A stretch of 39,880 nucleotides of DNA from Cytophagaceae bacterium (lineage in GTDB: Bacteria; Bacteroidota; Bacteroidia; Cytophagales; Cytophagaceae): the NCBI GenBank assembly GCA_019746425.1, contig JAIERY010000450.1, forward strand, positions 1 through 39,880, given 5' to 3'. Positions 1 to 39,880 of this stretch are shown here, piece after piece. The notes under the pieces are model-generated. The model saw only the letters and a list, made by a program, of their open reading frames with translations, did not search any database and was not told the origin of the DNA. Each line of letters begins with the position of its first letter. Positions within the stretch are counted from its first letter, which is position 1. A program made the position numbers and the translations under genes.

Positions 1-51
1 TCCTTCGGACTTTTGATAAGTTATAAACTTATCTTTCATTCAAAGTACTAA

Positions 52-393
52 GTCAAAAGAAGACTTAGCACAACGGGAGTACAAAGAGGAAAAATGGAAG
101 AATTTGAATGGGCATTTCTTGCTCATGCTCTTAAAAAATTAGAAAAATCAAAAATCTTTATAAATGATACCGCTGCAATTTCTATAGAAGAATTATTCAT
201 ACAATCACGAAAGCTGAAATTCCAAGAGGGGATTAAATTAATAGTAATTGATTATTTAGAGCTTATAGGTAATCCCAATAAAAATTTTACTAATTATAAA
301 AATTATGAGGATGCTAAGACTGAATATATCCTGCGGGAATTAAAAAAACTTTCAAGAATTATAAATGTCCCTATAGTTGTTTTAACTCAATAA
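52..393 (+). pseudogene. Replicative DNA helicase (DnaB-type) fragment
   Basis: This is the middle of a DnaB-family RecA-fold helicase domain. From the ATG at 94 (99 codons) it reads through the FINDTAAISIEEL segment (family form IDD-LSI-EL), a Walker B-like block LIVIDYLELI, and the RELKKLSRIINVPIVVLTQ segment that ends at the position of the family motif NVPVxALSQ. The similarity extends a little upstream of the ATG, where RLSTTGVQRGKMEEFEW resembles the RTG-L-EW segment, back to an in-frame stop at 49-51. The N-terminal domain, Walker A and the end of the ATPase domain are missing, against about 450 residues for a complete enzyme. It stops exactly where a transposase fragment begins on the other strand. 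I read it as a decayed remnant, probably of a phage or plasmid helicase, not a working gene. Confidence 0.7.
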
Positions 394-510
394 TTGAGTC
401 CATGAATGGAAGTCGCTTAAATGATCCCTATATTGTTCCTCTAACTGTTTGCCATCTACACAAAAATAGTCACCTAGACTTTTGCAGCTTACTGGTTTAG
501 TATCGAGCAA
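382..510 (-). pseudogene. ISAon1-family transposase, second part, truncated
   Basis: Directly after the upstream transposase part, in another frame, is a short reading frame beginning around a TTG (508-510). It contains the segment KSLGDYFCVDGKQLEEQYRD and then HLSDFHSWTQ. From memory of the family this matches the start of the catalytic part of ISAon1/ISL3-like transposases (FLGVDGK-LQDQYK-HLS-F--W-Q). It is cut after about 40 codons where it meets the DnaB fragment, so the whole catalytic domain is missing. The junction lies in a short perfect inverted repeat (ACTCAAT-A-ATTGAGT, 385-399). Confidence 0.6.
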
Positions 511-853
511 TAACTTTTAAAAAATCCGCGAATTCCTTAGTCATTCGCGTTCCCTGAGCTACATAATCCCAGTTTCTTGACACTATGCTTGAGCTGATTT
601 GGTTTACCCAGCGTCTACGTTTGACAATTAAATAGCCAGCCTTCCCTCTGATGGGGAAGTCCTGCACTCTAATTTGATCCATAAAACCTTTTGATGTCAG
701 CCGTTGTCCTTTAAACTCTGCAGGAACAATATTTTTCTCCTCTAAATAAATGTTAAATCCCTGGTCAGATACAATAACATTAGATACATCAAAAAAATCT
801 AAAATACCCTCTGGTAGAAAAAGTCTAACTAGTTTTAAATCTTCTGCATTCAT
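497..853 (-). CDS. ISAon1-family transposase N-terminal region protein
   Basis: This is a small protein of 118 residues if started at the ATG at 853 (MNAEDLKLV). An ATG at 907 would add residues read through a C-homopolymer that belongs to the neighbouring fragment, so I reject it. Recognisable family blocks are LFLPEGILDFFDV, the GFMDQIRVQDFPIRGKAGYL segment, KRRRWVNQ and RNWDYVAQGTRMTKEFADFL. In intact elements this N-terminal piece precedes a separate catalytic frame. Here that frame is truncated, so the element cannot transpose by itself. This piece still reads open from start to stop, but I would treat it as part of a dead insertion sequence. Confidence 0.72.
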   Translation of the reverse strand: MNAEDLKLVRLFLPEGILDFFDVSNVIVSDQGFNIYLEEKNIVPAEFKGQRLTSKGFMDQIRVQDFPIRGKAGYLIVKRRRWVNQISSSIVSRNWDYVAQGTRMTKEFADFLKVIARY

Positions 854-879
854 AAATGCAAAGTAAAGATTTTTTTCTT

Positions 880-1068
880 CCCCCCCCAGAAATTCCGATT
901 GATCCAAATATCATTCAAAACCTTGAGTTATACTTTAAAACCGCTAAGATAGAGGATAAGCAAAAGCTTATTGGTTCAATCTTTCAGGAAAATCTCATTA
1001 TTGAAAATGGCAAGTGTCGAACCGCTCGTGAGTGTGAGGTAATATTGAGTTTAAAGGGAAAAAGCTGA
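880..1068 (+). pseudogene. C-terminal tail of a large serine recombinase
   Basis: About 60 codons ending in a normal stop at 1068. The sequence runs IQNLELYFKTAKIEDKQKLI, then GSIFQENLIIENGKCRTARE. This resembles the last residues of Bacteroidota large serine recombinases (resolvases), which end with a segment of the type KQKIVGSIFPEKLIYENGKYRT. The catalytic resolvase domain is absent, and the 5' side is replaced by the transposase remnant. It is therefore a fragment, probably left by insertion or deletion in an integrated element next to tRNA-Leu. The assignment rests on short motif similarity only. Confidence 0.6.
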
Positions 1069-1094
1069 CTAAAAAGTCAGCTCTTCCCGCTTTG

Positions 1095-1179
1095 TACCAG
1101 GAGTGGGACTTGAACCCACACGACTTTAAGGGTCACAGGATTTTAAGTCCTGCGTGTCTACCAATTCCACCATCCCGGC
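1095..1179 (-). tRNA. tRNA-Leu (UAA)
   Basis: Reading the minus strand from 1179, the acceptor GCCGGGA pairs with TCCTGGT. It has a D-arm TGGTAGACA typical of class II tRNA, an anticodon stem CAGGA/TCCTG around loop CTTAAAA with anticodon TAA, a variable arm, and a T-arm GTGGGTTCAAGTCCCAC. Length is about 85 nt and no CCA is encoded. The mobile-element debris lies directly on its 3' side, which is where tRNA-targeting integrases act. Confidence 0.93.
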
Positions 1180-1225
1180 AGGAATAGTTATTGATTTTTT
1201 GAGTTAGTGATTGAGTGATTTTGTC

Positions 1226-1571
1226 TCATTTTTCACTCAAAGTTTTTCTCGATGAAGCAAAGATTTTAAGAAGTTCTTTCATTGTATTCTTTCTCCATCA
1301 AATTTTTTGAAACCAGTTCTGCTTCAGCTAAAATTTCCATCCAATACAGACATTCATCTGCTTCTTCAATCACTATACTTAACTTTGAAAAGAACTCTCT
1401 TTGTGATCTTGCCCTGCAGGCTGCTCTATAGTTTGCTCCAACCGAGGTGCCAGCTCTTAATAACTGATTTCTAGGAATGTTGATTTCTGGAGTATTCTTA
1501 AAACCTTGCGACAACTTGATTATAGATACCGCAAACCTTTTGGTGCGAATTCTTAATGCTTCCTGATTCAA
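1226..1571 (-). pseudogene. Four-helix bundle (S23-like) protein, frameshifted near its C-terminus
   Basis: The main frame starts at ATG 1571 and gives 101 residues ending at 1266. It has the family pattern of 23S-rRNA-intervening-sequence (S23) four-helix-bundle proteins: RFAVSIIKLSQG, then RNQLLRAGTSVGANYRAACR, then FFSKLSIVIEEADECLYWME. The expected tail of the family is present one frame over: MKELLKIFASSRKTLSEK ends at a TGA at 1226-1228. The total length differs from a whole number of codons by one base, so one extra base around 1275-1290 explains the break. The family has no firmly known function; members occur inside rRNA spacers and as stand-alone genes. This copy lies between two tRNA genes on the same strand. 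Confidence 0.7.
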
Positions 1572-1628
1572 TTAAATAGCTGGCTTAATTAATTATTAAT
1601 TCACCCGATCACAAAATCTTACTTATTG

Positions 1629-1701
1629 AGCGGGAGACGGGATTCGAACCCGCGACCTCGACCTTGGCAAGGTCGCGCTCTACCAACTGAGCTACTCCCG
1701 C
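1629..1701 (-). tRNA. tRNA-Gly (GCC)
   Basis: The minus strand from 1701 gives acceptor GCGGGAG paired with CTCCCGC, D-arm AGCTCAGTTGGTAGAGC, anticodon stem CGACC/GGTCG with loop TTGCCAA (anticodon GCC), and T-arm GCGGGTTCGAATCCCGT. It is 73 nt with discriminator T and no encoded CCA. A matching Bacteroidota promoter lies just upstream. Confidence 0.95.
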
Positions 1702-1715
1702 TTAATCTGGGACTG

Positions 1716-1745
1716 CAAAATTAAGGAATAGGCTTAATTTTACAA
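1716..1745 (-). promoter_or_regulatory. Bacteroidota-type promoter of tRNA-Gly
   Basis: On the minus strand, TTG (1745-1743) is followed after exactly 19 bases by TAATTTTG (1723-1716). This is a perfect match to the Bacteroidota consensus TTG-N19-TAnnTTTG (-33/-7). The tRNA 5' end is 15 bases downstream. It may also drive the S23-like gene and tRNA-Leu, for which I see no separate promoter. Confidence 0.75.
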
Positions 1746-2161
1746 TATTATTCCATAAAAAATTTGAAATTCTTTAAATAAGGAAGTTTTTGGGAAAATT
1801 GGCACTTAAGACCTGTTTTGTCGCTGGCCAACAGCCTCCTGCAATATTGACAAAGATCATTTTCCAGGGTATGATCCGTCATTATATCTCATAAACTGCA
1901 TAGCTACTTTTGATCAGTAAATAATCAAAAGTATTATAAGAGCTATCATAGAATTATTCTTACTCCTGCTGATTGTCATGGGAGTTATAGTTAGCAGCCT
2001 GTCATCAAGCGATTTTGAAAACTCTTCCAATGAAAATCCGGGAGTTGAAGTTTATGATGAAAATGGTGTACCGATGAAAATTTAATGAGCATATGAAGGA
2101 TAGTTGCATTTATTAGAAAGTGCTTTTTCTTATATTGCCTCTCTTCTAATAAATTATTCTC
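1746..2161. other. Intergenic region with a possible small membrane peptide
   Basis: No clear gene lies between the tRNA-Gly promoter and the next gene. A + strand frame open from 1921 to the TAA at 2083-2085 encodes a hydrophobic stretch (ELFLLLLIVMGVIVSS) followed by a polar tail (PGVEVYDENGVPMKI). The only ATG in it is at 1978, inside the hydrophobic part, and I see no ribosome binding site. It could be a short membrane peptide with a non-standard start or chance. Confidence 0.3.
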
Positions 2162-3697
2162 ATGAAACGCAACGATTACCTTCTGGCTCTTACCTCCGGA
2201 TTTCTTTCTGCTCCTGAAGATGAACTCAATCAGCTATACAGTGAATTCGGAAAATATTATGAATTTTATGAATTGGGAAAAGCCGGGCAGGTATCACTGG
2301 GAGGTAGGGACAGCAATGACCAGGAAGCTGGCTTTGTACAGTGGATCAATTCATTGCGGAAAGAAAAAATCAAAAATGTAGATTTTGTATACGGCACTTT
2401 TTCCTCTGGTGATCTTCCTAATCATATAGTATCTGCTTTTGCAGGAGCTCAGGAGCTCCTCCTTCAGGTAACTACTTCAAAAGGCCTCAAAACATTTACA
2501 CTTCATACTTATTTCAGTCCGCAATCTGAAATGAAGCCGGCACAGTTCATTGAGCTTATTGATGCTCAGACTCAGAAAGGAAAATTATGGGATCGTATCA
2601 TTGCGCTTCTCCAGGAATCTAATGAAATGAATAATCGTCCGGCTTTTGAAGAAAAAAAAATAAAAGAATACCTTATCACCCGTGAAGGAGAATATGTTTT
2701 TGACGGTATGGCAAGTCAGCTGATGCAGGAAGTGCAAGTGGAATGTGAAGTAATGAAAACACCTTTCATTATACCTTCCGCTTTGCAGTCTCTCTTCTAT
2801 AAATCGGAATTTGATTTTGGTGATAGCGATCGTGAAATAGTTTTTTTCTATGCGACCACAGAGTTAACAGCGTCTGAAGTGTTACTTCTGATCAACGCAC
2901 AGCCCTTTAAAGAAGAGATCTGGGAAAAATGTGCGGAAGATCTCAGCGTATATCCTAATCCTTTGATTCCTGTAAGCACAGCCGGCGAATTGAAAGCTTT
3001 TGCGGAAAAAATGAATGTGGAAACTGCAAGCAATTTCTCGCATACAGTTTGCAGAATTATTTGCGGACTGTGTGAAGAGCATCATAGCAAACCGGTAGTG
3101 CCTTCGTCGGTTAAAGATAAATTTGGCCCGGATGAACAGGAGAATGCGCGTGCTCAGGCACGAAGCATGCTCAACAGCAAGCAATGGTTTCTTACGGCAA
3201 ATCAAAATCCATGGGAGCTTTATTTTTTTGAACTGGTATCGGCAGCAACGGGAGAGGCCCCGCGGGAAATTGAAGAAGTGAAAAAAGATTTCAGGAGTGT
3301 GCTTCAGGAAATAGAATCCTTTGCCGTTAAAATTGACTCCCCTTTTTCAGAAGCGTTCGGGCTCGCAGATTATTTATTAAGCGATAAAGTTCCGTCAGGA
3401 AATTTCGACACAGCGCACCTGGAAGCTATTAAAAAAGATATGCTGAGCAAAAGATTTACAGATATCGCACTTGAAAATTTCGAAGCACGATTTTCTTATT
3501 GTTCTGAGTTTAAAAAATTCAACTGGTCGTCGTCACGCCTTTTCGGTTTAATTGCTGTGAGCATTTCAGATGTGTTCGGCGGCATGGGCTCATGGAACGA
3601 CATCTATGTAGAAAGCGATCCGGAAACCTATGAAAGATTATCTGCAGCGCTTTTTAAAAACATGAAACTATACTTTGCAGCGATGCTTTCTGTCTGA
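2162..3697 (+). CDS. Hypothetical protein, 511 aa, cytosolic
   Basis: I do not recognise this protein. It starts with ATG at 2162 (MKRNDYLLALTSGFL), has no signal peptide and no membrane-length hydrophobic segment, and is acidic with mixed alpha/beta-looking sequence. Cysteines cluster at residues 296-304 (VCRIICGLC), followed by EEHHSKP, which could be a metal or redox site but fits no named motif I know. The ORF is long, has normal codon use and ends just before a strong terminator hairpin. It therefore looks like a real monocistronic gene. Neighbours (tRNA genes on the left, a DUF486 gene behind a second hairpin on the right) give no functional hint. Confidence 0.8.
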   Translation: MKRNDYLLALTSGFLSAPEDELNQLYSEFGKYYEFYELGKAGQVSLGGRDSNDQEAGFVQWINSLRKEKIKNVDFVYGTFSSGDLPNHIVSAFAGAQELLLQVTTSKGLKTFTLHTYFSPQSEMKPAQFIELIDAQTQKGKLWDRIIALLQESNEMNNRPAFEEKKIKEYLITREGEYVFDGMASQLMQEVQVECEVMKTPFIIPSALQSLFYKSEFDFGDSDREIVFFYATTELTASEVLLLINAQPFKEEIWEKCAEDLSVYPNPLIPVSTAGELKAFAEKMNVETASNFSHTVCRIICGLCEEHHSKPVVPSSVKDKFGPDEQENARAQARSMLNSKQWFLTANQNPWELYFFELVSAATGEAPREIEEVKKDFRSVLQEIESFAVKIDSPFSEAFGLADYLLSDKVPSGNFDTAHLEAIKKDMLSKRFTDIALENFEARFSYCSEFKKFNWSSSRLFGLIAVSISDVFGGMGSWNDIYVESDPETYERLSAALFKNMKLYFAAMLSV

Positions 3698-3703
3698 AAG
3701 GTT

Positions 3704-3733
3704 CCCGGAAATGATTTCCGGGATTATTTTTTT
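3704..3733 (+). terminator. Rho-independent terminator of the 511-aa gene
   Basis: A perfect stem CCCGGAAA / TTTCCGGG with a two-base loop is followed shortly by a run of T (3726-3733). It begins 7 bases after the stop codon. Confidence 0.85.
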
Positions 3734-3842
3734 GTTATTGCACCCAATACATAGGCTGTTTGTTTTTTCATTGAAGGAACATGCTATAATATCATTGATT
3801 GAAAAGCACCTTAAATAAAATTATTTTAACTTTTAAAACCCC

Positions 3843-3876
3843 AACCTCCGATTTTTACCGGAGGTTTCTTATTTTT
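3843..3876 (+). terminator. Hairpin before the DUF486 gene
   Basis: The stem AACCTCCG / CGGAGGTT with loop ATTTTTAC is followed by TTCTTATTTTT. It has terminator form, but it sits 110 bases after another terminator and only 15 bases before the next start codon. It may be a second-stage terminator or a hairpin in the leader of the next gene. Confidence 0.5.
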
Positions 3877-3881
3877 AGCTT

Positions 3882-4256
3882 ATGAAGATCACCTTGACAA
3901 TAATTTTCCTTCTCATTTCCAATGCCTTCATGACCCTGGCCTGGTATGGACATCTTTATTATTTCAAAAAGTTTTCCTGGGTGACTACACTGGGCTTATT
4001 CGGTGTGATACTGATAAGCTGGGGAGTAGCATTCTTTGAATACGTCTTTCAGGTGCCAGCTAATAAAATTGGCTTCGATGGAAACGGCGGCCCCTTTTCT
4101 CTTTTTGAATTAAAGATTATCCAGGAAGTAATATCGTTAACGGTGTTCAGCATTTTTGCCATATATATTTTTAAAACAGATAAGCTTGCGTGGAATTACA
4201 TTGTAGGCTTTGCCTTTATGGTACTGGCAGTATTTTTTATTTTTAAGAAATGGTAG
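3882..4256 (+). CDS. DMT-superfamily membrane protein, DUF486 family
   Basis: A 124-residue integral membrane protein with four hydrophobic segments (about residues 3-22, 34-55, 80-98 and 104-121). It carries the family landmarks NAFMTLAWYGHL near the start, SWGVAFFEYVFQVPANKIG in the middle, and FSLFELKIIQEVISLTVF in the third segment. The length matches DUF486 proteins, which belong to the small drug/metabolite transporter superfamily. The substrate is unknown. The gene appears to be monocistronic; downstream is a repeat-containing spacer. Confidence 0.9.
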   Translation: MKITLTIIFLLISNAFMTLAWYGHLYYFKKFSWVTTLGLFGVILISWGVAFFEYVFQVPANKIGFDGNGGPFSLFELKIIQEVISLTVFSIFAIYIFKTDKLAWNYIVGFAFMVLAVFFIFKKW

Positions 4257-4260
4257 AAAG

Positions 4261-4381
4261 AGGCAATAGGGATGGTCAATAGGCAAAAGTTAATAAATAG
4301 ACATCTCCTTATCATGCGCAGATGCTGTGTGCTTTAAATTATATAAACTATTCAGCTCTACACTATTGCCCACTGCCTATT
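4261..4381. repeat. GGCAATA-type heptamer repeats in inverted arrangement
   Basis: AGGCAATAGG and CAATAGGCAAAAG (4261-4290) face an inverted counterpart ATTGCCCACTGCCTAT (4365-4380). The same sequence type recurs at 9529-9588. This fills most of the spacer before the MoxR gene. A short + frame across it (4327-4629) is not coding. Confidence 0.55.
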
Positions 4382-4414
4382 TTTCATTAATTTGGAAAAA
4401 ACTCTATTCATTGA

Positions 4415-5404
4415 ATGAAAGAAGTACCCACCCAGGAAAAGACCAGGCTGCAGCAGCAGAAAATCAAAGTTGTGATAGACGAAGTCGGGAAAGTTGTCGT
4501 CGGCCAAAAGTATATGGTCAACCGTTTGCTGGTCGGGCTATTTACCAATGGTCACGTATTGCTGGAAGGAGTGCCCGGCCTTGCCAAAACACTTACGGTG
4601 AATACTCTTGCCAAAGTTCTCGACCTTGATTTTCAGCGCATACAGTTCACACCTGACCTGCTTCCCGCCGACCTGGTAGGAACTATGATTTATAACCAGT
4701 CGCGCAGTGAGTTTGAAGTAAAGAAAGGACCTATTTTTGCAAATCTTATTCTTGCCGATGAAGTAAACAGGTCTCCGGCAAAAGTACAGTCGGCTCTGCT
4801 CGAAGCCATGCAGGAAAGACAAGTGACGATTGGTGAAACTACTTTCAAATTAGATTCTCCTTTTCTGGTGCTTGCTACACAAAACCCGGTAGAGCAGGAA
4901 GGAACTTACCCTTTGCCCGAAGCGCAGGTTGACCGCTTCATGCTGAAAGTTTTTGTAGACTATCTTGATAAAGATGCGGAGCTGGAAGTGATGCGCAGGA
5001 TGTCTAATATGAGCTTTGATTATGAAGTGAAAAAAGTATTGAATAAGAACGACATTTTTGAAATAAGATCGGAGATCAACAAAATCAATATTTCAGAATC
5101 GCTGGAGAGATATATTATAGAGCTGGTATTTGCGACAAGGAAGCCAAAAGATTATGGCCTGAATGATGAAGCCGGCTATATACAGTTTGGCGCTTCTCCC
5201 CGTGCAAGCATCAATTTAAACCTGGCGGCAAAAGCCATCGCATTTTTTAATGAGAGAGACTACGTCCTGCCCGAAGACATTAAAGAAATAGCGCATGATG
5301 TCTTGAATCACCGCATCATCCTCACCTACGAAGCCGAAGCCGACGGCATTACTACTAAACAGATTATTGAAAATATTTTGAGGAAAGTGAATATTACGAG
5401 ATAG
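4415..5404 (+). CDS. MoxR family AAA+ ATPase
   Basis: A 329-residue MoxR-type ATPase. It has Walker A GVPGLAKT (residues 52-59), Walker B LILADE followed by VNRSPAKVQSALLEAMQER (111-136), sensor 1 ATQNPVEQEGTYPLPEAQVDRF (in two parts from 154 to 175), and a C-terminal lid domain with a GASPRAS sensor 2 motif near residue 270. MoxR proteins act as chaperone-like ATPases, usually with DUF58 and von Willebrand A-domain proteins encoded next door. Here no such partner follows; the next genes run the other way. This copy is therefore an orphan in the window. The start at 4415 is the natural N-terminus for the family; no ribosome binding site is visible. Confidence 0.95.
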   Translation: MKEVPTQEKTRLQQQKIKVVIDEVGKVVVGQKYMVNRLLVGLFTNGHVLLEGVPGLAKTLTVNTLAKVLDLDFQRIQFTPDLLPADLVGTMIYNQSRSEFEVKKGPIFANLILADEVNRSPAKVQSALLEAMQERQVTIGETTFKLDSPFLVLATQNPVEQEGTYPLPEAQVDRFMLKVFVDYLDKDAELEVMRRMSNMSFDYEVKKVLNKNDIFEIRSEINKINISESLERYIIELVFATRKPKDYGLNDEAGYIQFGASPRASINLNLAAKAIAFFNERDYVLPEDIKEIAHDVLNHRIILTYEAEADGITTKQIIENILRKVNITR

Positions 5405-5432
5405 TCGACGGTCGATGGTCCATAGTCCATAG
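5402..5432. repeat. Heptanucleotide tandem repeat (GTCGACG/TCCATAG type)
   Basis: The stretch from 5402 reads as successive 7-mers TAGTCGA, CGGTCGA, TGGTCCA, TAGTCCA, TAG. It starts at the MoxR stop codon. It resembles heptamer repeats scattered in other Bacteroidota genomes (from memory). Confidence 0.6.
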
Positions 5433-5463
5433 AAAAGCGGTTATTAGTTTTATAAAGCTGGAC

Positions 5464-5774
5464 TTATCTTAAATCTATTTCCATTGTTATTTTCAAAGTA
5501 TCAATATCGACATCTATTGCATAGACAAGTTTTCCATTTTCATAAAGTCCACGTTTACAAATTTCTGGCCCTTAAACTCTTGTATTTCCTTTTTAATTTT
5601 AAAAACAGGCTGTATAAAATTTACCATCCTATGTTCTCTGATAAACTTTTTGGCAACTTCGCTGACTTGTCTTTCTGTCGCCGGGCTGATAGAATCAGAT
5701 TCTTTCAGAGAAAAAGCTATTGCCGCATGTTGGGCAAATATCATCACAGTAATTATGTAAAAATATTTCTTCAT
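5464..5774 (-). pseudogene. Small secreted protein, frameshifted
   Basis: The frame from ATG 5774 gives an 86-residue protein with a clear signal peptide (MKKYFYIITVMIFAQHAAIA) and ends at 5514. Around 5550 the better continuation is in another frame: GLYENGKLVYAIDVDIDTLK, then ITMEIDLR, ends with TAA at 5464-5466. That reading looks like ordinary protein, while the tail of the uninterrupted frame (MKMENLSMQ) does not. The span of 311 bases is one base short of a whole number of codons, so one lost base near 5549-5556 would explain it. I recognise no family. It is either a broken gene or a sequencing error. Confidence 0.5.
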
Positions 5775-5783
5775 AATATATAA

Positions 5784-5820
5784 AAGTCCGAAATCAGATT
5801 GTTACCTCCACTTCGGACTT
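5784..5820 (-). terminator. Hairpin downstream of the 232-aa secreted protein
   Basis: The inverted arms AAGTCCGAA (5784-5792) and TTCGGACTT (5812-5820) enclose a 19-base loop. On the minus strand the stem is followed by TTATAT. It lies 31 bases past the stop of the leftward gene and is a plausible, moderately weak terminator. The window begins with a similar half-arm (TTCGGACTTTT). Confidence 0.5.
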
Positions 5821-5821
5821 C

Positions 5822-5846
5822 ATTCAAAATTCAACATTCATAATTT
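5822..5846. repeat. Heptanucleotide tandem repeat (ATTCAAA type)
   Basis: Successive 7-mers ATTCAAA, ATTCAAC, ATTCATA, ATTT lie between the hairpin and the stop codon of the leftward gene. Confidence 0.5.
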
Positions 5847-5850
5847 AAAA

Positions 5851-6549
5851 CTACTTCCCTATCGCTCCCAGCTCTGCCTTTTTCAGCTCCAGCGCTTTTC
5901 TTACCTTCTCTACATTTTCCGCCGCAGTTGCCTGATCTTTTTTGTTCTGCTCAATATCTTTTTGAAGCTGTACTAATTTTTCACCATTTTCTTTCAGTTT
6001 CTGTTCGAGATTAATTTTTTCCTGTTTATTATTTTCCACGTCTTTCACTATATCCTGTCCTTCTTTCACTTTTTTTTCCTGTGCTTTCACGGCAGTAGCT
6101 ACTGCTTTTTCTGCTTCTTCAATCTGCTCATTCTTGTCATCCCTGTAAGCCTGGATGGCAAATTCATATAAAATTTTCTCTGCGGCACTATAAGCGGATG
6201 AAGTATTTTTGCTCACGTGCTGTTTTCCCATATCAATGGCCCACCATACCATAGTTCCTTTTCCTGTATTTTTTACAACCGAAGTAATAACGCAGGGCGA
6301 AGAAGAAACGCTGGGAATATTCGCTACAGCTACTGTATATACTCCTTTGGAGTAGTCAACTTTTCCGTAAGATTTCAATTGTTTTTCCCAGGCTTTTTCT
6401 ATTTTTTTATTATCAAGCGCTATTACGGTAGACATGCCCTGTCTTGAAATTTTTTCAATGACTTCAGTGCTTTCTGATACGGTAACCTTTTGGGCGTCTG
6501 CGAGGTTAATGACAAATAACAGAATTAAAAATGTGGTTAATTTTTTCAT
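5851..6549 (-). CDS. Secreted protein with C-terminal coiled coil, unknown function
   Basis: A 232-residue protein with a signal peptide (about residues 1-19, ending ADAQ). It has an N-terminal globular part (20-130, including VTVSESTEVIEKISRQGMST and a MVWWAIDMGKQH segment) and a long charged coiled coil from about 140 to 225 rich in K, E, Q and A. Related proteins are common in Bacteroidota, but I know no assigned function. It probably acts in the periplasm. The terminal residues LKKAELGAIGK close the coil. It is transcribed leftward, divergent from the epimerase gene. Confidence 0.8.
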   Translation of the reverse strand: MKKLTTFLILLFVINLADAQKVTVSESTEVIEKISRQGMSTVIALDNKKIEKAWEKQLKSYGKVDYSKGVYTVAVANIPSVSSSPCVITSVVKNTGKGTMVWWAIDMGKQHVSKNTSSAYSAAEKILYEFAIQAYRDDKNEQIEEAEKAVATAVKAQEKKVKEGQDIVKDVENNKQEKINLEQKLKENGEKLVQLQKDIEQNKKDQATAAENVEKVRKALELKKAELGAIGK

Positions 6550-6678
6550 ATGAGTGGTTTCTTAGGGTTCCAATGTTTTATTGGTAAGTAAATTAGTCAG
6601 AATTATGATCAGATAAAAGCAATTTTTTAGCCAGAATTTTTAATATTACTTTAAAATCTTTAATAATCAGAGAACTAG

Positions 6679-6710
6679 TTTGCGAAGCCTTTAAGGATTC
6701 GTAAACTTAA
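6679..6710 (+). repeat. Dispersed repeat TTTGCGAAGCCTT...GGATTCGTAAACTTA, copy 1
   Basis: This 32-base element recurs at 18040-18070 with four or fewer differences, and its first two thirds recur inverted at 18003-18025. It lies in the spacer between divergent genes and has no coding potential. Confidence 0.7.
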
Positions 6711-6745
6711 CTGGAAACTATCAGATTCATATAAAACTTTATTTT

Positions 6746-7654
6746 ATGAAACAAAAAGTTCTTATTACAGGCGGTTCCGGCCTCATAGGTACGAGACTTA
6801 CCGAGATGCTCCAGGAAAAAAATTATGAAGTATTATGGTTAAGCCGTACCGCAGGCGATGGCAAGGTGAAAAAATATGTCTGGGATATTCCTAAAAAAGC
6901 AATCGATGCCGAAGCTCTGAAAAATGCAGACTACATTGTCAATCTTGCCGGTGCAAGTGTGTTTGATAAAAAGTGGACGAAGGAATTCAAAAAAGAAATT
7001 CTGAATAGCAGGACAGAGTCGGTGAATATTCTCTATGAGCATTTTAAAAAACACCCACACCATGTCAAGGCATTTATATCGGCTACCGCCATTGGTTATT
7101 ATGGCGCTGATACCGGTGACAAACTGATCACTGAAAGTGAAGCGCCCGGAAAAGATTTCCTGGCAGAGGTGGTGGACAAATGGGAAAAGGAAGTAGATAA
7201 AATTGATTCGCTGAATATACGCACAATAAAGGTGAGAGTAGGAATTGTGCTCAGCAACAAAGGAGGAGCGCTGGAAAAAATGATGGGCCCGATAAAAATG
7301 AATGCAGGCTCTCCTTTAGGGTCAGGTAAACAGATTGTCTCCTGGATTCACATAGACGATATCTGCAATGTTTTTATCAAGGCGATTGAAGATCAGAATA
7401 TGAAAGGCGTGTATAATGCAGTGGCGCCGCAGCCTGTAACCAATGAAGAGCTTACTAAAAAATCTGCAGAAGCGATCGGCAAATCAATTCACCTTCCCAA
7501 TGTTCCGGGTTTTGCTTTGAAGATGATGCTTGGTTCTGAGAAAGCAGCACTCGTGCTGGGAGGAAATAATGTGTCTTCAGAAAAATTGCAGAAGTCGGGA
7601 TTTAAATTTCAATTCCCTGACTTAAAAAGTGCGCTGGATAATCTTCTAAAATAG
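6746..7654 (+). CDS. TIGR01777-family NAD(P)-binding epimerase
   Basis: A 302-residue extended short-chain dehydrogenase-like protein. The nucleotide-binding motif is GGSGLIG (residues 9-15). The family signatures are NLAGASVFDKKWT near 67, SATAIGYYG near 110, WIHIDDI near 203, and a C-terminal DUF1731-like domain (VPGFALKMMLGSEKAALVLG, then SSEKLQKSGFKF). The family is widespread (E. coli YfcH, eukaryotic SDR39U1) and its substrate is not established. The ATG at 6746 directly precedes the Rossmann strand, as in relatives. No operon partner is evident; the next gene starts 120 bases on. Confidence 0.93.
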   Translation: MKQKVLITGGSGLIGTRLTEMLQEKNYEVLWLSRTAGDGKVKKYVWDIPKKAIDAEALKNADYIVNLAGASVFDKKWTKEFKKEILNSRTESVNILYEHFKKHPHHVKAFISATAIGYYGADTGDKLITESEAPGKDFLAEVVDKWEKEVDKIDSLNIRTIKVRVGIVLSNKGGALEKMMGPIKMNAGSPLGSGKQIVSWIHIDDICNVFIKAIEDQNMKGVYNAVAPQPVTNEELTKKSAEAIGKSIHLPNVPGFALKMMLGSEKAALVLGGNNVSSEKLQKSGFKFQFPDLKSALDNLLK

Positions 7655-7774
7655 AGCTTGTTTCGCATTATTTAACAATAAAATAAACACAGTAAAAATA
7701 ACATATCTTCCCTATTTTACGTTTAATACAAAGAGGCCGGGAAATTTTTGTTGGATATAAATTTTAAATCAAAT

Positions 7775-8626
7775 ATGGACGATTATAAAGAAAACAGACC
7801 ACGTGTCGAAAAAGATTATTCCAAAGAAGAAAAAGACAACATCAAAGAAATAAAAGAATCGAATGAGGTCAAACAAGTAAAAAAATCCCCATCCAATAAA
7901 TATGAATTACCGCTCGAGCTGGATGAAGAGTACAAAATAAAAAAAGCTTTCAAAGACAGAGACTGGAATGAAATCAAGAGCTCAGATTCATGGGCTGTCT
8001 TTAAAGTTATGTCAGAATTTGTCGAAGGTTTCGAGCGCCTTGCCAAGATCGGTCCTTGTGTTTCTATTTTCGGATCGGCCAGAACAAACTGTGACAATCC
8101 TTATTACCAGATGACCGTTGAGATCGCAGCGAAGCTGGTGCGTCATGGATATGGAGTGATTACAGGCGGCGGTCCCGGAATTATGGAAGCAGGAAATAAA
8201 GGTGCATTTCTCGAAGGAGGAAAGTCAGTGGGCTTAAATATCCGCCTTCCATTTGAGCAAAATAACAATACTTATATTGATAAGGATAAAATTCTTAACT
8301 TCGAACACTTTTTTATACGCAAAGTTATGTTCATCAAATATTCCCAGGGCTTTATTGTAATGCCTGGCGGATTCGGAACCCTCGATGAATTGTTCGAAGC
8401 GTTAACATTAATTCAAACTAAAAAAATAGGAAGATTCCCGATTGTGCTGGTAGGAAAATCATTCTGGAGTGGCCTGATTGAATGGATAAAAACAGTCATG
8501 CTGGCCAAAGAAGGAAATATCTGTGCAGAAGATTTGAACCTGATCAACATTGTGGATACACCAACAGAAGCTGTTAAAGTAATAGATGATTTTTATTCTA
8601 AATACTTGCTGCAGCCAAACTTTTAA
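7775..8626 (+). CDS. LOG-family protein (TIGR00730), putative nucleoside-monophosphate phosphoribohydrolase
   Basis: A Rossmann-fold LOG/YgdH-type enzyme with the two signature motifs GGGPGIMEAGNKGAF and MPGGFGTLDELFE (the PGGxGTxxE catalytic motif). Members cleave nucleoside 5'-monophosphates to free base and ribose 5-phosphate; many are mislabelled lysine decarboxylase. I start it at ATG 7775 (283 aa, MDDYKENRPRV) instead of the in-frame TTG at 7748. The first 70 or so residues are a charged, low-complexity extension rich in K and E ahead of the enzyme domain. The stop codon overlaps the next ATG by one base (TAATG), so the two genes are probably translationally coupled. Confidence 0.92.
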   Translation: MDDYKENRPRVEKDYSKEEKDNIKEIKESNEVKQVKKSPSNKYELPLELDEEYKIKKAFKDRDWNEIKSSDSWAVFKVMSEFVEGFERLAKIGPCVSIFGSARTNCDNPYYQMTVEIAAKLVRHGYGVITGGGPGIMEAGNKGAFLEGGKSVGLNIRLPFEQNNNTYIDKDKILNFEHFFIRKVMFIKYSQGFIVMPGGFGTLDELFEALTLIQTKKIGRFPIVLVGKSFWSGLIEWIKTVMLAKEGNICAEDLNLINIVDTPTEAVKVIDDFYSKYLLQPNF

Positions 8627-9525
8627 TGAAGAAAAGAAAGATAGTCATATCTGGCTTTTTTGTAGTCATACTCACTTCGGGATACGCTATTTACACCAGC
8701 TTATCTGACAAAATTATATTTGTGCCGGAGTATCAGTATCGTCACCAGGTTTTTCTGAAAAAAATTCCTGAAGATCTTACCTTTGCCGGCGAAATAGTCG
8801 AGCTCAACAAACCCGATCATTATAAAAAGTTTGAGCGTGAGTTAAAGCTCAATACGACCAGTAATTCAAGCACGAGACTGCTTTTGAAAAACGTGCGGAT
8901 CTGGCTTCCCCAGATCGCAGGTATTCTCAAAGCAAATAAAATTCCTGAAGATTTTAAATACGTGGCAGTTGCCGAAAGCAACCTGATGAATGAGGCGCTT
9001 TCTAAAAAAGGCGCAGCAGGTTTCTGGCAGCTTACGGAAGTTACTGCTCAGGAACTTGGATTAGAAGTTAATGATGAAGTGGATGAGCGTTACCATCCGG
9101 TAAAGTCTACCAAAGCGGCATGTGTTTACTTTAAAAGAGCATATAAAAAATTCGGAAGCTGGACGGCCGCCGCCGCTTCCTACAACAGAGGCATCAACGG
9201 TTTGGAAAGAGCTTTCAGAACCCAGAATGTAAACTCTTATTACGACCTGGCGCTTAACGATGAGACATCCCGCTATATGTACCGCATCGTAGCTATAAAA
9301 GACCTTATAAAAAATCCGCGTAAATATGGATTGAAAATGAAAAGGTCCAGGCCGAATAATACCAAAAAAATCAAAGTGACTGAATCCATTCCGGATCTTG
9401 CGGCATTTGCCAAATCACACAAGTCCAATCTGACAATTCTGAAGGAATATAACCCCTGGCTGCTCAAAAACACCCTTACCATTAAGGAACCCGGACAGAC
9501 CTATATTTTGTTTCTACCTAAGTGA
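8626..9525 (+). CDS. Lytic transglycosylase (SLT family, MltD-like), membrane-anchored
   Basis: A 299-residue peptidoglycan-cleaving enzyme. There is an N-terminal hydrophobic anchor or signal (residues 7-25). A transglycosylase SLT domain (about 95-215) follows, with the catalytic glutamate in VAVAESNL (E117), the KGAAGFWQLT block, and AAAASYNRGINGL. A C-terminal region (about 245-299) ending in EPGQTYILFLP resembles a LysM-type peptidoglycan-binding fold. It acts on the cell wall in the periplasm. It follows the LOG-family gene with a one-base overlap. Confidence 0.92.
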   Translation: MKKRKIVISGFFVVILTSGYAIYTSLSDKIIFVPEYQYRHQVFLKKIPEDLTFAGEIVELNKPDHYKKFERELKLNTTSNSSTRLLLKNVRIWLPQIAGILKANKIPEDFKYVAVAESNLMNEALSKKGAAGFWQLTEVTAQELGLEVNDEVDERYHPVKSTKAACVYFKRAYKKFGSWTAAAASYNRGINGLERAFRTQNVNSYYDLALNDETSRYMYRIVAIKDLIKNPRKYGLKMKRSRPNNTKKIKVTESIPDLAAFAKSHKSNLTILKEYNPWLLKNTLTIKEPGQTYILFLPK

Positions 9526-9528
9526 GTT

Positions 9529-9588
9529 GGCAGAAGCAGTTGGCAACAGGCAATAATTTGCCTACTGCCTATTGCCAATTGCCTACTT
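9529..9588. repeat. GGCAATA-type heptamer repeat forming a hairpin
   Basis: The left arm contains TTGGCAA, CAGGCAA. The right arm is a run of 7-mers TGCCTAC, TGCCTAT, TGCCAAT, TGCCTAC. The arms can pair around TAAT. It lies right after the transglycosylase stop and could serve as its terminator. It is related to the repeat at 4261-4381. Confidence 0.65.
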
Positions 9589-9625
9589 TAAATCTAAATT
9601 GTCATCTTTAAAATATTCAGAAGGC

Positions 9626-9639
9626 AGGAGAATAAATTG
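9626..9639 (+). promoter_or_regulatory. Ribosome binding site deciding the uvrA TTG start
   Basis: AGGAG (9626-9630), a six-base spacer, then TTG. The residues that follow (MANSKNKTP) lead directly into the conserved UvrA N-terminus (IEVFGAREHNLKNIDL), so no nearby ATG competes. Confidence 0.7.
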
Positions 9640-12489
9640 GCAAACTCTAAAAATAAAACACCTATTCAGGATAATACCGGTTACGAGCAGATTGAAGTTT
9701 TTGGCGCGCGTGAGCATAACCTCAAAAATATTGACCTTGCCATTCCCAGAAATAAACTGGTAGTCATCACCGGAATCAGCGGAAGCGGAAAATCTTCCCT
9801 GGCCTTTGATACTATTTATGCCGAAGGACAAAGAAGATATATGGAGAGCTTCTCCGCATATGCACGTTCTTTCATCGGCAACATGGAGAGACCGGAAGTG
9901 GACAAGATCAATGGCCTGAGCCCGGTAATTTCAATAGAGCAGAAAACTACTTCCAGAAATCCCAGATCTACCGTTGGTACTGTCACAGAAATTTATGATT
10001 TCATGCGCCTTCTGTATGCAAGAGCAGGGGAAGCATTTTCCTATGTGACCGGAGAAAAAATGGTGCGGCAATCCGAAGATCAGATCATCGACCATATTCT
10101 GAAAAATTTTAAGGAAGAAAAAATTACCATTCTCGCCCCTGTAGTCAAAGGAAGGAAGGGACATTACCGCGAATTGTTTCAGCAGGTAAGAAAGTTGGGA
10201 TTTACCAAAGTAAGAATAGATGGCGATATTTCTGAGCTTGTTCCTAAAATGCAGGTCGACAGATACAAAATCCACGATATTGAAATAGTAATCGACAGAA
10301 TTGCAGTAAGAGAAGAAGACAGGTACAGAATGGCGCAGTCTGTTAAAACTGCACTTACGCACGGCAAAGGAATTATGATGGTGCTTCCGCATGTGGGAGG
10401 AAAAGACGGAAAGGTGCAGCACTTTTCAAAATATCTTATGTGCCCAACTTCGGGTATCGCTTACGATGAACCTGCTCCGAATATTTTTTCTTTCAATTCA
10501 CCTTATGGCGCCTGTGCTACCTGCAACGGACTTGGCCAAATAGAAGAAATCACCGAGGATTCTGTCATTCCGGATAAGAAGTTAAGTATAAGCAGAGGAG
10601 CCATTCTTCCGCTGGGAGAATTCAGAGATATCTGGATCTTCAGACAGTTGGAAGCCATTCTTAAAAAATTCAAGAGCGGTATTTCTACTCCTGTCAAAGA
10701 TATACCTAAAGATGCGCTTGCAATTATTCTCTATGGAACAGATGAAGTGAATAAGACAAAAGAAGAAGGCTCCGCATACAATTTCAGGTTTGAAGGCATT
10801 ATAAATTTTCTGAAGGAGCAGCAGGAAGGAGGTTCGGAACTTACGCAGGATTGGCTGAGTGAGTACATGACCGTACGCACTTGTCCGGATTGCAAAGGGG
10901 CAAGATTGAAAAATGAATCGCTTCATTTTAAAATTGACAATAAAAATATTTCAGAAGTGGCTCAGTTGGATATTAAAAAAATGTCTGACTGGTTTGATGG
11001 ATTGGAAACACGTTTGAGTGAAAAGCAAAAAATAATCGGGACTGAGGTATTAAAAGAGATCAGGAAGAGAATAGGGTTCTTGCTGGATGTTGGTCTTGAC
11101 TACCTCAGCCTTGACAGGCCACTGAGAACTTTATCCGGAGGGGAAGCGCAAAGGATCAGGCTTGCTACGCAGATAGGTACACAACTTGTTGGAGTACTTT
11201 ATATTTTAGATGAACCAAGTATCGGGCTTCACCAGAGAGATAATGTTAAACTGATCAACGCGCTGAAGAGTCTTCGCGATATCGGAAATTCTGTGATGGT
11301 GGTGGAGCACGATAAAGACATGATGCTCAATTCGGATTTCATTGTAGATATTGGTCCGGGTGCAGGAAGACATGGAGGGACGATTGTTGCACAAGGAACA
11401 CCCGAAGAATTCAGAGAGCAGAATAGCCTCACTGCAAAATACCTTCACGGTGACGTGAATATTGAAGTGCCTGAAAAAAGAAGAAAGGGTACAGGAGAAT
11501 TTATAATTTTAAAAGGCGCTAAAGGACATAATTTAAAAAATGTGGATCTTATACTTCCCTTAGGAAAAATGATCTGCATTACCGGAGTTTCAGGAAGCGG
11601 CAAATCTTCTCTGATTCACGAAACACTTTTCCCGATTCTCAATCAGCATTTTTATAATTCAAAGAGAGATCCTCTGACTTATCAGTCTATCGATGGATTG
11701 AAACTGGTAGATAAAGTGATTGAAGTAGATCAGTCTCCTATTGGAAGAACACCACGGTCAAACCCTGCTACTTATACAGAAGTATTTTCTGAGATCAGGA
11801 ATCTTTTTTCACAGATGCCGGAAGCAAAGATCAGAGGGTATAAGCCGGGAAGATTTTCTTTTAACGTGAAAGGTGGAAGATGTGAAACCTGTGAAGGAGC
11901 CGGGCTGAAAGTAATAGAGATGGATTTTCTTCCCGATGTGCATGTATTTTGTGAAGATTGCAAAGGGAAAAGATACAACCGCGAGACACTGGAGATAAGA
12001 TTTAAAGGAAAATCAATTTCCGATGTGCTTGAAATGACAGTAGAGCAGGCAGTAGAGTTTTTTGAAAGTCAGCCGAAGATATTCAGGAAGATGGAAACGC
12101 TTAACCAGGTGGGACTAGGTTACATCACTTTGGGTCAGCATGCGAATACACTTTCAGGCGGTGAGGCGCAAAGAGTAAAGCTGGCCACAGAGCTTAGTAA
12201 AAAAGATACAGGTAAAACGTTGTACATTCTGGACGAGCCGACTACCGGTTTACATTTTCAAGACATAAGGCATTTGCTGGATGTGCTCAATAAACTGGTG
12301 GAAAAAGGAAATACTGTTTTGATTATTGAACATAATATGGACGTGATCAAAGTAGCTGATCATATTATAGATCTTGGTCCGGAAGGGGGAGACAAAGGAG
12401 GAAATATTGTTTGTGAAGGTACTCCTGAAGAAGTGGTAAAAAACCAGAAGAGCTATACAGCAAAGTTTCTGAAAGAGGAGCTAGTATAA
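9637..12489 (+). CDS. uvrA: Excinuclease ABC subunit A
   Basis: The damage-recognition ATPase of nucleotide excision repair, 950 residues, full length. Two ABC ATPase modules are present: Walker A GISGSGKSS (46-54) with signature LSGGEAQRIRLATQ (about 499), and Walker A GVSGSGKSS (about 650) with LSGGEAQRVKLATEL (about 838). Walker B LDEPSIGLHQRD and LDEPTTGLHFQD follow. The second zinc finger is intact (CETC...CEDC). The first reads CPTSG...CATC and so lacks one of the usual four cysteines, which I believe is common in this phylum. The TTG start is supported by AGGAG at 9626-9630, six bases upstream, which is notable in a genome with few Shine-Dalgarno sites. Confidence 0.98.
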   Translation: MANSKNKTPIQDNTGYEQIEVFGAREHNLKNIDLAIPRNKLVVITGISGSGKSSLAFDTIYAEGQRRYMESFSAYARSFIGNMERPEVDKINGLSPVISIEQKTTSRNPRSTVGTVTEIYDFMRLLYARAGEAFSYVTGEKMVRQSEDQIIDHILKNFKEEKITILAPVVKGRKGHYRELFQQVRKLGFTKVRIDGDISELVPKMQVDRYKIHDIEIVIDRIAVREEDRYRMAQSVKTALTHGKGIMMVLPHVGGKDGKVQHFSKYLMCPTSGIAYDEPAPNIFSFNSPYGACATCNGLGQIEEITEDSVIPDKKLSISRGAILPLGEFRDIWIFRQLEAILKKFKSGISTPVKDIPKDALAIILYGTDEVNKTKEEGSAYNFRFEGIINFLKEQQEGGSELTQDWLSEYMTVRTCPDCKGARLKNESLHFKIDNKNISEVAQLDIKKMSDWFDGLETRLSEKQKIIGTEVLKEIRKRIGFLLDVGLDYLSLDRPLRTLSGGEAQRIRLATQIGTQLVGVLYILDEPSIGLHQRDNVKLINALKSLRDIGNSVMVVEHDKDMMLNSDFIVDIGPGAGRHGGTIVAQGTPEEFREQNSLTAKYLHGDVNIEVPEKRRKGTGEFIILKGAKGHNLKNVDLILPLGKMICITGVSGSGKSSLIHETLFPILNQHFYNSKRDPLTYQSIDGLKLVDKVIEVDQSPIGRTPRSNPATYTEVFSEIRNLFSQMPEAKIRGYKPGRFSFNVKGGRCETCEGAGLKVIEMDFLPDVHVFCEDCKGKRYNRETLEIRFKGKSISDVLEMTVEQAVEFFESQPKIFRKMETLNQVGLGYITLGQHANTLSGGEAQRVKLATELSKKDTGKTLYILDEPTTGLHFQDIRHLLDVLNKLVEKGNTVLIIEHNMDVIKVADHIIDLGPEGGDKGGNIVCEGTPEEVVKNQKSYTAKFLKEELV

Positions 12490-12520
12490 ATCCTTTTAAA
12501 CTTAATATCTATCCCCTTTT

Positions 12521-12626
12521 ACTGTGATTTTTCATGGTTAAATTTTAGCCTAATTTTTTAACTGTGATTTTTTATAGTTAAATTTTAGCCTAATTTTTTA
12601 ACTGTGATTTTTTATAGTTAAGTTTG
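12521..12626. repeat. 40-bp tandem repeat with a hairpin in each unit
   Basis: Two full units start at 12521 and 12561 and a partial third at 12601, with exact 40-base spacing. Each unit opens with a 7-bp stem ACTGTGA / T(C or T)AT(G or A)GT around a TTTT loop. The two base differences between unit 1 and unit 2 both fall in the stem and both keep pairing (G-C to G-T, T-G to T-A). The repeat lies between uvrA and the Fic gene, 25 bases before the Fic start. Confidence 0.8.
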
Positions 12627-12650
12627 TCATATCCAATTCTGTTTTTTTGT

Positions 12651-13786
12651 ATGGATTTTAAAGATTATAAGGCTGGCTATTATAAGCCTGAATACAATTA
12701 TAAAAGTTTTTCTCCGGCCATAATAAACCAAGAATGGATTTGGCAGATCCTGAAATAAATGTTTTAATAGAAGAGGCTACTCTTCGGTTAGGAGAATTAA
12801 ATGCCTTTTCTTTATATGTTCCTGATATAAATATTTATATCAAAATGCATATTCTTAAAGAAGCTACTACATCAAGTAGAATTGAAGGGACAAAGACTGA
12901 AATGGAAGAAGCTCTTTTAAAAGAAAAAGATATAGAGCCTGAAAAAAGGGATGATTGGAATGAGGTGCAGTGTTATGTTCATGCAATGAATTATGCAATT
13001 GAAAAGTTAGAAAGTTTACCCTTGTCCAATCGGTTGCTTAGAGAAACACATAAAATATTGATGGAGGGTGTAAGAGGAGAAAATAAATTGCCAGGTGAAT
13101 TCCGTTCTAGCCAGAATTGGATTGGCGGGGCTACATTAAAAGATGCAGTTTTTATTCCACCACACCATTCGGAAGTTGGTGGATTAATGGGGGATTTAGA
13201 AATATTTTTACATAACGAAAATATTAAGGTGCCACATTTAATTAAGATCGCGATTGCTCATTACCAATTTGAAACAATTCACCCTTTTTTGGATGGGAAT
13301 GGTAGACTTGGGAGATTAATGATTACTCTTTATTTGGTAAGTAAAGGTTTGCTCAAACACCCTTCACTTTACTTATCAGACTTTTTTGAAAAGAATAAAA
13401 CTTTATACTATGATAATTTGACATTTGTTCGAACTAATAATAATATCACTCAATGGACAAAGTTTTTTTTAGTAGCTGTAATTGAAACTTCAAAAAAGGG
13501 AATTGAAACATTTAAAGCAATTTTAAAACTGCGGGATGAAATTGAAGGCAAAAGAATAATAAATTTAGGATCAAGGATTCCAAGAGCAAAAGAGTTGTTG
13601 AATCATTTATATAAAACACCTGTAATATGGCCGGAAGCTGTGGCAAAGTTACTTGAAATATCTGTACCCACTGCCAATAAGCTTGTAAGTGATATGGAAA
13701 AATTAAAAATATTGAAAGAACAGACAGGCTTTAAAAAGAATCGGATATTTATATTTAGAGAATATTTAGAATTATTTCAAAAATAA
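12651..13786 (+). pseudogene. Fic family protein (AMP-transferase type), N-terminus frameshifted
   Basis: The downstream frame (ATG 12734, 350 aa) holds almost the whole protein. It has an inhibitory-helix motif S-x-x-x-E-G (SSRIEG, S47 to G52), the Fic catalytic motif HPFLDGNGRLGR (183-194), and a C-terminal winged-helix-like region (WPEAVAKLLEISVPTANKLV). The usual N-terminus of this family is encoded in the preceding frame from ATG 12651 (MDFKDYKAGYYKPEYNYKSF, then INQEWIWQ), which stops at 12758. The family reads WxWQDPEI at the junction; here CAGATCCTGAA would become CAGGATCCTGAA (QDPE) with one added G. So a single-base deletion near 12744-12746 separates the two. A shortened protein from 12734 is still possible, keeping all catalytic residues. 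Class II Fic enzymes AMPylate target proteins and are held off by the inhibitory helix. Confidence 0.85.
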
Positions 13787-13853
13787 ATTTATCTCAGCTC
13801 CCTTTCAAACAATACCCACCCCTTTTGGTTTTTTTAATCTAATATTTTTTACC

Positions 13854-15203
13854 ATGGAATTTCAAACTTCTTCGAATATCCCAAATGCAAAAACAGATCA
13901 TTCAAAAATTTCTATGCACATACCTGATTCTTCCCATCCAAGAGTAATCATAGTAGGCGGAGGTTTCGGCGGTATAGAAATTGTGAAGGCTTTGAAAAAC
14001 GCTCCTTATCAGGTGGTCTTATTTGACAGGCATAATTATCATACTTTTCAGCCATTGCTTTATCAGGTAGCTACCGCAGGGTTGGAGCCCGATTCGATCG
14101 CTTCTCCTTTGAGAAGAATATTCAAAGGCCAGAAAGATTTTTATTTCAGGATGGCAGACGTGATCAAAATTTTTCCTGAAGAAAAATGTATTCATACAAC
14201 CATCGGAAATTTAAAATATGATTATTTGATTCTTGCTACCGGTTCTAAGACCAATTATTATGGCATGAAGGAGATACAGGAAAATGCCATGCCCATGAAG
14301 CAGGTTCCGCAGGCATTGAATATAAGAAGTAAAATATTGCAGAATTATGAGAACGCTTTACTTAGTAATGATGAGCTGGAGCTGAATTCTTTAATAGATA
14401 TAGTAATAGTAGGAGGCGGTCCTACCGGCGTGGAACTTGCCGGCGCCATGTCTGAATTAAGAAGGAGTGTTTTGCCTAAAGATTTTCCTGAGCATGATTT
14501 TTCCAAAATGGATATTTATTTGCTGGAAGCCGGCCCGAGGTTGCTGGCAGGAATGTCTGATCATGCGGGAAAAAAATCTCTGGAATACCTTCAGAAGTTT
14601 GGAGTGCAGGTAAAATTAAACACTGCCGTGAAATCCTACGATGGATTGAAAGTAAAATTAGGAGATGGTTCGGAAATTGTTTCTCAAACGGTGATATGGG
14701 CTGCCGGAGTTACCGGTAACCTTATTGAAGGCCTAAAACCAGAAGCGGTTAAAGGAGGAAGATACCTGGTAGATGATTATAATAAAGTGATGGGATATGA
14801 TAATATTTTTGCTGTAGGAGATACTGCCGCAATGCTTGCAGCTGATCGGCCTAGAGGGCACGCCATGGTGGCGCAGGTAGCCATTCAGCAGGGAAAAAAT
14901 GTAGCGAAAAATCTAAAATTAAAAGTTCACAAAAAACCATGGAAAAAATTCTCTTACTATGATAAAGGAAGCATGGCGACTGTAGGAAGAAATAAGGCTG
15001 TGGTGGATTTTCCTAAATTCAGCATTGCGGGAATGTTTGCCTGGTTTATATGGATGTTTGTGCATTTACTTTTCTTAATTGGCTTCAGAAATAAAATTGC
15101 TACGCTGATCAATTGGGTATGGAACTATTTTACTTTTGATCGCGCCAACAGACTTATCATTCGTCCTTGGAGGAAAAATAATACTTACGAGAATAAGGAG
15201 TAA
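13854..15203 (+). CDS. Type II NADH dehydrogenase (NAD(P)/FAD-dependent oxidoreductase)
   Basis: A 449-residue NDH-2-type flavoprotein that would pass electrons from NADH to quinone without pumping protons. The FAD-binding motif is VIIVGGGFGG (31-40), followed by the family block HTFQPLLYQVATAGLEPDSI. The NADH-binding motif is IVIVGGGPTGVELAG (about 183-197), with a second flavin contact at NIFAVGDTA (about 319-327). A C-terminal hydrophobic segment (about 384-405, FAWFIWMFVHLLFLIGF) probably anchors it to the membrane. ATG 13854 is used; ATG 13914 (MHIPDSSHPRV) is closer to the conserved start and is possible. It stands alone with a strong terminator behind it. Confidence 0.95.
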   Translation: MEFQTSSNIPNAKTDHSKISMHIPDSSHPRVIIVGGGFGGIEIVKALKNAPYQVVLFDRHNYHTFQPLLYQVATAGLEPDSIASPLRRIFKGQKDFYFRMADVIKIFPEEKCIHTTIGNLKYDYLILATGSKTNYYGMKEIQENAMPMKQVPQALNIRSKILQNYENALLSNDELELNSLIDIVIVGGGPTGVELAGAMSELRRSVLPKDFPEHDFSKMDIYLLEAGPRLLAGMSDHAGKKSLEYLQKFGVQVKLNTAVKSYDGLKVKLGDGSEIVSQTVIWAAGVTGNLIEGLKPEAVKGGRYLVDDYNKVMGYDNIFAVGDTAAMLAADRPRGHAMVAQVAIQQGKNVAKNLKLKVHKKPWKKFSYYDKGSMATVGRNKAVVDFPKFSIAGMFAWFIWMFVHLLFLIGFRNKIATLINWVWNYFTFDRANRLIIRPWRKNNTYENKE

Positions 15204-15224
15204 TTAACTTGTGCAGATATTAAC

Positions 15225-15262
15225 AACCCGCAGGGTCTTGAAGACCCTGCGGGTTTATTTTT
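15225..15262 (+). terminator. Strong terminator after the NADH dehydrogenase
   Basis: A perfect 15-bp stem AACCCGCAGGGTCTT / AAGACCCTGCGGGTT separated by one base, followed by TATTTTT. A 15-bp stem with a one-base loop would open to a small loop in practice. Confidence 0.9.
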
Positions 15263-15430
15263 GCGTTTTAATTTGGTCCTCGGATAACTTTATATCAGTC
15301 ATTCAATGACTAATAGTCTATACAATAAACCTCCATTATATCCGTTCCACTTGTACCACCCAACCATACACAGGTATATAATATCTGCTGTGTTCTCACG
15401 TTCTCTCGTTCAACTCAAAAAATTATCAAA

Positions 15431-16360
15431 ATGAAAACAGAAGAAAACAAAAAGACAAGATTATGGGCATTGGTGGCAACAGGTGTTGTCGGAGTGTTCT
15501 TTTTAGGCAGCAGCACTTTATTGTATGTAGACAATAAAAGTCTCGAAGATGAAAACAAAGTAAAGACCGAACAGGTGGAAACTCTTTCATCGGTAAAAAT
15601 TCAGCTTGAGGCAGAGTTGAAATCCATTGATGCAGAGCTTGCGACATTCAAAGGAAAAAATGATGAGCTTGATGGATTATTAAAATCTGCTTACAATGAC
15701 CTGAATGCGAAAAAGAAAAAGATCAATAAACTTATAAAACAAAATGCTTCGTTGGCAAAATTCAAAAAAGAAGCAGAGTCGCTGAAGAAGATGAAGAATT
15801 CATACATGACTAAAATTGCAGACATGGAGCGTAAGATGAATCTTTTGTCGGATGAAAATAAATACCTGAAAAATGAGAATGAAAGACTCAAACAGGACTT
15901 TGAAGAGCTGAACAATAATTACATGCTCATGGAAAGAAAAGTGGAAGTTGCCTCCATTTTGAAAGTGGATCATGTGATTGTTTCTGCAGAAAAGAAAAGC
16001 AAGAACGGTAAATATTCAAAAGCAGGCGCTCCTAAGAAAACAGACAGGCTTCTGATTGACTTTGAATTGTCTGAGAACAGGGTGGCAGACGCAGGCGACA
16101 AAAATATTTATATCAGAATCATTGATCCTAAAGGAAACCTGCTTCCGGCGCCGGCTTCGGAAAAAGGATATTTTTCCAATGAAGACCAGAACATAGAAGT
16201 TTCTTATTCTATAATGAATACTGTAAACTATTCCAATAATAATATTAAATCAAAAGCTTATTATGAAGTAGGAAATCAGGAGTTGAAAGAGGGAGAATAT
16301 ACGTTGGAGTTTTACTGCGAAGGACATTTCTGCGGCGCTTCTAAATATAAGTTAAAGTAA
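15431..16360 (+). CDS. Membrane-anchored coiled-coil protein
   Basis: A 309-residue protein. It has a short charged N-terminus, one transmembrane helix (about 12-32, LWALVATGVVGVFFLGSS), a long coiled coil (about 35-175) and a C-terminal beta-rich domain (about 175-309) with NIYIRIIDPKGNLL and a final EGEYTLEFYCEGHFCGASKY containing two cysteines. Positive residues before the helix suggest that the coil and domain face the periplasm. I know this architecture from other Bacteroidota hypothetical proteins but not a function. It converges on the M20 peptidase gene across a palindrome that may stop both transcripts. Confidence 0.85.
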   Translation: MKTEENKKTRLWALVATGVVGVFFLGSSTLLYVDNKSLEDENKVKTEQVETLSSVKIQLEAELKSIDAELATFKGKNDELDGLLKSAYNDLNAKKKKINKLIKQNASLAKFKKEAESLKKMKNSYMTKIADMERKMNLLSDENKYLKNENERLKQDFEELNNNYMLMERKVEVASILKVDHVIVSAEKKSKNGKYSKAGAPKKTDRLLIDFELSENRVADAGDKNIYIRIIDPKGNLLPAPASEKGYFSNEDQNIEVSYSIMNTVNYSNNNIKSKAYYEVGNQELKEGEYTLEFYCEGHFCGASKYKLK

Positions 16361-16361
16361 T

Positions 16362-16400
16362 ATTTTGTAGAGACGCCGCATTGCAGCGTCTCTACAAAAT
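16362..16400. repeat. GTAGAGACGC palindrome between convergent genes
   Basis: The arms ATTTTGTAGAGACGC (16362-16376) and GCGTCTCTACAAAAT (16386-16400) form a perfect 15-bp stem with loop CGCATTGCA. It can act as a bidirectional terminator, because both stems end in A/T runs. The GTAGAGACGC...GCGTCTCTAC core is, from memory, a dispersed palindrome in several Bacteroidota and cyanobacterial genomes. Confidence 0.85.
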
Positions 16401-16403
16401 CAA

Positions 16404-17840
16404 TTAAATATTCTTCATCAGCTGATAATAAAACCTGATCACATTCTTATAATCTTCCACTTTGATTCTTTCGTTACTACCATGAATTCTGGTCAGATCA
16501 TTTTTGCTTAACCTTATGGGAAGAAATCTGTAAATGTTTTTACTGATAGAAGAGTAATGTTTGGAATCCGTTCCGGCAATCATGAGAGAAGGAGCAACAT
16601 AAGTGTTTGGAAATACCTGTTTGATGCTTTTATCAATGATATTAAAACCCGGTGTGTGTGTAGGGGAAACGGAAGAAGGATTTATTTCTGTTAGTACCTC
16701 AATTTTTATTCTTTCATCCCCGATTGTATTTTTTAATTCTTTTATCAATTCAGAATTAGATTCTCCCGGGAGTGTTCTGAGATTAACAATTGCTTCAGCC
16801 AGATCGGGAATGACATTTTCTTTTACGCCGCTGCTGATAATGGTAGGGACTACCGTTGTTCTCACCAATGCATTTCCTGCAGTAGTATTTTCATAGGTAT
16901 TGATAATGGCAGATTCAAATAACCATCGGTTGGCAAAAATTATTTTTTTAGCAAATGGCATTTCAGGGCCAATGGAAGAAAGGAATGCGTCTACCGGCGG
17001 AGTAATTTTTGCATCGGGTTTGTTTCGTTCAATTTGTGAAATTGCCTCAGATAAAACCCCCAGGCTGGTTTCATTCTCTGGCATGGAAGAATGTCCGCCA
17101 TGCATCTTTACAGAAAGTTTTAAAGTAAGGTAGCCTTTTTCTGCAATCCCTATCAGCGCAACCGGATTTTCAATTCCAGGAACCAATCCCTCAGTTACCA
17201 CAAGGCCTTCGTCGAGAATAAACTCTGCTTCTACTTTTTGTTCCTTGAGCCACTCTGCAATTTTTTTCGCGCCGTTTTTTCCCATCACTTCTTCATCATG
17301 CCCGAAGGCGAAGTAAACCGTTCTTTCCGGCTTGAAATTCTCCTTCAAAAGAATTTCCGCCGCCTCTAAGGTGCCAAGCACTCCTACTTTGTCGTCAAGG
17401 CTTCCTCTTCCCCATATATAATTATCTTTTATCAATCCGCTGAAAGGATCCTCCTGCCATTTGCCTTCGGCAGGAACAACATCAATATGCGCCAGAAGGA
17501 TAGCAGGTTTTAGGGCTTTATTTTTTCCTTTCCATTTATATAAGACACTATAATTGTTGATGATTTTTTTATCCAGCAAAGAATCACACAGCGGAAATTT
17601 ATCTTCAAGGAAAATTAAAAAATTGTTAAAGACAGAAGAGTCGAAAGAGGGAGAATTGTCATATGAAATAGTCTTGATCCGGATAGATTCTGAAAGATTT
17701 TGTGCCGTAGTTTCTGATATTTCTATATCATTTGTCTTATGATAATGGCTTTGCCTTGACTCGTACCTGAGTGTTTTTATCAGGAGTATTCCTGCAAAAA
17801 GTATGATAAGCGCCAATAAAGTCCCGAAGGCTTTTTTCAT
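16404..17840 (-). CDS. M20-family metallopeptidase (PM20D1/carboxypeptidase S-like), membrane-anchored
   Basis: A 478-residue zinc peptidase. An N-terminal hydrophobic anchor or signal covers residues 5-23. Metal ligands and catalytic residues are visible: LLAHIDVVP (H118, D120), GRGSLDDK (bridging D149), FGHDEEVMG (E183/E184), ILDEG (D210) and a C-terminal IHGSNE histidine. The dimerisation domain (about 230-380) contains KMHGGHSSMPE. The arrangement fits the PM20D1/CPS1 branch, which hydrolyses N-acyl amino acids or small peptides. The active site should lie in the periplasm. It is a single gene; nothing else is co-oriented nearby. Confidence 0.95.
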   Translation of the reverse strand: MKKAFGTLLALIILFAGILLIKTLRYESRQSHYHKTNDIEISETTAQNLSESIRIKTISYDNSPSFDSSVFNNFLIFLEDKFPLCDSLLDKKIINNYSVLYKWKGKNKALKPAILLAHIDVVPAEGKWQEDPFSGLIKDNYIWGRGSLDDKVGVLGTLEAAEILLKENFKPERTVYFAFGHDEEVMGKNGAKKIAEWLKEQKVEAEFILDEGLVVTEGLVPGIENPVALIGIAEKGYLTLKLSVKMHGGHSSMPENETSLGVLSEAISQIERNKPDAKITPPVDAFLSSIGPEMPFAKKIIFANRWLFESAIINTYENTTAGNALVRTTVVPTIISSGVKENVIPDLAEAIVNLRTLPGESNSELIKELKNTIGDERIKIEVLTEINPSSVSPTHTPGFNIIDKSIKQVFPNTYVAPSLMIAGTDSKHYSSISKNIYRFLPIRLSKNDLTRIHGSNERIKVEDYKNVIRFYYQLMKNI

Positions 17841-18281
17841 TTTGTGTTTAATTCATTCAATTTTAGTAATTATTGTCTTCTGATGGTAGTCTCCCTTCAT
17901 AAATCTGTAGCAGATTGGGAATTATTGAACCAATGCTCGCCACCGTTTGGCTCCTGTGCGGCATACGTTAGGCTAACGTCAGATAACAATAGAGATTTAC
18001 GGAAATCCTTAAAGGCTTCGCAAACCCATAAGAGGATATTTTGCGAAGCCTTCCAGGATTCGTAAACTTAGTTGACGTTTTTAACCTGACGTGTATACCT
18101 CTGCGGCGCTTCCGGAACAAATTGATATATGAATAATATTATTTAAAGATTATTTAGTACCAACCAGTCAATTCATTCCCAGACTTTTGGTATTAAACTA
18201 TGATTTTTCCGTCATAGGAACTTAATTTTATTTTTTCCTAAAATACTTACATTCAATCCCTTCACATATTTTCAGCAATGT
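17841..18281. other. Non-coding spacer with dispersed repeats
   Basis: I find no credible gene between the peptidase and the translocase gene. A short + frame at 17844-18065 reads through repeats and does not look like protein. The stretch holds a perfect inverted repeat ACGTTAG-G-CTAACGT (17965-17979) and two copies of the TTTGCGAAGCCTT repeat in opposite orientation. Confidence 0.6.
18003..18070. repeat. Dispersed repeat TTTGCGAAGCCTT, copies 2 (inverted) and 3 (direct)
   Basis: 18003-18025 is the reverse complement of the first part of the 6679 copy (AATCCTTAAAGGCTTCGCAAA). 18040-18070 is a direct copy ending GGATTCGTAAACTTA. Together they can form a hairpin with a 13-bp stem AAGGCTTCGCAAA / TTTGCGAAGCCTT around a loop of about 16 bases. 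Confidence 0.7.
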
Positions 18282-18312
18282 TTGAAGATTGCATAAATTA
18301 TAGGTAAATTTA
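18282..18312 (+). promoter_or_regulatory. Putative promoter of the translocase-TIR-STAND gene group
   Basis: TTG (18282-18284), 20 bases, then TAAATTTA (18305-18312), matching the Bacteroidota TAnnTTTG element at all but the last base. The start codon is 20 bases further on, which leaves a short leader. Confidence 0.45.
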
Positions 18313-18332
18313 TTGCCTGATTTGGGGTCCCT

Positions 18333-21300
18333 ATGAAAAAATTTCTGCTTAAAGCCTTAGATTGTCAACCGGAAGAACTGGGTTCTGTGGGTTTGTTGCT
18401 TGCAATCTCATTTGCAATAGGGATTTACATAGTAACATTTGACGTTGCTACCAGTACCCTCTTCATCAATAATTGGGGACAAAAACACATTTCCGAAGGC
18501 TTTACCTTTGCTGGAGTTCTAGGGATGTTTGCTGCTTACGTTTTCGTAACACTGCAGAAGAGAATTGCATTTATCAATCTTGTCAGAATTGCATTTTTCC
18601 TGAGTCTTGTATATGTATTTACTTTGAGTATTATGCTTGATTCAAGCAAAGACAAGAATATCATATACCTTGCCTTTGCTTCTTTAGGTCCTTTAAATGC
18701 AATCAGTCTTTTAAGTTTTTATGGTATTGTGACACGTGCCTTTGACGTAAAGAACCAAAAACGTTTGACAGGGACAGTGGATCAGGGGCAAATGTTTGCA
18801 ACGTCTATTGCATTCTTTACCATTCCGGTAATGCAAACATACATTAGCTTTTTCAAAAGCGATGACGAACATTTTCTTTTTGTAAGTGTCGGCGGATTAG
18901 TAATCTCTTTGATATTACTTAATTTATATTTTGCAAGATTTAAAACCAAAGAATTAATATCAAGCTCAAAAGTTAAAAAAGAGGCGACGGCAAAATTTAC
19001 GGAGATTGTTAAAAATCCTTATATCCGTTTGTTATCATTGCTCTTCTTGTTGTCGGTTGTTGCAACTTTTTTCGTCGAGTACTCTTTCCTTTCCGTAACC
19101 GCAGCAAAATATAAAACAGAGCAAAATGGTTTAGCAACTTTTCTTGGGCTTTATGGAGGGTTACTTACAGTCTTTAGTTTAGTGCTGCAGATATTTTTTG
19201 GGGAGAAAATCATTACAGATTATGGTATAAAAATAGCTTTATTAATCCTTCCCATTCTACTTGCTGGAATTACAGCCTTATCGGCTTTAGTTGGACAGGT
19301 AATGGGATATGATTTATTAACCCAAGGTATTGATGCGATTTATTTTTTCGCTCTTATTGCATTGACTAAATTTTTTCTTCAATCCTCTAAGGAATCTTTT
19401 GAAGAACCAATCTTTAAAACATTTTTCCTTCCGGTAGACAGAAACATCAGACATGATGTGCAGGCAAAAGTGGAAGGAGTGTTCCAGCAGTTTTCCGTGT
19501 TCATTGCGGGAGGACTACTTACGCTGCTAGGATTTTTACAGTTCTTTCAACTTATTCATTTTACATATCTTTTATTCTTCATTTTCGTCGGATATGCTTA
19601 TGTAGTATTGAAACTTCATTATGAGTATCAGGAAACATTAAAGAAAACCCTTGCCACGCAAAAGGGTCAGGATACCAAAGATGTGAAAACGGCCTTCTCC
19701 GTAGCAGAAACTTTAAACGATGAGCTTAAAACAGAGAATGAAGAAAGAGTTATTTATTCTCTGAAACTGATGGAGAAAATTGAGCCTGTAATGCTGGAGT
19801 CTGTGCTGTTAAATTTTTCAGGCAACAGAAATCCGGAAATAAGAAAATATGTGCTGGGGCGTATCAATGATTTGAAAATTCATGCCGCATTAAATTCAGT
19901 GAAAAAGATTTCAGAGGAGGATGATTCTCCTGTAATAAAAACGCTTGCCCAGCAGGCTGTACAGTATTTAAAGGAAACAGAAAATATACCTCTCTCTGGC
20001 CCAAGGCTGGCGCAGTTAGTGAAGTCTAGAAATAAGCAGGAAAGAGAAAATGCCGCCAAGGCATTGGGTAGAACCAACGGAGATGATGAGTCGACATTGC
20101 ATCTATTGCTTCTCATGAGAGATGTGGATCCTGATGTGAGAATGAGCGCTATTCTTTCCGTAGGCAAATCAGGTAATGCAGAGCTCTGGCCATTGCTGAT
20201 AGAGCAGCTATCCTCATCCATTTTTGGAAACGCGGCAGCAGCAGTTGTCGCTTCATTCGGAGAAAAAGTAATGCCTTCCCTTGAAGCCGCTTTCCACAAA
20301 ACAGGGCAGACAGAACAAACGCAATTAAGAATTATCCAGATATACGGACGTATCGGCGGAACCAAGGCCATTGAATTATTATGGGCCAAAATTGATTTCC
20401 CCAATAAAAAAATCAGGAGCCAGATATTCCTTTCATTAAGCAACTGTGAATTTAAAGTAGACAATGAAAAGCTGGTAAAAATCAAGCAGAGTCTTGAGAC
20501 TGCCATTGGTAATGCAGCATGGAATGTGGCTGCTTTGTCGGAAATAGGAGACGATGAGACCAGAGGGCCTATCAGAGAAGCATTGAAAGAAGAGTATGAG
20601 CATGACAGAGATTTAATCTTCCTGCTGCTTTCCTTTATGTATGATACAAAGTCTATACGACTGGTGAAAGAAAACCTGGATAGCGGTACCGCTGAAGGAA
20701 CCTTGTATGGGATCGAACTTCTCGATGTGTTCCTGGAAGATGATATTCAGCCATTATTATTTCCATTGCTGGAAGATATATCTCAGGAAGAAAGAACAGA
20801 ACGTTTGCAGACCCACTTTCCAAGAGAGGTGCTGGATTCTACCCAGGTATTGATCCATATTATCAACAGGGATTATAATTATGTAAACAGGTGGACAAAA
20901 GCCTGTGCGATATTTTCGCTGGCGGTAACTCCTGATTATAAAGTAACAGACGATTTAATTGCTAATCTTTTCAATCTGGACCCTCTTCTGAGGGAAACTT
21001 CTGCCTGGGTGATTCATTACCTGGACAGGAAGATTTATCATGAGGCAACCCAGAGACTGATCTCTGCTGTTAAAAAAGAACTGGATGAAAAAATTGCCAC
21101 GTCCGGAAAGCAAATTGAGCTTAGAATAGAAAGAATTATAAGGCTGAAGCAGACACGTGGATTTACGAAAGTGCCAGGCGCTATTCTTGCTGACCTCGAA
21201 GAGACTATAGAAGTAGAAGAATACAAAAAAGGCCAGACTCTGATATCCAAAGGAGATAATGGCAATTGTCCTATTTTTGTGGTGGCCGAAGGAGAAATAG

Positions 21301-21554
21301 GGCTTTTTGATAATAACGAACTTATTTCATCCATGAAAGAAAAAGAACTGGTTGGTGAGAAAATCATTCTGGACTCCGATGTCAATACCTTCTCTGTGAT
21401 AGCAGTGGAAGATTCAAAGGTATACCGCATTGAAAAAGTGAAATTTTTTGAATTAATGTCTAATAATTATGAACTGGCCAAAGAATTTATCCATGTAATT
21501 GCTTCAGACTGGTCAAAAGTGGAAGAAAATGAAGAAGAAGTGGTAAATTCTTAA
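18333..21554 (+). CDS. Nucleotide-translocase (NTT/Npt1)-like transporter fused to HEAT repeats and a cNMP-binding-like domain
   Basis: A 1073-residue fusion. Residues 1-430 are a polytopic membrane domain of about 12 helices resembling the ATP/ADP translocase (NTT, MFS-like) family, with FDVATSTLFINNWG near 36 and DQGQMFATSIAFFTIPV near 150. Residues about 455-930 are HEAT-type helical repeats (for example DPDVRMSAILSVGKSGNAE). Residues about 945-1065 are a CRP-type beta-roll (KGQTLISKGDNGNCPIFVVA). In that domain the phosphate-binding cassette keeps GE but reads NTFSVIA where binders have R-S/T-A, so cyclic-nucleotide binding is doubtful. Such NTT-HEAT fusions exist in free-living bacteria; their substrate is not established here. 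It heads a six-gene co-directional group, 58 bases before the TIR gene, with no terminator between. Confidence 0.85.
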   Translation: MKKFLLKALDCQPEELGSVGLLLAISFAIGIYIVTFDVATSTLFINNWGQKHISEGFTFAGVLGMFAAYVFVTLQKRIAFINLVRIAFFLSLVYVFTLSIMLDSSKDKNIIYLAFASLGPLNAISLLSFYGIVTRAFDVKNQKRLTGTVDQGQMFATSIAFFTIPVMQTYISFFKSDDEHFLFVSVGGLVISLILLNLYFARFKTKELISSSKVKKEATAKFTEIVKNPYIRLLSLLFLLSVVATFFVEYSFLSVTAAKYKTEQNGLATFLGLYGGLLTVFSLVLQIFFGEKIITDYGIKIALLILPILLAGITALSALVGQVMGYDLLTQGIDAIYFFALIALTKFFLQSSKESFEEPIFKTFFLPVDRNIRHDVQAKVEGVFQQFSVFIAGGLLTLLGFLQFFQLIHFTYLLFFIFVGYAYVVLKLHYEYQETLKKTLATQKGQDTKDVKTAFSVAETLNDELKTENEERVIYSLKLMEKIEPVMLESVLLNFSGNRNPEIRKYVLGRINDLKIHAALNSVKKISEEDDSPVIKTLAQQAVQYLKETENIPLSGPRLAQLVKSRNKQERENAAKALGRTNGDDESTLHLLLLMRDVDPDVRMSAILSVGKSGNAELWPLLIEQLSSSIFGNAAAAVVASFGEKVMPSLEAAFHKTGQTEQTQLRIIQIYGRIGGTKAIELLWAKIDFPNKKIRSQIFLSLSNCEFKVDNEKLVKIKQSLETAIGNAAWNVAALSEIGDDETRGPIREALKEEYEHDRDLIFLLLSFMYDTKSIRLVKENLDSGTAEGTLYGIELLDVFLEDDIQPLLFPLLEDISQEERTERLQTHFPREVLDSTQVLIHIINRDYNYVNRWTKACAIFSLAVTPDYKVTDDLIANLFNLDPLLRETSAWVIHYLDRKIYHEATQRLISAVKKELDEKIATSGKQIELRIERIIRLKQTRGFTKVPGAILADLEETIEVEEYKKGQTLISKGDNGNCPIFVVAEGEIGLFDNNELISSMKEKELVGEKIILDSDVNTFSVIAVEDSKVYRIEKVKFFELMSNNYELAKEFIHVIASDWSKVEENEEEVVNS

Positions 21555-21588
21555 CAGTCTTATTAAGTATAAATTAAAAAACAATTGG

Positions 21589-21596
21589 TAATTTTG
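21589..21596 (+). promoter_or_regulatory. Possible internal promoter -7 element before the TIR gene
   Basis: TAATTTTG is an exact TAnnTTTG match 16 bases before the TIR start codon. No TTG is found at the expected -33 distance, so it is a half-match that could give separate control of the TIR/STAND pair. Confidence 0.35.
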
Positions 21597-21612
21597 CGTT
21601 CCCGTTAAGCTA

Positions 21613-23100
21613 ATGCAGTTCGAATACGACATATTTATTAGTTATTCTAAAAAAGATAACCTCCCCTTGCCCCAAAACACAAATAAGGGCTGGGTATCCA
21701 GTTTTCATAAATTTTTAGAAACAAGACTTACTCAGATATTAGGCGAGAAGCCCAGATTTCTTCATTATGCCAATGAAGAAAAACCGGTAGCTTCTGAACT
21801 GAAAAAAGCCTGTGTATTGATCTCTGTAGTTTCTCCTCAGTATGTAAGGCAAAGCGACAGTATCGAAGATATCGAAGTATTTTATACCGAAGCAGAGAAA
21901 AACGGAACATTGAAAATCGGAGAAAAGGAAAGAATATTTAAAGTGGTTAAGTTTCCTGTCGCCGTAGAGCAGCAGCCTTCCAGGATAAGACCTTTGCTTG
22001 GGTACGACATGTTTGAGACAGATCTTATCACAGGAGATTTTAAAGAAATCAATAATTTTTTCCTTCCGGAAGCAGAGAAAAATTTCTGGATGAAGCTGGA
22101 TGATCTTGCTCATGATATCTATGATATTCTGAAGCAGGTAAAAATTGAAAGAGAGCCTAAGCAGAAACAGGAACCTGATGCTGTTTACCTGGCAGAAACC
22201 GGATATGATCTTTTGCTGGAAAGAGACCTGATCAAAAGAGAGCTTCAGAGACATGGTTATCGTGTGCTTCCTGATCATACATTGCCAAGCAATGTGCGTG
22301 AAATGGAAGCAGTGATCAAAAGAGATTTAAGTGAATGCAAATTATCTATACATCTTATCGGTGATTCTTACGGAGAAGTTCCGGAAGGACCTGATAAATC
22401 CATTGTAGACATCCAGAACCAGATTGCGGCAGAGCACTGCAGTTATGCAAGCGCTGTTCCGGGTGAAAGGTCTTTTGACTTTAACAGGCTGATCTGGGTT
22501 TCGCCAGCGGTGAAGCTTACGGATGAAAAGCAGAAAATATTTATTGAGAACCTGAAAAGGGATGCTGAAAAATTAAGCGGGGCAGAAGTAGTGCAGACTC
22601 CTCTCGAAGATCTCAAGAATATTATCAGATATGAATTAATTGATAATGCCGATAAGCCCCTGACAGTAGCAGATACTGCTTCTTCTACAGGTTTGCCTAT
22701 AGTGTATATAGTTTTCGATCAATCGGATATGGCTGCAGGCAATGAGTTGATGGAGATCATCAAAGCGAAAGGCAATGAAGTGCTTATTCCTGTATTTAAA
22801 GGAGATCTGCTTCAGGTAAGAAATCAGCATTTTGATAACCTGAGAAAATGTGATGTGGCCATGATTTATTATGGCAGAATCAATCAGCAGTGGGTACAGA
22901 TGAAAGTGCTTGATTTATTAAAAGCACCTGGATTGGGCAGGACGAAAGGCGAGTTAACCAAAGTTATATTTACAGAAAAAAATCATAAGCTCGATGCAAA
23001 GAAATTAGGCACTCAGGGTATTTCCATTATTGAAAATAAGGATGGCATGCATCTTTCAATAGAACCATTTATGGCAAAAATAAATAATAAAGTAAGATGA
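21613..23100 (+). CDS. TIR-domain protein with two further TIR/DUF4062-like segments
   Basis: A 495-residue cytosolic protein. Residues 1-175 form a TIR-type domain (YDIFISYSKKDN at 5-16; LISVVSPQYVRQSDSIEDIE at 69-88). The putative NADase glutamate would lie among E85, D86 and E88, but alignment by eye is ambiguous. Residues about 188-345 begin AVYLAETGYDLLLERDLIKR and continue through SIHLIGDSYGEVPEG; this matches the DUF4062-like stress-type module. Residues about 360-490 (LPIVYIVFDQSDMAAGNELM, then CDVAMIYYGRINQQWVQMK) form a second TIR-like module. TIR proteins in bacteria degrade NAD or make signalling nucleotides in immune systems. The stop overlaps the STAND start by 4 bases (ATGA), implying coupled translation and probably a working pair. 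Confidence 0.88.
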   Translation: MQFEYDIFISYSKKDNLPLPQNTNKGWVSSFHKFLETRLTQILGEKPRFLHYANEEKPVASELKKACVLISVVSPQYVRQSDSIEDIEVFYTEAEKNGTLKIGEKERIFKVVKFPVAVEQQPSRIRPLLGYDMFETDLITGDFKEINNFFLPEAEKNFWMKLDDLAHDIYDILKQVKIEREPKQKQEPDAVYLAETGYDLLLERDLIKRELQRHGYRVLPDHTLPSNVREMEAVIKRDLSECKLSIHLIGDSYGEVPEGPDKSIVDIQNQIAAEHCSYASAVPGERSFDFNRLIWVSPAVKLTDEKQKIFIENLKRDAEKLSGAEVVQTPLEDLKNIIRYELIDNADKPLTVADTASSTGLPIVYIVFDQSDMAAGNELMEIIKAKGNEVLIPVFKGDLLQVRNQHFDNLRKCDVAMIYYGRINQQWVQMKVLDLLKAPGLGRTKGELTKVIFTEKNHKLDAKKLGTQGISIIENKDGMHLSIEPFMAKINNKVR

Positions 23101-26100
23101 GCAGCGGTACAATAACAGATGTATTACAGGACGAATCCGAAAGGGTAAAAGTAAGGCATAATCCTTTCCCGGGATTAAGACCTTTCGGTATTGACGAGAG
23201 TCATTTGTTCTTCGGCCGTGAAGGACAAAGCGACGAAGTTCTGATGAAGATGAATCAGAATAAATTCGTCGCAGTTATCGGTGCATCCGGTAGCGGTAAG
23301 TCTTCATTTTTATATTGTGGCGTTATCCCTATATTATATGGTGGTTTTCTTACACAATCCGGCGCTAACTGGAACGTGGTAGTAACCCGTCCGGGCGGTG
23401 GCCCTATTGATAATCTTGCAGAGTCTTTATTAAAGAGCAATGTAGATTATGTTATTGCAGAAGGAGAAGAAAAGCAGGTAAAGAAAACCATTACTTCTAC
23501 TTTATTAAGAGGTTCTTCTCTTGGCCTGGTAGAAGCAATTGAGCAATTAAAGAGCAGTCAGAATCAGAACATATTAATATTAGTCGATCAGTTTGAAGAA
23601 TTGTTCCGTTTCAAGAAAAGTGAAGAAGGAAGCGGTACATCCAACGAGTCTCTGGCTTTTGTGAACCTTCTGCTGGAAGCAGTAAGAAGTGACGCTTCTA
23701 TATATGTTGCCATTACCATGAGATCTGACTTTATCGGTGAGTGCGCGCAGTTTCCTGAACTTACCAAGCTGATCAACGATAGCCACTACCTTATTCCTCA
23801 GATGACGAGGGAACAGAAGAGGGCAGCCATTGCTGGTCCGGTAGCGGTAGGAGGAGCAGCTGTTGCTCCGCGATTGGTTCAGCAGCTTTTGAATGACCTG
23901 GGTGATAACCCCGATCAGCTTCCTATTCTTCAACACGCCTTGATGCGTACCTGGAATTTCTGGGAGCAGAACCATGAAGAGGGAGAAGTATTAGACTTAC
24001 ATCATTACGAATCTATAGGAGGAATGAAGGAAGCTCTATCGCAGCACGCGAATGAAGCTTTTGAAGAACTTACTCCAAGACAAAAAGAGATTGCGGAATT
24101 TCTGTTCAAGGCATTGACAGAAAAAGGCGGAGACAATCATGGTATACGTCGTCCGACAAGATTAGGCACTATTGCAGCTATTGCCAATGCTCCTGAAGAG
24201 GAAGTGAAGGCAGTGATAGAAAGATTCAGAGCTCCCGGAAGATCTTTATTAATGCCTCCTATAGGAGTACCTCTCCATGCCAATACGATGATCGACATTT
24301 CTCACGAAAGCTTGATGCGTATCTGGGTGAGATTAAAAGTATGGGTGGAAGAAGAAGGTGAAGCGGTTGATATGTACCAAAGGCTTTCTGAAGCTGCTGC
24401 GATGTATCAGCAGGGAAAAACCGGTTTGTGGAGACCACCCGATCTGCAGCTTGCCTTGAACTGGAAAGACAAACACAAGCCGTCATTGGTTTGGGCATCA
24501 AGATATAATCCTGCCTTCGAGAGAACTATGGTGTTCCTTGAAACAAGTAAGCAGGCTTTTGAGACAGAGCAGAAGATCAAGGAAATGCTTCAGCGAAGAA
24601 TGCTGAAGAGAACCAGAATTGTGGCGATCATCCTTGGTACGGCGGCGGTTATTTCCATTGGTTTTTTGATTTTCGCGATTGTGCAGAAAATTGAGGCGGA
24701 TGATTTGCGTATTAAAGCTGAAGCCAATGAAAAGTCAGCAATTTTAGAAAAGCAACATGCTGAGGACGAGAAGAAAAAAGCAGTTGCAGCAAAAAAGGAG
24801 GCAGATGATCAGAAGTTAATTGCTATCGCTAATGCTCATGAAGCAGAAAGACAAACTATTATAGCCCGAAAAAATGCCGATGAAGCTAAAAAGCAAAGTG
24901 AAATAGCAAAGAAAAACGCAGATGAAGCAAAGCGACAGGCTGAAATAGCTAAAGAGAATGAAAAAAAGGCTACAGAAGCAAAAACATTAGCCGATCAAAA
25001 TGCTGACAAAGCTTACAGATTGCGTTTGCTTTCTATCGCTCAGTCTATGGCGGTGAAATCGCTGCAGATAGAAGATACTATGAGAAAGAGCGTTATTGCC
25101 ATGCAGGCATACCGCTTCCATAAAGACAACGGCGGTAATGAGCATAACCACGACGTATATGATGGCTTGTATTACGCACTGAAAACACTTAAGCCGAATA
25201 ATTACAATAGTCTAAAAGGTCATACCAACGCTGTGAGGTCTATTGTGTATTCTCCCGATGCTAAGTTTGTATACACAGGAGGCAGCGATGGTAAAGTAAT
25301 TAAGTGGAATCTTGAAAATGGTACCAGTGAATTACTTTTACAGAATGGATTTGTGAACAGAATGCTTGCGCTTAGCCCAGACAACAGCTGGCTTGCGGTT
25401 GGTGGTGACAGATCTACCATTCAGCTGATCAATCTTGCCAATCCAACAGAAGCACCTAAAGTATTAAGCGGCCATAAAGGACATATCGCTTCATTGATAT
25501 TTACCGGTAACGGATTGGTATCTGCAGGAACAGGTGACAGCAGCATATTACGATGGGATGTGAATGAAGATAAATCTGCATTGGTGGCAAAAATATCTGC
25601 TAAGATCAAATGTGTAGCAGTTGCTCCCGACAATCAGACGCTTGCAGTGGGAGATGACAAAGGCCAGGTAATATTGATCGAGAATGGTAAAGAGACAGTG
25701 TTGTTTGAGAAAAAAGGAAGAACAATTCATGCCGTGACATTTGGTAAAAACGGAAAATGGATTGCTGCCGGCGATGACATCGGAACGATCCGGATCTGGA
25801 ATGCAGAAGAGAAAAAACTAATAGGCACGCTTAGCGGTCAGAAAGCAAGGATCAATGATATTAAGTTCAGCAACGATGCCAGATTCCTGGCCACTGCAAG
25901 CTTTGACGCTAGTGCGAGGATCTATAATATGAATAACCTCAACGAGGCTCCGCTTGAATTAAAAGATCACAATTCGTGGGCATGGTCGCTGGCATTCAGT
26001 CCTGACGGAAATAAACTTCTGGTAGGTTGTGTAGACAAACTGATAAGAATCTGGCCTACTCATATTGACTTTATGGCAAATGAAATTTGCGATAAAGTCA

Positions 26101-26213
26101 ATAGAAATATGACGGGAAGAGAATGGGAGCGTTATGTGGCACCACTTGATGATATCAAATATCAGAGAACCTGCCCGCATCTGCCAAGCAGCGAGGCTGT
26201 AAAAGAAGAATAG
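23097..26213 (+). CDS. nSTAND NTPase with transmembrane helix, coiled coil and WD40 propeller
   Basis: A 1038-residue signalling NTPase. NPFPGLRPFGIDESHLFFGR (22-41) is the hallmark of the nSTAND1 family. Walker A GASGSGKSS (62-70) and Walker B ILILVDQFEELFRF (159-172) follow, then a winged-helix/helical region to about 500. A single transmembrane helix lies at about 507-529, preceded by RRMLKRTR. Residues 530-640 are a coiled coil containing a repeated 14-residue unit (KKNADEAKKQSEIA / KKNADEAKRQAEIA). Seven WD40 repeats (about 704-995) form one propeller, ending in a short tail. The positive charges before the helix predict the NTPase inside and the propeller outside the cytoplasm. STAND proteins oligomerise on ligand sensing. 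It is translationally coupled to the TIR gene. Confidence 0.93.
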   Translation: MSSGTITDVLQDESERVKVRHNPFPGLRPFGIDESHLFFGREGQSDEVLMKMNQNKFVAVIGASGSGKSSFLYCGVIPILYGGFLTQSGANWNVVVTRPGGGPIDNLAESLLKSNVDYVIAEGEEKQVKKTITSTLLRGSSLGLVEAIEQLKSSQNQNILILVDQFEELFRFKKSEEGSGTSNESLAFVNLLLEAVRSDASIYVAITMRSDFIGECAQFPELTKLINDSHYLIPQMTREQKRAAIAGPVAVGGAAVAPRLVQQLLNDLGDNPDQLPILQHALMRTWNFWEQNHEEGEVLDLHHYESIGGMKEALSQHANEAFEELTPRQKEIAEFLFKALTEKGGDNHGIRRPTRLGTIAAIANAPEEEVKAVIERFRAPGRSLLMPPIGVPLHANTMIDISHESLMRIWVRLKVWVEEEGEAVDMYQRLSEAAAMYQQGKTGLWRPPDLQLALNWKDKHKPSLVWASRYNPAFERTMVFLETSKQAFETEQKIKEMLQRRMLKRTRIVAIILGTAAVISIGFLIFAIVQKIEADDLRIKAEANEKSAILEKQHAEDEKKKAVAAKKEADDQKLIAIANAHEAERQTIIARKNADEAKKQSEIAKKNADEAKRQAEIAKENEKKATEAKTLADQNADKAYRLRLLSIAQSMAVKSLQIEDTMRKSVIAMQAYRFHKDNGGNEHNHDVYDGLYYALKTLKPNNYNSLKGHTNAVRSIVYSPDAKFVYTGGSDGKVIKWNLENGTSELLLQNGFVNRMLALSPDNSWLAVGGDRSTIQLINLANPTEAPKVLSGHKGHIASLIFTGNGLVSAGTGDSSILRWDVNEDKSALVAKISAKIKCVAVAPDNQTLAVGDDKGQVILIENGKETVLFEKKGRTIHAVTFGKNGKWIAAGDDIGTIRIWNAEEKKLIGTLSGQKARINDIKFSNDARFLATASFDASARIYNMNNLNEAPLELKDHNSWAWSLAFSPDGNKLLVGCVDKLIRIWPTHIDFMANEICDKVNRNMTGREWERYVAPLDDIKYQRTCPHLPSSEAVKEE
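24868..24955 (+). repeat. 42-bp repeat inside the STAND coiled coil
   Basis: Two diverged 42-base units encode the 14-residue heptad pairs KKNADEAKKQSEIA and KKNADEAKRQAEIA. The repeat is in frame, so unit gain or loss would change the coil length without breaking the gene. Confidence 0.6.
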
Positions 26214-26264
26214 TTTTGACCATGATTAAATGATTTTATTGATGAATATGATTTTGTGACAGTA

Positions 26265-27329
26265 ATGAATAATTCGAATTTTAAATTTTTTTTACTTACC
26301 ATTTTACTGGGATTTTTTACTTCAGGTATTTCGGTTAGGGCACAGGACTCTGTCAATGTTTGTACGCAAACATTAAATGATGCGCAGGATGCTTATGATG
26401 CCGGAAAGCTCAGCGGTATTCCTGCCATGCTTGAAGGCTGTCTGAAAGATGGATTTACGAGGGCAGAAAAACTTTCTGCTTTACGGGTGCTGATTCTGAC
26501 TTATCTTTTTCAGGATGAAGATGAACTGGCAGAGCAGACATTGCTCGCACTCTTAAAAGAAGATCCTGAATATAAAGTAAACGAAGCGCTGGATCCAGCC
26601 GAATTTATTTATCTGTACAATACTTACAGAACGCTTCCTGTGGTTTCAATTGGTTTGATAGGCGGAGTCAATCAAAGCAGGATGCATCTGAGCCAGGAAT
26701 TCAGTACTGACAATATAAATAATTCAGAAGTAAAATATTCTCCGGGAATGGGGTATCAGTTTGGAGTAATCGCGGATATACTTCTGTATAAAAATTTTCA
26801 AATCAATACAGCAATACTTTTCTCCGGAAAAAAATATCAGATGGATAGCGAAAAGTTATTTTCCTACACAAACCTGAACCTGATAGAAAATCAGACCTGG
26901 ATGCATTTGCCAGTTACGTTGAAGTACAATTTCGGGAAAAAGAAACTTGTTCCTTTTATTCAGGCCGGAATGTCCCTAGACCTGTTTCTTGCATCAAGCG
27001 GAAATATAAAAAGAACCAGTATCGAAAACGATAACGATGCTTCCGGGCCTTCTGTACAGATGAGCAGTTTGAGAAACAAGCTGAATTATTCAGCTGTGTT
27101 TGGAGCCGGCGCCAGATACAAAATCGGGTATGGCTATGCGATATTAGATGTGAGGTACAACCTTGGGTTGCGAAACATTGTCAATGTAAAAAACAGATAT
27201 TCCAATAATGAGCTTGTCTATTATTATGGATATATAGACAGCGACAGCAAACTACATAATATCATGATTTCTGTAGGTTATCTTAAATCACTTTATAAGC
27301 CTAAAAAGATTAAGGTTAAAAATGCGTAA
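26265..27329 (+). CDS. Outer-membrane beta-barrel protein with periplasmic helical N-domain
   Basis: About 354 residues from ATG 26265 (a GTG at 26256 would add three residues). A signal peptide (to about residue 28, ending VRAQ) is followed by a TPR-like helical segment (about 32-125, with VNVCTQTLNDAQDAYDAGKL and SALRVLILTYLFQDEDE). From the PVVSIGLIGGVNQSRM segment on, alternating beta strands suit an outer-membrane barrel of PorT/OmpA-like size (YSPGMGYQFGVIADILLYK, PVTLKYNFGKKKLVPFIQAG, MISVGYLKSLYKP). No enzymatic motif is seen. It follows the STAND gene by 51 bases and overlaps the lipoprotein gene by 8 bases, so it belongs to the same transcription unit. Confidence 0.85.
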   Translation: MNNSNFKFFLLTILLGFFTSGISVRAQDSVNVCTQTLNDAQDAYDAGKLSGIPAMLEGCLKDGFTRAEKLSALRVLILTYLFQDEDELAEQTLLALLKEDPEYKVNEALDPAEFIYLYNTYRTLPVVSIGLIGGVNQSRMHLSQEFSTDNINNSEVKYSPGMGYQFGVIADILLYKNFQINTAILFSGKKYQMDSEKLFSYTNLNLIENQTWMHLPVTLKYNFGKKKLVPFIQAGMSLDLFLASSGNIKRTSIENDNDASGPSVQMSSLRNKLNYSAVFGAGARYKIGYGYAILDVRYNLGLRNIVNVKNRYSNNELVYYYGYIDSDSKLHNIMISVGYLKSLYKPKKIKVKNA

Positions 27330-28548
27330 ATTTTATTTTTTCATATTGATTCCCTTTGTTTCGCTTACACTTTTGAGTTGTAAAAAAGAAGAGATGAATC
27401 TTTCTAAAGGATTTATCAAGTATTTTGGAGGTATAGAAGCAGATGATGCTTCTGACATGCAGCCTACAGGTGACGGAGGATATATTATTATAGGTACAAC
27501 AAGCAGTTATGGAATTGGCGGACAAGATATTTATTTAATAAAGACTGATTCAAGAGGAAACGAAGAGTGGCATAAAACATATGGCGATAGTCTGGATGAC
27601 CAGGGCAGTTCTGTGCAGCAAACTTCTGACGGAGGCTTTATTTTAGCAGGCACATACAGATACATTACAGGAGTCGATTCCAACAAGACAGATTTTTATG
27701 TGATTAAAACAGATGGGGCCGGAAGTGTGCAATGGTCAAAAATCATTGGAATTTCCGGTAAGAATGAGGAAGGTGTGTGTGCCAGGCAAACAGCAGACGG
27801 AGGATATATTGTGGTGGGCAATACTGTCACCGCCGGTAACGAAGATATTTTCATCGTAAAATTATTTGCCAATGGTAATCAGGATTGGACGCAGATATTG
27901 CCTATCGATCCGTTAAACCCGAACGTTAAGGATTTTGCTTCCAATGTAGTTCAGAGAGGTGATGGAGGGTACTTAATAAGCACCAGTGCAATAGGTTTTG
28001 CAACAGGAGCTTCTCCCAGATGGATCAATACAAATTCGCTGGGTTTTCAAAACAATGCTCCAGAAAAGACAACTTACTTAGAAAACACGATGAGTACTGG
28101 GATGGAAATAACTCACTCTCTTATGGAAGCTGCATATTATTTTACCGGACAAACCAGCACAGATGATATTTATGTGATGAAAGTGGGTGATGCCATATCG
28201 CTTAATAAAATATGGTTCAAAACTTATGGAGGATCGGGAGTCGATGCTGCCCGTTCGATTCAGGCAACTGAAGACGGTGGTTTTGTGGTCTTAGGTTCAA
28301 CTACCTCTTTTGGGGCGGGGGGGAGAGATATTTACCTTTTTAAAGTGGATGCAAGCGGGGATAATGTAGAATGGTCAAAAACTTTCGGTGGTGCCGGTCT
28401 GGATGTGGGAAAAGTGGTCAGAAAAACCTCTGATGGCGGTTATGCTATCCTTGGAACATTGGAATTCGGCGATGATCCTTCCGCAAAGGATAATATCATC
28501 TGCCTTATAAAAGTGGACAGTAAAGGTGAAATCACCAATGTCGAGTAA
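27322..28548 (+). CDS. Lipoprotein with tandem propeller-like repeats
   Basis: A 408-residue secreted lipoprotein. The signal peptide ends in a lipobox LLSC (cysteine 20). The mature part consists of about six repeats of the form DGGYIIIGTTSSYGIGGQDI, then YLIKTDSRGNEEWHKTYG, each with a TxDGGY/F core, a GTTSSxGxGGxDxY strand and a W-KTxG ending. Such repeats are predicted to form a beta-propeller. Attachment by lipid to the periplasmic or outer leaflet is likely. The start overlaps the end of the barrel gene (ATGCGTAA), suggesting coupled production. Function is unknown; it may bind a ligand or the barrel. Confidence 0.85.
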   Translation: MRKFYFFILIPFVSLTLLSCKKEEMNLSKGFIKYFGGIEADDASDMQPTGDGGYIIIGTTSSYGIGGQDIYLIKTDSRGNEEWHKTYGDSLDDQGSSVQQTSDGGFILAGTYRYITGVDSNKTDFYVIKTDGAGSVQWSKIIGISGKNEEGVCARQTADGGYIVVGNTVTAGNEDIFIVKLFANGNQDWTQILPIDPLNPNVKDFASNVVQRGDGGYLISTSAIGFATGASPRWINTNSLGFQNNAPEKTTYLENTMSTGMEITHSLMEAAYYFTGQTSTDDIYVMKVGDAISLNKIWFKTYGGSGVDAARSIQATEDGGFVVLGSTTSFGAGGRDIYLFKVDASGDNVEWSKTFGGAGLDVGKVVRKTSDGGYAILGTLEFGDDPSAKDNIICLIKVDSKGEITNVE

Positions 28549-28667
28549 TTAAGAGGATATAATTAATCAAAAATATAACTATTTTAATAAAAAAGGTTAC
28601 TAATTTGGATTTTTCCGGATTAATAGGCTTTCTGGTCCCTATTCGAGCATATAAAAACTTTAATTTT

Positions 28668-31600
28668 ATGGTAAAACTTTACCGCATCCTACTTTTTGCA
28701 CTAATAACTTTAGTAGGTCTTACCTCAGGTTATACACAAAATACTGTAGTAACACCTGCAGCCGCACAAACAAATATGTGCGTTGGAGCAGCTGGCTATA
28801 CTACTTTGGGAATGATCATCATTGCAGAGACTAATTTTGCAAACTTTAATGCTGGAAATAATCAGACATATATTATGTCCACTCCAGCTAATTTTGAATT
28901 TAATACCGGCGCCACGCCCGCTATTACTGCTAATGGTGGTGGGGTATCAGGTATCAGTGCAATAACAGTATCAGCAACTACTATATCATTTCAGTTTAAT
29001 GTATCAGGAGGTTCAACCGGAGCAGGTCCTTTAGATTCAATCAGAATTACGGGAGTACAAGTAAGAGCAATTACGGCCGCATCTACGGGTAGTATAGCCA
29101 GATCAGGCGGAACGGCTATCATGGCAGGGAATGCAGCGGGAGATGGACAGGTTCATTGCAGTTTAACCAGCGTTCAGAATCCGAATATTACTGGTAACCC
29201 CGGAAATCAATCAGTATGTACCGGTGGCAATACAAGCTTTACAGTGACTGCAACAGGAACAGGATTAACTTATTTTTGGGAACGATTTAATGGTGCAACA
29301 TGGAATGATCCTCCTGGAGCAATATACAGCGGACAAGGTACAAATACCCTTACGTTGACGGGCGTAGTTATTGCACAGAATGGATATTTATTCAGATGTA
29401 CGGTTACCGGGGCTTGCGGCCCTGTGACGTCAAACCAGGCTACGCTTACCGTAACAGACCCTCCGATCATTACAGTTCAGCCACCTAACAGGAATACATG
29501 TTCTGCAACTACATTCACAATTACTGCGACAGGCGCTACAACGTATCAATGGGAAGTAGATCCAAACACAGGAACATTTGCGAATGTGCCTGCTGCTGCT
29601 CCGTATTCTAATACGACTACCAATACTTTAGGTATTTCCAGCATAGCTGGTCTTAACAATTATAAATACCGTTGTGTAGTTTCCAACGGGGTATGTTCTG
29701 TAACTTCTGCTCAGGGGACATTAACTACAGCATCGGTTCCCAATGTTACTTCGCCTCCGCCTGACAGAACTATATGTTCAGGGACAGGGACCACATTTCC
29801 TGTTACAGCTACAGGGGCTACAACTTATCAATGGGAAGTAGATCCAAACACTGGAACATTTGCGAATGTGCCTGCTGCAGCTCCATATTCTAATACGACT
29901 ACAGCCACTTTAAATATTTCCAATGTGGCTGGGCTAAATAATTACAAATACCGCTGCGTGATTACCAACGCTTGCGGATCTGTAAATTCTGCCCAGGGAA
30001 CATTAACAGTAAGTGCAGGCCCTGCTATTACAACACAACCAGTTAATACTACTACTTGCGTTAACAATAATCCAACCTTCACAGTGGTAGCTTCTGGCGT
30101 CACTACCTATTCATGGGAGCGTGACAGGAATGATGGCAATGGGTTCGGTGCGGCTCCGGGTGGATTTTATAGCGGACAAACTACAAATACTCTCACAGTC
30201 AATAGTGCGCAGACTTCCCAGAACGGATATTTATTCCGTGTAATTCTTACTAACTCATGCGGTACAACAACTTCAAATACAGCAACACTAACAGTATACT
30301 CTACAGCAACGGCTAACTTCTTTGGTTTAAATACAAGTTATTGCAGAAATGCACCCTTCGATACACTTGAAGGATTCCCGGTAGGAGGGACTTTTTCAGG
30401 ACCAGGTATTACCAATCTTCCCGGTAGCTTTGCCAGGTTTGATGCGTTTGCCGCCGGGTCAGGATCTAAAACTATTACATATACATTGGGTTGCGGTATC
30501 ACCAAAAATACAACGGTTAACGATACGACTAATATTGATTATACAAGTCCTGCCAATCCAACGCCGTCATATTCTGTATCCAGTCCTTCAGTTGACCTTG
30601 TAGTGGAAGCAGTTCCGCCTGCGGGTTCATTACCCGGAACCTTTTCCGGTACAGGAGTAAGCGGCACTAAATTTTATCCTAACATTGCAGGGGTGGGTGG
30701 TCCATATCCTGTATCATTTACCTTCACTAATCCTAGCGGATGTGTGAGTAAAGTAATTAAACCTATTACGGTTACTTCTCCAGGTTTGGGGATACCTCCT
30801 TTGAGAAATGGCGGAACTCCTTTTTGCCAGGGAGCGGCTTTAGTAAACCTGAATCCTAATACCGTAGATGGAGGAGCTCCTTTCTTTTTCCCTCCATTCT
30901 ATGCTTTCGCTGGGTATTCCGGAACAGGTATTACCCAGACCGGATCTACCACCTATCAATTCAATCCTAGTACACCAGGATCTTATGTAATAAATTATCT
31001 GACATCGCAATATGATTTCTGGACAGGTGAAACAATTATTCAGATTTATGCGAGTCAGACAGTGACGGTCAATTCACAAACGGCTATAGATTTTAATTTA
31101 CCTTCAGTTGCCTGTAACATTGCGGGACCTATTGATATGAATCCTTTCCCGGGACTATTATCCGGATCACCGGGTACTTCCATGAGTATTGTAAGCCCTG
31201 CCTCGCCTCCTGCCGGAATGTTATCAGGTGCAAACAATACTATATTCAATCCTTCTGCGGCTGGGCCAACCCAGACAACTTTTACCGTAAGATATACTTA
31301 TGTAAATGCTTCCGGATGTACTACTATTCTTGATAAAAACATTACGGTCTTTCCAAAACCTCCATTGCCTACCTTACAGCCTCCTGATGGTTTCTGGGGA
31401 GCGCAATCGGAGCAGTTTTGCTATGGATCGCCGAAAAAATTCATAGGTGCATTATATGATCCGGCTATTGATTATAACTGGTATAATAATGCTTCTCTGG
31501 CGCCTGCTACAAAAATTTCCGATTTCTATTATATGCCGCCGCAACCGGCGAATAATAATCCCGGCACTTATAATTATTATGTGACTCAAACAGTTTCTGG

Positions 31601-34600
31601 TTGCACCAGTGATCCTTTGACGGTAACAGTGCAGATCAATGACAGGGGAGTGGCAAATGCGGGGCCTGACCAGGTGATTTGTGAGGGAAGTACCGTAACG
31701 CTTGCAGGTTCCAGTACCCGTGCATTTGCTGGTACATCTTTACCGGCTGCATGGTCTTCGCCGACCGGCGGTGGGTTTACACCTAACGTAAATACATTGA
31801 ATGCTGTGTATACTCCAACAGCTACAGATATTGCGGATCAATTTGTTAATCTGACTTTAACTTCTAATGATCCCGACGGTGCAGGCCCTTGCCTGGCGCC
31901 GACTGACGTAGTAAGAATCAATATCAATAAAGCTCCCTTGGCCAATGCCGGCGGCGATGTAACATATTGTTCTGATAACCTCATCTTATTACAAGGAAGC
32001 TATAGCGGATCAGCTAACTCTATTACCTGGACTGGCGGCGCAGGAATTATTATGTCTCCAGGTTCCAACGTAAGTCAATACATTCCTACAACTGTAGAAA
32101 AAATCGGAAGTACAGTTACTTTTACAGCAACCACTAATGATCCGGATGGCGTAGGCGGCCCTTGTGTTGCCGTTTCTGATCAGGTAAGCATTACTATTAA
32201 TCAGCAGGCAGCAGTTAATCCTGGGCCATTGCAAATAATTTGCGAAGGCAACATGGCAACTCTTAATGGGGCAAGCACACTTGCCTTCTCTGGAGCCGCA
32301 GTGCCTGGCACATGGTTTTCTCCTACCGGTGGCACATTTACTCCAAATGTGAATACATTAAATGCTGTGTACACACCAACTGCTACAGATATCAGCAATC
32401 AGTTTGTGGATCTTGTTTTAACATCAGATGATCCTGACGGGGTTGGGGGTCCATGTACAGCGGTTAGCAACCAGGTAAGGATTAATATTAATAGAGCCGC
32501 TTCTGTATTTGCCGGAAATGATATGACTTATTGTTCTGACAATACCATTCTTTTAGCCGGAAATTATTCAGGAACGGCCAGTTCATTGACATGGTCAGGT
32601 GGTACAGGAAGCATACTTCTTCCATCTTCGACCGTGACCCAATACAACGCAACAAACCTAGAAAAAACCGGAGGTATTATTACATTCACTGCTACTACCA
32701 ATGACCCGGATGGCGCTGGACCGTGTGTGGCTGTATCAGATCAGGTAAGTGTTACTATTAACCAGGAAGCGACAGTAAATGCCGGAATTGATCAGGCCGT
32801 TTGCAGATCGACAGGTACCACTCTCACAAACCTTAATGGAACAAGTCAATATAAATATACATCATCTCCCCTGGGGTCAACATGGTCGGGAGGAGTAGGC
32901 GTATTTGGAAATACATCTTCTTTAACATCCAGCTATACACCTGATGTTTCAGAAATACCTGCGGATGGTACATATGGTAATCCTGTAAAATTATATCTCA
33001 CTACCAATGATCCTGACGGAGCCGGACCTTGTGCTATAGTAATGGATTCGGTAATTGTTACGGTAAATCCGCTTCCACGTATTGATTCGGTAATTGTGAT
33101 TGATACAGCATTCTGTACCTCGGATAATGCTTTCCAGATTACTGTGGTAATGCAGTCAAGCTATATCAAGCAATCGGATGCCTTTACAGATTTGCCTGGA
33201 GGTAATCAGGGGATAAGCGGTAGTTTCTTCGTACCTAATATTGCTACGATCGGCGCACACACTATACGATATACATTTACGGATGCCAATGGTTGCAGCA
33301 ATTTCCGCGATACATTGATTAACGTATATGGGGTACCGAAGCCGAAGTTCACCATTACCGACTATTGTGCAACTAGTCCTACTCTGTTTGACGGATCGAC
33401 TTCAGATATATCTTTTGATCCTGCAAGTACTATTGCCAATTACAAATGGAACTTTGGGGATTTCAATACAGAAAGCGATACTTCGCTGCTCGTAGCAGAT
33501 TCTTATGTGTACAGCAAGACACTCAATCCAAGCGCCAAGCAGGCTTATACGCCAAGACTTACCGTAATTACAGATAAAGGCTGTGTAGGAGTTAAAGATT
33601 CAACGGTCACTATCGGAAATATTCCCGCAACAGATTTCAAATGGAGCAAAATATGCCCGGTAGATACCTCTGCATTTGTTGACCTTTCCGCATTCCCTTC
33701 ACAGGAGGTTTCCCAATACACCTGGAATTTTGCCGATGGAACAATCATCAATGGCCCTGGTATGATTGCAGGTCCTGCGCCAAACAATGCCTTGAAAAAT
33801 CCAAAGCATAAAATGGCCAATGGAACGGGAGCATATAATGTCACCTACACTATTTCTACCGTACGCGGATGTGATAGCTCTATGACAAAGAGAGTGGATA
33901 TACTCGATCAATACAGACCCACTCCAAGCGATCCATATGCAACGAACTTTGCAACAGACAATGCCTTTTGGGCAGTGGATGGTAAAAACAATAGCTGGCA
34001 GTGGGGAGCTTCTTCCAAGCCAATTATTAACAGCAGCGGAAGAAAGGTTTGGGTTACTGATACGAATAGCGTTTATAATGTGAACGAAGATTCACACTTA
34101 AATGGTCCGTGTCTGAATTTTGATACTCTGAGCAAGCCTATGATATCGATGAAAATCTGGTCAGCTACTCAGAACCAATTTGCCGGCGCTGTATTACAGT
34201 CTTCTACTGACGGAGGTACAACATGGAGCGTAGTTGGAAAGCTTAACGACGGAATTAACTGGTATGATAACTTCGGTATTCAGGGAAATCCTGGCGGACA
34301 AACAATCAATCAGTTTGGCTGGACGGGAGTTTATAGCGACTGGAGAATTGCGAGGATCAGTTTAAGTTCTTTTGCGACTAAACCGGCTGTAAGATTCAGG
34401 GTAGCCTTTGGTTCAGGAGGTGATTCATTAAATCTGAAAGACGGATTTGCAATAGATAGTGTTTGGGTTGGAGAAAGAAACAAACTGATATTGCTTGAAA
34501 ACTTCACCAACAGTAATTCTGTAGCTGCTGCGGCCAACGATGCCAATATGAATAACCTGGTAAATAATTTAAGACCAAATGATGTGGTAGCCATACATTA

Positions 34601-35414
34601 TCATACAAGTTTCCCTGCTCCTGATCCGATGAATCAGCGAAACACAGCTGATCCTAGTGCAAGAGTGTTGCAGTATGGAGTAGGCGCAGTGCCTTTTAAA
34701 GCGCTGGATGGAAATTATGACTTCGGTCCTGCGTTAGATACTGTTGACATCGATAGAAGATCACTTGAGACATCGAAATTTAAAATCAAGCTGCAAACCA
34801 ATATTGCAGGAAACACTGTTGATGCAAGAATTAAGTTCTTCGCAACGGATAGTGTTAAAAACGACTTCGTGGTGCATGTGGCAGTGATAGAACGTTATGT
34901 GACTGCTCCTGGTAACTACGAGTGGGTACTAACGAGAATGCTTCCTGATGCGGCTGGTACCTTCTATTCATATAACTATGGAAAAGGTGATTCAACTTTC
35001 CTGAATCACCAGTGGACCTTCCTGCCAGGCGATGTTTATAATGCAGCAGAACTTGGAGTAGTTGTCTTTATACAGGATGTAAATACAAAAGAAGTTTACC
35101 AGACTGCATACCAGTTCGGTTCAGGAGGTGTTCCAACCAGTCTGAAATACAATCTTCTGGCAGGCAAAGAGTTGATTGTATATCCTAACCCTGCCATGGA
35201 TGTAGCTCATGTGGTATTCTCTGATCCTTCTGCTAAAGATTATGCATATCTTGTGTACGATGAATTAGGTAAAATAGTAGCTCAAGGTGTTATCGAAAAT
35301 GGAGCACATGGATTTACATTGAATACATCCAATCTTGCAGGTGGCATGTATGTGATAAGGGTAGGTAATGAAGCAGATGGATTTGCATACAAAAAGCTCA
35401 CGGTAAATCACTAA
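28668..35414 (+). CDS. Giant T9SS-exported surface protein with Ig-like and PKD domains
   Basis: About 2248 residues from ATG 28668 (MVKLYRILLFALITLVGLTS, a clear signal peptide). The TTG at 28605 would add 21 residues ahead of it and is rejected. The protein is a chain of Ig-like beta-sandwich modules (WER/WEV...YKYRC type, then NAG-D--CEG...NDPDGAGPC type). Two PKD-like modules (YKWNFGDFNTES, YTWNFADGTI) and a jelly-roll-like region with STDGGTTW follow. Next is an Omp28/thioredoxin-like region (LILLENFTNSNSVAAAANDA) without the CxxC pair. A T9SS sorting domain ends it (VYPNPAMDV...GGMYVIRVGNEADGFAYKKL). It would be exported across the outer membrane and anchored or released. It ends in a strong terminator. 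A 119-base gap separates it from the lipoprotein gene, so co-transcription is likely but not certain. Confidence 0.92.
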   Translation: MVKLYRILLFALITLVGLTSGYTQNTVVTPAAAQTNMCVGAAGYTTLGMIIIAETNFANFNAGNNQTYIMSTPANFEFNTGATPAITANGGGVSGISAITVSATTISFQFNVSGGSTGAGPLDSIRITGVQVRAITAASTGSIARSGGTAIMAGNAAGDGQVHCSLTSVQNPNITGNPGNQSVCTGGNTSFTVTATGTGLTYFWERFNGATWNDPPGAIYSGQGTNTLTLTGVVIAQNGYLFRCTVTGACGPVTSNQATLTVTDPPIITVQPPNRNTCSATTFTITATGATTYQWEVDPNTGTFANVPAAAPYSNTTTNTLGISSIAGLNNYKYRCVVSNGVCSVTSAQGTLTTASVPNVTSPPPDRTICSGTGTTFPVTATGATTYQWEVDPNTGTFANVPAAAPYSNTTTATLNISNVAGLNNYKYRCVITNACGSVNSAQGTLTVSAGPAITTQPVNTTTCVNNNPTFTVVASGVTTYSWERDRNDGNGFGAAPGGFYSGQTTNTLTVNSAQTSQNGYLFRVILTNSCGTTTSNTATLTVYSTATANFFGLNTSYCRNAPFDTLEGFPVGGTFSGPGITNLPGSFARFDAFAAGSGSKTITYTLGCGITKNTTVNDTTNIDYTSPANPTPSYSVSSPSVDLVVEAVPPAGSLPGTFSGTGVSGTKFYPNIAGVGGPYPVSFTFTNPSGCVSKVIKPITVTSPGLGIPPLRNGGTPFCQGAALVNLNPNTVDGGAPFFFPPFYAFAGYSGTGITQTGSTTYQFNPSTPGSYVINYLTSQYDFWTGETIIQIYASQTVTVNSQTAIDFNLPSVACNIAGPIDMNPFPGLLSGSPGTSMSIVSPASPPAGMLSGANNTIFNPSAAGPTQTTFTVRYTYVNASGCTTILDKNITVFPKPPLPTLQPPDGFWGAQSEQFCYGSPKKFIGALYDPAIDYNWYNNASLAPATKISDFYYMPPQPANNNPGTYNYYVTQTVSGCTSDPLTVTVQINDRGVANAGPDQVICEGSTVTLAGSSTRAFAGTSLPAAWSSPTGGGFTPNVNTLNAVYTPTATDIADQFVNLTLTSNDPDGAGPCLAPTDVVRININKAPLANAGGDVTYCSDNLILLQGSYSGSANSITWTGGAGIIMSPGSNVSQYIPTTVEKIGSTVTFTATTNDPDGVGGPCVAVSDQVSITINQQAAVNPGPLQIICEGNMATLNGASTLAFSGAAVPGTWFSPTGGTFTPNVNTLNAVYTPTATDISNQFVDLVLTSDDPDGVGGPCTAVSNQVRININRAASVFAGNDMTYCSDNTILLAGNYSGTASSLTWSGGTGSILLPSSTVTQYNATNLEKTGGIITFTATTNDPDGAGPCVAVSDQVSVTINQEATVNAGIDQAVCRSTGTTLTNLNGTSQYKYTSSPLGSTWSGGVGVFGNTSSLTSSYTPDVSEIPADGTYGNPVKLYLTTNDPDGAGPCAIVMDSVIVTVNPLPRIDSVIVIDTAFCTSDNAFQITVVMQSSYIKQSDAFTDLPGGNQGISGSFFVPNIATIGAHTIRYTFTDANGCSNFRDTLINVYGVPKPKFTITDYCATSPTLFDGSTSDISFDPASTIANYKWNFGDFNTESDTSLLVADSYVYSKTLNPSAKQAYTPRLTVITDKGCVGVKDSTVTIGNIPATDFKWSKICPVDTSAFVDLSAFPSQEVSQYTWNFADGTIINGPGMIAGPAPNNALKNPKHKMANGTGAYNVTYTISTVRGCDSSMTKRVDILDQYRPTPSDPYATNFATDNAFWAVDGKNNSWQWGASSKPIINSSGRKVWVTDTNSVYNVNEDSHLNGPCLNFDTLSKPMISMKIWSATQNQFAGAVLQSSTDGGTTWSVVGKLNDGINWYDNFGIQGNPGGQTINQFGWTGVYSDWRIARISLSSFATKPAVRFRVAFGSGGDSLNLKDGFAIDSVWVGERNKLILLENFTNSNSVAAAANDANMNNLVNNLRPNDVVAIHYHTSFPAPDPMNQRNTADPSARVLQYGVGAVPFKALDGNYDFGPALDTVDIDRRSLETSKFKIKLQTNIAGNTVDARIKFFATDSVKNDFVVHVAVIERYVTAPGNYEWVLTRMLPDAAGTFYSYNYGKGDSTFLNHQWTFLPGDVYNAAELGVVVFIQDVNTKEVYQTAYQFGSGGVPTSLKYNLLAGKELIVYPNPAMDVAHVVFSDPSAKDYAYLVYDELGKIVAQGVIENGAHGFTLNTSNLAGGMYVIRVGNEADGFAYKKLTVNH
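29535..29902 (+). repeat. Near-identical Ig-module repeat (282-bp period)
   Basis: The block starting at 29535 (TATCAATGGGAAGTAGATCC and on) recurs at 29817 with only a few silent changes over about 85 bases. It encodes TTYQWEVDPNTGTFANVPAA in both copies. The period is 282 bases (94 codons). Confidence 0.8.
31653..32774 (+). repeat. Two-domain repeat, period 561 bp (ABAB)
   Basis: Two consecutive 187-codon units each hold an A domain (CEG...FTPNVNTLNAVYTPTATDI...) and a B domain (TYCSDN...SVTFTATTNDPDG-type). The landmark AATACATT occurs at 31791 and 32352. A third, more diverged A-type domain follows at about 32775-33070. Confidence 0.75.
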
Positions 35415-35436
35415 GCTTATAAAAAGCTTATTCAAT

Positions 35437-35466
35437 AAAAAATCCCCCGGAGACGGGGGATTTTTT
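35437..35466. terminator. Bidirectional terminator between convergent genes
   Basis: The stem AAAAAATCCCCCG / CGGGGGATTTTTT has a GAGA loop, with A and T runs on both sides so that it can stop transcripts from either strand. The leftward permease gene ends inside its T-run (stop at 35465-35467). Confidence 0.92.
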
Positions 35467-36565
35467 ATGCTTTTTTCTTTTTAAATATTCCCTTAATTTT
35501 TTGAAATAAAGTACTTTTTTCTTTTTCCTTCTCATTTTCTCCCATCAAATATCCAATTGGTTTTAATTCATCAACGTTGTCACATACAATTTTAAAAATT
35601 CCCGCCAAAGGAATAAATAGGATCATGCCGGGGATTCCCCAGACAATGCCTCCGATAATAATAGACATAATAGTTGCCAGAGGATTTACCTGCACATGTG
35701 AGCCTACCACATTTGGCGTAGTGATATTATTGTCAATAAACTGATTAAATAAGAATACAGCAATTACTCCAATTACATAAAACATTGAGTCCTTAAATAA
35801 CAGGGCCATAATGATAGGAAAGATGCTTCCTACCAATGTTCCCACATAAGGAATAATATTTAAGTAACCTGCAAGGAAGCCAAGAAAGATAGCCTGCTTT
35901 ATTCCCAGGGCTAAAAGACCTATAGCATTCATTACGCTGAGAATAGTTAAGGCAATCAGCAAACCGGAAAGATATTTTAATATTAAATCCTTCGTGTTGT
36001 TGATTACATACTCTACTTTTTCATGATGCTCCTGAGTAAATAATCTTAAAATAAAATTTTTAAATCTTTCCCTGTATAATAGAAAGAAAAATATATAAAT
36101 AAGTATTAATCCAAAAGTTACAACCCCCTCCGTAAATGCCATTAGAATTGATTTTACAAATGACCCGGAAGAGTTTAAGAATGTTGAAAATTTTTCTTTT
36201 ACCCAACTCATCTGTTCTTTTGCAGGAACATTGGTTTTCGATTCTATATAATCCTGTACAGTAGATAGCTTTTCATTAAGTTTTTCTTTTACCTCTTCAA
36301 AATCATTTGCAAAATTCACCACTTGTGAGTAAAACAAAAATATAATTCCGGCTACAATAGAGATTATTAACAGGATGCAAATTAGTATGGAAAGGATTCT
36401 CGGTAATCGTTTTTCAAGCCATTTACATAAAGGCAGCAATAACATAGCCAGCAAAACGGCGAACACGACAGGTATCAGAAAGTTTCTGGCAAAGTACAGC
36501 CCTGTAAAAAATAATATGATAAAAAGTAAAAGCGCAGAGGCTTTATAAATTAGACGGTCTTTCAT
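35465..36565 (-). CDS. AI-2E family transporter (PerM/YdiK-like)
   Basis: A 366-residue polytopic membrane protein. It has paired N-terminal helices (about 8-50), a third helix at 58-80, an extramembrane region (82-145) with predicted helical coil (FEEVKEKLNEKLSTVQDYIE), and five or so further helices. These include the conserved IIPYVGTLVGSIFPIIMALL and a C-terminal PNVVGSHVQVNPLATIMSII block followed by GIPGMILFIPLAGIFK. The AI-2E family is named for autoinducer-2 export by TqsA, but most members have other or unknown substrates. The basic lysine-rich tail (FKKKKA) is cytosolic. It lies 71 bases downstream of the M1 peptidase gene on the same strand. Confidence 0.93.
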   Translation of the reverse strand: MKDRLIYKASALLLFIILFFTGLYFARNFLIPVVFAVLLAMLLLPLCKWLEKRLPRILSILICILLIISIVAGIIFLFYSQVVNFANDFEEVKEKLNEKLSTVQDYIESKTNVPAKEQMSWVKEKFSTFLNSSGSFVKSILMAFTEGVVTFGLILIYIFFFLLYRERFKNFILRLFTQEHHEKVEYVINNTKDLILKYLSGLLIALTILSVMNAIGLLALGIKQAIFLGFLAGYLNIIPYVGTLVGSIFPIIMALLFKDSMFYVIGVIAVFLFNQFIDNNITTPNVVGSHVQVNPLATIMSIIIGGIVWGIPGMILFIPLAGIFKIVCDNVDELKPIGYLMGENEKEKEKSTLFQKIKGIFKKKKA

Positions 36566-36636
36566 AGTAATGGGGAAAAAGTTAATAATATAACCGTCTA
36601 AAACTTAAATTGTTAAATGAAGAGATAGCAGGAAGC

Positions 36637-38250
36637 CTATTTTTTATCAGAAAGGTCTTTATAGTCTACATAGAATAATTCTGTCATTACTCTGATGTCT
36701 TTAGCCTGGGAAGCTTTAATTTTTATTTTTTGAAATTCAGCAGAGGATATTAATCTTAATTCTTTTTTATTTTTCAGCTGTAAATGTACAGGCATAATAA
36801 AATCCTGATTTGTAGTATTCCATTTGTAATATAAAAATGTGCCGCTTTTTTCTTTTTTTACATAATAGCAAAACATAGGAATAACTGTATTGCTAATGTA
36901 AATGCTGAATATTGGATATAATTCCACATTTGATTTTTTGGCATCTTCAAAATAAAGTATTACTCCACCCGTGCTGATCAATTTGTATTTATATGCCTCA
37001 TTCAGTTTATATAAAATATTGAACCATGAATTATCGTCCTTGATTACGTGTCTTAAGGTATGCAGCATCCATGATCCTTTATAATAAATATCGGTATCTT
37101 CTATAACAAAGTAATTGTCATCACGAAATAATGGCTGTTTGTTTTTAATTTTAGTTTTCTGCTTTTCCATGTACTGTATGGCCGCTTCCTTTCCATAGTA
37201 ATATTCAAGAAGCAGTGATTCTGCATATGTCCCAAATGATTCATGTATCCACAATTCCTGAGAGGTATAAGCTGTCACACTATTTCCCCACCACTCATGC
37301 GCAGTTTCATGTACTATGATAAAATCGAAATCAATTAATTCATTCTTATAATCATTTCCATAAGCGATGCATGACTGATGCTCCATTCCCCAATAAGGAG
37401 TCTCTACCAGGGCATAGCCATCACGTTCAAAAGGATAGGGACCGAAGAAATGCTCATAGGCTTTTAATATTTTCGGTACCTGTTTGAAATGTTCTTTTGC
37501 TTTATCCAGATTATAGGTAAGCACATAATAGTCAAGAGGGAAAGCGCAGCTGTCTTCTCTTTTATATGGCTCTGAGAAATGCGAATATTTTCCTATATTC
37601 AATGTAATGTTGTAATGATTTATAGGGTAGCTTACTGCCCAGGTAAATTTTTTCCTCGCATTACCTACCGGTGTTTCTTTTATTAAGTTGCCGTTGGATA
37701 CACAGAATAAGCTATCGGGAATAGTAAAACTCATTGTTGCAAAGTCGGGCTTGTCATACAATGGATTCTTGCAGGGCCACCATAATGAACCACCTTCATT
37801 CTGACAAGCGACACCCACCCAGGGATTTCCCAGCGTATCCTTTCTCCATACGAAACCTCCATCCCAGGGAGCATTACGTGCCTCATGAGGCTGTCCCTGA
37901 TAATATATTATAAATGATCCTTTCCCTCCTTTCTTCTGGAGAGAAGAAAAATTTATTGTCACCTCATTTGAGTCGTGGGAAAATGTAAGCTTTTGATTTT
38001 TGAATACAATACTATCAATGCTAAGATTTTTAAAGAGGTTTATTTTTATTTGAATGAAATCATCTTCCGTTTTATAGTGAATGGTATTCGATCCTTTTAT
38101 ATATCTTTTTTTAATATCGATGTCCAGATCCAGGTTATAGGATAAGACATTATAGCAGGTAGTTCCGGAAAAAGTTGTTAAGAAAACACTTTGTGGAAAT
38201 ACAAAGGCATGAGAAAGAAAATGAAAAATTACCAAAAGATTCAGTCGCAT
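36637..38250 (-). CDS. M1-family metallopeptidase (aminopeptidase N-like), secreted
   Basis: A 537-residue gluzincin peptidase with a signal peptide (about 1-20, MRLNLLVIFHFLSHAFVFPQ). The N-terminal beta domain includes NEGGSLWWPCKNP (about 151-163). The substrate-binding motif near 287 reads WGMEHQ, where M1 enzymes usually have G-x-MEN. Zinc ligands and catalytic glutamate are HETAHEWW (H314, E315, H318) with the third ligand in LWIHESFGTY (E337). It lacks the long C-terminal helical domain of E. coli PepN, as many Bacteroidota homologues do. It probably acts in the periplasm or at the surface. It starts 9 bases after the stop of the heparinase-like gene, so the two form an operon. Confidence 0.94.
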   Translation of the reverse strand: MRLNLLVIFHFLSHAFVFPQSVFLTTFSGTTCYNVLSYNLDLDIDIKKRYIKGSNTIHYKTEDDFIQIKINLFKNLSIDSIVFKNQKLTFSHDSNEVTINFSSLQKKGGKGSFIIYYQGQPHEARNAPWDGGFVWRKDTLGNPWVGVACQNEGGSLWWPCKNPLYDKPDFATMSFTIPDSLFCVSNGNLIKETPVGNARKKFTWAVSYPINHYNITLNIGKYSHFSEPYKREDSCAFPLDYYVLTYNLDKAKEHFKQVPKILKAYEHFFGPYPFERDGYALVETPYWGMEHQSCIAYGNDYKNELIDFDFIIVHETAHEWWGNSVTAYTSQELWIHESFGTYAESLLLEYYYGKEAAIQYMEKQKTKIKNKQPLFRDDNYFVIEDTDIYYKGSWMLHTLRHVIKDDNSWFNILYKLNEAYKYKLISTGGVILYFEDAKKSNVELYPIFSIYISNTVIPMFCYYVKKEKSGTFLYYKWNTTNQDFIMPVHLQLKNKKELRLISSAEFQKIKIKASQAKDIRVMTELFYVDYKDLSDKK

Positions 38251-38259
38251 ATATTATTG

Positions 38260-39880
38260 CTAATTGCTTCCAAAGTAAAATTTATGCTTGCTGATGATGG
38301 TCTTGAAATAATTTCCGGAGGTGTTAAAGATTATCTGTTTTGATTTTTCTTTTACTCCATACGTGGGGGAATAATATACTTCTTCTGTTTGGAAATGAAT
38401 TTCTCCGCCTGTGGCATCAAAACTTTTTATCTTGAAATTTTCTTTGAAAAAATCTTCCGAAGGATTCCATATCTGTTTTAAAGGAAGACTATTCCCTTCA
38501 ATGGTGTCTTCTATTACCCACAATAACTGGTTTTTATATTGCTTGACTTTTCGGGTGTGGTATATTTTTTTGCCCAATTGCTTATAAGCATGAATTTTTC
38601 CTTCAAAAGTAATTTCTTCTTCCGTTTCGGAAATTGAAGCATTCACAGCCTGCGACCAGTGAAACCATAAAAACCTTCCGCCTTTCAGCATCTGATTATG
38701 GTTTTCAATCATAACGGTATTGTGTGAGGCAGTTCCCATAAAGAAGGATATATCTTCTTTGGAGGCATTGTATTTGAATGATCCTCCGTCACGTAAAACA
38801 TTTTTTCCTTCCCACCATATATCAAGATGCAAATTGTCTGCCTGTGATGGACGGTCTTTGTGATTCCCACAACGTAGAAAAGAAAATTTTTCTTTTTCTC
38901 TTAACAAATAATAACCCCCGCTAGAAAATTCCTGAGATTTTTTTTCTTTCAATGAAGGGTAGGCATTAACAATATTTGCAAACCAGAAAATATCTTCATT
39001 GCAGTCATCTTCCTGATAGAGTGAATTTCCTGTTAAAAAATAATTTAACGCATTTAATTGCGGCCGGTAATCTCTGAAATAACAATTGTTTAATGGAAAG
39101 AATAAAGCTCCGTCATTTGCTCCGTAGTTGGGCAGCATTCCTGATTTTTCATCCTGGTGCTGGTATAAAAAGTCACCGGCTTTTTTCAGTCTTATAATTA
39201 ACTCCTGCGAAAAGCTTTCCTCGTTGGCTTTTGAAAGATAAAATGCCCATGTAAACAACTGAATAACTACTCTCTCATAATTCATGGAAAACTGCAGAAA
39301 GGATCCATCTTCATAAATCTGGTATAATCCTTCCTGTTCCAATAGCTCTTTGCCTTTTATTTTCCATGAAGATGCTTCAGGAAAAAACGGGAATAGCAAA
39401 CCAACAGTATAAAGTAAAAGACATTCTGTCAAGGCATGATTGTTTCTTACAGTGATGAGGGAAAAATTGATGTTGCCCCTTACATGCTTTGCCTGCCAAT
39501 AAATCGAGTTGATTATTTTTTGAAATCTTTCTTCTGTAAGAGCCGGAGCATTTTTGTAATAATATAAAGCGAATGCCCAGTTTAAAATTCTTATGGCCAG
39601 TTCCTGACTGCAGGCGAAATTCGGTCCTTGATTTAAAGGGTTTTTATCAATCCAGGATAGCATTTTGTTTATCGCAAACTCTGATTGATCTTCCTTAAAA
39701 TGGTAATCATATCTTATTATAGTGTAGAGGTAGCTAAACCTGGACAATTCCCATACATATTTTATATCGCCTGCTTTAGTGTCGATGGTTTCAATCTCAG
39801 TCCAGTGCTTGTTTATATCATACCGGTATCCTGTCTGCGGGTTAGTAACCCAATCGTAGTTTATTCCCGCATGGATATAT
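38260..39880 (-). CDS. Heparinase II/III-family protein (partial, 5' end outside the window)
   Basis: The frame is open to the right edge, so at least 539 codons are present and the true start lies beyond 39880. Residues just inside the edge (INYDWVTNPQTGYRYDINKH, then AGDIKYVWELSRFSYL) are the typical start of the heparinase II/III N-terminal domain. The TTG at 39747 is therefore an internal codon, not a start. Further landmarks are ITVRNNHALTECLLLY and GSFLQFSMNYERVV in the alpha toroid, and QADNLHLDIWWEGKNVLRDG with SHNTVMIENHNQ in the beta-sandwich. The family cleaves uronic-acid polysaccharides or helps process exopolysaccharide and capsule. I see no signal for its exact substrate. Operon with the M1 peptidase gene. 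Confidence 0.92.
   Translation of the reverse strand, partial: YIHAGINYDWVTNPQTGYRYDINKHWTEIETIDTKAGDIKYVWELSRFSYLYTIIRYDYHFKEDQSEFAINKMLSWIDKNPLNQGPNFACSQELAIRILNWAFALYYYKNAPALTEERFQKIINSIYWQAKHVRGNINFSLITVRNNHALTECLLLYTVGLLFPFFPEASSWKIKGKELLEQEGLYQIYEDGSFLQFSMNYERVVIQLFTWAFYLSKANEESFSQELIIRLKKAGDFLYQHQDEKSGMLPNYGANDGALFFPLNNCYFRDYRPQLNALNYFLTGNSLYQEDDCNEDIFWFANIVNAYPSLKEKKSQEFSSGGYYLLREKEKFSFLRCGNHKDRPSQADNLHLDIWWEGKNVLRDGGSFKYNASKEDISFFMGTASHNTVMIENHNQMLKGGRFLWFHWSQAVNASISETEEEITFEGKIHAYKQLGKKIYHTRKVKQYKNQLLWVIEDTIEGNSLPLKQIWNPSEDFFKENFKIKSFDATGGEIHFQTEEVYYSPTYGVKEKSKQIIFNTSGNYFKTIISKHKFYFGSN

Follow-up and report, generated by a model that had tools for sequence, protein, structure and literature searches.

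A conserved six-gene nSTAND group of Cytophagales with predicted parts from the cytosol to the cell surface

Introduction

What could link a homologue of nucleotide translocases, a TIR protein and a STAND ATPase to an outer-membrane barrel, a lipoprotein and a giant surface protein? These six products are encoded side by side in the window analysed here, a stretch of 39,880 nucleotides from a Cytophagaceae bacterium. Most discussion of bacterial STAND proteins treats them as cytosolic sensors of invaders, and a group reaching the cell surface raises the question of whether it serves in immunity, adhesion, nucleotide uptake or signalling.

Organization of the group

All six genes lie on the + strand. 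Gene 1 (18333..21554) encodes a membrane protein of 1073 aa with NTT, HEAT and cNBD parts (Pfam and a profile match), and gene 2 (21613..23100) a TIR/DUF4062/TIR-like protein of 495 aa (Pfam and predicted structure). Gene 3 (23097..26213; Pfam) encodes an nSTAND1 NTPase followed by a transmembrane segment, a coiled coil and a WD40 region (1038 aa). Gene 4 encodes an outer-membrane protein (Pfam OMP_b-brl_2) and runs over 26265..27329 from an ATG, the ORF listing starting at a GTG at 26256. Gene 5 (27322..28548) encodes a propeller lipoprotein of 408 aa (NCBIfam SBBP/LipL53-like). Gene 6, which encodes a giant T9SS surface protein of 2248 aa (Por_Secre_tail), occupies 28668..35414 from an ATG, with a listed TTG start at 28605.

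The successive intergenic gaps are 58, -4, 51, -8 and 119 nucleotides. The group is followed by an intrinsic terminator (35435..35468, + strand), a 15-pair hairpin and then a T run, located between convergent genes. The ORF coordinates and this hairpin bear out the layout proposed by a first-pass annotation made from the letters alone. The absence of a terminator within the group, which it had also claimed, agrees with internal terminator-like sites that are weak and near chance level (20 vs. 14.1 +/- 3.8 in shuffled sequences). Its list of six products was recovered by Pfam and NCBIfam, the NTT part through a family profile and the TIR fold through a predicted structure.

Conservation across genomes

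With the TIR protein as bait, a homologue was found in 32 of 98 relatives. The order NTT-TIR-STAND-OMP-lipoprotein-giant was present in most of 31 matches, around each of which 20 kb was read. This order is retained down to 25-30% identity (range 25-50%) in about 15 families, with differing flanking genes. A neighbourhood search, suggested earlier as a check on whether the partners stay beside the TIR/STAND pair, confirmed that they do. Among 80 further public-genome loci outside the window's genome (Bacteroidota, mostly Cytophagales), and counting only loci with enough flank, the NTT gene was adjacent in 67/67, nSTAND in 71/71, the outer-membrane barrel in 61/65 and the lipoprotein in 56/59, and a large downstream + strand gene taken as the giant was found in 53/54; simple ORF calls were used and a few absences may be artefacts, and many of the 80 loci are from related Cyclobacteriaceae and hence non-independent, the spread over about 15 families being the stronger point. 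By these sequence comparisons, the six-gene group is a genuine and strongly conserved unit.

We also considered presence in whole genomes, linked or not. Of the 342 genomes of the order that were compared, 89 have the nSTAND subfamily, 80 a strong NTT match (E <= 1e-60) and 52 a core TIR. nSTAND accompanies the strong NTT match in 80/80 genomes, and both NTT and nSTAND are present in 52/52 core-TIR genomes, unlinked cases included; the NTT cut-off was set after the list had been seen and the profile was built on cassette members. The corresponding hypergeometric value of about 1e-68 overstates the case, owing to this post hoc cut-off, the cassette-derived profile and the relatedness of the genomes. 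Within genera, the co-occurrence still tracks gain and loss, as in g59, where nSTAND is missing from the genomes whose NTT match is only weak. In another genus (g40), the NTT gene lies hundreds of kilobases away from TIR-STAND-OMP-lipoprotein.

Could unrelated genes have stayed together by chance or vertical hitch-hiking? Many loci come from related Cyclobacteriaceae in which the flanking genes recur too, as such hitch-hiking would predict. However, the set persists over about 15 families while its flanks change, it occurs in a re-ordered form in other families (STAND-TBDT-GNAT-NTT, where TBDT denotes a TonB-dependent receptor), and duplicate cassettes were found within one genome. The re-ordered form and the co-occurrence of unlinked genes contradict a chance neighbourhood, and this explanation is extremely improbable.

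A predominance of TIR/STAND pairs without the other genes had been named in advance as an observation against the unit. In the core family such a predominance was not seen, but there are more distant TIR-STAND pairs that lack the envelope genes. At six loci from several genera (L164-L167, L171, L172), a distinct TIR/DUF4062 gene precedes a tandem pair of nSTAND genes (~1350 aa) and then a gene of 268 aa, with neither NTT nor OMP; this is apparently a separate conserved module. nSTAND relatives were also found on three Cytophagales plasmids. Isolates with public genomes that carry relatives of the group include Chryseolinea serpens, Fulvivirga imtechensis, Reichenbachiella faecimaris and Runella rosea.

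A membrane-spanning nSTAND protein

The gene 3 product matches nSTAND1 (E 4.8e-100) and WD40 (E 1e-38) in Pfam. Its P-loop (GASGSGKSS) and Walker B region (LVDQFEELF) are intact, and the key positions are invariant in 17 diverse members. A single transmembrane helix is predicted at aa 511-529 (24627..24683, + strand) from a hydrophobic segment and charge bias. All 109 nSTAND homologues have such a strong hydrophobic segment (median start at residue 508), with more Lys/Arg before it than after it. Because this positive-inside bias holds in 109/109 homologues, the protein is predicted, on hydrophobicity and charge, to be single-pass, with a cytosolic NTPase and a periplasmic coiled coil and WD40 propeller (Pfam; aa 691-990, 25167..26066, + strand).

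Conservation falls outward along this predicted axis, with medians of 70% for the NTPase, 44% for the coil, 34% for WD40, 42% for the OMP N-terminal domain, 28% for the barrel and 25% for the lipoprotein. After removing the NTPase distance, WD40 distances track those of the OMP and the lipoprotein (partial r 0.55-0.68) more closely than those of NTT/HEAT (partial r 0.28-0.31), a correlated divergence that may also stem from shared rate changes.

Outer-membrane and surface components

The OMP of the window has a signal peptide, an N-terminal helical domain and an 8-stranded barrel (model pLDDT 90.6, 8 long strands), and the PDB matches of its model belong to the OmpA/OmpW/OmpX class. In a domain-level HMM comparison, the N-terminal periplasmic domain (aa 26-119; 26340..26621, + strand) on its own matches the N-termini of TBDTs (about residues 7-120, with i-E values as low as 5.5e-18). 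In other families, these TBDTs adjoin this nSTAND and the NTT-HEAT protein, in the order STAND, TBDT, GNAT (in most), NTT-HEAT and a Reg_prop/Y_Y_Y histidine kinase. Because one domain is re-used on two barrel types beside the same nSTAND, we infer that it may dock on the periplasmic WD40 propeller.

An annotated instance of this order, STAND-TBDT-GNAT-NTT-histidine kinase, is found on a Runella rosea plasmid (L249, 13015-31126), surrounded by genes for STAS, an anti-sigma-type ATPase and SpoIIE. On the Persicobacter plasmid pPP2 (L250, 4149-24055), a STAND relative (40% identity) is embedded in a cluster of contractile-injection-system genes.

The lipoprotein has the lipobox LLSC followed by KKEE, and a lipobox pattern was found in 70 of 97 homologues as called. 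Its co-variation with the barrel is the strongest observed (partial r 0.75). The giant protein contains Ig-like and PKD domains and a C-terminal T9SS type A sorting domain (Por_Secre_tail E 4e-11). Pairwise comparison delimited a conserved C-terminal module (aa about 1520-2248; 33225..35411, + strand), which ends at the sorting domain and is common to 9/9 other giants tested, with 27-35% identity over about 750-820 residues (longer in one). A T9SS translocon gene, sprA, is also present in the source genome (2479 bits). By its sorting domain and the T9SS gene of its genome, the giant protein is a predicted T9SS substrate.

The presence of the giant in nearly all loci, its conserved module and the tight co-variation of barrel and lipoprotein would suit a role in adhesion or surface assembly, in which the giant would be a T9SS adhesin held or displayed by the OMP and the lipoprotein, and nSTAND with its coiled-coil stalk would serve as an ATP-driven scaffold instead of transducing a signal. 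Yet other families pair nSTAND and NTT with a TBDT and have no giant at the loci read, and regulatory genes recur beside the set. Moreover, STAND proteins are generally switches. We thus consider a purely adhesive role quite unlikely.

The NTT-HEAT-cNBD protein

In the gene 1 product, the NTT domain covers aa 1-440, the HEAT part about 470-920 and the cNMP-binding-like domain 962-1045 (all within 18333..21554, + strand). Pfam matched HEAT_2 and cNMP_binding, and Pfam TLC gave no match in the NTT part. A family profile of this part matched solved ADP,ATP carriers, namely 9j3n (E 2.5e-25) and the chloroplast 9j3j (E 3e-22), which makes it, in sequence, a homologue of the characterised NTTs (ADP,ATP carrier, TLC family); the match spans only aa about 109-425, leaving the first about 110 residues unaligned and the substrate residues unreadable.

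The HEAT part has the highest median identity within the protein (39.7%) and the cNBD the lowest (24.6%). The cNBD is missing from the NTT-HEAT protein in some families. Its phosphate cassette in the window reads GEKIILDSDVNTFSVIA and lacks the Arg, and no Arg is conserved there across 108 homologues; a role as canonical cAMP sensor was rejected. In two genera (g275, g271), HEAT and cNBD are kept behind an N-terminal membrane domain with no detectable relation to NTT, and profile comparison found no shared NTT origin for these 840-844 aa replacement proteins (hhalign probability 0.2%). Across the proteins compared, HEAT is the constant part. Three cassettes with this swap and a retained HEAT-cNBD (L221, L238, L245) are followed by a gene of ~1064 aa, which in L221 encodes a Reg_prop-SpoIIE protein.

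The same three-domain architecture has been published for free-living bacteria, with functions called unknown (Major, Embley and Williams 2017, PMC5381601). The available text of that paper does not mention a TIR, STAND or outer-membrane linkage, and some of the present cassettes, by contrast, have no cNBD or bear another domain in the place of NTT. The first-pass annotation had presented the full combination as one not known to be described. No description was found among open-licence papers, an absence that is provisional, but the novelty does not extend to the NTT-HEAT-cNBD part.

Might the group serve nucleotide acquisition, with nucleic acids or nucleotides captured at the surface, imported by NTT and regulated by nSTAND? 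NTT homology and the TBDTs of relatives point in this direction. However, the barrel is of the 8-stranded OmpA/OmpX type, which in the model has no obvious pore and was rejected as a nucleotide pore, the NTT domain is swapped for an unrelated membrane domain in some cassettes, and the partial profile match says nothing of the substrate. Such a function appears very unlikely.

The TIR protein and the NAD question

In Pfam, the gene 2 product gives only a weak TIR_2 match (20.6 bits vs. a cut-off of 28), while DUF4062 passes. Its AlphaFold model (pLDDT 82.6) shows three Rossmann-like modules. The best PDB match of this model by Foldseek is the TIR of SNC1, and plant TIRs reach TM 0.60-0.67 on target length. 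A TIR fold is therefore supported by the model. In the alignment to the SNC1 TIR, Asp86 (codon 21868..21870, + strand) takes the place of the Glu that is catalytic in NADase TIRs (C-x-x-E-L). Across 129 homologues, this position is variable (N26 E22 T22 L15 H11 D8). In addition, the third module has a Lys at the equivalent W-x-x-x site.

TIR-less cassettes form a well-supported subclade within the TIR-bearing ones and keep the other five genes, and there is one further loss. By this branching pattern, TIR is an optional component that disappeared at least twice from sets that otherwise persisted. The variable catalytic position and these losses speak against a conserved NADase, and a mode of action based on NAD cleavage by TIR is improbable. 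The earlier proposal, a TIR enzyme acting on nucleotides from the pool handled by the transporter, is not supported, since the Glu is not conserved, TIR is lost in a subclade and the NTT domain is replaceable.

At two loci, a HAMP-SpoIIE phosphatase gene identified by Pfam lies between the NTT and TIR genes (L048, 6436-8388; L053, 8796-10829). Two others (L054, L062) have the same insertion, judged by size and position.

nSTAND1 and TIR are known and common parts of conflict systems (Kaur et al. 2020, 2021; PMC7159879, PMC8195603), and an nSTAND1 NTPase with a propeller and an adjoining TIR gene also occurs there, as far as the available text of these papers goes. The terms 'outer membrane' and 'translocase' are absent from both of these eLife papers, and the available parts of the conflict-system literature describe no outer-membrane linkage of nSTAND1/TIR. 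The present group differs in that its nSTAND protein is predicted to span the membrane with a periplasmic propeller, in its linkage to outer-membrane and T9SS proteins, and in an optional TIR without the conserved Glu.

These likenesses raise the question of an anti-phage or conflict module, in which a phage or competitor at the surface would trigger nSTAND, TIR would deplete NAD or make a nucleotide signal, and NTT would be a second effector. The supported TIR fold and the fastest divergence of the outermost parts fit with it. Nevertheless, the fate of the catalytic Glu and of the TIR gene speaks against it, and PADLOC matched only the cNMP domain of the group, with weak P-loop matches besides. 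None of the phage records searched carries the TIR protein; a plasmid search with the same protein gave two weak partial matches. Finally, the housekeeping neighbours in the window and the recurring Cyclobacteriaceae flanks are unlike a mobile defence island. An immune function has little specific support, and we regard it as unlikely.

A putative trans-envelope signalling device

The reading that we favour, and hold to be fairly probable, is a trans-envelope signal-transduction device leading from the surface across both membranes to a cytosolic, NTP-driven STAND switch. The idea of a surface or periplasmic sensor coupled to the cytosolic side, already put forward in the first-pass annotation, is thus kept and given a STAND switch on the grounds of conservation, topology and the shared domain. 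The giant T9SS protein, the propeller lipoprotein and the 8-stranded barrel would lie together at the cell surface, where a contact or the binding of a ligand would alter the N-terminal helical domain of the barrel. This domain would then dock on the WD40 propeller, which the coiled-coil stalk would hold out into the periplasm. Docking would switch or oligomerise the cytosolic nSTAND NTPase. The NTT-HEAT-cNBD membrane protein, reached via its HEAT scaffold, would be a target of this switch, as would the TIR/DUF4062 protein in sets that have one, with TIR as an adaptor rather than a NADase. What counts against this reading is that TIR and the NTT domain, the innermost parts and those most relevant to an output, are not universal.

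The output is most likely regulatory, because genes for SpoIIE phosphatases, histidine kinases or STAS/anti-sigma partners adjoin the set in relatives; a membrane effect of the NTT domain is less likely. The recurring regulatory partners are HAMP-SpoIIE, Reg_prop-SpoIIE and Reg_prop/Y_Y_Y histidine kinase proteins, plus the STAS, anti-sigma-type and SpoIIE proteins of the Runella plasmid.

FecA-FecR-FecI signalling combines a TonB-dependent receptor, an inner-membrane anti-sigma factor and a sigma factor. It is the closest working counterpart of the putative device, whose logic would be similar with a STAND ATPase replacing the anti-sigma regulator. In both cases, an outer-membrane barrel bears an extra N-terminal periplasmic domain (aa 26-119 in the OMP of the window, the same domain standing on TBDTs), and the inner-membrane partner is single-pass with a cytosolic N-terminus and a periplasmic C-terminal domain (predicted for nSTAND). 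Moreover, the barrel of relatives is a true TonB-dependent receptor. The STN domain and the sigma/anti-sigma features have no counterpart here. In place of an anti-sigma factor, the predicted inner-membrane partner is a WD40-bearing nSTAND ATPase, and Pfam and NCBIfam revealed no FecR anti-sigma or ECF sigma gene in the group of the window. No sigma gene is listed near the Runella plasmid set, which has STAS/anti-sigma-type and SpoIIE genes nearby. Pfam detected no STN, the TBDT of L209 matching Plug and TonB barrel only and the OMP of the window OMP_b-brl_2 only. Finally, the N-terminal domain is helical and the barrel of the window is small and 8-stranded.

Whether this amounts to a new class of transmembrane signalling is, in our estimation, evenly balanced. 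In such a class, an inner-membrane-spanning STAND with an apoptosome-like switch, extending through the periplasm by its stalk-borne WD40 propeller, would receive surface events directly from interchangeable outer-membrane receptors, either a small barrel with a surface adhesin or a TonB-dependent receptor, through one shared docking domain, with NTT-HEAT as the output partner. If true, this would be a new bacterial route for signals across two membranes, coupling STAND to outer-membrane receptors, and would give the widespread NTT-HEAT proteins of unknown function a testable context.

Other genes of the window

Beyond the housekeeping genes, two other neighbours can be mentioned. A MoxR-type AAA ATPase (4415-5404) has a secondary match (54 bits) to bpMoxR, the form named for MoxR-vWA-propeller ternary conflict systems. 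A Fic/DOC family protein with a Fic_N domain is encoded at 12734-13786.
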